Assembly (NCBI GenBank): GCA_032209605.1
Contig: JASFXZ010000037.1
Span: 2,790,001-2,854,000, forward strand
DNA length: 64,000 nt
Source: Mactromeris polynyma
Lineage: Eukaryota; Mollusca; Bivalvia; Venerida; Mactridae
Direction of reading: 5' to 3'
Part shown: positions 1 through 64,000 of the stretch, piece by piece
Position numbering within the stretch: position 1 is the stretch's first letter
Layout of the letters: each line of letters starts with the position of its first letter
The notes under the pieces: model-generated
Told to the model about the DNA's origin: nothing
The model's database searches: none
The model's input: the letters and a program-made list of their open reading frames with translations, nothing else
Position numbers and translations under genes: made by a program

Positions 1-460
1 TGAGTTTATGTAACAGTAATGAGTTCTTAGTCATTTATAAATACGTTTGAATGCGTCGATTCTGATTTGAGAAGTGGTCTACTGGTTAGCTTTCACAGAG
101 AAAGTATGCCAAAGTTAATTACATTTTTTTCATTTATGTTACGTTTAAATCTTCTGTAAGCCAAAATGATATACCACAGTCTATGTCAACTGATAGAAGA
201 AAAGGTTTGGAACCAGAAAGTACTTATGATTATAACAAATATAACCACAGCTTTAGATAAATCAACTGATATCAAATTTCTTCCCACACGAACTTTCACA
301 TTGCTGAGGTTGATAGTTTATTTAGACAGACCGGTAGAATATAATTTCTAATTAACTGATATAGACTCGACGTGTTAATGGATGTCAAGTGTAAATCTAA
401 GTACTTACTTCCATCACGTGGACTTGACAATGATAAAACTTACTTATGGTCATAATTCAA

Positions 461-730
461 ACAAGAAATATCTTTAAAAAAGATGAACGGCGTAGATAGA
501 ATAATGACTAAAGAATCGCGCTATGTCGGAACTCTGATTTGGCGAGAGGGGAACGCTACGGGAAAGTGAATTATCTTTTCGAGACACCCCGTTTGGTGCC
601 CCTCAACTTAAAATATGAACCATTCAAATCGTCTAAATTGTTGCATATTTAAACAACGCGCTTCATATAGGACATTTGATAGGTCTAAAATGTAGGTAAA
701 AACAATATTATACAGCTATAAATCTACTAA
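461..730 (+). repeat. Dispersed repeat fragment (AACAAGAAATATCTTTAAAA family)
   Basis: The start (ATCTTTAAAAAAGATGAACG) recurs at 30548, 38756 and 40918. The later part with AATGTAGGTAAAA and TTATACAGC recurs near 30960-31025. It has no ORF; the family is unknown. Confidence 0.6.
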
Positions 731-1248
731 GAGCTGCATCTATATCGGATAATTATTTACTTTCTACTAAAGGCAGACATTTCAAGTCTTTTTCCAAAAA
801 AGTACTACTTCTCACTTAATATTTGAACATTTTCATATACATTCATTTGTAATGGATAGGGTATTTGTGTGTTGAAAAGGATTGCTAATAATGACTCAAC
901 GCTTTATTCAATGCAATAATTTAGTCAGTATTTAATAATTTACCAGAAAATTTAAACATTAATAAACGAGCAGTTTTAAATATCTTTGACATAACATGGA
1001 CAAGCGTAACAACAGAAGTACGTATAATGTCTTCTACATGACTTAATGGACGGATTCTGTGTGGGACGGAAAGTGGACGGATATTATCACAATATTAATC
1101 ACATATGCTAGAAAAAATTGCAAAACAAAAAGTGTTAAGTGCCGCGAAGTTTAGAAACATTTCAATATCAACTTAATGTGAATAACGTTACAAGATTTGT
1201 TGAGGTTTTGCAAGATTAAAACAACCAATCAAATGAAAGCAAGATATA

Positions 1249-1408
1249 TTCTAAGATGTGCCAGTCATACCCGAGTGTGTACAGAGAGTTCTAAGATGTG
1301 CCAGTCATACCCGAGTGTGTACAGAGAGTTCTAAGATGTGCCAGTCATACCCGAGTGTGTACAGAGAGTTCTAAGATGTGCCAGTCATACCCGAGTGTGT
1401 ACAGAGAG
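1249..1408 (+). repeat. 40-bp tandem repeat, 4 copies
   Basis: The unit begins TTCTAAGATGTGCCAGTCAT; the four copies are identical by eye. The unit is not a multiple of three, and the small ORF running out of it (1298-1573) is not a gene. Confidence 0.95.
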
Positions 1409-1746
1409 TATTACAAGATATTCTTAGGACATTATACAATGTACCTAATCGTCAAAATACAAGAGAATATAAAATTCATGAACTATTCTAAATGGACTCG
1501 AAATGCGTTGTTTTTGAAACGAAGACCGGACACAATGTCATGGATCCATCAATTATCGACTGAAAAAAGATAATTTATGATATAACAAAAAATAGTGATA
1601 GCGAGATAATATTGATGTTACACTAGTGCTCGTTACATATTAGTGTAATCCAGTGATACTTTTAATAATGGATCAGTCCTCATCATTCTGCTATCTTAAG
1701 TCATGTTTCATAATAGTTCATCAATTGGTCGATCGACATATTTTGA

Positions 1747-2798
1747 TTACTTGACCCCTATTAGTTTCTTAAACTTTCTCCATATGAAGTCAACCATTTC
1801 ATATTCATTCTCAGCATGCTGCGTCTGTTCTTTAACAGTGGTGAAAGCATCAGCGATGATAGTTAAGAATATACTCATCAGACCGACATAGATGACCATG
1901 ATGAATGTGAAGAAGAAGACGGGACCAAGGAATGCATGAGCGTCAGTCATAGCGTGGAAATCAAACGCGCCAAGAGTGAACGCAAATACCGATTCCGCCG
2001 AGGTAACGAAGCCATTGTAGCCGCCCATGTATTTTCCAAACAGCAAGTACGCCGTTAGGACGAACGCCAGGAAATACAGAAGAAAGGCAATTGAGAAAAC
2101 TTTCAAGTCCTTTGTGGCAAGTTTGACCGTATCACCAAGCATATTCATCTTCTTGTTGAATTGGAGAAGTTTGAGGAACTGGATAGACGCTAAGAACACC
2201 ACAATGGCTGTCATGTATCCGTAGAACTCGTCATACATAGCTAGAGACTGGAAATTGATAAACTCCGCTAAAAATACAATAAAACATTCATGTTAATATT
2301 ACCCCATACCATATTTAAAAAAATAAAAATTAACAACACTTTTTTCTGGAAACACTCTAAGTTTTACTTAATTTCAAAAATATCCACCTCCAATCAAACA
2401 TGGATGAAAAACATGAGATTTTGATTTTTTGGAAAAACCACGTTTTAGAATTGGAAATAATCCGGTATTGTCAGATGACTGTAGAAAAAACATTGATTTA
2501 TAAGAAAGTGCTCTTATTATAGTCCACATAATAACTTACGTTGCGACTGCTTTTTCAGGTAATGGAAGGCAACTTCTGTCAACATATGTTTGAATATATA
2601 CATAGCTATGCAAGCCACGGCAAAGCACAACATTGCAAATTCCAGAATGTCCCAGAAAGTCTTGAAGTATTTGCACTTTTCCTTCCTGACTTTTTTGACA
2701 CTTCGAACGAAGAAGAATATAGTAAAGCAACAATAGAGAACTTCAAAGAAGATGACGACGATAGCGAACCCTCCAACATAACTTTGTAGGCGGAATAT
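1747..2798 (-). CDS. Polycystin exons 29-30: channel domain, TM7-TM11
   Basis: Exon 29 (2540-2798) encodes TM7 (YVGGFAIVVIFFEVLY) and TM8 (DILEFAMLCFAVACIAMYIF). Exon 30 (1747-2267) encodes TM9, the amphipathic FLKLLQFNKKMNML linker, TM10 (FSIAFLLYFLAFVLTAYLLF), a pore-helix region FAFTLGAFDFHAM, TM11 (FTFIMVIYVGLMSIFLTII) and a short tail ending KLIGVK-stop. The filter region reads LGA-F where PKD2 channels have LGD, as expected of a PKD1-side subunit rather than a homomeric cation channel; that functional reading is inference. There is no long C-terminal coiled-coil tail. Confidence 0.93.
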
Positions 2799-5700
2799 CT
2801 GTGTAATAGAAAATGAAATTGATATTATCAGCCTATCGCAATTTAAGCTACAACAAGTTTAATTCTTCGGCACGTAGGAAAACAAGAAATTACAGAGAAG
2901 AGAATGCCACATTCACAAATTGAAACTTCCATTGACAGATCAAGACAACAGAAAAGAGGGAAGCACACGCTAGGAGGCATAAAAGCAAGCCTTCTGAATT
3001 ATAAGGACTTGGAATTTAAGCCAAACATGCTTTAGAAAAATAGGACCAAAATATTCGTAGCATTTAGGATCAGAAAGGTACTAGCATCAACAGCTGTTAT
3101 TCAAATAAAGTTTAATTCAACAATTCAGGAAGTTTATCATAAAAAATAACTTCAGTAAAACAAATATTTAGGATAGTATAAGGTACATGCCTTGAACTCG
3201 CTTCTACCAACAGTGCTTCCATAAGATGGGAATTCTGTCACCAAAACAGCTGAGGCAAATAAGTTGGAATTAGGATTGTAAACAGTGAACTCCAAAATCA
3301 CTGCTCGAGTTCTCAGGTCAAACCAATCTTCTTCTCGCAGTCGTGTGAGATTTCGCTTTGTTCTTCGATAACTTCTCTCAAAATTGACAACATAGCCGCC
3401 ACCCTTGTATGTCTGTAGTGTAGCCACGTACGGCGCGCTCTTCAGTCTGAAATACACGTAAGGAATGAACAAAATGTATACATAACATTTCTACAATATA
3501 TTAACTTAGCGTTGGTTCCGAAATTTAATTTAAGAAAGCTTTTTTTGCTACCCAGACATTTCAAGTTGTATTTCGGAGAATATTCAGCTAGGGCGAATGT
3601 GTTTGATCTTCTAGTTGCAAGATTTACAATGTTTTTAATAACTTGAAATTAACACTAAAGGTCATTTAGATGATTTATGATAATTTCTAACGTGAATACT
3701 TACTATGGTTTTAAACATAAACAATACGATTATGACATTAACTATTTGACAACTGACGTCGTTTTCGGTGTAGTTGTACACCAATGTAGTGTTAGCGATC
3801 TCGAAAGACGTCCTACAGTGAAACAAAATATACAATCATAAAAGTTTAAACCAGTTACCTAACAGAGTTTTGGTAAACAAATGGGTCATCTCTACGCTTG
3901 TCTAATATTGTCCTGTTTTCATGGCTTGTTTCTTCCCAGCGTGGTAGATAAGCTTTTGTGTCATCGTCAAGCCAGTTGTAATCATTCCGGCAATGGTCAA
4001 TCACCGGTCTCATTGTAGACATAATCTTACATGAATCTGAAATTGAAATTAAATCACCAAAGGTCTGTGTACCAATTTAACTTAAACGACTGTGTATTTT
4101 AGAATTTCATGTATTCATAGTTCACATATATTCCATTGCAAGGAATATTAGAAGACAGTTAAAACTGCACGTTAAACAGTACTAGGTATTTATTCGCAGT
4201 AGAATTAGGGCAACTGTCAAACTAATGTGTGTCACATGCCTTACCGAGGTTCAAACGTATCTGTAACTTATCTTAACAGCCTTTCACTATTCTATTACGT
4301 TGCATGTCAATAGTTGCATTACCCAATTGTTGTAAACGAGTGTCATAGCATTCTTTATGAAATCAACTACAAAATGGATTTTCACTATTCCATACAATAG
4401 TGGATCACCGCACGAAAAATCTTCCATTTTGGAAACCACCAAAGATAGCATGTTATGTTGCGATATATAGTTGTTTACCTTCTTTTATTCTAAACTGTCT
4501 CATTCTAGCAATTCCCATGCGTCTGGATTGAAAGTCTGTCAAACAACGTTTATCCCACCATTTCACAAGACCTGTACCGTTGTGAAATTGGGCTGCATAC
4601 AATGTTGGTAGGAAAAATTTATCTAACCAAACCCAGTAGTCCAAAACAGTTGAAATCTACAATAAATGCCATTGCAGAGAGATGAAATACATTTTAGGAG
4701 GAGCTATGGCCCCTTTTTACTTAGAAATTGGTTTCCATTAATATCGCTTAAAAATTAGTTGGCCTCATAAAAAACCAAAGCATTTGCATATTTTGAAAAG
4801 CCCGTAGCGGGGACAGCCGTGTCTAATGGACTTATCTAGTTGTTGTATTTGTTGTATTTTAAGAAATTGTCATCGCTTAATAAATGTACGACAAGCAGTT
4901 AGGCATAATGATATATATCATTGAAAAACCTATTGTGCATTGGTTGGCGACTAATGACTCGGAATAGGAGTCTTATGTTACTAACGATAATCGACCACAG
5001 AAAAATTATCACTCAACTGTTATTACCATTAAAATATCCCTAGAAACAAATCAAACTACTCTTTAACATTTTCTACAAAGACGCATACTTACACTGTGGA
5101 ATTTTCCAAGGAACATGTTCTTCATATTTTCAGTGTAGTAGTATGATTGTAGATCTCTCTGTTGATAGGACAAGAAGAATAGAATGAGAACAAAGAAGCC
5201 GTAAACCATGATCTCCTTCAATATCGCCTCCATTTTCATCTCTCTCATTCTGGCTTGACGTTGTTTTTCTAACTTCTCCGTATCAGGTGGTACTAATGTT
5301 TCGTTAGCATTGCGACGTCGTTTTGCGATCTCTGAAATAGAACATTATAACCTGGTGTAAATATATGGATGTATTCTGACTTTTGTCCGACCTTCGCTGT
5401 TATAGTATCATTGAATCAATGCTAATTATGTATTATACAGGCTGTCCATTACTTTGGCTTTGAAGTACACTTGTGAAGTATTTGTATGTACCATGTGGGT
5501 TATCAGTTTAATCATGAGTGTTAGATGAGCATTATATTGTTGGTGGTCTTCAAATTCCGACAAGGGTTTACTACGCTATCAATCACTACAATAACGAAAG
5601 CCAACTTGACCGCTGTGGGGCAAGACGTCTGTGCCGAAGAAGTAATTTAACTTGCCTTTGGTAGGGTCGGTTCTTTTACTCAAACACCGGCCCCTTTCTG

Positions 5701-8700
5701 TAATAGCGCCAGTAATCACACCCATGTGTTCTTTACAAAGCTTGGACAGCTTTTTTGGACCTAAAATGCGTTCGACATTAAACAAAGCAAAACAAACAGA
5801 AACAAAACAAACCATCAATAGCAGACGCTCCTTTCGCTGAAACTTCATCATCATATTTAGCAATTGCATTTCTTAATTCATCAGTACAATCGCCGTCTTC
5901 GTCGAGATCAGGTTTCTTCAACACACAGGCAATAAATGCAACCAGACACAGGACCTACCCAATGTAAATTTGCATAAAATGTGAATTGAAGAACACTATA
6001 CAACAAATATACAGGCATTTAAAGTATAATTACACACTGCAACCTTGATTTTACAGGACTTTATCAAAACGATTAATTAAATAGATAATAAATAACGCTT
6101 ATAGTCGGTATTGGAAATTGCGTACTTCGGGAAATGATAAAATATTCTGCCACACGAACCTGCAATGCGGAGACATGTTTTAATAAATCTAAGTATGAAT
6201 ACCAAATACACCAAATGCATGTAAAGCTAAAAGAATGTATTCCACAGGATATCACGCGAGTCCGAGTAATAATGATAAGTAATTGTTACTTAGGTATACA
6301 TTATACAAACCTTAATTGGTTGGACAACTATTACCGACTGGAAGAAAGACATCACAAAAGTGATTAACCATTCATTGGCTTTATCTTTTCCCCACTCCAT
6401 ACTGTAGAGAATCGTGAAGAAAGCTGGCGTTATTATGCTGAAGAAACATACTGAAAAAGAAAAACGCGATCAAATTTTCGAAAAAAAGAGAGTTTTATTT
6501 TACATTAAATGAATGTTTCATTCTCAAGTATAACACTTATGCTAAGAGACAATCATTTAACTGCCTGTTCGCGCAGTTTATGTTCCCAAGAAAACAATTC
6601 ACAATCATGTTCCAATTGTCGAATAATGCATGTTATTTGAATAAATATTTGTATGGTTGCGCATCTGAAATAAATAAACTGACATTACAACGTATACATG
6701 TAACCAAATAATCAAACACACAGAAATTATTACAACTTAAGTTCCAGTCGTTTTAAAGCTTACACATATATTCAATATAACCAGCAAAAATACCACTTCA
6801 AGATAGAAAATGCCAGTTATGCAATGTAATCGAAGATGAATTTCATTTTTTGTTTGAATGTCCATTGTACCATGGAATTCGTAAACAATATATAAAACAT
6901 TATAACAGAAAAAAATACAATATACCAAAAGTTGTTGAATTATTTAGCTCAGAAAATAAGACTATTGTTAAAAATCTGTCATTGTTTATCCATAAAGCTT
7001 TTAACCTAAGAAATAAGTTGTTTTAGAAATAAGTAATTCAATTGTATTTTCTCCTTACTATTCTATTATTTTTCAAATTGTAGCAATGAAAATGTAATAG
7101 GTGCTATATTAAGATTTATATTATGTTAATCAATCATACTATTGCAAGTCAAATGACCATTGACCAATGTATAATATTTTATTCTTTTTGTATATATATT
7201 TGCAATGTTTATGTGAAATTATGGGCAGTAAGCCTAATACTTCTGAATAAACCATATATAACGTCGGTTGAAGAGCGTTAGGTGTCATTCAATTATAAAA
7301 TCATTCTTCTCGTCCCCATACACATCAATCTTTAAAAACTGAAAATCGACTGGTCTCTTTTTATCGAACTAATGATAGATTAACAAAGATGGTTTTGAAT
7401 TGAACAACTCACAGATCCAAGCAATGTAACTGAACCATGCTGGAAACATGTAGGGCTTCTTCTTTTTCTTCTGTGCATTTTTCTTAGCGTCAGGATCCCC
7501 GGCTATGGTAGGTACAGGTGCTTCATCAAGTTCTTCTTCTTCTTCTGCAGCTCCATACTTAGATTTGTTGCTGCCTTTCACTAATTCCTGAATACTTTCC
7601 TTGAATTTCTGGAATCTATTGTAAATAACAACGCTTTCCTTTATTTTCTTTTAATCGAAGCTTGGATCTGAGCTAATTAAAAAACATTTCTGAAACCTTT
7701 GATATTACACTTGTCAGTTTAGGTATCAACACGTGTTCTTGCATACTTAAAATCCGACATGCGATATTTAATTATAGAGCATGATTGTGTATTTTAGAGC
7801 TAAAAGTCATTGCAACTCTCGGCAAATGGCTATCGGACACCTTCACCTGTCCGGGACAAGTGTCAAAATTCCTGGAGCTCTAGCAAGAAAGCGTATTCTT
7901 CATTTAATCCAGCAACATAATAACATTTTAGTACAACTTTATGAGCATAAATTAAAATGGAAATACGCGTATACATGTATTTCAATAGTTTTACGTTCTC
8001 TCTTTGAAAAAGAAATTATGTTCAAATCTTTTATTATTTTTTTCATACTTAGATGTCTTGGGTTCTGACGTGCTCCACATGCTGGCTCTGGAATTGGTTC
8101 CTAAATTCTTCCATTTACCACGTTTCGGCTGACGAAGGTTCGACTGCATTACCGTATTCTTCTTCTTCTTTGTCCTCCGGAACAACGTGATCAGCAGGAA
8201 ACTTGGCGGAAATACGATCACTGTACTCATCAAACTTATGAATACCTGAACATATACAATAAGAGCGTCAACAATAATATAAATGTTCGTATGTAAAATT
8301 GCTGATTTATCCTTGAAAAGGGCTGAAAAAACCCTAAGATATATTATAGATATTATCTTATGCACCAGAAATTGATTATATTTTACCGTATGGTCGTGCA
8401 TGAAGTATGACAAGAAAAGTCCAAAACACGAAGACAAACTAAGAGTACGTGTATAATAAACAAACATATTGGTAATCAAATTTAGATCCTGAGAATATAA
8501 ACATTATATTCGATAAATCCAAGCACTAATAACCTTTAAACCAACACCATGAGGTTCATATTGGCCCAAACTCGACTCTTATAATGTATGCGAGAAGAAT
8601 GAACACTAAACGATAGAGTCGTGCGTATGTTCTATAATTCACCTGCTGTAGAGTAAACTGTATCGGACCAATCTTCAGAGCGACTACATTCGTCGTGTCC

Positions 8701-11700
8701 TTCTTATCACCGTCAGATTTGAACCACATCGCGTTGGTTATCATGGTCAAGAAGAGCAAGGACATGCAGCAGGAAATTCTCTGTACACGAGTGAAGGAAC
8801 TCCGAGTTGGACGACTGAACACAGACAGCCATAGATGATCGCTCGTCAACTTCTTGCGTACTGACGAGGAAAATAGTTGTTTGAAAGCAACAAGATCTTC
8901 TATTCCAGCCACAGGTAAAATACGATCAACCATACCATCGTCTTCCTCACAGGCTAACCATCGATTGCATAGGAAGAAATACCTGAACAGACACACAATG
9001 ACAGTGATTAAACTTCAAACAAAGCTCCACCTGCGTATACCTCAAAGGAAAGTGACATTATGTCGAAGAAATAATTATGATGTTGGCATAAATGGATCAT
9101 GTATTTTAGTAACAAAAATGATAACTCGATTCTGCTGTTGCGTACAATTCATAAGTAAAATAAGAGGAAGAAATGTAATTCACGATACAACAGAAGCTTC
9201 AGACATATTGATATTCAAAATTGCACTTCACCTTTCTCCAGTCTGTAAGTCAGTCATTTCTATTTGTTCAAGGTACCAAGAGCGCCATTTGTCTTCACCT
9301 AAATTATCATGCCATATTCTGCAGAAACTGATAGGTCCGAGTTTGCTTTCAACGCTAACAATGTAATTCATGATACTGCTTTGACCATGAGTCTAAAGAG
9401 TAGACGATATAATGGTTAGCACGTGCAAATATTAAAACCAGTGATGATCAATAAGATTGTAATTATTCGATATTTCGCTTTATCGCCTTTTATTTGACGT
9501 TTGGGTTTTATTCATGAAACTAATACTTACGCAAACTGTAAAAAATAAACTAAATGTGTATGGCATGAATCGTATAAATGATAGATCCAAATGTTCTTGA
9601 ACAAAGTAACAGAATAAGTATCACAAGAAATTGTGTACACACTTTTTTGTAAAAATAATTCACGATAGTGTTGATATTATCTGTTTAAGTTCATTTTATG
9701 ATTTTGTCTGTCATACCATTCTGGCATGCCGGTGCCAAACTGAATAAAATAATATTTTTCCTTAATTTTAAAAATCTCATTGACTAATTATATCACACCT
9801 GCCGTTTGCCGTCATACATGCGTCTCACACCCGTATCTCTAACTTCTCCGGATATGATGAAACTTATGTTAGATTTTGTGCCTGAGTTTTTCTTGGTACC
9901 CGTGGAAACCGACAGTTGGTAGTGGTATGTATCTGTAGGTAAGTTATCCTCTAATGGTGACGCTCCCCACTGTAAAACGACATATTACTAAATGTCTATA
10001 TAGTGGAATACATGTAGTAGCAATATTCATTTGTTATCATATTGAAGTATTTGGATAAGTTTGGTACAATTTAACAATATTTCATCAAACTTATACATTC
10101 AAAAACCGAAAAGATAAATTCTTTACAAAAATACTGTCTAAGATAAAGCATAGTACACAACGCGTGATGACTTATTTTCAGATTCATGAATCCAAAGACT
10201 AAATGACATTCGGTGCATTTATAAGCTTTCAATTGTGTACACTGAGTTTTTTTTTTAATTCGCTCCTTCTGAATTAATTTACGACTTTACCTTGACTTTA
10301 TCTTTCTTGTCCATATACCTCGCCCAAATCAGACCTATCACGTACAAGCCAAGCAATGAGATGATCACACTGAACACGGCAGCATTTTCATTCAAATCTT
10401 TAAACTTTGCCCAGACGTTGTTAAAATCGATCGTGTTTGGTGGTACAACCATTTCACCACCAAATGATGTCAAGTGAGTACACAGACATTGTGTGGCATT
10501 GTATGTTGTAAGATTTCCAACCTGTGAAAGTTACGAAATTGTCAGAACATTTAAGTATAAGGGTACATTAACATACTTCGGCTAACGCGCGCTCATCAAA
10601 GAAAAATAAGATGCAGACTTCACAAATCGGATCTTCAATAGCTAATTTAAGACAAAATAAAATTGAGGAGGCACGAACAGAGGAATGTAAAAACCCAATG
10701 ACACACGGACCAGGCGGTTCATGAAAGGAGGGAACACACAACAGGACAGAAAGCAGGAGGTTCATACAAGGAGGAGCACAAAACAGGACAGAAAGTAGGA
10801 GGTTCATGAAAGGAGGGAACACAAAACAGGACAGAAAGCAGGAGGTTCATGAAAGGAGGGAACACAAAACAGGACAGAAAGCAGGAGGTTCGTGAAAGGA
10901 GTGAACACACAACAGGACAGAAAGCAGGAGGTTCATGAAAGGAGGGAACACAACACAGGACAGAAAGCAGGAGGTTCATGAAAGGAGGGAACACAAAACA
11001 GGACAGAAAGCAGGAGGTTCATGAAAGGAGGGAACACAAAACAGGACAGAAAGCAGGAGGTTCATTGCAAGGTGGGAACACACAACAGGACAGAAAGCAG
11101 GAGGTTCATGCAAGGAGGGAACACAACACATGACAGAAGGCAGGAGGTTCATGAAAGGAGGGAACACAAAACAGGACAGAAAGCAGGAGGTTCATGCAAG
11201 GAGGGAACACACAACAGGACAGAAAGCAGGAGGTTCGTGAAAGGAGGGAACACACAACAGGACAGAAAGCAGGAGGTTCGTGAAAGGAGGGAACACACAA
11301 CAGGACAGAAAGCAGGAGGTTCATGAAAGGAGGGAACACAAAACAGGACAGAAAGCAGGAGGTTCGTGAAAGGAGGGAACACAAAACAGGACAGAAAGCA
11401 GGAGGTTCATGAAAGGAGGGAACACAAAACAGGACAGAAAGCAGGAGGTTCATGAAAGGAGGGAACACAAAACAGGACAGAAAGCAGGAGGTTCATGAAA
11501 GGAGGGAACACAAAACAGGACAGAAAGGACCAAGACATGTAAAATGAACAACACCAGATCAAAACTGAACTCAAAAGTATGAATATTGAACAACATAGGA
11601 ATGACGTCACTAAAACAATAAAATGTTTTTTTCGTCATTTACTATTCGAAACAAATAACATTCCAAACAAAGATAGTATGATCATTAATAATACATTTGT

Positions 11701-14700
11701 AAGTTGTATTATCTGTATGTCAATGAAAGCTGCGATATATGGCACTACATCGTGTATTTTCAATATTAAGTACTATTATAGATATGTATATAGAACAACA
11801 CTGATGTATGAAAAAATGAAAACTTACAACACATCCGTCAGAGTCCCATGTTTCATTTTCGTGATTCCAGAAGCGACAACCACCTAGAAACATCTGCCAA
11901 GTATAATTGAAGATTGCTTCATCTTGTTGTAGATCAAACACGGCCGCTGAAAGGATGGACAGTGTAATCAAACATACATCAAAATGAAGGTTTGTGTTTA
12001 ATTACAATTACGTATTACTTCGCTCATATATTTTACGACGGCTGAGCATAACGTATTTCAAAATGATGTTTTCAATATTTGCGACATTTGTGTTTTGATT
12101 GATATAAAAGATAATCACTTCAGTCATATTTGTTTACAATATTAAATTTATGTAACAAGACTGTATGATATAATTTACAGTGAGGCAATATTTGATACCT
12201 ACATCGGAGTCTTACACCGACTTTGTATAATCCAGCCTGTTTCGTGAGTTCAGCGTCTGGGTAGTACGTATGACGTAATACGTCGGTCTTTTCCCAAGTC
12301 AGATTGGGTGCAATACTCTCTTCCGGAAGTGGTAAAGTCGTCATGTCAAGATAGTGTGTCTCGTTCGGACGATCTTCATACTGGGTAAGATGAATACAAC
12401 ACAATTTATACAAAGAAGAAAACAGTGTTAATCTATAAACATTGTTAGCTTTTGCACCTGTTTTCACTTTTAATGAACACTACTGATAGTTGATCGACTA
12501 AATTATCTTTGAGTGATTTATAATTGATATCATTCGGCTCCTGAGGTCTGATGTTCCTGATGTATACTCCTGCATTTTTGTCTGCATCTTTGAATTTATC
12601 TATTTCAAAGCCTTAACGGTCAGATATTTCGTGAGCAAAACAACATATGAAATATTATTGCTGACATATCACTGAATAACTCAGCCATCAACAAGAAAGA
12701 AAATATGCTATTAACCAAGAGAGACCATTAATTGAATTAAGATTCACAAAGGTTGGATCTAATTTAATATTTATTTTACAGCAAAGAAATACTAAATTAT
12801 TCACATATATGGGGCGCACAAGTATGCAGCATTGATTTTGATAATGACGATTGTATCTTAAGGTTTGGCTCGAACTGATCAGGTCTTAGGCGAAGTATGT
12901 CAGTGAATGTAAGATGCACAGTAGAGATCAGACTGCATACTAAAATCTCAGTGTCATCCTCAACCCATTTCTCTTGAATATATTAACGTGTCGCTTGTTT
13001 TGATAAACATACATTTTAATCACACCACAAGCAGACCATTGTATGATTGATTTAATAATTTTATTGCAATTAAGTTGAAAATATTTAAATGCCAAGATGA
13101 TATTTAGCTGGGAGACCGAACCTCAAGCTTTATATCCTCGCACAGTGTTATCGTTAAATCAATAGTATGTCATCAACAAAATCACACTGTTATTAAAATA
13201 GGATACTCTTCGAAACGTTTCCTGTTGTCATTCAAATATTGCAATGATTGGCAGTAAGAAGATATAATGATCTGAATATCTCATTGAATGAACATCATTT
13301 CCATAGCTTTGTAATGGCATCATATGTCAGTATAATGAGGCAGCATTCGGAACGCAACATTGAAATGTCAGACCGATGTTAAGATCATACCAAATGAAAA
13401 GTAGGCATTTTTGGGAAGTCATTATAGAATTGTTATGAAAGAACCATCGCTTCTATTTAGGAGTCCAGTACAATTTTCAAAGTCACACGATATTTCCGTT
13501 CATGTAATGAATGTCATAACGTGAATTTACTTGCTTAATGAACATTCTTTCAAGAAATGGACATGAAAGGACAAAGTTTGAATTTTATTATTTTTTCTAA
13601 ATACTCTTCACATATATATAAAAAACGTGCTGTTAGATTGACCGCGAACTGATGTATGAACTTTCAGGACCGATCCATGTCAATTTAGGTAAGTAAGTGC
13701 ACTCGTGCGTAAAGCTATAACTGCGGTTTTGATTATTTTTTCTATCAAAACACAATCGCGGTTGTTACTCTGTCAAGCTTACGGACAAACACGAACATTT
13801 CAATACATCTACTTGAAATGTAATGGTCCAAGTAATATATTTATACGTTCGAGGTAATAAAAACCGCACTATATGTCGCTACTGACCAATAGTTTACGTC
13901 TGTGTGAGAGTCTTTAATATGAAAACGTCAGTACCTGTATTTCATTATGAAAATAAAGCCAGTATACACAGATTATTTCTCATTTTATCTAAATTCGAAC
14001 TTTGGTAACAAACATTTAAAACGTCCTATATATGTACGTCCATGTATATTACCTGAATAAGAACGTCAAATAGTTCCTCGCTGTTTGCAAATTGTGGTCG
14101 TACTATGATATGTAAAGTTGTATCATTCTTTGTTACATTGATAGCATGATAATTCATTGAACTTGTCGTTGCTCCCTTTGTCCAGATCAACGTATTCAAC
14201 ATCGGCTCCTGCACCTTGTCGGGGTTTCCTGAATAATGTATATCCGTACATGTAATTATTCATAGATGCTTTGGAAGACTTGATCGTCTTACATTGGTTA
14301 AACCATTTTATGAATGTGTTATTTATATCAGATGTGTATCATTGTCACGTTTTGTTGGAGAATTCACGTACATGTACTCCAACCAGAGCAATGAATAAGT
14401 AAATGATGAAAAATTATCTCTGATATTTTCTTTCTTCATAATTATATCTAAAACGTATTTTGTTCAAGCAATACGTTAAATGCATTGGTATGTATGCGAT
14501 CTGGATAAAAATAATATGCGCATATATATTTTGATCATTTTTTCAGAACATATGATCGAAGTTGTTTAATTTTTTCTTGAGGCTTTGACAGTTATTTTTT
14601 AAAGTTGGTTAGTTGTCCACATACAATAATAATCTACAAAAAGTTACATTATTTGATATTCAAGTTACAACAAACCTGCAAGGTAGATTTCAATTGGTTC

Positions 14701-17700
14701 TGTAGTGTTGGATACTGGTACTTCATCTTTGGTTCCCGGTGTTGACAGCTTGAATGTGACCACACTGGTTCCCACTTCTGTTGTATCATTCTCATTACCG
14801 TAGGTGAATGGAGATTGGTCATTGACTATCAGCTGAAAGAATGTATTGATATTACGAACTACACCATATGGTTTGCTTAAAGGAACATACATGTAGTTTT
14901 ATTTTTTGTGACAAAATGTTCATATTCATAAATATGAGAAAACTGTAAGTAAGTGCCTTCATACTGATGTACTCTACAACACTACATTACCCCTTTTCTT
15001 TTGTCACCCAAAACCACAAATACAAGTGTCCGGTATTTTCTATCCTGACCTACGCGCCTATCTTACCTTTAACGAATTCAAGTGTTAAGATATATGCATC
15101 ACTTGTAGTTGTTTAGGTCTTGATATCTTATTTATGTGAAGTTGTCAGTCGCTTGCAGAGAGACAGGTCAGTACTAGCCGATAACCCAGGAACACGGGTA
15201 GCTTCAAATAATCACGTACATGCTTAAACTACGGATGATATGCATAACTTCCACACGAAGGGCTTGTCACTTTTTAAAATGCATCGATGAAACCAAATTA
15301 GGTTACAATAATCACAATTCCGGTAAGTTCAGATAAAGTATTGAATATTCTGTTCTTACCGTTTGTCCTATTTCCGAGTCATTACCCGAAGCAGATAACA
15401 TTCCCATCGGCATTTTCACACCAGCTCCATCACCAATTGGTTCATCTTCCTCTGTTAAATATAAACTCAATATTGTACTTTGTGTAATTGTTTTCGGTTT
15501 ATTTTCAAACATTTTTATAGCTCGTAGTATTCATAATAAGAGAACAAATCAATGGAGTGACATCGTGATTTTAGCGACTGTTTGATTGACATCCAGCATT
15601 TGTGTTCTTTCCGCAACAAATAATCACAAAACTACATTATTTTCACTACTGTTCACAGCGCCTGCTATCATTCAATATACAAGGAAGTCCTCATTGTATG
15701 AGCTTAGACTTACTAATTTTAAATCTTCAAGCGAAACAAGTTAATACAGCTTATACATTAATCACTATCGATAATTTATTCGAATATTGTATAAGACCAA
15801 TGTTGATAACTTGAATACAATAGTCTTTGATAAAGTTGCTTGGTTAGTATGCATATATGTCGATACATTTGATAATAAGACGAACCTGTGGCGTTTGCTG
15901 AGACTTTCTTCATAGCAACCTTAAGACCCGGCGCCCCCATTTCTACTGTCTGGTTGGGTTCACTTTTACCAATGACGACACTTGCCACGGAATCAATGGA
16001 ACCCAAGAATGATTTACTCACATCCCTATCCTGAATAAACATACACAAAACAAATTGCCCAATGTACAAGGTTATGATTGTACATTGATGAGCACGGTTG
16101 TTAAATGGTTTACAGCGGTTCATCCCTAAACAGGATCTGAACTGTGGCAAACACACGACGCATTTCCACAACAATATTACATATATTTTCGAGAATTTAG
16201 TATGAATATAATCAGCGAAAAGGCAACGCAACGTCCGATTTTTCATCAACATTCTTTTTATTTCTAAATCAGATACTAATTATATTGTAAAAGAAAATGC
16301 AACACATAATTAATACACAGCGATTATAAATGTAGCAATACAAATGTATTGAAAGGGATTCATTCATGGACATATTTTAACCTACTCTCCTTAAGCATCG
16401 AGCGCTCAGTCCGATAACTTCATAATCATGTACCGGTAGTGGAATCTAAGCGCTGTGTGGAAGTGTAAATCTAACCTAAAACTTCAATTTCCCAAAAAGA
16501 TTGTACAATTTATTTTGTCGAGTATACTATTATTTACCGCATTTTTCTTTATAAGATCTCTACGACGTTTTTCTTCATCAAAGAACCGGTTATAATACCA
16601 TTCAACATCACCAGGTTCTTCCAGAATTCCAATGTAACAGAATACATCATTTCTTTTTAATTTTAGAATATCTGCATCAACCATTATCTCTTCACTTTTG
16701 TTCTTCAAAATTAGTCTGAAATAGAAAGACGTATATAATAAAGTCAAATGGCAAATCCATCAAAATACAAATAAACACTTTACTGTGCTGTCACGTATCA
16801 AGCATGACATTGTTACAACTAATGGAATGTTAATTGGTAATTATTTTACTGATCGTTGGTTCAAAAACAGATACTTCGGTAATCAGCGATTTTCCGAAAG
16901 TTTCAATATTGTTTCACCCGAAATTATTATCTCGGGTAATTTTGAACGAGAAAACCAAATTGTCCTTGACAAATAAAATACCATACACTCGTCGGATATA
17001 ACAATGACAGAATGTGATGTTGATGAAGTGATATGTCAGTGAATAAACGTATTGTGCAGGTCAGGTATTCCAAAACCTATCTGAACATTGTACATAGCTT
17101 TATAAATAATATGTCTGATGAATAGATTAAAGATATGAAGATATGACTGTTCAATGCATTAATACCTGAATATTGATTCATAGAAGAAGATATATTTGTA
17201 GAGTTTATCTAAAGGTGTACTGTGTAGAAGATCGCATTTCTTCAGCAGTTTGTTATAAGGTAAAGGTTCGTTAGAGGCAATGTCTTCTTCTGTAAGCTCG
17301 GTTAATTCGTCAGTTTCCTCTTCAAATATTATATCAGCTCCATCGTTCTCGGGAGTAATTTCTGGAAAAAAAATAAAAATGGAGGCGTAAAATGAGGGCT
17401 CTTGATATAAGATTAACTATTCAAAATATTGGAGCAAATATATGTTTTAAGTTAATATTTAGAAGATATAATTTACATCATGGAATTTGCAAAAGAAAGC
17501 GGTATTACATGAGCTCAAATGCAACCTTTAAATTGTTTAATTATACTACCGTATGTGTCTTTCGGTTATGTTTAAAGTGTTAACAGTTTGGTTAACATGG
17601 TTACCTTCCTCCTCTTCCTCGCCAGTACTTAGTGCTGCTTTAGCATCGTTCTCAGCAAGTGCGAGAGATTTCTCGTGTTCCGCTAGTTTCTTTGCTACTT

Positions 17701-20700
17701 CATCCTCCTTAGGTAACACGTTACTAACTCCAGATACAACCTCTGTAATGTACGGTTAAGATCTAGTTTTGTGTCGTGTCACACCATGAAATTGAAGTCA
17801 ACAAAGATGAAGAAGTACTAATTTAGATTCTTATAATGGGTTTACAAGTAAATGACTTACTTAAATGCGTAGCCAATTCGATTTTACAAATATTAAAATA
17901 AAGAGCAGTAATACCAATTACAAAAGAAATAGAAACATAAAAAAATAAATTCAATGATATTTACTTGAGCCTACGTCAGTCAGCTTATCTAAGGATTCGC
18001 CAGCAAAGCTTTCCGTTACCGTGGCCGAATTTTTGATTGCAGATGTGGCTCCAACCTGTAATGAAATATTAATTCCAGGTTTCGAACATTTATGCCAATT
18101 TCAGACGTTATGTCAGGTTGTTTCGCCGATTACTGATAACTTACAGTCACGTTGATTTCGGTCAGTTTCTAGAAGTATTCAATTTATATTAGTGTAGCTT
18201 TCGTACAATGTTAATACATTTTGTCAAATTTCATTTACTTGAGAAGGGTTGTAAACAAACTGGGATGTGTTGAGTCAATTAAAAAACGGTTAGGAAATGA
18301 ATGATATATAGACATAGGATACACGAAAACGGTATTCTGGACTAATTTTGAATCGACAGTAGGTCTTCACATGTATCTTAATTATAGTCGTTTTGTTCTT
18401 AGCAGCGTGTTTAAGACTGATGATTTTTTTTTCTGTTTTTTTAACTAACTTTCAAACTGTTTCACCATACTTACCCTAGCACTATCAGATACACTGCCGG
18501 AATCTTTTGTGAGATCATCTACAAGAGAGATCATGCCACCAGCTTGATCGATATCTTTAACGCCTTCAGATACAGAGTCGAGAGCACCAATCAGCTTCGA
18601 TTTAAACTAAAATATAACAAATAATGATATGGTAATTAAGAACTTGGTAATTCAATGAAAGATCAGTGATTAATCGAGTCCGGTTTTTGGTTTTTGTTTT
18701 GTAATTCACCATTAGTCTAAATTAGCCTCAATGTCTATAACTTAGGTAGGTTTTAGTTAATACAAGTCCATTATAATAATTTAACGAAACAGCAAAGCTT
18801 TTTGTGTCGACTTTTCTGGTACTTAATTCACCAACATGAATTGCCATTTACCTCCGTCATTGCTTCCTTGGCTTCAAACTCTTCCTCTTCCGATGCATTT
18901 GCCTAGAATACAGGATAACAATTATATAGAAATATATTACTATAAATTTGGTTTGATGGAAATGGTGCGCAATTTTCTTTGACATTACGAAGATTACTTG
19001 ATGATACGAACTACTAGTAGTAGTTTAAATAAAAAACGACAAACAACAAAAAGCGTTTTATTAATACGAAATCTTCTTGAAGAATCAGTTTACAGCGTTT
19101 GACTTCTGCTCAATGCTGACTCAAATCGGATTTGTTCCATGTAAGTTAAATGTTAACATTATACAAACGTGATCACTTAAAAATCATTTGCAAAACATTA
19201 TCTGCGACCTTTGACTCTTTAAGATATCAATTACAAAAAACAAACGTAAACATACCGACGTGGTGGCAATTGAAGCGGTAAGGGCCGACACAGCCCTCAT
19301 TACGCCGGTTGTATCTTTAGATTTCATAAGATCATCGAGCTGATCCAGTAGATTTGACGAGTTGCTTAATCTGATCTCAAATGTGACGTAAGCTGATGAC
19401 GTCAGTTTGTTCTTTGTCACATACAGTATCATGGCGAATGAACTGATGTCACTCCGGAAATATTCAGACGGTAAGTTGAATTCGCCGTTGGGAAACCGCA
19501 GATCTATGGTAAGATTCGTGGCGCCCTGAAAGCATGGTTTGTACTCATACATACGTACAGGGTTCTTCGATGTGTAAATGTTTGTTATCCCGAATACAAC
19601 CAAAGATGATTTATTTACCACGCTCGACATAGATTCAAGTTTGTCCACAGAGAACTCAGACTCTGGCATAAACACAAGATCGTATTCGATACCTTCGTGA
19701 TTGTTGAAATCCGGATCGATTGATCTCTGGAACTTTAACATTGTAGTTCCGTAAACCAAAAACCATAAATGTTCATCATTACCTTCGATAACCGCGTGTG
19801 GGCGTGATGGACTAACATCCATGAAAAACTCATGTGCGGAATATACAAGAGGATGGTTGGACGGTGATACCACTAGTGTCGCTATGTAAGAACCAAATGG
19901 AAGTGAAGATCGTGGGTATTTGAATATCTTCTCTTTCGTTTGTAGAATACATATCCCTGTATCATGGTAAGGACGTCGGACAATTCTTCCATTTTCCATG
20001 ACAAGTTTGTCTGTCCGCCAAGAGTGTGTTGGGACAGAACTTCCGCAGCCACCCATTTGTACTGTTGCCGTGAGGTTAATTTGCTCTGAACGGTAATATT
20101 TAAGATGATTTTGAGCAGATGACATATACTTGACGGGAATTTCTAGGTCTGATTGATGGCATGAATCACTGCTTAGATTGGCCACAACGACTTCAGGACA
20201 AAGTGTATCTCTTGCCCAGTTGAAATGATTTGCTACCTGAACGCTTACTGAATATGTTCCTGGTGTTTGGAATCGATGTATCACTTCTATCGTACCGTCA
20301 CGAAGTCTCCGTGCAAATGTAGTGTTACTGGTGTATGGGGTACTTGCGTCGTCGGGAATCGGTGCCATTGTTGATGTAATTATCATGCTTGTCGTCTGGG
20401 TCGGCGTCGGCTCTGTTGTGCTTGTAATTGGTGGTGCATGTGTCTTTTTTTCACCGGTGTTTATATCGGACGCATTACCAGAATGATCCGTGCTGTTTAT
20501 GTCCATATGTGATGTTCCGTTGACACTCATTGTATCAAACATGACAGGGGAATAAGTGCTGTTGTCAAAATTGGTTTGAATGGTAGTAGGGGAAGTTGTT
20601 GAGTTCATTGTTGAATTTGAATTGTCAAAGTCTGAACCATTTACTTCTCGACGTTTACGGAGATTCGCTGTTTCTGTTGTAGCATCGAATATTACAGTTG

Positions 20701-23700
20701 TAAAGTCTGTATGATATGGTGAGGCAGTAGCGTTATATTGCTCTTGCATTCCTGTGGTATAGTTTGCATCGTAAGACGAAGTAACATTCATGTTGAAAGA
20801 AGTAGAATTTTCCATCGCTGTTGTCTGTGCTACGGTACTCATGGTCGTTGTTGTCGTTTCTTCAAAATGCTCCGTCTCCTTCAAATATCTGTCTGTAAAC
20901 ACGAACGTTTCGTCTTGGAATTCGACTACATACGTCTTGTCTGATCCTTTCGGGCAACGTATGATAGCCTTCGCGGGTTCATCGGGTACAAATCTACCCA
21001 CCGAGGGCATTGTAATGTCAACATAACGGATGCGTTGTCCAACTTGCACTGTTATACATTCTATCACGGAAGAAATTCTGTTGAAAGCTCGTACACAAAT
21101 CTCATAGAGTCCCCAATCTGGGTATTTGTAATAATGATGATAAGTTGGAAAGAAGAACTGGTCACTGTAATCATGATATGTGTCCACATAACCGTTTCCT
21201 TGGTCAATCTGAAAGTTTATTTTCATTGGGCCACGTACACCCTCGTTTAGGTCAATCAGCAGTTCAACCGGTTCCTCTTTATCAGTTCTATTTGTAACTG
21301 ACAGAGTTATAAAACGCAGTGGAACCTCAACCGAAACTAACATATCCGAGGTGTTGTAACTTATATCATTGGACACATTAGCTTGTACGAAGTAATATCC
21401 CAATACGGGGAACATTATTTCAAACATGATATCACTGGAGTGAGGTAGATTATGAATGTAGAAAATCTGGTCTTCTCCAGCACTAAAAGATACATTCAAA
21501 AACATATTGTTTCCAGGCGGGACTCGAATAGTTATATTGGTTGTAAGATTCCAAGCTCCGTCAATGATGGGCGAGAAAATCTCCGGCTTCTGAATTTTAT
21601 TTTGCATGCTCACGATTCTCTTATCAATTTCAACATCATTATATGTGTACTCAATGAAATTGTCTTGGATTGAAAGCAGTTTAGGACTTATTTCGAATTC
21701 GGTTGGATTGGTTGCATTCAGCACAATGTCTTTGTCGAGGTTTTTGACTTTTAAATTTTGAAAAAAATCCAAATCGCCTGCGAATGGAGTAACAAAACTC
21801 AGTGCGTTGTCATGGAAATGGAATGTTGTATCTAATTTCTTTGATAAGAAGTATGTATTATTATGTATATCGCCATATGGATTAACACAATCGACATGTA
21901 ATTTATACCGACCGAAATGTTGGTAGATATGAGTGGTATGTGCTGTTTCAACGTATTCTTCAAGACTTAACATCTCCACGACGGTTTCATTGTTGTCGCC
22001 GTATGTGATATGACAAGCGCCTGTTGCGTAATCGACGTTTGTGAAATCTATATTTGCATAAAGATTCTTGTCTCCATGGAATGTTTCAAGGATAACAAAG
22101 TCTCCTGGATATCCTTCATCGATATCTTCAACATAGAAATCAGTGGATCCCGCAATGTTGGCCAGACCTAATTCAGCTTGTACCGTGATGTCGTACCTTC
22201 CTGCCGTCTCCCAGTAATACGATACCTGTTTGTCAGTCACATCAGCAGACGTTCCGTCGCCGAAATCAATCGTAAATGGTACGTCGGCTATGAAATTTGA
22301 ATCTATGTTGATGATTACAGATTCTCGTGGCTTCACGTAAGGTTTGTCGCCCAACTTGACCACAGTGACGACAATCGAGTAATCAGAATTGTGTCCTGCG
22401 AGTCCGGATGCCGAGTAGAATTCCCAGTCTGTGTCGGGGGAGCATAATGTCGAGTCTTGTTGTAAAATCGCAATAGAATTCGCGTCTGCGCATGCGCATT
22501 GATCCTTATTCCGGATAACTGCAATTGCCTTAGCAACAGAAGAACAAATTTCCCGGCAACTAAACACCGTTGTTTCTTCCGGCACTGGAAAAATTCGATC
22601 TGATGCAAATGGTCCACATCCGAGCCATAATATGTCGGTGTCTATAATAGAGTAATTCTGGTTACTTGTTTAATAAAACAATTGATACATAAAAAATGTT
22701 TACACAATATGTTTGTTTCGCTGAACACGTTGTGGATAAGATTTTGTTTTACATCTTGCAAGAACTTGATTCTTTGCTTTAGATATTCGTTCAAAGTTAA
22801 ATATATCTCAGTACATTATACACAAGCTGTTTTGTAGTGTTTGTTTATTTGTATACGCATGTATGATAGTAATGTTTATATAATTTGTTAGATGGCCTTT
22901 ATTGGGGTATGAGAAGTTACACTACACAAAGAACGCCACATATTTAAGAAAACGCCCCCCCCGCTCCCTCACAGACCCCGGGGACACAACAGTTTTACAA
23001 AACATTAGAGACTGAGGTGCAAGTGTAAAAATGTAAAAGGAACGGTCTGGTTGACCATTACAAACAACTAAAACCATCTTTAATTAAGGAAGTATTACTC
23101 TATTATCATGTTAATGAAACTGCCTGGGTTATTTTATTCTTTTTAATAAAGCATGCATATACATACATGTATACCAAACATTCTAAAATTTAAAAAACAA
23201 TCTTGCAATACGGTCGGTTGGGTACAACAGAAATGCTTACCGATATCGTTCAATGGAAATGAGATTGTCCAGTCATAAATGCCAAGTTTAGCAACCTCAA
23301 ATCTAGATTCCTCTGTGAGGGATGTGCCGTCTACGTTCAGTCCAAACTCTAGCCCCATGAAGGCATCGAACGCCAATTGTTGAAAGTTCCGTCCTTCCGG
23401 GTCGGGATTCTCGTGGCTTGCACCATCAACCATCAGTACCAGGCCATAAATAGAGTCCCATGATACATGTATGTTCACCCAGAGTCGGGGTCGGACCCGG
23501 AACTTGACTCTCCAAACCAGATCATCAAGGGCCACGCCGAATTCATACTCGTCACCATATCGCTGAGAAAGAAATCAGACTCGTGATAAAACAACCTATG
23601 TTAGATCATTTATATTGTCTTGTTGCAACTAGATAAGTTGTTTTGTATTTGGAAGTCATTTATACTACATCAGATGAGGCCGCGGGTATTTGAAATGATA

Positions 23701-26059
23701 CGTTATGATAAGCTTATTATAAACAAATCGTTATTCTTAGCCTATGATCGTGTGTAAATGATGTGGTATACGTATTTTACCAAAACGCTAAAATTTTGAA
23801 AAAATGTTGAGCTATTAAAAGCAATTTATAGTTTGTTGCAATGACGGTAAAGTCACAGCATAGCGAATATCAACAATGTTAAAGAGACTTCTTAGCTAAC
23901 ATTTTAGAATTATTTATAACGTTTTTGACGTTAACATGAATATGATAGCGGAATACCTGAAGCAAATAGAGGCCGTTTGCGTACCACATGTGACCACCGG
24001 AACTGAGGACGATTATATCCGAAGCATCTTCGGCAACTTCCGTAAACTTGATCCAAAGGTTCACTGTGAGACCATTTGAACATCTGGACAGGTTACCGAG
24101 ACACCAATGTGGCCATTCACCCAGAGTACCGTGAGATCCATCCAGTGTGATGTCTGTACTTACGATGGCATACGGATCGGAGTCGGTCTCATTTCTCTCC
24201 TGGTACTCAAACTTAAAACTTCCAGCGTAACATAGCGATAGACCTGTGAAATAACTGTGTGAATTTCTGGAGTTCTTTAACTTTACAATTGTTTACAATG
24301 ATAATTAAAGATATATTATGCTTTTGTTCATTTGTTTACCTAAACAAACATGAAAAATCTACTTTATCTAGTTTAAAACTTCAATAAAAATGCATTATCA
24401 CAGAATACATTTACATTTCTCAGTATTGGTCGAAGAAGGCGTTTGTAATATCATAAACTTAAAAAGAACTTCTAGTTTTTAACAAGCGGGTGTTTGTTTA
24501 CTAGTTTTGTCTGTTTGTAATACGATTAAACAAGATTGTTCTAAACGGTTATACATGGCAATGGTTCTTTTTAATGATGGTTTAGCCTATGTAACTACAA
24601 GACTGGATGACGCCCATTAAAAAAAAGGTTTAGATGAGCCAGATATATTATTAAAGCTATACAACTAAACGGTGTGTATCATTAGAATGGTAATTATATT
24701 GGCAATCATGCGACAAAGCGAGGCATACAAAGATTCATGTTATTCTGCACTTTAAGAAATGTAATCCCTGCTTACCGGTATGCACATTGTTAATCGTTGA
24801 AAAATAAAATTATTAATCAATTACAGAGCTGGAGATTGTTATGTCGAATATGGCACAATTGTATTAATTCAACACGTCACCAACGCAATGATTCGATTAA
24901 TCAAAATCCGATCAGCACCATGTATTATTTAACTGTTGATTTGATTTCACGTATTATTGATTTGTAACAAAATGTAAAAGCAACAATCCGATTCAAGACA
25001 TGGCTGAATGAGTAATTAAATAACTTTCACTGAAATAGTAAGTTTTATTTTCGCCATTCATAGCTAAATATTCTGTAAAGACGTATCTCGCCTATCTGAA
25101 CGTTGAATATTTGAACAGGCTTCATCCGGAAAGTGATCGGGCCAAAGCATGTACAATATCAAACGTTGCAATGTGTTACCAATTCAAATATCATGTTTTA
25201 TCATGTTACGCACGGACAAAACCCGCGCTTGTTTTAATTTAAAGATATTAAATAGTCGTTTTTTTTCGACAAATAAAAACGAAATATAGTTTCACGATTT
25301 TGGTTGGGTAAAATAAATTGAACAAATACTGAGAATAATATTACTTTAAAGCACATCAACTAATTAGAACACTTATGATCCCAAATATTTTGAATTATAT
25401 TATACAATTATGTATTTGACGAAAGGCAATGTCAATTCAATTACCTTACCTTATAAAAACAGTAGTACATATATACATTTGATGTATGCATAATTAGACA
25501 GCTCTGTTAACAATATGATATCTTCCATCTTCCCAACCTAACAATTTTAGAAGTTAGAATCGCGGAGTGTGGAGTTTTAAGAATCCGTTTCGATTCTCAT
25601 TTCTTTCATTTTTAAATTATATATAGAAAGTGTGCGGTAAAACTCATATCTCTTGTTTATACAAAAACAGATCATGTTGAGTTCTTGTCAATTTCGCGGA
25701 CTGTGCATTAAAATCATTTCAAGATAATTATATACTCACCTAGGTATGCAGTATAAGAACGTTACATGATATTATTTCATTTTACTCAATGATGAACGCT
25801 AAATTTTCTTTCAACTAACGGGTATTTCATATCAAATCGAGTTTTAAAACACACCAAAGTGATAGTTAAAAGACACGTCGCGGGTATGGAAATGTGCGTT
25901 TATAAATGTACCGAGTATATATGAATATTGTTTTTAAATGTCCAAGTAGCGACTTTATTCCATCGTCGCGGTTTTTTATCTTTAAAAAGGTCATAAATAA
26001 ATCTTATAAAACTTACATGCCGAGACAAGAAGTGGCAACATCCACTTTTCCATAACCAT
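1747..26059 (-). CDS. Polycystin-1-like protein, 30 coding exons, 2960 aa
   Basis: Large polycystin-1 family membrane protein, known in the family as a mechano/chemosensory receptor-channel subunit of cilia or sperm. I joined these exons (5' to 3'): 26059-26017, 24243-23957, 23562-23241, 22641-19256, 18902-18852, 18606-18475, 18055-17965, 17742-17605, 17361-17166, 16715-16538, 16030-15886, 15451-15360, 14832-14676, 14228-14053, 12380-12203, 11946-11828, 10521-10291, 9969-9799, 9392-9232, 8982-8643, 8245-8049, 7615-7413, 6450-6335, 5954-5813, 5331-5093, 4656-4479, 4036-3859, 3446-3191, 2798-2540, 2267-1747. The sum is 8883 nt, divisible by three with no internal stop; all introns are GT-AG except one GC-AG. 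Domains in order: signal peptide, LamG-like, WSC-like, PKD repeats, REJ, GAIN/GPS, TM1, PLAT, TM2-TM11. The start codon gives a hydrophobic leader. The family is certain; which paralogue (PKD1, PKD1L, PKDREJ) is not. Confidence 0.93.
3191..4656 (-). CDS. Polycystin exons 26-28: TOP extracellular domain
   Basis: Exons 4479-4656, 3859-4036 and 3191-3446 encode the polycystin (TOP) domain lying between TM6 and TM7. Recognisable parts are LDYWVWLDKFFLPTLY, WWDKRCLTDF, the Cys pair SCKIM...DHCRNDYNW, DPFVYQNSVR and the near-invariant YKGGGYVV. The last exon ends TRAVILEFTVYNPNSNLF, the beta hairpin before TM7. Exon 28 must end at AAG followed by GC (positions 3190-3189), because only that junction keeps frame with exon 29. 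Confidence 0.92.
5093..8245 (-). CDS. Polycystin exons 21-25: TM3-TM6
   Basis: Five exons (8049-8245, 7413-7615, 6335-6450, 5813-5954, 5093-5331) encode residues 2199-2497. They hold TM3 (VFISLMSTVIVFPPSFLLIT), a basic/acidic cytoplasmic loop (KKKKN, EEEEELDE), TM4 across an exon boundary (FSYIAWI then LCFFSIITPAFFTILY), the family signature SMEWGKDKANEWL, TM5, a charged loop rich in Lys and Arg, and TM6 (MVYGFFVLILFFLSYQQRD). The intron between exons 22 and 23 contains a LINE fragment. The frame is unbroken throughout. Confidence 0.92.
6781..7257 (+). mobile_element. 5'-truncated LINE (non-LTR retrotransposon) 3' end
   Basis: The plus-strand frame 6781-7026 encodes 81 residues ending at TAG and shows the C-terminal zinc motif of LINE reverse transcriptases: PLQDRKCQLC followed by EDEFHFLFECPLYHGIR. 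About 230 bp of AT-rich 3' tail follows. It sits in the polycystin intron between exons 22 and 23, antisense to the gene. Typical 5' truncation leaves no catalytic domain. Confidence 0.8.
8643..9969 (-). CDS. Polycystin exons 18-20: PLAT/LH2 domain and TM2
   Basis: Exons 18 and 19 encode a PLAT domain, the cytoplasmic lipid/protein-binding beta-sandwich found after TM1 in all polycystin-1 proteins. Its hallmarks are DTYHYQLSVSTG, SFIISGEVRDTG, RIWHDNLGEDKWRSWYL and the close GERYFFLCNRWL. Exon 20 adds the highly conserved DHLWLSVFSRPTRSSFTRVQ segment directly before TM2 (RISCCMSLLFLTMITNAMWF). The strict agreement with the family consensus makes this the strongest single piece of evidence for a PKD1-type protein. 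Confidence 0.95.
10291..11946 (-). CDS. Polycystin exons 16-17: GPS cleavage motif and TM1
   Basis: Exon 16 (11828-11946) carries the first half of a GPS motif (CRFWNHENETWDSDGCV). Exon 17 (10291-10521) carries the second half (QCLCTHLTSFGG) with all four cysteines and the HL/T autocleavage site intact. Exon 17 continues into the first membrane helix (SVIISLLGLYVIGLIW) and a positively charged cytoplasmic edge. GPS sites in this family self-cleave to leave an N-terminal fragment held non-covalently; the intact HLT predicts that this protein does so. The intron separating the two halves (10522-11827) holds a 43-bp minisatellite. Confidence 0.93.
10711..11530 (+). repeat. 43-bp minisatellite, about 19 copies
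   Basis: The unit contains GGAGGGAACACAAAACAGGA and AGAAAGCAGGAGGTTCATG; copies vary at a few positions (cacaa/caaaa, tcatg/tcgtg). It lies in the intron that splits the GPS motif of the polycystin gene. Because 43 is not a multiple of three, the overlapping minus-strand ORFs step through all frames and are not genes. Confidence 0.97.
12203..18902 (-). CDS. Polycystin exons 5-15: REJ/GAIN linker
   Basis: Eleven short exons (51-196 bp) encode residues 1347-1857 between REJ and GPS. The first are acidic and helical (EEEEF, STGEEEEE, TDELTELTEED), and a lysine-rich stretch follows. Exons 13-15 carry beta-strand sequence consistent with the GAIN fold, for example TSVVTFKLSTPG and DTTLHIIVRPQF. 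All eleven splice junctions keep frame. The family's GAIN domain folds around and cleaves the following GPS. The intron 12381-14052 is 1.7 kb with no recognisable element. The intron 16031-16537 contains a dispersed repeat related to one at 62820. Confidence 0.85.
16381..16476 (+). repeat. Dispersed repeat copy, related to 62820-62915
   Basis: Shares CGGTAGTGGAATC, AAGCGCTGTGTGG and TAGCATCG-like blocks in the same order as 62820-62915. It is about 95 bp with no ORF. It may be a short SINE or its tail. Confidence 0.65.
19256..22641 (-). CDS. Polycystin exon 4: WSC-like, PKD repeats, mucin-like insert, REJ
   Basis: A single 3386-bp exon encodes residues 218-1346, very long compared with the 43-340 bp typical of most other exons. 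It opens with a cysteine-rich WSC-like module (WLGCGPF, then FSCREICSS and QCACADA). Several PKD-type beta-sandwich repeats follow, recognisable by FTIDFGDGT and YYWETAGRYDITV, CHITYGDNNET with YQHFGRYKLHV, and HRFQTPGTYSVSVQVANHFN. A Thr/Ser/Asn-rich stretch (about 20310-20865) interrupts one PKD repeat and contains RKRR. The C-terminal third fits a REJ module (LPFGSYIATLVVSPSNHP, later FQRSIDPDFNNHEG). These domains are extracellular and probably bind ligands. The donor at 19254-19255 is GT and the frame continues into exon 5. Confidence 0.9.
23241..26059 (-). CDS. Polycystin exons 1-3: signal peptide and LamG-like domain
   Basis: Exon 1 (26017-26059) encodes 14 residues beginning MVMEKWMLPLLVSA. 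With the first residues of exon 2 it forms a typical hydrophobic signal peptide ending near residue 21. Exons 2 (23957-24243) and 3 (23241-23562) encode about 195 residues that look like a concanavalin/LamG-type beta-sandwich: LDGSHGTLGEWP, GLTVNLWIKF, the strand NIHVSWDSIYGLVLMVDG and the closing EVAKLGIYDWTISF. An N-terminal LamG-like module is not part of vertebrate polycystin-1. The fold call rests on pattern only. Intron 1 (24244-26016) is AT-rich and I see nothing else in it. Confidence 0.8.
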
Positions 26060-26815
26060 TCACTATTGTTTTAGTTTGAAAATCACTTTTATAAAAAAAA
26101 TCGTCAAAATTCACTCCCCATTCTATAATGTCCAAAGCTCGTTCTGTTGAAAATTTTCGATTGCACAATTCAGTTACGGGGAAGAAATTTGATAAAAGCG
26201 ACCAAAGTCCGGACCTTCGTTACGCTGTAATAAATACTTGATGAATGTTGGCTTTATTGAGTTAATTGCTTCGTGTATTTGGCCAGGTATTGATGGTTTG
26301 GGTATGCGTATCACCACCAACGATATTAAGACAAAATCTAATTACAGAATTCAATAAGACGAGAGATGAATAATAGATTAGATCGCGTGTTTGGGGAAAT
26401 ATCATAGCATCTTACCCGGGCAATAAACATGTTTGTTGTGCGGTAAAATGTTCCCGGGTAATACGTGTCAGCGTGCTAACTTTGTTGTAGTTTTATTTCA
26501 AGTAGATACGATTCTCAGGAAAGAATCATAATAAAAGGTAGTTAAACTCTCGAGTCAAATAAGATGGAGACATAAACACGATGTTTGATTAGAGCAACTT
26601 GACGTAGTCTTTAAGTATCGGTCTATGACCTGGATTTGTGTTGCGTCCGATACTTCGACTTCTCTGCTGAAATTTGAGAATCGTTAATTATTCATGTCCA
26701 TTGTTGTATTTTCCAATGAAAACTAACAATATCGCAAATCAAATAGCCAATGGTCAATCCGTATAAAACTGTCGTACATGACAGTACAGATGTGTCGCCC
26801 AGAGTGGAGGGCAGT
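26060..26815. other. 5' flank of the polycystin gene
   Basis: This region should hold the promoter and 5' UTR. I see no clear TATA box or CpG island and no coding segment. It ends at a 34-bp tandem array. Confidence 0.5.
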
Positions 26816-26819
26816 GAAC

Positions 26820-27140
26820 GTATAATTTATATGCGGATTGGTAGACAGAGCATTACACATATATATGCGGATTGGTAGATAGAGCATTAGACGTATATAT
26901 GCGGATTGGTAGATAGAGCATTACACATATATATGCGGATTGGTAGATAGAACATTACACGTATATATGCGGATTGGTAGACAGAGCATTACACATATAT
27001 ATGCGGATTGGTAGACAGAGCATTACACGTATATATGCGGATTGGTAGACAGAGCATTTCATGTATATATGCGGATTGGTAGACAGAGCATTACACGTAT
27101 ATATGCGGATAAGTAGACAGAGCATTACAAGTATATATGC
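26820..27140 (+). repeat. 34-bp minisatellite, about 9 copies
   Basis: The unit contains ATATATGCGGATTGGTAGAC and AGAGCATTACAC. Copies differ at a few bases (agacagag/agatagag, acac/acgt). It lies upstream of the polycystin gene. Confidence 0.95.
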
Positions 27141-27141
27141 A

Positions 27142-28358
27142 CCAAGCATGCATGGATATCTCTGCCATTGAATGTGAGCCTGAGACTATTTGTTTAATCC
27201 GAGTATGAAAATGTCAATGTTTGTGATTGAACCCACAGTATGCACATCATACAGAAAGGTTTTAAAATATAAAGTCTTGTTTTGAGGAACACGAAAAATC
27301 GGTCAATGGCGCTACCGGGATTCGAAACGGGGTCTACGAATTGCCGGTCCGTTATGCTAACCACTAAACAAAGCTAGCTTTCTGTGAAACTGTTAAGTTA
27401 ATAATTAATAGGATGTATAATGACTACAAAGTATTGAAATGATGCTCCGATCAACAAGACATAAACTGAATATCTCAGTCTACGAGACACGGCACGGAAC
27501 AAGTTGTATGTAATCATTGTAAACGTGTTTACTTCTTACACAGTCCAGGAACATTATAACGTTATAAGACACTGTAACAACATTGGATATGATCAAAACA
27601 AGGCAAGATCAATCTGGATCATTCTGGAATTATATAATCCAAGCAGGGGAGCAAAGTTACCACTCTATAATACATCTTCATTTCTTATTCATCAGTTTGC
27701 CCTACAACCTACGTATACTAGGAATATATACCCTTTGATGTACAAACATCTATACAGAACTAAAGAAGATGTCATTAATGAATCATGACGGACTTTGAAG
27801 GATACTGAACCATTCCATCACATACCATATTTCCTGAACAAGGCATTTCTCCCGGTTCAGAATCAGTATTCTAAAGGTTTCCCCCTATATATATTTAAAA
27901 CTAACAATGGGAGTTTTTTTTACTGTTTTATTTACCAGAATTGTAAGTGAAATTCTTTATCATGTATAACAAATTACCGATATAAGAAGTATAAAAAGAT
28001 ACTGATATTGTGCTATATACACTGATCAAACACTACATTAACAGTGAATCTAATTATAATGAGCCTAAGTATTGGTCTTCGAATAATATTGTGAGATTGT
28101 TTTGATATGCCCATATTCTTAAGTGGAGCATTCCATTCCTGGAAACAGGTATTGCTATTCATTGAAACTCCGGCAGTAGCAGCCAGCTGTTTAATCTTCT
28201 AATGATTAACAATTACAAAAGCCTGTTAGGGCCACTGATAAACAAACTAGAAATATCTCCATAGGGCACAGATGCCCTCACTCCCAGTCTTTGTCACATA
28301 AGCAAATGCTATTATTCTGCTCGTGGTTTGTGAATGTGTATCAAAATTACCAAGTGAA
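27142..28358. other. Intergenic, no gene recognised
   Basis: Contains a tRNA-like sequence at 27307-27380 and a weak ORF at 27504-27788 with no recognisable domain. Otherwise AT-rich and unremarkable. Confidence 0.5.
27307..27380 (-). repeat. tRNA-like sequence (tRNA pseudogene or SINE head)
   Basis: On the minus strand TTTAGTGGTTAGCAT resembles a D-arm/A-box region and GTTTCGAATCCCGG is a near-consensus B box at the right spacing, ending GCGCCA. The acceptor stem does not pair convincingly and I cannot place an anticodon, so a working tRNA is unlikely. Confidence 0.55.
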
Positions 28359-28612
28359 AAACTTTACAGATTATGGTGATAAGTCAAGGGCAATAACTTT
28401 ACAGATTATGGTGATAAGTCAAGGGCAATAACTTTACAGATTATGGTGATAAGTCAAGGGCAATAACTTTACAGATTATGGTGATAAGTCAAGGGCAATA
28501 ACTTTACAGATTATGGTGATAAGTCAAGGGCAATAACTTTACAGATTATGGTGATAAGTCAAGGGCAATAACTTTACAGATTATGGTGATAAGTCAAGGG
28601 CAATAACTTTAC
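28359..28612 (+). repeat. 35-bp minisatellite, about 7 copies
   Basis: The unit contains AACTTTACAGATTATGGTGA and TAAGTCAAGGGCAAT; copies are nearly identical. It abuts, and seems grown from, the start of a dispersed repeat whose first bases are 'aagggccataacttta'. Confidence 0.95.
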
Positions 28613-28965
28613 ACTTACTGGTGCACAACTACACATGCTGATGAACATTCATGTAAAGTTTTGTGAATCTGGGTCATATACTTTTGGAAATTCACGCGAC
28701 ACAAGATTGCACACTATGTATGCTATAATTTCAATAAGTTAAGGGCCATAACTTTACACTTATTGGGTGGGGCCAAATATGAAACCCCAGGTGCACCACT
28801 ACACATGCTGATGAACATTACTGTAAATTTTGTGAGTCTAGCTAAAATACTGTTGGAGATACGTGCAACACAATACTTTGTGACAGACGGAAGGACGCAC
28901 GGACAGATGGACAATGGCAAATATATATGCACCCCCCCCCCCTTTTTAGAATGGGGGCATAAACA
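28604..28965 (+). repeat. Two copies of a bivalve-type dispersed repeat
   Basis: Copy A (about 28604-28712) and copy B (about 28737-28960) share GGGCCATAACTTTACACTTA, CTACACATGCTGATGAACAT and a 'tgtgaat... ttggaga' stretch. Copy B ends with GACAGACGGAAGGACGCACG and a C-run. Related copies lie at 33535 and 41245. Confidence 0.7.
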
Positions 28966-31215
28966 ATATTTAAAACTCTCAATAATGCCAAAAAGTCGTA
29001 TCAATGCTAAAAATAGTCTGAACACACACACAAATGTGTTATTACCTGTTTCAAAAGGTACAATTATGAGTTTTAAAACTCGTTATACATTCATAATTAC
29101 TATTTCTGAAGATGTTTTAGTGCATTTTGGCGAGTTCATGCCAATTCCTTTTGAAAGTCGTAATAACACCAATGTGTTACACACATCTAGTGGGCTTATA
29201 TCAGTGATATATCATACTGAAGTAGGCAATTTTGAAAGAAGAATACAACATCTTCCCTGGTCAATTTGACACAAAGTAAAAGCTCGATAATACGACTACC
29301 CTTCGGACCCTTGAAAACTGGTCTTCATATTGAGGATGAATAAAGAGCAAACCAATCAAAATGGACTTGAAACATGTGGTCATATTTTTGAGGTGGTCTT
29401 ATTATTGAGGTGGTCTTTAAGAGAGGCTTTACAGTCAACATTCAGACATTCATCAGATCACAAATGGCTGATGAGAAGTACTGTGCAATTTTATTAGATA
29501 CTGCACAATAGGACTTATTGTTACATATAGCCATGTGATTCTTTCCTAATAGAAAATTGTGATTCTTTCCTTATAGAAGTTTAACTAATTATATGCTATA
29601 AAGTTTACTGCTTACAATCATTTCCAACTCAATTCGCAATTTCAGAGAAAGTAAGTATAAAAGTTGTGCTGGCAATGTGACATAGAAAGCATATAGTCAC
29701 CAGGAAAGTGTGTGCAGACATGAAACTATGAACATTAACTAACTATATCAAATATCTTTGTTCAAGATTCTTTTTGCAGGCTTCCCGGCAGTTTCTGACA
29801 AAAAGATAGTGGAAGTTTGAGGGCTATTCTGAACTAATTTTAGGGCTTAAACGAGGAATTTTAGGACTCCATTCGGAAATACGATGGCTGTTTCAGGAAT
29901 CATTGACCTCTGAAAAGTTGAGACAATACCAACTCACACATAGGAAGTCATAGTATGTTTACCAGTGCTCAATACTCTTCAACTGACCTTAGCTGTGAAC
30001 TCAAGAATCAAATCTTTGTACACCAGTCACAGCCAGTACCAAGCTGAAGCTAACGAAACACAGGCAAACTATTTGAAAAGCCACAAAAGAACTAGAAAAA
30101 CATTGTTTAATACAGTTTAGATATACATGTATAAACATATAAAGTAATTTTAACTCAATCAATATTCACATTGATAAGAAACATGAACATTTCAATGAAA
30201 AATTATGACTTTTTTAGGAAATTCACTTTTTTAGGAATTTTACGGCAGCCAGAAAAGCCTGTTTTTGTTTACACTACATAACGTAAAAACAACATTTCAA
30301 GAAAAACTATGCTATCATAGAAGAAAAAATTCAACAAATTAATATGTACATGGAATGCAATTTGAGGTACCGTATATCACAATATGAAACATATGTACAA
30401 ATTCCTCACATGCATTTCTAATATGTTCCTTCACCATACATGTATAATTGAAATGGTATTACATTATCACAATACAAATGTACATGAAAATGATCTTAAA
30501 ATACAAATTGAACACATCACAATATGCTCAGTTTGTCTCTCATGAATAGTAACAAGAAATCTCTTTAAAAAAGATAAACGGCGTAGATGGAATGATGTCT
30601 TGCAGTATGTTAAATAGGAATTACAGTACTCACGTAATCTATAACATGGTCTGTCTTCAGTAATTGGACAAACGAAATGTTATTTAATTAGTGCTATATA
30701 TTGTTGTATAGTCAAAAGTTACACAATTTGCTATAAATTGAAAAATAACATTTTTGTGCAATAATTTATTAAGATTAGTAGAAACAAAATCTAATCTGCT
30801 GAAGTTCAGTCAGACATTAAATCCTGTCTTTGTTTTCATTGCGATTCAAGCACGATGTTAACGGTATATTGTACATGTATATATATAATATATATTGCAT
30901 ATTTGTACCGCAGGATTAGAGGGAAATACCCATATTACTATACAACATTTGATTAGTCTAAATGTAGGTAAAAATGTAGGTAAAAATGTTGGTCTAAATG
31001 TAGGTCAAAATCAATGTTATACAGCCACACCGAAAATATTAACATCAAAATAAAAGTAGACTGTGCACTTTACCATCTGTCAACATTTTGTTTGTTTCCT
31101 TTATTAGGCTAGTAGGAATTGGTATTACATATCATATTCACATTCTTTAATTTGATGTAGAAAATGTAAAATGGCACAGCGGTCTTTGCTTGGTGAAAGG
31201 TATTTAATAAATTAG
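28966..31215. other. Intergenic, mostly unique AT-rich sequence
   Basis: No gene recognised. A dispersed repeat copy lies at about 30545-31030. The small ORFs have no recognisable domain. Confidence 0.5.
30545..31030 (+). repeat. Dispersed repeat copy, related to 461-730
   Basis: Starts AACAAGAAATCTCTTTAAAA and ends near CAATGTTATACAGC. It contains a short internal AATGTAGGTAAAA duplication. Confidence 0.55.
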
Positions 31216-31219
31216 ACAA

Positions 31220-31976
31220 AAAGCAACAACAAATGAGCTAGGCCAGTCTTTCCCGCAGTATCATTCAGCAACAACAAATGAGCTAGGCCAGTCTTTCCCG
31301 CAATATCATTCAGCAACAACAAATGAGCTAGGCCAGTCTTTCCCGCAGTATCATTCAGCAACAACAAATGAGCTAGGCCAGTCTTTCCCGCAATATCATT
31401 CAGCAACAACAAATGAGCTAGGCCAGTCTTTCCCGCAATATCATTCAGCAACAACAAATGAGCTAGGCCAGTCTTTCCCGCAATATCATTCAGCAACAAC
31501 AAATGAGCTAGGCCAGACTTTCCCGCAATATCATTCAGCAACAACAAATGAGCTAGGCCAGTCTTTCCCGCAGTATCATTCAGCAACAACAAATGAGCTA
31601 GGCCAGTCTTTCCCGCAATATCATTCAGCAACAACAAATGAGCTAGGCCAGTCTTTCCCGCAATATCATTCAGCAACAACAAATGAGCTAGGCCAGTCTT
31701 TCCCGCAATATCATTCAGCAACAACAAATGAGCTAGGCCAGACTTTCCCGCAGTATCATTCAGCAACAACAAATGAGCTAGGCCAGTCTTTCCCGCAATA
31801 TCATTCAGCAACAACAAATGAGCTAGGCCAGTCTTTCCCGCAATATCATTCAGCAACAACAAATGAGCTAGGCCAGACTTTCCCGCAGTATCATTCAGCA
31901 ACAACAAATGAGCTAGGCCAGTCTTTCCCGCAGTATCATTCAGCAACAACAAATGAGCTAGGCCAGACTTTCCCGT
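31220..31976 (+). repeat. 45-bp minisatellite, about 17 copies
   Basis: The unit contains AGCAACAACAAATGAGCTAG and CAGTCTTTCCCGCAGTATCA. Since 45 is a multiple of three, one minus frame stays open for 246 codons (LLLLNDTAGKTGLAH units). The variable bases change amino acids (T/I, T/S) as often as not, so there is no sign of protein constraint. Confidence 0.96.
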
Positions 31977-32086
31977 CAGTATGACATTTTGTAAAAAATT
32001 AGGCTAAAAAAATCACAAAATATTTGTGAGTACAAGAAATGAGAGAACATGTATACAATACAGATCTACCAAGTCTAATATACATA

Positions 32087-32796
32087 CACTCAACAAAATT
32101 CCTAATCGGTCAGTTTATATTGTATTATCATTTTTCTAATAATGCATGTATTCACACAAAATTTCACATACCGATATTTGAACAGGTTATGCAGCGAAAT
32201 ATTGATTTTTTTTAGCCGGCTCGCTATGAAATTAATCGTATTGGGCGTATTGACGTTTATAGCACGTTTTGCACGTGCGGGGCATGGACACATATTTGCA
32301 CGTGTTCGTGTACACTTTTGTCATTGCTGTAGCCATTATATTGGTGGTTATTTCCGTTTTCAACTTGTTTCAGGTGGCAAGAACCTTCAATCTGCGGCTA
32401 CAAACAAATAATGTCAATTTTTTTTTGAAATTTCAAAAAATAAAACCCACCTGTCGTAAATGAGTTCCGGCCTGTAGCATTCCGACGGCTCGGGCGCGTT
32501 CTTCTACAGTCATTCTCACCATGTTTTGTGTTTTTCAAAAAGGATTTTCATCAGCAACGACAAAAGTGTACACGAACACGTGCAAATATGTGTCCATGCC
32601 CCGCACGTGCAAAACGTGCTATAAACGTCAATACGCCTAATATGATTAATTTCATAGCGAGCCGGCTAAAAAAATCAATATTTCGCTGCATTACCTGTTC
32701 AAATATCGGTATGTGAAATTTTGTGTGAATACATGCATTATTAGAAAAATAATAATACAATATAAACTGACCGATTAGGAATTTTGTTGAGTGTAC
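32087..32796. mobile_element. Tc1/mariner-derived foldback element with long inverted repeats
   Basis: Arms 32089-32331 and 32549-32794 (about 245 bp) are near-perfect inverted copies. The outer ends read CACTCAACAAAATTCC and are flanked by TA on both sides, the Tc1/mariner target duplication. The 220-bp centre carries a minus-strand transposase N-terminus remnant. It is a non-autonomous deletion derivative. Confidence 0.85.
32433..32522 (-). pseudogene. Tc1/mariner transposase N-terminal remnant, 29 aa
   Basis: The ORF begins MVRMTVEERARAVGMLQAGT, the typical start of the paired-type helix-turn-helix of Tc1-like transposases, then runs off into unrelated residues and stops. The rest of the transposase, including the catalytic DDE/D part, is missing. 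Confidence 0.8.
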
Positions 32797-35278
32797 ACTG
32801 ACATACAAAAGTTTCTTCACACTTGAATATTTGAATTTCGTTACTTTTTCTCACAGAATTTCAAATAAAACATGTATGATCATAAAGTAATATTATTCAT
32901 CCCATTTCTGTGATGGATAGTTAAGAATCAACAATTTTCACATCTCGGCAGAGGCATAAATCGTATGTGTGTAACTGATAGATCTGACACAGAGAATAAG
33001 ATAATTTGTTTCAGTTCAAATTTATAAATACTTCTACAGAAAATGATTGCTGTGTTAAAAACATTTTCGATTTATTGCGTGTGAAACAAAAATTAAAATA
33101 CATTAATTGTAATGGGAAATTGTCAAAGTGTACAGGCACTTTTTGAGGGCAGTGTATGTGTATAATTTACATAAGGTTATATATTTAATCAGATGTAGAA
33201 CTCCCATCAAAGTTAAGTTTGGAATTTACGATGGTTGAAAATGAGTTGACAGTCAGATAATTCCATTCACAACATATCTGTGGTAAATAAAAATTGCCAG
33301 GATCAAAACAACAAGAATAATCAAATTGCCAAGACATACAGACACAAGAACGAACTTCTGGAGTATATGTTTGTGGAGCCAGTGGAATAATCAGTTTAAC
33401 ACCGACATAAATAGAAAAAAACAAGAGCACTGACTATCACAAAATATGCCCGTTCTACAGTTATGTCACTGCAGTGTGAAAAAAATAATTGTAAAAAGGA
33501 TTATATACAACAAATTTTAGGTAATTTCCGTAATAAAAGGGCGTTAACTCCTGAGTGACTACAGCGATATGGCTGGTTATCCAACTCTTCTGAGACATTA
33601 TGCCCATACATATTCCCACCAAATTTGGTGATGATAGGACAAATGCTTCTGAAGTTATTGATTGGACAACTAACTGGATGCTGCCAGCACTCCCTGCCAA
33701 CTTCCCGCCCGTCACCACTGGTGACACTTTAATACATCCCGCTCTATGAACGCCCAATAAAAATTAATTATGAACAATAAAATGTCTAGGACATCTTGTG
33801 AAATGAATGTCACTGTGATATGTATGATCATAAAATTATTCCGCTAGGTATGATAAAGACATGCAATAAAATGGTTAGATAAATGAAATCATAAATAACA
33901 AATGTACTTGAGCAATATATAACAAAATGATATGAGTAGATTCTTGGTACAGTAGTCTGCAGATTTAAGCTTGTATAGGAATTGACAAGATATTATGTAC
34001 TATGCATGCAAATCTGTAGTCTGTATACAGACCCTATGGTCTACTATGTTTTATTGGAGAAAACTCCTATAAAATAATGCCACTTTGCGTCTCAAACATA
34101 TGTAATCATATATGCGCAATATACGTCAAAAACTCAGAGTCAAATAAGATCTAGTTCAAAAATAAAATGATAAATACCATCTGGTTAATAAAAAATATTA
34201 TCCAGTCGATAGCCAGACTGGGATTGTGTCTGCTGCTGATGGCATTCAGTCTAATAAGTCTCTGGCTTATTAAAAGCCCATCTTTAAGTAGAGAGTATTA
34301 CTAACATTTATTACTATCACCTGAAGAGCTAAAACTACAATTTTGCCTACCAGTAGGATACAATGTAATCAGCAAATGTAGAGCAACCAGAAGTAATACA
34401 AGAATATCATGAACAGCAAACTCAACTATTCAACACTGTTAGATAATACAAAAGAAAGTGATAATTACTAACAAATTAAGAATAAATTGTATTCACCCAG
34501 TGAGTACAAAAGATATTTCTGCATCTTGTTTGTGTATCAGCAGGGGGGGGGGGGGGGGGTTTGGGGGGTGAGTGAGGGATATATTGGTGTTTAAAAACAA
34601 TATGATGAAACACAAGCAATTATTATTGCATATTCAGTTCAGTAGTTGCAAAGAAAACAACTTGCAAGCAAAACTGGCTTCAAACGTTTTACAATAAAAA
34701 GGGGCATAACTTTGTTAAAATACAAGTCATGATGTTGCTGCAGACTTGTATGGATTTCATTATCATTCAGTCTAGAATTTGCTAAAAAAACTTGCATACA
34801 GGTACAAGCATTTTTCACTAACATTTTGAAGTTTAAAAGCAGCACAATTAAGGGTACTAGACCCTAAACCAAGACAAAATGTGCATCAATGGCAATCCAT
34901 TTATGAGGTATGAAGATAATAGGAGATGTAGTAAATATATTATGTTTTAAAACTCTAACCTGCAAGCATTAGTGACATGGTCAGCAAATTTGCTTATTCT
35001 CCAAGTGAGGCAAAAAATACATCTAAATTGCATATAACAGTCAAGCTGACCATAATATCACACTGGGTAAAAGTGGTCCTAGTTGACATGTAGTCTGTAT
35101 AAACAAGATTAATAGGACAATACAAAATATAAAATGAAAATTCAGAGTAAATATTATAGATATAATAATTGGTAAATATTTAGTAAAGGTTTGAATATAT
35201 GACACAAGTACTGTATTGCCAACATGTAACAGGTAAGAGACGAGACAATTGAACAATTCAGTCAGATTTCGGTAGCTG
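32797..35278. other. 3' flank of the metallophosphoesterase gene
   Basis: No coding region found. It contains a dispersed repeat near 33535-33760 (GGGCGTTAACTCC, CCAAATTTGGTGATGATAGG), another possible fragment at about 34695-34850, and a 17-base G run at 34543-34559. The 3' UTR of the minus-strand gene should lie next to 35279. Confidence 0.5.
33535..33760 (+). repeat. Dispersed repeat copy
   Basis: The 'agggcgttaactcctg... ccaaatttggtgatgat... gacaaatgcttctgaag' layout matches the dispersed-repeat style at 28737 and 41245. The assignment is by pattern only. Confidence 0.45.
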
Positions 35279-38200
35279 TCATCTCCGTCTACATAATCCA
35301 CTGTTCATGAAATATGAGATTGTTCCAATAACAATCAGTATAAGGTATCCCAACAACATTGTGTATCGTCTAGGTGACCATAGAACAGTAAACTGTACAT
35401 TGCCATCCGTACCTGCAACAAATATAACACACGTATTTACTTGGTATTTAGGCAGTTCTTTCATAGATTCGGAACAAACAATTCTGTGATTCAGAACAAT
35501 AATTTAACTTCAAACAAATTGTTACAACAATTTATATGATTTCTTTCAATCACTGTTTAAAACCAAACATTTGCTATTTGATGCTTCAATGAATACCAGT
35601 CAAGTCCTTTATTTCTAATCTCTACATACATGACATCATTAACATTATATTGTATTTCACTATAAGCTATTCATCAATCTTTATATCATGTATTACAAAT
35701 GTTTTTAAAGGGGTATACTCAGGCTTCCTGAATATCAAATCTGTACTTCATGAATATCAAATCCGTATTTCATGAATATCAAATCTGTACTTCATGAATA
35801 TCAAATCCGTATTTCATGAATATCAAATCTGTACTTCATGAATATCAAATCCGTATTTCATGAATATCAAATCTGTACTTCATGAATATCAAATCCGTAT
35901 TTCATGAATATCAAATCTGTACTTCATGAATATCAAATCGGTACTTCATGAATATCAAATCTGTACTTCATGAATATCAAATCTGTACTTCATGAATATC
36001 AAATCGGTACTTCATGAATATCAAATCCGTATTTCATGAATATCAAATCAGTACTTCATGAATATCAAATCGGTACTTCATGAATATCAAATCGGTACTT
36101 CATGAATATCAAATCAGTACTTCATGAATATCAAATCGGTACTTCATGAATATCAAATCAGTACTTCATGAATATCAAATCAGTACTTCATGAATATCAA
36201 ATCCATACTTCGTGAATATCAAATCCGTACTTAATGAATATCAAATCTGTACTTCATGAATATCAAATCTGTACTTCATGAATGAATAATTTTACTTTAA
36301 AAGTAGACAACAAGAGAAATGTATTACAATAAAAAGTTGTTTGCATCTCTAAGAGAACAGCCATGTCTAAATCACTGACCAGCTATACACAGCACCATCA
36401 TCATCATCAATACTCGTCATAAAATATAAATGTTCCATAAGTGAGTGACGATCTACAGTTTACCAGCAGAAATCAACACAACCAAAAACCAATGTAGTAA
36501 TATATCTAAACATCTTTAGTGCAGAGAAACCAAATGTAACAAATGATACATACCTATTATAAGGACTACATAACCAATATCCACCACACCCATCCTGTAA
36601 CTACACGTAGGGGCAGAAATCTCTAACATAGAGTGTGCACCCTTTACATCCAATGTAAGATAGGAATCAATATATGTCAGATCTTGTCTGTTGACTGTCC
36701 AACTAAATTCATCATCTCTTAAACAATCATCACAGGTAAAAACTTGAGCCTGAAAGCAGACACAGTAGACCATATGAGTGCTAATTTCTAAGTATATCCT
36801 AATGAAGGAATTGATTTCACAAACTAAGCACTGTGTTTTGGTGGCTAATTTTGATTTAAAGAATTGAGTGAATGAGAAAATATTTACAAGTTTTGTGTAA
36901 TTTGCTTTTTGCATTTGGACTACAGAAGATTTTTTAAGAATTAATGTATATTGGAGTAAAACTTTTCTCAGGTGACTTCATCATTTTGTAGTTTACTTTT
37001 CTATTTTGTTGTTTAATACTGGAATCATTATAAACAGAAAAGTAGATGTTGTAAACTGAAAATGGCTTGGTTGTCACTAATACAGGTTTTCTCATGGAAC
37101 AACTCATATTCGTATATACTAGGCAAAACGTCAAACCCAACATCTGGGGAATTTCCAGTACATTTAAGGTGGCATAACATTGAGTTCTCTCCCCTTCTTT
37201 CTACATTCCTTCAAAACATATACCATAGAAGGAATATTGAAAGGGAGAGAACTCGTGACAATCTCCTGTGGTCAAATTAAAGGGGAGCAGCCATTTTGTT
37301 TCGGCAAGCAACTGTTATGACTCAACCATGCAAGAATGGGCACCGCACACAGAGACATTGACAACAAAGGGATCATGAATTAGACAATAACTTCCATTAT
37401 TAAACCACCTCTCAGTAAACAGAAGAGATTTTTCAAAATCTGTATCGATAACAGATTGTTTTTGTATTGTTAACATATTGATATCATTTCTATTGATGAC
37501 AATATCCCAATATAAAATACACCTTTATTAAAATCTGAAAGTCAAAATAAAATGTATTTTTCTAACAAACATTTTAAATCACCACCCAAGACACAGATAT
37601 AAGGCGAGGTATTAAAATAACTGCCCATACATTGTGCTTCATTAAATTTAATTGCACTCAGTACTCATTATGTTCTCATAAACAAAATATCTGAGCTTGT
37701 CAGTGTACAGAGTTGAAATTGCAGAAATACTTCAAATATTTGTATCTGAACATGATAAATCATTACAAGGTATGATTAGGCTACTTCGGACTCAGCTGAG
37801 ACAGTGTAACACATGATAAATCATTACAAGGTATGATTAGGCTACTTCAGACTCAGCTGAGACACTGTTACACTTTATATGTGTTTACCAGAAACATTGC
37901 CTATAAAAGTGTAAAGGTTTACTTATACACTGCAGGGCTCTAGAAATATTTTTCATATACACTTTTCCCTAGTGTACATGTAAAATTTGACTTAAATTTA
38001 ATGGGGTACAGACTAACCGTTAATGTGTGCATGAACTACTCTTGTTTATTTGTAATATTTTTTTGATTAGCTATATTGGGGTAGATCTTTGCAGTGGGGT
38101 GGAAATTTTTAACTTAAGTTAGACAGCTGGGGTCGATCACCATCACAGTATGGACCAAATAAAAAGGGCCATTTGTGGAGGTCATTTATATAACATTGAG

Positions 38201-41200
38201 TCCAGACCTTTAAAACAGACTTGTCCTGGACTAACTATGACTCAACTGTTGGTAGTCTGAATTAATCTTGTCCAGGATGTTGGGCTAGTGTATATATAAT
38301 CATAACTAAGCAAGCCAGTACACAGAATCTATGACTGCATGCATATTCATTCTATCTTGTGTAACCGATAGTTGCTTGACCTGCAGGTAAGTTAGATAAA
38401 GACCTGGAAAGCACACGAATGCTTGTCTTCTGACTGGGATAAGTGCAAGGAACTGAAAGCATAGTGTACTTACATAAGTACAGGTGAACGGACTGACAGG
38501 AACAAATCAAGCCATACAACATATACCAAAAATAAAACAATTACCTTATGCCAGTGAGCAGAGAGAATCAATTTAGGTTTGAGCCTCTTAGTGATCTACA
38601 ACAGAAAGTTTAAGAGAATGATATCTCAGCAAAATATTAATATTCATAATTCTACACCGAAAATACAACTAAAACAATAGAAAATATACATTTGTACAGA
38701 AATACACCCCACAGTGATGAAGTTCATAATTTCCTTATAATAACAATGAGTCACAAGAACTATCTTTAAAAAAGATGGTCGGCGAAACCTGAAGCTATCA
38801 AAGTTGCAATCTGAAGGCTAAGATTTGTTGTGCAACATAAAACATTGCTTGATGACGCTACACTACAGTAACTCGAATACCTGTAAGGGTTTATTTTGAT
38901 ACAACCATTCATAGACACACACCTGTAAAAGACCATTCATAACAATGCAATGGAGTCACATGAACTAATGCAAGCAAAATGGAATATAAGGATGATGCAC
39001 AAGACATAACGTACAACCAGGTATTGTTATATCAAGTAATTCATTCAAATGGAAACTATTATACAGCATGCCATATTTTTTCAAAATCAGAGAAAAGGCA
39101 GATATCAGGTAATAAAGCTTTGATGACCTTAGAAAAAAGTTTTATCAAGTTATCATGGAGAATACTTGGAAAACGAATGTGTTTTTCAATAAATGTTACC
39201 TAAAATTTTCCCAATTTAGACAGTTCAAACGCTTATTTCCCAATCACACCGGACCCAGACCCATTTCCGAAATGGTGAAAAAAGCCCTGGTGAATGACAT
39301 GTTATATACAGAAGATATATAACTTACAGGGAATGAAAAATGTTTGGGTCCCATCATAACAGTCTGATGATTTGCAAGTACAGTGTACTGTGATGTTCGT
39401 TTGTGCTTCAGTTTCTCTGCATTCTCAACTTTGTCTTCTGTCAAGGCGTAAGTCAGAAGATCGAGCTACAAACAGCAATGTGAAGACATGAGAATTGATG
39501 GTATATTATCAAGTACGTAACCATAGCTTATATATGAACTTGTATGTTATAAATAATGTCATAAACAGATGTGTTTGCTTACAGTTAACTGGCTGACCTT
39601 GATGTTTTACTGTTAGTACAATTCATGGACGAAACCTCTGAAAGTCAGACATAGCAATCTGCACCTAATCTGCATCTAATACAATTACAAGGAATCTACA
39701 AAAATGCAATTACAAGGAATCTACATAAAATGCAATTACAAGGAATCTACATAAAATGCAATTACAAGGAATCTACATAAAATGCAATTACAAGGAATCT
39801 ACATAAAATGCAATTACAAGGAATCTACATAAAATGCAATTATAAAAAATCTACATAAAACGCAATTACAAGGAATCTATATGAAATGCATTTACAAGGA
39901 ATCTACATAAAATGCAATTACAAGGAATCTACATAAAATGCATTTACAAGGAATCTACATCTAATACAATTACAAGGAATCTACATAAAATGCAATTACA
40001 AGGAATCTACATAAAATGCATTTACAAGGAATCTACATCTAATACAATTACAAGGAATCTACATAAAATGCAATTACAAGGAATCTACATAAAATGCAAT
40101 TACAATGAATCTACATAAAACGCAATTACAAGGAATCTACATGAAATGCATTTACAAGGAATCTACATTAAATGCAATTTACAAGGAATCTACATAAAGG
40201 TAATTTGAAATGGAATTAGTATCTAATGCAATCAAACAAGGCACGGAAACAACATGCTATCACATAGTAAAACACAGAATGTTAGAACAGTGTATATAAA
40301 ATAATTTATGCGCCTATGAAAACATTTCAAACAGTAAAAAATCCACATGGACCATGACAGCCAATATCCATTATTACTGTGTAGTTTGAATTTTGTATTT
40401 TTTATCAAAATTAATTGTGAAGTGTTTTCAACAATGCTTGTATGACAATATTGGAAGCTTGAACAGAATACTGAGGGGTTCTAACAGCTCAATGTTCTCC
40501 AATCCTGAAGATTTGATGCTTCCATGATCCAGCATTATCAGATGCAGGCGTCTGATGATCTAGACAGTCGCAATTCGGCCCCTACCCCCCTCTCATCAGA
40601 TTTACATCAATCTAAAAGTGACCCTGGAGCCTCTAAATCCAGATTTCCGGATTAATCCGGAACTTTAGAACCCCTGATACTGGAGAATGAAGGTCTTACA
40701 TTGAAAATCTAAATATAAACCTAAACCTACAAACCTTTATGTAATCAATAAAGCTGTATTTCACAAGCTCAGTTATGTTACCAAAATGTTTTTCATATCT
40801 GTTGAGCTTTCTTGCTGATACAAAGTCATTACTTTCACCACCAATATCATTGTCTCCAGGAATGAAAACTGTCTGATAGAAATATACAACATCAACAATA
40901 TGGTATACTGCAATCCTAACAAGAAATATCTTGAAAAAAGAGGGTCGGAGCAATTTGAAGGTTAAGATTTGATGTGCAACACAAAAAAATGCCAAGATGT
41001 TACGATAGCTGGTCACTTCAGATCCAAAATGTATTTTGGTAAATTCACCAAAATTCAGTGGATTTCGGGAAGGTAACGTACCATTTATTGAAAGGTTAAC
41101 CAATCCGCATCAATGTTACAAACGTTGTTCGGTTTGTCAGTAATTGTAAAACTAATACATGATGTTAGAATAAAATATTGAGCAAACAAGAAATAGAGTC

Positions 41201-44200
41201 ATATGACCTTTCTTTGATCAGTTCACCATGCACTGTATATGTATAAAAACATCAAAGGGTCATAACTCAGTGAAAAAGTATCTGAGCGGAACAAAACGAC
41301 AAGGATGCACAACTACACTTGATGCTTATCAGTACCATGAAGTTTGGTTGAAATTCAACCAGTAGTATTGGAGATGAAGTGCAGACAAGCTAAAAGTGGA
41401 CAGACAGCTGGCCGGACAGACAGATGCCAAAGACAAAAACAATATCTCTCCCTCTGAGAAGGGAGACATAATTACAAATGTACTAGAATACCAGTTTTTC
41501 TGGTCCATGTTATTGTACAGATGGATACAGACTTATCACAGCACAGTCTGTGAGCAATTAAACTTTCAACTGCAGCGTATGTAGTATTACCATATGACAT
41601 CCCTTTAAATGTATAATAAATGGATTTACCCATGCTTAGGTAAAATAAAGACATGATATTATAAATTGATTTTCTTCCAAAAACTCATCTAAAAAATATC
41701 AGAAGACTACCATTTATACAGGTAAAATAAAATTTCCAATCCATCCCATTTTCTTTACCAGCATTTAAACATTTTTGATGAAAAACCCTGACATACTATA
41801 ATCCATACTGGGTGCTTGTAAAACTGAAACAATACCTTGGAATATTTTGTTTCCTGGAATGTATGATTAAATCTTTGCAAAGTTTGAGCATATTCTTGTG
41901 TCGAAGCTTTGCTGCCTTCGTCAAACAGATCTCCCAAAAATAACACAACATCAGGTTGGCTGTAAGCATACACTCGAGTGAATGTTTTCCTCAAGTATCT
42001 GTAAGAAAAACAAACAAAATTCATTTTCAAACAGTAAACCAAAGATCAAGTAACCAACATATTGCTTACTCTGAGAATTGTTCAGACATTAAAAATCGAT
42101 ATGAACCTGATGATAAGTTGTCAATGCCTTACAGCGCAATAGGCATAATAGATGATAAGTTGTCAATGCCTTACAGCACAATAGGCATAATAGATGATAA
42201 GTTGTCAATGCCTTACAGCGCAATAGGCATAATAGATGATAAGTTGTCAATGCCTTACAGCACAATAGGCATAATAGATGATAAGTTGTCAATGCCTTAC
42301 AGCGCAATAGGCATAATAGATGATAAGTTGTCAATGCCTTACAGCGCAATAGGCATAATAGATGATAAGTTGTCAATGCCTTACAGCGCAATAGGCATAA
42401 TAGATGATAAGTTGTCAATGCCTTACAGCACAATAGGCATAATACATAATAAGTTGTCAATGCCTTACAGCGCAATAGGCATAATAGATGATAAGTTGTC
42501 AATGCCTTACAGCACAATAGGCATAATAGATGATAAGTTGTCAATGCCTTACAGCGCAATAGGCATAATAGATGATAAGTTGTCAATGCCTTACAGCCCA
42601 ATAGGCATAATACATGATAAGTTGTCAATGCCTTACAGCGCAATAGGCATAATAGATGATAAGTTGTCAATGCCTTACAGTGCAATAGGCATAATACATG
42701 ATAAGTTGTCAATGCCTTACAGCGCAATAGGCATAATACATGATAAGTTGTCAATGCCTTACAGCCCAATAGGCATAATAGATGATAAGTTGTCAATGCC
42801 TTACAGCGCAATAGGCATAATACATGATAAGTTGTCAATGCTTTACAGCACAATAGGCATAATAGATGATAAGTTGTCAATGCCTTACAGCGCAATAGGC
42901 ATAATACATGATAAGTTGTCAATGCCTTACAGCCCAATAGGCATAATACATGATAAGTTGTCAATGCCTTACAGCGCAATAGGCATAATAGATGATAAGT
43001 TGTCAATGCCTTACAGTGCAATAGGCATAATACATGATAAGTTGTCAATGCCTTACAGCCCAATAGGCATAATAGATGATAAGTTGTCAATGCCTTACAG
43101 CGCAATAGGCATAATAGATGATAAGTTGTCAATGCCTTACAGCACAATAGGCATAATAGATGATAAGTTGTCAATGCCTTACAGCGCAATAGGCATAATA
43201 GATGATAAGTTGTCAATGCCTTACAGCGCAATAGGCATAATAGATGATAAGTTGTCAATGCCTTACAGCGCAATAGGCATAATAGATGATAAGTTGTCAA
43301 TGCCTTACAGCGCAATAGGCATGATAGATGATAAGTTGTCAATGCCTTACAGCACAATAGGCATAATAGATGATAAGTTGTCAATGCCTTACAGCGCAAT
43401 AGGCATAATAGATGATAAGTTGTCAATGCCTTACAGCACAATAGGCATAATAGATGATAAGTTGTCAATGCCTTACAGCACAATAGGCATAATAGATGAT
43501 AAGTTGTCAATGCCTTACAGCACAATAGGCATAATAGATGATAAGTTGTCAATGCCTTACAGCGCAATAGGCATAATAGATGATAAGTTGTCAATGCCTT
43601 ACAGCACAATAGGCATAATACATGATAAGTTGTCAATGCCTTACAGCGCAATAGGCATAATACATGATAAGTTGTCAATGCCTTACAGCGCAATAGGCAT
43701 AATAGATGATAAGTTGTCAATGCCTTACAGCGCAATAGGCATAATAGATGATAAGTTGTCAATGCCTTACAGCGCAATAGATGATAAGTTGTCAATGCCT
43801 TACAGCACAATAGGCATAATAGATGATAAGTTGTCAATGCCTTACAGCGCAATAGGCATAATAGATGATAAGTTGTCAATGCCTTACAGCGCAATAGGCA
43901 TAATAGATGATAAGTTGTCAATGCCTTACAGCACAATAGGCATAATAGATGATAAGTTGTCAATGCCTTACAGCACAATAGGCATAATAGATGATAAGTT
44001 GTCAATGCCTTACAGCGCAATAGGCATAATAGATGATAAGTTAACAATGCCTTACAGCGCAATAGGCATAATAGATGATAAGTTGTCAATGCCTTACAGC
44101 GCAATAGGCATAATAGATGATAAGTTGTCAATGCCTTACAGCACAATAGGCATAATAGATGATAAGTTGTCAATGCCTTACAGCACAATAGGCATAATAG

Positions 44201-47200
44201 ATGATAAGTTGTCAATGCCTTACAGCGCAATAGGCATAATAGATGATAAGTTAACAATGCCTTACAGCGCAATAGGCATAATAGATGATAAGTTGTCAAT
44301 GCCTTACAGCACAATAGGCATAATACATGATAAGTTGTCAATGCCTTACAGCGCAATAGGCATAATACATGATAAGTTGTCAATGCCTTACAGCGCAATA
44401 GGCATAATACATGATAAGTTGTCAATGCCTTACAGCGTAATAGGCATAATAGATGATAAGTTGTCAATGCCTTACAGCACAATAGGCATAATAGATGACA
44501 AGAAAAGGTAATGACAGTAGCTAACATTTGTGTTTTGAAATAGCATTCTATGAGGTTTGTTCAGAAATTATTGAGACACTATTAATTATAAGAGCAATGA
44601 AACAGAAGCAAACTTCATGTTGCATAAATAAATATTTTTAACGGCTCTCTGAATTCAAAAGATCAATGAGTTGGCATCACTAGATTGCTGTCAGGGACTG
44701 GGTATATTGCTGTCTCCGCCTTTGTCCATCAATTCATGAAGATACAATTTATTTTTCACCAACATCCATTAAACACAAGACACTTTTTTTTTAAATGACT
44801 ACATCACAATTTGACACACTGACACTGACTTGAAATGTTCAGCAGACATCAATGATCATGGCTAGTATTTCATAACAACTATACATTTTAAACAACCACT
44901 TTTTACAGTTAGCTCCACGTATCTCTACCCACAACAATTTCAGCAAGTATTGATGTTTCTAGATCCCAACACAAATGAGTAAGTTGGGTAACTATTATAT
45001 GACAAAGCACACACTAGCAGCGTACTTGACTCACACTTTCTTCCATTTCTTGATGGTAGTTATAAGTTGATAATGAATTGAAATAATTGATGTGGCTTAC
45101 CTGTCAATATCCCATCTTGCTAGAGTGCCAACAGGAAAGATTGGTTCATCTTGATATCCTTGAAGTTGTGGATCGGCTACAAGTAACAATACTTGATATT
45201 GGCCGTTATTTCTGTAACAGAATAAAAAATTCCAATGAAAATAACATGAAAGGAGTTATTGATTGTCCATGAGTAGTAGTAGAAATGCAACATTCTTAAC
45301 TTAACATATATAATAACCAAAGTCTGTTCTATATGTATATAGTATTTACAAGGGAAGCAACGTGCAAAAAATTGATAATTTCAGTATGCCTGTAGTTTAG
45401 CTCGTTTTTTACATTATTGACCAGAGCACACGTGTTGACTAAATTACCCATAATGCACCTATCAAAGTTTTACCCCACGGGGATACATGGGACTTTTGAA
45501 AGAAGACAATAGGAATTTGACTAGCCAAATTATTTCGATTCTGAGATATATTATAGACTTTGGCTGGATTTTAAAAGATCCCCAAAGTGGAAAATTTGCA
45601 TCTACCACTGTGGGATTTAGACAAAATGGGACTCAAGGGTGGGGAATTAAACCCAAAAAGACAAATTGTCTAATTCTGCAGGGTCAGTCTGCACCAACCC
45701 CCCAGCAAAATAGTGATGGGTGCGTTTGTAAGAGCTAATTAATATAACACAGAACATGATTTTATAGATGTGACAGTGTTGATGTGATAATTGCAAATAA
45801 CCGGAAGGTGCTACTCATAGCATATTATTGTGAGATTTATAAAATAGATTATTACAATGAATGTATAAATCAATACAATGAATAGATCCATACAGAAGGG
45901 TGCAACTATACAGTGAGTATTGTACTGAATTCAATATTATGTATTACAGGGCCTGCACTGTCACTCACAATTGGCGACAGAAAATAAAAATTTCCCTCAA
46001 TATCTGTGGATTGCGTGATGAAATATAGCCGACAAATGACTGAAACCGACTGGTTACAAAATTAGCTCAAGAATAAAAAAGCCAGCGCTAGCCCTGTATT
46101 TACTATTAGGTCCCATTTCAAGTCACAGCAGAACATTTTCTTCATTTACTCAAACAGTAATTGTCTTTATCACATACCCGTGCATGTTTCTACGATGCCA
46201 TAAATATCATATGGCACAGTGTGCATATAATATGCAAATGAGCGGAAAACCCAAAATGAAATCCATACGCTGTTTGCTTACAATGAACAAAACCATACAG
46301 TATTTATAAAAATATCCACATCGCCAACTTTTGATGCATCAAATAATAATGCTCATGAACGCTGCAGCTAACTAAGAACAATTACCGTTAACATGCAAGC
46401 TATGACAAATCTACTAAGCAAGTCCAGCAAAATTCTCTCAACCCACCTATCCAGTTCAGTAAGTTTATTCCAACTCAAACGATTCATGGTTCAGACGACA
46501 TCAAGACATCAGTGTACACAGGTACTTGTAAAAATTATATTTATCTTTGTTCGAGGAGCTCAGTCCTATATCACTCAAAATGAACTAGATTCTGCACACT
46601 TGATAATGATTCGAGTCAGATATATTGAATGGATTCACTGAATGCGTGTATACTGAATGACGTCACAGACTTGTTTATGTTGATGACGTCATTAAACATA
46701 TTTACTCGATGACATTTTGAGAGGAAAGGTTTTCCTTAAATTGTGCTTTACAGTTACGTTTGATTAAAGCGAATTGTTAGATATATTTAATAAACTAGAA
46801 AATGATCAAATATTGATAAATCTATGGATAATTTTAGAAATAATGATTTTGTGAATCGGTCTACTTTTTCGGGTCTTTAATTTAATGGCCTAATAATTAC
46901 TTTCGCGAAGCTGCTGTCTATATTAATGAAGCCAAGTTTATTTGTGTGTTTACCTCATTTTGGCGGGTATGTGATAAATAGAATATTAAATGAGTGTTGT
47001 ATTAGTATTTAATTTATTGAACTCGTTGAATAAAAAGAATATGAAGCTCGCCAAAGGCTCTGTGGTAATTTAGTGGTTTGTGTCCCGGATACCATGCCGG
47101 GAACCAAGCTAATGGGAATACGGGAACCAGGTCCGAGGCGATCCGGATGACATACGACCGACATCACCAAGCCGAACAGGACCTATAATAGTGAATTGTA

Positions 47201-50200
47201 TCCTAAAAGATCTACGACGACTAGACATAAACAGGAGGGTTTATTGAGGTTAGTCTACCCTTTTGATACTAAATTATCACTATATTGGCGCTGCGAGCAG
47301 TTCGTATCTGTCGATATTGATATTTTTGTTGTTTAAAAATATTGAACGGCCAAAAGTTTTTCAACTTGTGCGCAAGTTGATTTTTTGTGTTTTTCCAATT
47401 TAAATTGGGTAAATGTATTGTGTATATGTATTGCATATGTTTTGTTTATTATAAAAGTATATGGGACAAGGAGGACGAGTAGTGAGCAAGTGTTTTTGTT
47501 GCACAGTATAAGAAAGTATAATTAAAGACAATATTGTCACGTGACTTCAAAATGGCGGCGTCCGCACCAATCATGTGTAAAATTTTCTGAATTTACGCAC
47601 ATATTATTTTGTTGTAGTTTGATAATTATAATTAATGACAAGTATATAAATGTATTATTTGGGATATTAAAAAATATTTTAATAGTAAATTTATGTGTAA
47701 TTTAGCGATAGACGGTATTTAATATCAAATTTGGTAATAATTGCAGTATAACTATAACATTGTATTTGAAAATAATTATATAGTTATATAACTAATTTAT
47801 TATTGTGTTTTTTTGGGGTAATTATTATTTCTGTTGAATTAAATTACTGGCTCTAAGGAAAACATGGCTGAACAGAGAGTATTGATAAATGAATGCAGCT
47901 ACGAAGAATTATTAGCACTGCCGGGAATAGGACAAAAAGTGGCGGAATATGTAATTCAAATTAGGGACAGTGTGGATGTAATATCAGAAGAAATTTTTAT
48001 GAAAATACCAGGTTTAAGGGTCACAGAAGAACTGTTAGACCTAATTGATTTTTCAAATGTGGGTGTTTTAGAGGATAGGGACACTATGAAAAGTATTATT
48101 AGAAGGCAAGAGTCAGAGAAATTCGATTTAGAAAGGGCACAGGAGGAGATGAGAAGTAGTATTAGGCGGGAAATGTGGGCAGAAGAGGAGAGGAGAAAGG
48201 GTGAGAAAGAGGAAATGATAAGATTGTCGGACGTAATCAACCGAGGACCTAGACGGATCCCAGAGCCCAGAGATACTCCCGGTCAAAGTAAAACTGGGTT
48301 ATACATGGATACCCCTACCAGAGCAGCCACGAGTCACAAGCCGGACACATATCAATCTCCATTTGACCGCTATAGGGGGGAAAGTTACGAACATGAGGAC
48401 GTAAGACGACAACAAAGACCTTCCAGGGTGACCACAGTACCTAAATCCTTCACGTACGATGGCAAAACTACATGGCAAGCGTTTTGGCAAAAGTTTAATT
48501 CTTTCGCAATAGAACAGAATTGGGATCCGAGAAAATGTCAACAACAATTATGCTGGTGTTTAACCGGTAAAGCTAGTGATTTTTACACGTCAATTTTAGA
48601 AAGGGACCCATTTGTGAGTTTTTTTTCTATGGTGCAGAAAATGGAGAAGAGATTTGGATTAAGAGACCTTCCAGAGACAGCCCAAATGAGATTTATGAAT
48701 GCAAGACAAAAATCAGGGGAGCCTTTGGTAGAGTGGGCAGACACAGTAGCATCAATGGCAACCGAGGCATTTTCCCGTCCAGAGATGGGAATGAGAGATG
48801 GGCAAATTGATAACTTCATAGAACAACAAACGGTAATGAAATTTTGTCAGGGATGTGAAAATAGGGATGCAGGTTTATATGCTATGAACCAAAGACCACA
48901 GACCATGGACAAAGCTATGGACACCATAAGGTGGTATGAACATACCAGCCAGTCCATGGAGTTAAATAAGCCTAGAAAAGAAGTGAAACTATGTTACAAG
49001 GGGGAGGATGAAAATAATGAGGACGTCCAGGTTAATCGCACATTTGGTGAGGGAAGGGGATCTGGAGATTCGGGAAAGATATTGCAGGAAGAAACCTTAA
49101 AGATCTTGAAACAAAACAGCGAAAAGACAAGGGAGTTGGTAGAAAAACTGTCAACCGACATAGGAAAATTGGTCACAGTTATGATGTCAAGATCCAGAAG
49201 TAGGTCTCCATCTCCGCTGTTATGTTATCACTGTGGAAAACGGGGGCATTTCAAACGTGATTGTCCATCCCTACAGTCAGAAAATAAAGAGCGAGGGGAG
49301 AAAAGTGTGACATTCAGCAATAATGATCCTTTAAACCGAGCAGGGTCGGACAAAAAGGCCTAAAACCGACCCCATCTGTAGAAAGTGGCCTTAAACAGTA
49401 CCCACAAGAGAAAGAGAAGCAGTTATTTTTTGGCCCGGTATCGGAGGAAGCTGGGCCAGAGGAAGAGAGCATAACCGTCAGGCAACTAAATTCATGCTCA
49501 ATGTTTACGGTAGAGGTAACCATAAAGGGACAGGCTATAAAAGCTGTGGTAGATACTGCGGCAGAGGTAACCATCATTTCCGATAAGATATATGCAAGAA
49601 TGGAACCAAAACCAACTATAATCAAATCCGTGGTAATGCACACAGCAGGAAGAGATATGAAGATGAAAGGGTTAGTGGTAGGGCCCATTGAATTGAAACT
49701 GGGAAAACAGAAATACCTGGAGACAATATATGTGGCACCAATAGAAGATGATATGCTGCTAGGAATAGACTTCTTGAGAAAACATGGAATTGATATACAA
49801 ACCAGGCAAAGTACCCTATTGAGGGGACAGGAAGTGATACCGATGCAGGTAGGAAAATCCAAGAGCAATAGAGTAGCTAAAATAACGGTGCGGAAAAGAA
49901 CTGTTATACCACCCAATACTGCGGTTCATGTTGCATGTGTAGTGGACCAAGATATGCCCCAATTCTTGGCGGAACCGGTAAATCAAACTAAGGTTTTAAT
50001 ACCAAAATCACTCCATCCAGCAGGGAATAAGGCAAAACTGTGTATGGTTAACCTAACAGACAGATATGTAACGGTGAAGAAGCATTTTAAAGTGGCACAA
50101 GCTTGTGAAGCCTCTTCGCTAGAGTATGACCCAAGTACAGAAGAACTACGGGAAGAAGTGAAAGAGTTCAAGGGACCACTTCCAGAACATATGCTGGAAA

Positions 50201-53200
50201 TGTATGAAAAATCTACCCAATGGCTGTCCAAAGAGCAGGCAAACAAGCTGGAGGTATTGCTAGGAGAGTACCAAGATGTGTTTGCTAAGAATGCCTTTGA
50301 CCTAGGGGACTTCACACACTTACAACATACAATTGATACCGGAGAAGCACGCCCCATTAAACAAAGAATGAGAAGAACCCCAGCCTGCTTTGTGGACGAG
50401 GAAGAGAATCACATACAAAAAATGTTAGATGCAGGAGTGATACAACCATCAGCTTCCTCATGGGCATCGGCTCCAGTGCTGGTCCGGAAAAGAGATGGGA
50501 CAGTAAGATGGTGTGTAGATTATAGAGCATTAAATGCAGTAACCACTAAAGATGTGTATCCATTACCGTTAGTAGAAGAGTGTATAGATACCTTGGAGGG
50601 GAATGAATGGTTTTCCAAGGCAGATGCAAACGCAGCATATTGGCAAATACCCATAAGACATGACGATCAGAAGAAAACGGCGTTTACCACCAAGTATGGG
50701 TTGTTTGAATTTGTAAAAATGGGGTTTGGATTGTGCAACGCACCGGCTACCTTTGCAAGGGTCATGAATTTAGTAATGAGAGGGCTAAATTGGAAAATCT
50801 TACTGGCTTTTTTAGATGATATTTTGATCATGGGAAAAACGTTTGAGGAGCACATGGGGAATTTAAAATGTGTATTCCAGCGTATGAGACAGTACAAACT
50901 GAAACTGAAACCATCGAAATGTGAATTTTTTCAGAAAAGAGTAGAATTTTTGGGAAGAATGATAGACAAAAATAGCATGGAATTAAGTAAAGTGCATATT
51001 GAAGTGGTGCAGAATTGGCCATGTCCCAATAATGTTAAAGAGGTAGAGCAATTTTTAGGATTGGCAAATTATCATAGAGCATTTATACCAAATTTTGCGG
51101 AAATTGCGGGACCATTGTACACACTAACAGGAAAGAAGAAGTTCAAATGGGATACAGAGGAAGAAGAAGCATTTAAACAAATCAAATTGATTCTAATTAC
51201 TCCACCGGTGTTGGCTTTGCCTAACCAAATAGACCCATTTATACTGGATTGTGACGCATCGGACAACGCAGTGGGTGGGGAATTATTGCAAGTGCAAGGG
51301 AAAGAGGAAAAAGTGATTTCATATGGTAGTTTTGCTCTCACGAAGGAACAAAAACGATATTGTACCACCAGAAAAGAATTGCTAGCAGTAGTGCGTTTTA
51401 CGAGGCAGTTTCGCCACTACCTTTTAGGGAGAACATTTAAAGTAAGAACGGATCATGCCAGTTTAGTATGGTTGTTAAACTTCAAGGAACCTCAAGGCCA
51501 AATAGCAAGATGGATTGAAGAACTAAGTCAATACAACATGAAAATAGAACATAGAAAAGGGAATAAACATACAAATTGTGACGCTCTTTCAAGATTCCCA
51601 TATGAATTTACATGTCAACAATATCGGTTAGGAGTGCCATTAAATAAGCTACCTTGCAAAGGATGTGATAAATGTAAAAAAGCACATGAACACTGGGGAA
51701 AATTTGTAGAAGAAGTAGATGATGTGATTCCGTTGGCTCATTTTGGTGCAAGGGGAGAAGAACTCATGACGGAAAGAAGAGTGTATTCAGTTGGAAATAC
51801 AGGGGCACTGGACAGGGGTAGTACAGTATGGGGGCATAGCACAGAGAAATTGTGTAAAATACAAAGGGAAGATGGTGAATTAAAACTACTGCTAGACTGG
51901 CTTATATCCAGGACGGATCCAGCAGAAGGCACAGTATTTTTAGCTAGCCCCGAGAATAAGTACATGTGGATTAACAAGGAACTATTTGAAATAGAAAATA
52001 ACATTATATGGAAACTTCCCACAAATGATCATCAGGACCGCACAGTAGTGGTCCCTAATAGTCTGCGAAACCAGGTGTTGCACGATAATCATGATTCACC
52101 CATATCAGGTCACCAGGGATATGAACGCACAAAGGAACGCATCAAAGCAAAGTATTTTTGGTATAGGATGTGTAGTGATATAAAAACTTATGTGATGTCG
52201 TGTGCCATTTGCAACCAAAATAAGAAGGCCAGTAGACATGAAAGCACCGTTAACTATTTTTCATGCGGGAGCGCCAATGGAGAGAGTACACATTGATTTT
52301 ATGGGACCATTACCAAAGACAGCTAGGGGAAACGAGTACATTTTGATGATGGTGGACCAGTTCACAAAATGGGTGGAATGCATACCATTACCATCACAAA
52401 CGGCAGATGTAACGGCAACGGCAGCTGTTAACGAATTTTTCTGTAGGTTTGGATACCCGTTTCAAATATTTACGGATCAAGGTAGAAACTTGGAAAGTAA
52501 GTTGTTTATAACAGTGTGTGAACTTTTACAAATACACAAATCTAAAACGACAGCTTATAGACCGTCGGCGAATGGTCAAGTGGAGAGATATAACAGAACG
52601 CTAATGGACGCAGTGAGGTGTTATATAGGTAGTAACCAAAAAGAATGGGATATCAAGCTACCATTAATAGCAAGTGCTATGAGGAGTGCAGTAAATAGGA
52701 ACACAGGTTTCACACCAAATCGCATGATGCTAGGTAGAGAAAACAGTACACCAAGCGACTTGATGTTTGGAAATCTGAAGGAGACTACGGCTTCCCCGAT
52801 TCAATATGTACAAACATTAGAAAAGGATTTAAAGCAAGCACATGAGACGGCACGTCAAACCTTGCAACAAGCTCTTGTTAGAAGTAAAAAAGATTATGAT
52901 ATAAAGGTGTGGCAGAAGCAATATCAGGAAGGGGACGCTGTGTACCTGTTAAACAAGGGGTCACTGAAGGGGAAATGTAAAAAGCTTAATCCCATATTTA
53001 AAGGTCCATATGTGGTGATACTGAAATTGTCTCCATACTTGTACAGAATTAAGACAAATAATGCACTCATCACGGCCAACCATGACAGGTTGAAGTTATG
53101 CTGTGATAAAGAATTACCCCAGTGGATAAAGAGTATTCAGGGAAATCCAGACCAAAGAAATCAGTGGATACCAAACCAACCAGGCAGTGGAGACGATGAG

Positions 53201-56200
53201 GTATACTGTTTATGTAAAAAGCCCGACCGGGGGGAGTTTATGATACAGTGTGATTTCTGTGAGGAGTGGTATCACGGCCATTGTGTGAATATATCTCAAC
53301 AAGATGCGGTGGACATTAAAAAATATAAGTGCCCCACGTGCCGTGCTTAGAGCCAGTAAGGGTGGGGGTCTAGTGGGCTAATAATTATTTTTATATTTTA
53401 CAGATATGGCAGACAGTGAAGTTAAAAGAAGTTGGAAGAGGGAACGCGATCTGTGTGTTCCCAGTATAGTACATCAGGTGAGGGGGAAAACGGCCCAGGG
53501 AAAGCTGTTTAACCCCAAGGATATGATATACCAACTGGGTTGGGAAGAGGTATCGGACAGATTGTTCCGGGAATCGGTACACGACCAGTACAGACTGGCT
53601 GTGAGACTCGGTGACAATGAGTGGATAGGGGAAGCCCGGTATTATGCAGGCTTGAGACAAGCCGGTAATCCAAACTGGGTGGAGGAAGTGATGCCAGAGG
53701 TACTCGGGGAACGCCAGAAAGATAACCGGCAAAGACCCTCAGTGAGTGAGTCACGGCATAGGAGCCGTAGCCCTATAGAAAGAGGGCGTGAATATAGAGG
53801 GTATGGGGTTAGGAATAACTCAGAGCAGTCACAGAGACAAGGAGAAGGAAATGAGAGATCACGGCAGGACGGCTGTGAACGAAAAAGAGATACGAATAAA
53901 AGGGATCAGTCACAGAGGCGAGGAGAAGGAAATGAGAGATCACGGCAGGACGGCTGTGAACGAAAAAGAGATACGAATAAAAGGGATCAGTCGCAGAGGC
54001 GAGGAGAAGGAAATGAGAGATCACGGCAGGACGGCTGTGAACGAAAAAGAGAACAGGTTAGGAGACCTGGTGAACACAGGAACTCACGGCATCAAAGCTG
54101 TGAAAGGAGGAGGGATGTTCACATGAGGCAGGAAAGGCACTCGGAGGATAGAAACAGGCAGGAAAGAAGTGGAATAAGAGAGCGAGAGACCAGGCAGGTG
54201 TGTAGGAGGGGGGCAGAATTGAAAGTGACTGTCCGGCCTACTCATACCAACAAGAAAAGTCAGGTTTGTCCAGCAAAGGGGTGTGGTGCCATGAGTAATC
54301 ACATCAAACGGCATGTGCAGTTCCAGCATATCCCGAAACTCTTTTGGGAGGAGTCCCAGGGTTCCAGTACACCAGGGGAACGAGTACTGGCCCTTGGAAA
54401 TTTGGCCAGATGGATAGTGGGGGAAGCAGATGTGAAGAAACTCCAGACATTTGCGAACCGACATGTTGGTATCCGTGACAGATCCACTCCAACCGAGTCT
54501 GCCCAAACGGCCATGAGAGCTGTTTGCCAGAGTGCTGGTTGGGAGCTGCCAAGGGTTTTCACACTAACACCCATTAATTCTCCGGCGGCGCTTATACATT
54601 GGAGGTTGATGTGTGTAATGATGGACAATCTGACTGGGTCTCAAAAACAACAATTTCTGACCAATCCTACGGGGACGAGAGTAGATACTCGGGAAGCCAG
54701 AAAAGATAAGGAGGACAAGGAAGACAAGGAAGACGGAAAAGGGGAGAAGGAGGGCAACAGAAACGTCCGTACCTCCTTAAGTCAGACAAGTTCCAACCCA
54801 GAACCCATGGAAGATAAGGAGAGTTCAGAGGGTGGGGCAGGAGGAGACAAAGAGATGGAGGTGGTAGAAATACTCCAGAATATTTCATTGCTGGAGAGTC
54901 ATAGTAAGCCAGACTCGGTACAGACGGCCACGGAAATGGAACTGCTGGCAACTAATAACAAGTCTGATGCAGCCGAGACAGCTAAGGATAAGGAATTACC
55001 AGCAAGTGATAGTAAGTTGGGCTCGGTACAAACCGTCCCGGGAACATCGGTGGAAGAACAGCCGAGGGTCTCAGGTCCAAAAACCTACGCACAGGCAGTG
55101 GCATCAACTCCACCAATGACAAAGCAGAGGGGACCCACGCGGTCAGGGTTTGACTCGCATTTCCACTTGGACAGAACGGCCCTAGCACTGTTTAAGCAAC
55201 CCTGGGTGGAAATGAGCAAGATCTGGGAAGTCAAACAGAACCCAGCCCCAGAGTACCCGATCCAAATCATCGGAGGAGTTATGGTGTTTTGTGATCCCGA
55301 GAGATATGCTACAGTAAAGTTCCCGGAGAATTCCAATTTTCGGGTAGCAGTTGGGATACACCCAAAGAAAGCGCATGCCTTTGGACCAAGAGAGGAGGCT
55401 ATTTTTAAGGAGTTGATCCACAACCCTCATACCTCAGCAGTGGGGGAAGTGGGATTAGATCACTCAGTGCCCAGAAAAGAGTGGCAGGAGCAGGAGAAGG
55501 TGTTACACCGGGTGTTGGAATATGTAACCACCCAGAAGGCTTTGGTCCTCCATATCCGGGGACCAAAGAACAACCCGGTAGCCTTAGAAGTATATGACAG
55601 GTGTAGGGAGATAGTAAAACAACATTGTTCCCGACAGCAGCCTATCCACCTGCACTGTTTTATGAGCGGCCTCAGAGTATTAAAGGCTTGGAGGACAGAC
55701 TTCCCAAATTGTTATTTTGGGTTTACAGCCAGGGTTACGACCTTTAACCCTAGGCAGCTGCAAGCCCTCAGAGGAGTACCTAGTGATCGCCTTTTGATAG
55801 AGACAGATTCTCCCCATTTACAGACAGCAAAGGGCCTGGTCAACACCCCAGCTTACTTGGGGGACATTGCAGCGGCAGTGGCCAAGGCAAGGAGGGTCCC
55901 ACTGGAAGCCATCTTGATGGACACCACGGACAATGCCCGACGGGTGTATCACTGATGGACATCAGGAAGAGACCCCTGGTAGAAGAGGAAAAATCGGTAC
56001 CCGGTCTGAGTACTGGGTAGGGGGAGCATTTAAGAGAGGAAGCAGTGTGGTAATTTAGTGGTTTGTGTCCCGGATACCATGCCGGGAACCAAGCTAATGG
56101 GAATACGGGAACCAGGTCCGAGGCGATCCGGATGACATACGACCGACATCACCAAGCCGAACAGGACCTATAATAGTGAATTGTATCCTAAAAGATCTAC

Positions 56201-56502
56201 GACGACTAGACATAAACAGGAGGGTTTATTGAGGTTAGTCTACCCTTTTGATACTAAATTATCACTATAGCTCACTTCATATCATTTTATTCAACTCGTT
56301 CAATAAATTCAATACTAATACAACACTCATTTAATATCCTCTATTTATGCGTTGTCATCTATAGGTACCTGTTAATGCGAGGAAACTTCGGCCATCTATA
56401 ACTCTGGATTTGATACACCAAGTATTCATTGATGAAGACAACAATAACGGTGAGGAGAGCAAACGTCTTTAACCAATTCGTACTCATTCTCGTAGACTTC
56501 AT
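35279..56502 (-). CDS. Cdc1/Ted1/MPPE1-like metallophosphoesterase, 8 exons, 354 aa
   Basis: Exons (5' to 3'): 56502-56369, 45211-45101, 41998-41836, 40872-40735, 39465-39328, 38595-38545, 36749-36554, 35412-35279. They sum to 1065 nt, divisible by three, with GT-AG junctions throughout. The protein has an N-terminal membrane anchor ([17 protein letters not shown]), calcineurin-like motifs [34 protein letters not shown] and SAHWHK, and a C-terminal helix ([17 protein letters not shown]) ending CRRR. Cdc1/MPPE1 (PGAP5) enzymes act in the ER/Golgi on ethanolamine-phosphate of GPI anchors; that role is from the family. The usual GNHD is GDND and the first motif is DPQ, so metal ligands differ from textbook phosphoesterases. 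Intron 1 hosts the retrotransposon; intron 2 hosts the 42-bp array. MPPE1 itself versus a sister subfamily is unresolved. Confidence 0.88.
35720..36290 (+). repeat. 22-bp minisatellite, about 26 copies
   Basis: The unit is TCATGAATATCAAATCTGTA plus CT. A 'ctgtact/ccgtatt' alternation in the first half gives a 44-bp higher-order period; 'cggtact/cagtact' variants follow. It lies in the intron between exons 7 and 8 of the metallophosphoesterase gene. Confidence 0.95.
37750..37872 (+). repeat. 61-bp direct duplication
   Basis: Two copies of a segment starting ACATGATAAATCATTACAAG and ending near CAGCTGAGACA, with one or two differences. It is intronic. Confidence 0.85.
38756..38840 (+). repeat. 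Dispersed repeat copy
   Basis: Begins ACAAGAACTATCTTTAAAAA, related to the repeats at 461, 30545 and 40918. Its downstream part (AAGATTTG, GTGCAACA) matches 40918-40990. Confidence 0.55.
39690..40200 (+). repeat. 26-bp minisatellite, about 19 copies
   Basis: The unit contains AATGCAATTACAAGGAATCT and ACATAA. Some units carry CATTTACAAGG or ATCTAATACAA instead, forming a second-order pattern. It is intronic (between exons 4 and 5 of the metallophosphoesterase gene). Confidence 0.95.
40918..40990 (+). repeat. Dispersed repeat copy
   Basis: Begins AACAAGAAATATCTTGAAAA. Shares AAGATTTG and TGTGCAACA blocks with 38756-38840. Confidence 0.55.
41245..41480 (+). repeat. Bivalve-type dispersed repeat with GACAGACAGA tail
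   Basis: Shares with 28737-28960 the order: gggtcataactca, a 'gcacaactacac' block, a 'gttggttgaaattc' stretch, 'attggagatgaagtgc', then GGACAGACAGCTGGCCGGAC and a ...GAGAAGGGAGACATAATT end. Intronic. Confidence 0.65.
42108..44505 (+). repeat. 42-bp minisatellite, about 57 copies
   Basis: The unit contains GATGATAAGTTGTCAATGCC and TTACAGCGCAATAGGCATAA. One unit near 43780 lacks 12 bp; the rest keep 42 bp. Variation is confined mainly to two sites (gcg/gca/gcc and atag/atac). Because 42 is a multiple of three, it is open on both strands (851 and 812 codons). It lies inside the intron between exons 2 and 3 of the metallophosphoesterase gene and has no splice support. Confidence 0.97.
46972..47056 (+). 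repeat. Left arm of a foldback element split by the retrotransposon
   Basis: About 75 bp here (from ATAAATAGAATATTAAATGA to GAATATGAAG) is the inverted copy of 56274-56350 with only a few mismatches. Removing the retrotransposon and one GCTC copy leaves a hairpin with a roughly 15-20 bp loop. No transposase is encoded, so it is a MITE or foldback element of unknown family. Confidence 0.8.
47061..47284 (+). repeat. 5' LTR (224 bp)
   Basis: Starts TGTGGTAATTTAG and ends CTAAATTATCACTATA, with an imperfect terminal inverted repeat. I found no difference from the 3' LTR by eye. A TATAATA at 47184-47190 is the best TATA-box candidate. No AATAAA is present. The LTR is short for the group. Confidence 0.95.
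47286..47302 (+). other. Primer binding site
   Basis: TGGCGCTGCGAGCAG begins one base after the 5' LTR. Its complement ends ...GCAGCGCCA, like the 3' end of an animal serine tRNA (acceptor stem plus CCA). The tRNA identity is inference from memory of serine tRNA ends. Confidence 0.7.
47303..47863 (+). promoter_or_regulatory. Retrotransposon leader with E-box, YY1-like site and upstream ORF
   Basis: The noncoding leader before gag is AT-rich except for one spot: CACGTGAC at 47538-47545 and CAAAATGGCGGC at 47548-47559. The first matches the USF/MITF-type E-box and the second the YY1 consensus. The ATG inside the YY1-like site opens a 12-codon upstream ORF (47552-47590). A possible splice donor GGTAAATG lies near 47409. 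Binding is inferred, not shown. Confidence 0.5.
47864..49363 (+). CDS. Gag polyprotein with N-terminal helix-hairpin-helix and CCHC knuckle
   Basis: A 499-aa intact ORF starting AACATGG after the leader. Residues about 6-62 match the ComEA-type helix-hairpin-helix pattern ([20 protein letters not shown], then [17 protein letters not shown]), a nucleic-acid-binding fold not usual in Gag. Residues about 75-125 are a charged coiled coil. A retrotransposon capsid region follows at about 190-390 ([19 protein letters not shown], then [13 protein letters not shown]). A short [10 protein letters not shown] tract leads to one zinc knuckle, [14 protein letters not shown], near residue 460. Gag assembles the particle and packages RNA. 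The last codons overlap the pol frame at a slippery site. Confidence 0.93.
   Translation: MAEQRVLINECSYEELLALPGIGQKVAEYVIQIRDSVDVISEEIFMKIPGLRVTEELLDLIDFSNVGVLEDRDTMKSIIRRQESEKFDLERAQEEMRSSIRREMWAEEERRKGEKEEMIRLSDVINRGPRRIPEPRDTPGQSKTGLYMDTPTRAATSHKPDTYQSPFDRYRGESYEHEDVRRQQRPSRVTTVPKSFTYDGKTTWQAFWQKFNSFAIEQNWDPRKCQQQLCWCLTGKASDFYTSILERDPFVSFFSMVQKMEKRFGLRDLPETAQMRFMNARQKSGEPLVEWADTVASMATEAFSRPEMGMRDGQIDNFIEQQTVMKFCQGCENRDAGLYAMNQRPQTMDKAMDTIRWYEHTSQSMELNKPRKEVKLCYKGEDENNEDVQVNRTFGEGRGSGDSGKILQEETLKILKQNSEKTRELVEKLSTDIGKLVTVMMSRSRSRSPSPLLCYHCGKRGHFKRDCPSLQSENKERGEKSVTFSNNDPLNRAGSDKKA
49330..49336 (+). promoter_or_regulatory. Putative -1 ribosomal frameshift site, T TTA AAC
   Basis: The heptamer TTTAAAC lies exactly in the X XXY YYZ register of the gag frame (CCT TTA AAC). 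The pol frame is -1 relative to gag. It is closed by TGA at 49324-49326 and open from 49327, while gag ends at 49363, so the heptamer sits inside the 37-nt overlap. A weaker A-rich site (C AAA AAG, 49351-49357) lies just downstream. I did not identify a stimulatory pseudoknot. Confidence 0.75.
49330..52296 (+). CDS. Pol, 5' part: protease, reverse transcriptase, RNase H, integrase N-terminus
   Basis: The reading frame is -1 to gag; its first ATG is at 49501 but expression probably comes by frameshifting. Protease: [12 protein letters not shown] and LLGIDFLR (DTA in place of the usual DS/TG). Reverse transcriptase: [36 protein letters not shown] and the catalytic FLDDILI. RNase [24 protein letters not shown] and [10 protein letters not shown]. 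The integrase zinc-binding region has H-H-C-C spacing ([18 protein letters not shown], then CAICNQNK). The frame then drifts off the integrase pattern and stops at 52296; the homologous reading continues in another frame from about 52240. Confidence 0.9.
52202..53350 (+). CDS. Pol, 3' part: integrase core, GPY/F module, PHD finger
   Basis: Continues the integrase in the +1 frame relative to the 5' part. The nominal first codon at 52202 is GTG and not a likely start; homologous sequence begins about 52240. The DDE core is complete: [16 protein letters not shown] and [16 protein letters not shown] module ([11 protein letters not shown]) follows. The last 50 residues are a PHD finger: [20 protein letters not shown], then EEWYHGHC and YKCPTC, giving the C4-H-C3 set with aromatic residues where BPTF/ING-type fingers bind methylated H3K4. 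It probably steers integration towards active chromatin. The frame break may be a mutation, a sequencing error or recoding. Confidence 0.88.
53386..53405 (+). promoter_or_regulatory. Candidate 3' splice site before the third ORF
   Basis: TATTTTTATATTTTACAG ends at 53403, two bases before the ATG at 53406. It is a pyrimidine-rich tract with a consensus acceptor. Env-like third ORFs of some Gypsy elements are expressed from spliced subgenomic RNA, so this placement suggests the same strategy. The donor was not identified. Confidence 0.5.
53406..55955 (+). CDS. Third ORF: Arg-rich repeats, C2H2-type zinc finger and TatD nuclease domain
   Basis: An 849-aa intact ORF between pol and the 3' LTR. 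Residues 1-110 are an unrecognised helical region ([19 protein letters not shown]). Residues about 140-220 hold three near-identical 27-aa repeats rich in Arg, Glu and Ser (81-bp units). A zinc-finger-like [16 protein letters not shown] lies near 287, then a helical region, then a Lys/Glu/Asp-rich linker. Residues about 580-849 are a full TatD metal-dependent hydrolase: [56 protein letters not shown]. All expected metal ligands are present. TatD proteins are DNases; the closest animal type is TATDN2. The function in the element is unknown. There is no signal peptide or membrane helix, so it is not an envelope gene. Confidence 0.9.
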   Translation: MADSEVKRSWKRERDLCVPSIVHQVRGKTAQGKLFNPKDMIYQLGWEEVSDRLFRESVHDQYRLAVRLGDNEWIGEARYYAGLRQAGNPNWVEEVMPEVLGERQKDNRQRPSVSESRHRSRSPIERGREYRGYGVRNNSEQSQRQGEGNERSRQDGCERKRDTNKRDQSQRRGEGNERSRQDGCERKRDTNKRDQSQRRGEGNERSRQDGCERKREQVRRPGEHRNSRHQSCERRRDVHMRQERHSEDRNRQERSGIRERETRQVCRRGAELKVTVRPTHTNKKSQVCPAKGCGAMSNHIKRHVQFQHIPKLFWEESQGSSTPGERVLALGNLARWIVGEADVKKLQTFANRHVGIRDRSTPTESAQTAMRAVCQSAGWELPRVFTLTPINSPAALIHWRLMCVMMDNLTGSQKQQFLTNPTGTRVDTREARKDKEDKEDKEDGKGEKEGNRNVRTSLSQTSSNPEPMEDKESSEGGAGGDKEMEVVEILQNISLLESHSKPDSVQTATEMELLATNNKSDAAETAKDKELPASDSKLGSVQTVPGTSVEEQPRVSGPKTYAQAVASTPPMTKQRGPTRSGFDSHFHLDRTALALFKQPWVEMSKIWEVKQNPAPEYPIQIIGGVMVFCDPERYATVKFPENSNFRVAVGIHPKKAHAFGPREEAIFKELIHNPHTSAVGEVGLDHSVPRKEWQEQEKVLHRVLEYVTTQKALVLHIRGPKNNPVALEVYDRCREIVKQHCSRQQPIHLHCFMSGLRVLKAWRTDFPNCYFGFTARVTTFNPRQLQALRGVPSDRLLIETDSPHLQTAKGLVNTPAYLGDIAAAVAKARRVPLEAILMDTTDNARRVYH
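53823..54056 (+). repeat. 81-bp tandem repeat inside the third ORF (about 3 copies)
   Basis: In-frame units encode 27 residues each with the motif [13 protein letters not shown]. The copies are nearly identical, so the expansion is recent, and the unit length preserves the frame. Confidence 0.85.
56028..56045 (+). other. Polypurine tract
   Basis: TTTAAGAGAGGAAGCAG runs directly into the 3' LTR at 56046, the expected place for plus-strand priming. A second purine run, GGGTAGGGGGAG, lies about 10 bp upstream. Confidence 0.65.
56046..56269 (+). repeat. 3' LTR (224 bp)
   Basis: Same length and apparently the same sequence as 47061-47284. It is followed directly by GCTC, matching the four bases before the 5' LTR. 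The junction lies about 100 bp from the end of exon 1 of the metallophosphoesterase gene (minus strand). Confidence 0.95.
56274..56350 (-). repeat. Right arm of the foldback element
   Basis: Inverted copy of the left arm at 46972-47056. Its outer end lies about 20 bp from the splice donor of exon 1 of the metallophosphoesterase gene at 56368. Confidence 0.8.
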
Positions 56503-57310
56503 CGCAATGCAGATCAGTAAGTTTGTCTGCTTCGTAGATCTACGTCATAGTTGACATATTTTCATAAGTTTTAGGCCGACTTTTTCCAAAATTTTGAAAA
56601 TTCTCTCACAAGATTTACAATTTTACAAATGGCGTTTACACGACAGGGGAAATAACTTTTGATATCCGGAAGTTGGTACTAAACTCCATAACAAGTCGGT
56701 ACACTTGCCAAATGATCCGGACGACCATTGATTATAGATATCACAATTTAAAACTTAATTGTAGAATTTAATTAAATTGTAGTCGTTATGATATATAATA
56801 ATATCGTTATAATAATTCGTGAACATAAAATTCGTATAAAGAAGTGACAAACACTATCTATCTTTCAATGACGTCAAACCCCGGGGATTTAGACACTTTA
56901 ACACATATACATGTATATATGCGTCCTAGTGGAAAGAAAGAGAAAACACATTTAAAAAAAGTTAAAATTAAAAATAAGGAGTTATAAAGGTTATGTTAAA
57001 ACACGGAATTAAATACACGTGTCTTTGTTCCAAGGTACGCCAATTAAGAGAGTTCAGCATATCAGCGACACCAGATGTTGTAAGTACACGAGCATTATCG
57101 CAATAACATGATCATAATAGGCCTATAAGTTATTACTTTCGGGTCCGTTAGTTTGTTGCGTTTTTCCGGTTCGTTAATGCGTGTTTTGTTTCGTCGACGT
57201 ACAAGTTCGTTTTAAGGAGGTGTGTATATATGCTGAGACAAAATCCTGTTTTTGAGTTTCCAGCGTCTTTCAAGTTGTTAGCCTTCTGATTTGTACGGTC
57301 AACATTTGGC

Positions 57311-57358
57311 GTTTAACCAAAGACCTAAATACCATGGCATTTAGGTCTTTGGTTAAAC
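57311..57358. repeat. 48-nt near-perfect palindrome
   Basis: GTTTAACCAAAGACCTAAAT and its exact reverse complement surround ACCATGGC. It could extrude as a cruciform or form a hairpin if transcribed. Confidence 0.9.
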
Positions 57359-57559
57359 CTAGGACCAACTTTCGTGGAAAGTTTTTTTTCATCCAAGCAA
57401 CCCACACATATAATTATACGAGGTGACTACAGACGCATTTTTACTCAAATTCTCAGGAAGAACATACGGTTTCTAACCAAGAAAGAAAATACAAAAACGG
57501 TGTATAGTGATAGACGTGACAGGGTTGACTTTAATGTCGAAAGTCAGTCAGTAACGAAG

Positions 57560-57835
57560 ATATGGGGCCTTTTCACAAACATTTTAAGACTGAAACTCAG
57601 ACTTAGACCTTAAAATGTTAAATGTTCACTTTGCTCCTACGTTGTTATAAGAGTATAGATTTTGATAAAACTTAACAAAACTTGAAAAGTGTAGTGTGGA
57701 CAACAAGAATTATTCTGACAAAAATTCATCTGTCTAGATATAATGGATATTAAAGGTTGGTAAGTTTAACTTTTTCAAATTTAAAGTATATGTCTGAGTT
57801 TCAGTTTTAAAGTGTCTGTGGATAAGGCTCCTGGT
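57560..57835. repeat. Candidate inverted-repeat element (MITE-like)
   Basis: AAGACTGAAACTCAGACTTA-type sequence at about 57583-57605 reappears inverted at about 57790-57812, with weaker inverted similarity extending outwards for some 20 bp. No transposase. Ends and target duplication are not resolved. Confidence 0.5.
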
Positions 57836-60434
57836 ACCATTTTGTTTGCTTTAAGTTTTTCACCGTTTCCCTTCATGTATCAGAGCATTATACATGTTTC
57901 ATGTATTATATGTCATCAACCTCACTATAGAATTGGGAGTCGAGAGGTGTTGTGAAATCACCGAGTCATGATAAAGATCTTGGGGATTCTAGACGCGATT
58001 TTATTTCGATTAAGTGTGAGGCTAGCTAGCTGTTAAATCGATTTAAACGCCCAGTATTTTTAATGACAGTTCCAATGCTGTTATTTGCTGCATGGTTATT
58101 ATTTCTGTTTATGTTTTGAATGCATGTTATATTTCCCTTTCCCCTGTGCAGTTCTCTCACTTTATATAGTGTTCAGGTTATTTTCGGCCCAGTTTCGGCC
58201 TATTGTTGCCAGCTGTCTTGACTTGTCCTGTGATATTGTCCATCCATTTATCCCCATTCACTGTGTGTCCTATTTGATTCTCCTAGTTATTCCTTATGGT
58301 CTGCCAAGCCAGTCTTGCGCCTCTGTTTCCTAACGTATGTACCCTTTAACCTCATCAAGTGCCTTATGTTTTGTTGATTACTGTGTGGGGAGGCACTCTC
58401 TTATGTATGTGGCGTTCCCTGTAGCAACTTATTCCTTCTATTTCAAGTATTCTGTTTTGTAAACGATTCCCAAGTTATGCAGAATCTTACAAGACTGTAT
58501 ATAGTTTACTTCAAAGCCAAATAGATTGACTCGATGTTTTTGGTATTTTATATTCATTTGTGAACATTTTATGAATGCAACACATACAACTACCTTCTCA
58601 TCTTACATAAAGGATGCCTATTCATGAAATAATTAGTTTTTCACTCATGTAGTTACTGAAATGTGTCGTTTAATGGAGAAAATTGTTGATGAAAAATGTT
58701 TATGAATTATTTTATACATAAATATTAAGTGTCACTGAACTGTATCCAGATACGCTGTGTGTCCGAATGTCCCTCATGTTAACTTTATAATTGTTTTTGA
58801 ATTGCGTTGTTTCAAGTCGAGTGATTTCATCAAAGCAATGTGTGTCGTGTGAAATTGGATGTAGTATCCAACATTTCATTCCCCTTTGTATATCTAAGAT
58901 TGACTTCACAGTAAAAACGGATTAAAAACGACACGCTGATATTAAAAATCAAACCGAATGACAAGCGACATTAATGTCATGCGGATTGCAAAGAGCCATT
59001 TATTCATTCAAAAAACTATACATTAAAGATTGATTACCAATCTTATATTTATAGATGTTGATATGATACATAATGCCTAATTAACAGCAAAAGTTTAGTA
59101 AATTTCACACATAAGCTGAGTTTTATATTTCACTAATCAACTAACACATATTTCGACAAGTATAACTATTCTGTCGAAGTTGGTGATCAATGTGTCACAC
59201 ATATAACCTCGTAAACATTCAACAGGAAACATCTGCTGGTAAATGACTTGTATAAAACAATGATCACAACGTTGGTAATGATGTGAAATGAATATAACAA
59301 TCAAGATAGGCACAGAATGTACATATAGGGACAAACATCGCAGATAAAACTTAAACAAATTGAGATCAGAAAAGGTAACTTTGCATACTTTTATTGTCAA
59401 ACATTTTCGTTGGCAGAATATGGATACAACAAATTGGGTTGTAATGTTTTTGTATAAAGGAAAGGCGCTTTGGAAGAATATATCAGTTAAATAATTTTGC
59501 CCCACGGGTCTATGGTCACCCGCTTCCTTCACTAAAAATAGGCAAATAAAATAATAATGTTGATTCAGTTACAATACAATGCAGCAAGGAACTCGTATAA
59601 TGCTAATGAAAGATTAAGTCCTTTCATTTCGCGTTTGTCTTATACAAAAAGGAATGAAACTGAACGAATGACTGACATACATCCATCCACGGACTAGCAA
59701 ATTGACGGTGTTAAAATTGAACTACAATGTCTCTTTAATGGTGATAGATGGTGATTTTTACATGAAAACATCTCAATGAGACACAGAGTAAATGTATGAT
59801 TATGCAGAGGTGGCATTTTAATCAACTATAAAACATGATATATTTGAGTAGTGTTCTTTGTTTTCCCAGGATATTGTGTATGACATGAGCATAGTTTGTC
59901 TATTAATTTAATTTTTGTCTGCTTTGTTTGAAGGGAGTTTGACATTTATACATTTAGGACGTTTTCGAGAACGAATAATTGACATACCAAAGGAATTGGA
60001 GGTTTTAAAGTTTACATACGCCTGTGTTCAAACATTAGTGGAGTCATTCGTATGTGATATTACTCGAGTGGAACTTGGTAAGATGAACTATATATACATT
60101 TGATCTCAACGGTGCATGTTGAGATCAGATTACAAAAAAGATGAAAAGTAAATAATTGCCTACCTACGCAATTACTTTGTTAATTTATTTGTTGAGCAAG
60201 TATAAGTCGGATGGTGATTAAAATATAATTTCATATTTCAAGCTGATAATTGAAAGCAACAAACGTGAGACATTAATTTTGATTTAAAGGAGCTCTTCAA
60301 AATATTGCATTCAGCGTTTTTTCTGCAGTGTAATCGCGATATCATCTTTTCAGAACCAATCTCAAGTGGGTGGCAGGAAAAGTTTGAAAATAATATAATT
60401 CGTATATCGGCCGTACTCTGACTCTACAAGGGCG

Positions 60435-63400
60435 ATGTGGCGTTGGCGTGTGCGATATGACGGGTACGGTGGACAAGATAATGGAGGGTTTTTCAGTCTG
60501 CATAAACAAGCAGGCGACGGGGACATGGGCAGACGACAGTCTCAGATGCAAGTAATGCCGTGGTCAGATCAATTTCGTCCTGCGCTAAACAGTATTTACA
60601 TTCCCAGTGATGAACCTGATGATGATGAATTCGTGGTCGTTGACGAGGTCGGAGGATATGACCGTCATTCGTGGGTCAAGGTAGAAGATACCTCTGGAAA
60701 TTCAACATCGAAAACAATAGATTTACCAGGGTCATTTCCAAAATTTTATCCGAACTTCTGGCAGCATCTAGCCTCGTTCGAGAATGAGAATTCAGTGAAA
60801 GTTAAGGCTAAGGTTCGCGATTTTGACACTAACGTTAGCGAGGAAACGAAGGAGGCAGAAATAAACGATCTATATGGAAACCACCGACCGATGTTCATGG
60901 CCGTCTTTGTTCGTTTGTTGTTGATTGCCCACAACGTGATGACCATTTGGCGGGTTACGGAAGCGTACGACAACAATATGTACTGGCTAATGGTACTAGC
61001 AAATTTCTTTCTTATTTTCGAAGGACAAATTGTGGTGGTAAAACGTCATGGCATGGATTATTCTTGGTAAGCGAATTTTATTAAATTCTACGGCTAAATT
61101 TGCTTAAATATGATTATTTTGCTAAAATTCCATGTTTAATACTTTACAAATTTTTCAAGAATGGTCAAAAACAGAAACGGTTTTCATCAAAGATACATGA
61201 CGTGTTCACTCGGTAATCAGCCATTGTCTTTGAATCAGAGATTACCATGAAATGATAAACTGTACGTACATTTATGAATAGGAATTAACTCTAATTATAG
61301 TTGGGTCCCTTTACAAAATAATCGTTATAAAAGTTCATCAGAAGGAGTTTATATGCTACTGTTTTTTTGTTACATATTTATTTGATATTTCACATATCGT
61401 TTAACGAAGCCCATGTACATACCGTTTTCGAAATGATTTTAAGTTTCTCAAATCTATTTTGCATTCATTATAGTTTTATCATTAAATATTCAGTTCGGTA
61501 TGTAAAAATATATTACATCGTACGTATCGGTACTATGCACATTTACAATGCCGGAATTTAGATAGGCCTTTGTAAGTATTGTCGTCTTGTCATAGAAACT
61601 CAAAGTAATGGACAAACTGAATGGTTTCAATATTGTCATTTCATCCTGATGTTTCTTCATTAAAACATTTATTCAACTCATATAGTATCACTAACGATTC
61701 ACAAATCTTTCTGTACCTGAAGTACGAGGATTCGTAGACAACCTTCATTTTTTCCTTACATGCGCTATTTCAAAGCTTAGCTTTACATCACACAATTCTT
61801 TAACATTGATTGTTCATGAATTTAAATTATTTTTTTGTAATTATGATAACTGTACCTGTGTTATTGTTTCCATAGCAACCTCATATGGGTATAACTAGAG
61901 CATGCTAAATTTGGAGCTTTTATCCGATCTCGTCCTTTGATATTCTATAATTGTATACTCCTACAGGTGGTGTCCATGTTTTATGTTCTATAATTGTATA
62001 CTCCTACAGGTGGTGTCCATGTTTTATGTTCTATCTCGCATCTACGCTCCCGGCAATTTGGCTTCTACAGCTCAATCAATATGAACGTTTTGTGGAATCA
62101 CAAACTGTGTCAACTGTAGCTTCACCCCTGGCGATGGCATCAACAACGATGTCCACTACAGTGACCCAAATCATATGTTCCAATTTGACTTCCGTCAATA
62201 TGACATCAACTCCATCTGTGACAACATTAGCAGCAACAACTACAGTAGCATCGGCTGGGGCAGAAGTAATATGTCTCTCTGTCACATTCTCTATTTAACC
62301 ATATTATCAAAATCATTTCGTCTTCATCTTACAATACAGGCCTTATTCAGCCGATTGGGCAAAAAAACACGAAAATAAAACAATAACTCTGAGAGTATGT
62401 ACAGTAAGATTAAAGTAAGAAATTTAAGTTATTTAAAAGTTGCATGATTACTTATACATATCAGAGAAATCTTAGCCGGTAATCTTATTTCAGTATGCAT
62501 ATTTCGTCTTGTTGCAATCAGTATACCCACTAAACAATGATAACATGAATGTTTCTCATTTTCACTTTCTATGTTTGGTTAATTATCTCTTATGTTCATC
62601 ACCAGTTTTCATTCACATTACTATGGTGGCATATATCTGCCACCAGTTCACTACTTAATTAACTAGATAATTATGTGGTTATCACGTTAAAGAAACTATA
62701 TCACTACTTAATTAACTAGATAATTATATGGTGGCAGTTGTGGGCACTATCAGACAATTTTTCGTGCTCGTGAAATATGCCACCATACATTTCAGTCGAT
62801 ATATCAGTATGTAGTTCTAGTATAACTCTCCTTTAGCATCGGGAGCTTATATCGATACCTTCATGTGAATGTAACGGTAGTGGAATCAAAGCGCTGTGTG
62901 GGAGCGTATTCTAGTATGTGTGTCTGGGTTTCCAACCAGTCATTGTACTGGCTTGTTCTTTCTGACGCAAATGGCAATGGACGAGAATCCGGGGCATATT
63001 GTCCATTTTTCTAATAATGATTTGTTTTCTATTGTAGGCACCCATTGGTACGTTGGACAACAATGTATGGGTTATTATTGTTGAAGAATCGCTCGTGTAT
63101 TTACTGGTAATCAGCCGCTGGTTACTACCACGTGGTAACGTATCACGTGACTTCCTGTCTGATCTTCTGCTAGAATTCCTCGCCATCGCTTCTGATATTA
63201 TGGAACTTCTCGCAGTTTTCGACGAGGACCGGGTACGTGGGAATCTACCCTTAACATACGCAGTACTAGCCATCTGGTCAGCGAGTTTTATACAGTTTGT
63301 GCCGATCCTCATGCAGAAAAGAAGTTTCCGGCGCGTTCGCAGTCCTCGCGTGAAGGGTTTGGCGCGTGTTTGTGGAGAACATTTTGTGGAAATTGTGGTC

Positions 63401-63622
63401 ACGTGCATGAGTATCTTCCTGCAAGATTTACCGTTCCTGGTGATTCGACTTTACATCATGATTGCTGTGCAACTTGTCACTTACAGTTTGATATTTTTCG
63501 TGCTTAAGAACATTGTGACATTAATGTTGTTGTTTTACCGTCTGGCAATATTGTGTTACAGAACCCCATCATGTCGGCGCACTGACTCAAACAAGGTCAA
63601 AAACCCGGATGGTTTGTACTAG
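60435..63622 (+). CDS. TMEM26: TMEM26-like multi-pass membrane protein, 3 exons, 490 aa
   Basis: Exons 60435-61066, 62010-62265 and 63038-63622 join in frame (1473 nt). TMEM26 hallmarks are VRLLLIAHNVMTIWRVTEA, YWLMVLANFFLIFEG, VVVKRHGMDYSW, YLASTLPAIWLLQL, EESLVYLLVISRWLLPRG, SDIMELLAVFDE and DLPFLVIRLYIMIAVQLVTY, giving about eight hydrophobic helices. The family's molecular function is unknown; the vertebrate protein is used as a marker of beige fat. An in-frame stop (about 60393) precedes the first ATG, supporting the start. About 150 hydrophilic acidic residues precede the first helix and have no counterpart in vertebrate TMEM26 as I know it. Exon 2 also carries a Thr/Ser-rich loop. The exon 2 acceptor lies in a 43-bp duplication. 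Confidence 0.87.
61953..62044 (+). repeat. 43-bp tandem duplication across the exon 2 acceptor of the TMEM26-like gene
   Basis: TTCTATAATTGTATACTCCT, ACAG and GTGGTGTCCATGTTTTATG occur twice in tandem, followed by a partial third TTCTAT. Both copies have a usable acceptor (exon starts 61967 or 62010), but only the second keeps the TMEM26 frame. Confidence 0.9.
62618..62790. repeat. Candidate small inverted-repeat element with internal duplication
   Basis: Ends read TATGGTGGCATAT and ATATGCCACCATA, inverted to each other. Inside, CACTACTTAATTAACTAGAT occurs twice as a direct repeat about 55 bp apart. It lies in the last intron of the TMEM26-like gene. Confidence 0.55.
62820..62915 (+). repeat. 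Dispersed repeat copy, related to 16381-16476
   Basis: Same block order as the copy in the polycystin intron (TAGCATCGGGAGC, CGGTAGTGGAATC, AAGCGCTGTGTGG). Same orientation in the window. Confidence 0.65.
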
Positions 63623-64000
63623 ATGACCTACATTGATCTTCGTGCGTTCATGAATACAATGGATCGATTGACATAATACTCATAATATAGGCGCCATTAT
63701 CATTTACTTTTTATGTAGATGTATGCATATCAATATAAGTACGTTGTAGATGTGTTTTATATTTAATCTAAAATATATGTATCTGTAGCATATTGTCCTT
63801 GATGCGTTTAATCTTATTTATTTTATTATTTGTCAGAATCGACACTTTAAGTCTATACTCTTTATTAATAGCTCTCGATGTCAGCTACCTGGGTTACTAA
63901 CCAGTACTCTATCCCGTATCCCACAGGTGATTCTCACGAGTTATCGCCCTTTACCCCTTCAATAGTTCTCTCCCTTTATCCCTTCGAGAGTTCTCCCCCT
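63623..64000. other. 3' flank of the TMEM26-like gene; possible start of a tandem array
   Basis: AT-rich 3' UTR/flank. The last 60 bases contain near-repeats of AGTTCTCTCCCTTTATCCCT, probably the start of a short tandem array cut by the window edge. Confidence 0.45.

Follow-up and report, generated by a model that had tools for sequence, protein, structure and literature searches.

Why should a bivalve LTR retrotransposon carry a gene for a TatD-type nuclease? The first-pass annotation of the DNA analysed here, a stretch of 64,000 nucleotides from Mactromeris polynyma (the window), had pointed to an intact reading frame of 849 codons between pol and the 3' LTR and had assigned its C-terminal part to the TatD hydrolases. 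We found that this frame, ORF3, is indeed open from 53406 to 55955 and is flanked by identical LTRs and by the target-site duplication GCTC. In the following we describe the element, its copies and relatives and the probable expression of ORF3, and we weigh what the encoded protein may do.

The element and its ORF3 protein

The window element (47061-56269) belongs to the Ty3/gypsy type of LTR retrotransposons and was inserted recently; it has paired LTRs, a target-site duplication, gag and the order PR-RT-RH-IN. Its features are the following.

47057..47060 (5' copy) and 56270-56273 (3' copy): target-site duplication GCTC, 4 bp
47061..47284, + strand: 5' LTR, 224 nt, TG...TA ends, 100% identical to the 3' LTR
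47286..47303, + strand: probable primer-binding site, TGGCGCTGCGAGCAG..., immediately 3' of the 5' LTR
47864..49363, + strand: gag, 499 aa, with an N-terminal helix-hairpin-helix, a gag/PNMA-like region and a CCHC knuckle
49501..52296, + strand: pol part 1 (protease, RT, RNase H, H2C2), in a frame open from 49327
52202..53350, + strand: pol part 2 (integrase core and C-terminal PHD finger, the latter at about 53207-53341), overlapping part 1 in a different frame
53380..53403, + strand: 3' splice-acceptor-like site, 2 nt before the ORF3 ATG
53406..55955, + strand: ORF3, 849 aa, TatD-bearing accessory protein, open over 849 codons
56032..56045, + strand: probable polypurine tract, immediately 5' of the 3' LTR
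56046..56269, + strand: 3' LTR, 224 nt, identical to the 5' LTR

The LTR termini read TGTGG...CTATA and thus differ from TG...CA ends, which are a common but not a defining mark of Ty3/gypsy elements. A tRNA gene scan of the window found none. The helix-hairpin-helix at the start of gag (47885-47947; Pfam HHH, E 1.1e-5) is, to our knowledge, unusual for Gag. The element is flanked by a 59-nt inverted repeat (92%) with arms at 46980-47038 and 56282-56340; the insertion target may have been a near-palindrome, perhaps a MITE. Elsewhere the window holds a 42-nt tandem array (about 60 units, 41956-44527) with open frames of 851 codons on one strand and 812 on the other, as well as two likely host animal genes, namely an ORF with a Tmem26 match (60435-61070, + strand) and one with PKD-type matches and a WSC match below the cut-off (19184-22585, - strand).

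That pol precedes ORF3, as the first-pass annotation had it, is correct insofar as the integrase ORF ends at 53350, but pol is not intact in the window copy, where the H2C2 part and the part with IN core and PHD finger lie in different frames. Single-frame pols of 1528 to 1596 codons were found at five of the 18 other-family loci (L119, its close copy L120, L125, L127 and L132). Since pol is one frame at these loci, damage or a sequence error is likelier than a programmed frameshift in the window copy. A chromodomain was not found at the C-terminus of the integrase; a PHD finger stands there instead, and it is nearest to PHF8 and CXXC1 among solved structures. Both are H3K4me3 readers, so that integration near active promoters is plausible. 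A closely related pol, P0238 (1379 aa, jgi contig of 6471 nt), has an RNA 2'-phosphotransferase (Tpt1/KptA, E 4e-43, residues 1065-1234) after the integrase core and before the PHD finger, so that the lineage holds a further RNA enzyme; this Pfam domain occurred in P0238 only among the 120 pol rows listed.

ORF3 itself is composed of several modules.

53454..53705, + strand: N-terminal helical domain, residues 17-100 (AlphaFold2 and HMM)
53810..54052, + strand: three 81-nt tandem repeats in a basic, Arg-rich linker (repeat search of the window)
54267..54329, + strand: CCHH zinc-finger-like motif, C288, C293, H303, H308 (alignment)
54363..54671, + strand: middle helical domain, holding a 10-residue motif (alignment and AlphaFold2)
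55149..55952, + strand: TatD nuclease domain, Group II (HxH), residues 582-849 (Pfam, alignment, structure)

A Pfam search, proposed earlier as a check on the TatD assignment, matched TatD_DNase (PF01026) end to end (profile 1-253 of 253, residues 582-849, 126.2 bits against a cut-off of 27, E 1.9e-36). The domain is therefore complete, and all six metal ligands are in place (H585, H587, E681, H716, H750 and D801), in line with the motifs named in the first-pass annotation. Of 159 aligned domains (the window and 158 hits, the element location being shown for part of them), 142, the window among them, have letters at all six positions, and 138 of these carry the same six residues; over all columns of this alignment the frequency of the commonest residue averages 0.46. 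We used this alignment-based count instead of a regex motif survey, which was too crude (HxH in 86/96, ETD[SA]P in 78/96). According to the motif rule in the available text of PMC10085689, the HxH motif places the domain in Group II and not with TATDN1.

The structural comparisons agree with this assignment. The best sequence match to solved structures was YcfH (E 4.1e-16), with TATDN3 at 6.5e-4 and 11 sequences in total, and the TatD barrel fold is supported by Foldseek matches of the AlphaFold2 model to 6l25 (E 3.0e-12) and 1yix (1.4e-11). Twelve of the 15 Foldseek matches at E <= 0.001 are named TatD or deoxyribonuclease and three metalloprotein or amidohydrolase; among viral structures a Yasminevirus protein was the single match below 1e-3. 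The model is confident over residues about 17-100 (ten-residue blocks of 86-96 over residues 21-80), about 284-420 and the TatD domain (blocks of 84-98, with one exception of 63), while 345 of the 849 residues, in low-confidence linkers, have a pLDDT below 50. The part upstream of TatD gave no PDB fold match (best Foldseek E 2.8), and Pfam found TatD only in ORF3 and no envelope domain. Profiles matched the finger and middle domain in 98 and the N-terminal helical domain in 46 of 106 long homologs; C288, C293, H303 and H308 are invariant across 31 aligned sequences, window included.

Copies, selection and relatives

Searching the same 793-Mb genome with ORF3 gave at least 67 matches, a lower bound since 53 of 659 candidates were scored. 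The matches listed include seven close copies besides the window (90 to 96% identity), three with in-frame stops and some with gaps. The LTR query had 23 matches in this genome. By their coordinates all seven close copies lie between LTR matches, so that ORF3 does recur in copies with the same LTRs, on which the first-pass annotation had made its claim depend. Of the eight LTR pairs compared, seven are 99.0 to 100% identical and one is 90% identical; several insertions are therefore young. Two further LTR pairs are bordered by 4-bp repeats, TATG and TAGG. At one tandem locus (G000:C232:1036949-1048957) three LTRs and two ORF3 copies are bounded by the same CAGC bases at both ends, an arrangement that is a mark of recombination between copies; these two ORF3 copies are nearly identical and not independent.

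We also examined 18 neighbourhoods of divergent TatD ORFs, 13 of which have RT and/or IN upstream in the same order. L119 has identical 247-nt LTRs and open gag, pol and ORF3. No RT or IN occurred in the examined stretch at L122, L123, L133, L135 and L136, whose TatD ORFs are element remnants or possibly host-adopted genes.

The association with the PHD finger was assessed with an IN query, which had at least 113 matches (108 of 843 candidates scored). After merging of pieces within 700 nt, the matches listed comprised 103 IN loci and 48 ORF3 loci. Among them, ORF3 lay downstream (same strand, <=4.5 kb) of 21 of the 37 IN loci reaching the PHD finger, of three of the 17 with >=45% identity that end before it and of none of the 49 non-PHD loci with <45% identity (Fisher p 2e-10 for 21/37 against 0/49, the copies being not independent). 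An IN match was found upstream of 24 of the 48 ORF3 loci; the other 24 had none among the matches listed. Sixteen of the 37 PHD-reaching loci had no ORF3 match within 4.5 kb among the matches listed, and the PHD-type locus L137 (G000:C2:3332995), with an open pol of 1539 codons, showed nothing ORF3-like within about 2.9 kb after the PHD finger. With ORF3 at 21 of 37 loci and its lack at L137, ORF3 is typical of the lineage, not universal.

The TatD domain of ORF3 is under purifying selection. When each of the seven close copies was compared with the window copy, dN/dS was 0.12-0.26 for TatD in 7/7 comparisons and 0.32 to 0.44 for whole ORF3. The pooled values are 0.19 for TatD (50 changes at 4422 nonsynonymous sites, 74 at 1302 synonymous ones), 0.37 for whole ORF3, 0.37 for finger and middle domain, 0.36 for the N-terminal domain and 0.54 and 0.60 for the linkers. 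Every comparison shares the window copy, so that the comparisons are not independent and the pooled counts repeat the window's own changes. Four copies gave 0.30 for IN-PHD, the individual values lying between 0.09 and 0.56. In the other families, 16 of 18 loci were used and gave 26 pairs above 60% amino-acid identity. TatD dN/dS was 0 to 0.34 with Fisher p <0.05 in 16 of these pairs (three families); four pairs with L129 or L135 were not significant (0.37, 0.45, 0.48 and 0.61), two were without difference and four, with L133, were saturated at synonymous sites. Neutral decay of the TatD ORF between copies, the outcome that the first-pass annotation had named as speaking against it, is contradicted by the values from both sets.

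A protein search with the TatD region found 106 proteins at E <= 0.001 among 2192 candidates, most rows being without a named source. The named sources include molluscs (such as Pinctada, Saccostrea, Dreissena, Mya, Ruditapes, Mercenaria, Haliotis, Pecten and Elysia), echinoderms (Diadema, Acanthaster, Strongylocentrotus, Lytechinus and Anneissia) and the brachiopod Lingula. Among 30 homologs aligned, the Mercenaria protein P0050 is the most similar over whole ORF3 (45%), and P0025 from Acanthaster joins H2C2, IN core, PHD, finger and TatD in one protein. The TatD domain is more alike than the linkers in 10/10 homolog pairs. In P0103 and P0104 TatD is joined to a NADAR domain, and the profiles for the finger and middle domain otherwise present find no match in them.

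Contig sizes were compared between 156 ORF3 rows (104 of the 106 from the TatD-region search and the first 52 new ones of a further search) and the 120 pol rows listed. Eight sizes were common to both, against a mean of 0.35 and a maximum of 4 in 2000 jittered draws, and in 8/8 cases both proteins fit on the contig. Judging by size, and by the same source label in seven of the eight, these rows appear to stem from the same contigs. Over nine linked pairs, window included, ORF3 and pol identities correlate with r 0.78 (22 and 17 of 20000 permutations); r is 0.41 (574 of 20000) without one close pair and one outlier, and since it leans on these two, the signal of co-inheritance is weak.

A quick tree was made from 89 TatD domains. 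One of its branches (SH-aLRT 98) separates 46 family members, the window among them, from 43 low-scoring TatDs that are mostly bacterial in look. A quick tree calls for caution, and this one compares the family with these hits and not with verified TATDN1, TATDN2 and TATDN3. P0158, which we take to resemble TATDN2, is basal and has a long branch. The TatDs of the elements probably have a single origin. The earlier suggestion that such elements explain 'TATDN2-like' annotations in invertebrates applies to some named proteins, as the Mercenaria 'putative deoxyribonuclease TATDN2' (P0120) and the Diadema 'YcfH-like' protein (P0127) lie inside the family side of the tree.

The best 80 of 566 confirmed genome-contig stretches have 25-35% identity and bacterial titles, and the seven viral-contig loci match the query at 26-31%. 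The finger and middle domain are missing in 47 of the 49 proteins P0160-P0208 and present in P0173 and P0204, which are apparent family members. A bacterial source or contamination of the window was rejected, as the bacterial-looking TatDs are far weaker matches. Hits labelled Sedimenticola and Candidatus Thiodiazotropha are most simply read as host DNA in symbiont bins. A legend to the giant squid Hox cluster, in the available part of PMC6962438, names a 'putative deoxyribonuclease TATDN2' as a neighbour; this gene is possibly a copy of an element of the window type.

Expression and possible role of ORF3

From the pol stop to ORF3 the sequence reads TTTTTATATTTTACAG, then AT, then the ATG. 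Scored with simple hand-set weights, the acceptor-like site in this interval comes first among the 829 AGs of the element and first among the 3793 of the window's + strand; three of the 6578 AGs on both strands, itself included, score as high. When the local 79 nt were shuffled 5000 times with dinucleotides preserved, its score was never reached. It is kept with small changes in five of the seven close copies, those whose alignment covers the site. At 11 of the 13 pol-preceded loci (L121 and L134 omitted), about five families by our grouping, we scored acceptors from the PHD end to a point 200 nt inside the ORF3 frame. In all 11 the top-scoring one has a rank from 1 to 9 in a total of 686 to 1018 AGs and is followed by an ATG after 1 to 5 nt; the frame behind it is broken in L128, L130 and L131. 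No consistent splice donor was found, the best candidates differing between families. The strong and recurrent acceptor before the ATG makes it probable that a spliced subgenomic RNA serves as the message for ORF3, as it does for retroviral env, and we hold this view with fair confidence.

The reading we prefer, with a probability of about 0.5, is that a Ty3/gypsy lineage with a PHD-finger integrase carries ORF3 as an accessory nuclease, made from spliced RNA, that acts on hybrids, ends or integration intermediates of the element. The protein would be made from its own RNA. We propose, with low confidence in each of these further steps, that basic linker, CCHH finger and helical domain might make it a nuclear or nucleic-acid-bound factor, that a two-metal TatD site might cut, as a TATDN2-like 3' exo- or endonuclease brought to RNA:DNA hybrids, free ends or integration intermediates, and that ORF3 might thereby clear structures that block the expression, completion or integration of cDNA. 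Hybrids and ends are preferred as targets because LTR elements form both during their life cycle. The anatomy does not imply a direct role in reverse transcription, since a protein that is expressed separately does not have to enter the particle; the probable separate message fits action in trans at least as well as action inside the particle.

The available text of PMC10085689 states that Group II TatDs typically bind two metals, that AP endonuclease activity is reported for TATDN1, TATDN3 and each of the three TatD paralogs of E. coli, and that human TATDN1 and TATDN3 are also reported to be 3'-5' exonucleases. For human TATDN2, cutting of RNA and resolution of R-loops have been reported (PMC12709183, which in its available part cites another paper for this), and the same source gives a germ-cell role of TATDN2 in medaka.

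A protein not produced as part of Gag-Pol could just as well work outside the particle, and it is conceivable, if rather unlikely, that ORF3 is a counter-defence factor working in trans in the producing cell, where it would, for instance, destroy stray cDNA that is sensed, as the host nuclease TREX1 does with retroviral DNA, or small RNAs that silence the element. Its position and probable splicing, like those of retroviral accessory genes and without fusion to Gag-Pol, its clade-specific occurrence and the faster evolution of the linkers compared with the catalytic domain would suit such a factor. On the globular domains, however, no positive selection is seen (pooled dN/dS 0.19 to 0.37, single values <=0.83), the linkers reach at most about 1.1, and there is no known target. 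Some viruses carry a dUTPase, and by analogy ORF3 could be an AP endonuclease that repairs abasic sites in element cDNA or primes the repair of integration gaps. We consider this doubtful: the Group II ligands are kept and the paralogs named above are reported to have this activity, but TATDN2 is not among the enzymes assayed in the available text of PMC10085689, and Pfam finds no uracil-related domain in the ORFs of the element.

Two further explanations deny ORF3 an enzymatic part in the cycle. ORF3 occupies the position of env and has long, basic linkers of low confidence, and it might accordingly be a structural or envelope-like protein whose TatD fold serves binding and not catalysis; with the ligands so widely identical among the homologs and TatD as the only Pfam domain, this is very improbable. 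LTR elements can transduce host genes, so that a host TatD gene might have been caught between the LTRs by chance as a functionless passenger. ORF3 is present, however, in 7/7 close copies found and in several diverged families of the same genome, its dN/dS is well below 1, related proteins occur in three animal phyla, and further conserved modules precede TatD, which leaves this explanation hardly any credit. A single-locus artefact or passenger gene was rejected on the LTR-bounded copies, the purifying dN/dS and the divergent loci behind RT/IN.

Turning back to the accessory nuclease, we think it rather probable that a long-lived lineage of animal LTR elements with a PHD-integrase, present in molluscs, echinoderms and brachiopods, encodes a spliced, catalytically active nuclease other than RNase H as a working part of its cycle, and that many 'TATDN2-like' gene models of invertebrates are copies of it. 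Gag and Pol are usually thought to be sufficient for LTR retrotransposition. A nuclease gene under selection in a whole lineage would point to a step left uncovered by host enzymes or opposed by the host, and suggests an unrecognised step in element copying or host evasion. Moreover, the element may offer a testable system for RNA:DNA hybrids, cDNA ends and integration repair in retroelements, and invertebrate annotation could be corrected where pieces of elements carry the names of host TatD genes.

Relation to known systems

In the open-licence literature we found no published report of a TatD ORF in a retroelement, Repbase and closed journals being outside this scope, and neither TatD nor PHD is mentioned in the main text of PMC8905726 or PMC6238403, both of which treat LTR elements of molluscs. 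With the Group II TatD DNases (YcfH, TATDN3, TATDN2), ORF3 shares a complete Pfam domain, the HxH motif, six ligands and a YcfH-like barrel model; it differs from them in that a retroelement carries it and that a CCHH finger and two helical domains precede its TatD domain. With Ty3/gypsy elements (Metaviridae) and chromoviruses, the window element has in common gag, the PR-RT-RH-IN order, LTRs, a 4-bp target-site duplication and a chromatin-reader-type domain at the end of IN. In chromoviruses this reader is a chromodomain, whereas here it is a PHD finger of the PHF8/CXXC1 kind, followed by a nuclease ORF.

Retroviruses and errantiviruses have a spliced env as third ORF. As in these, the third ORF of the window element lies between pol and the 3' LTR, with an acceptor just before its start codon; theirs encodes an envelope protein, whereas ORF3 encodes a predicted nucleic-acid enzyme. 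Additional ORFs downstream of pol and before the 3' LTR have been described already, according to the available text of PMC7264820. A parallel is offered by orchid Ty3/gypsy elements with an ORF for an AlkB m6A-demethylase, described in the available part of PMC9289625 as a recent acquisition in Phalaenopsis. In both cases a captured nucleic-acid enzyme forms an extra ORF of a gypsy element; as far as that part of the source goes, the orchid case concerns a plant, a demethylase and a recent event, whereas the present one concerns a nuclease with relatives in three animal phyla.
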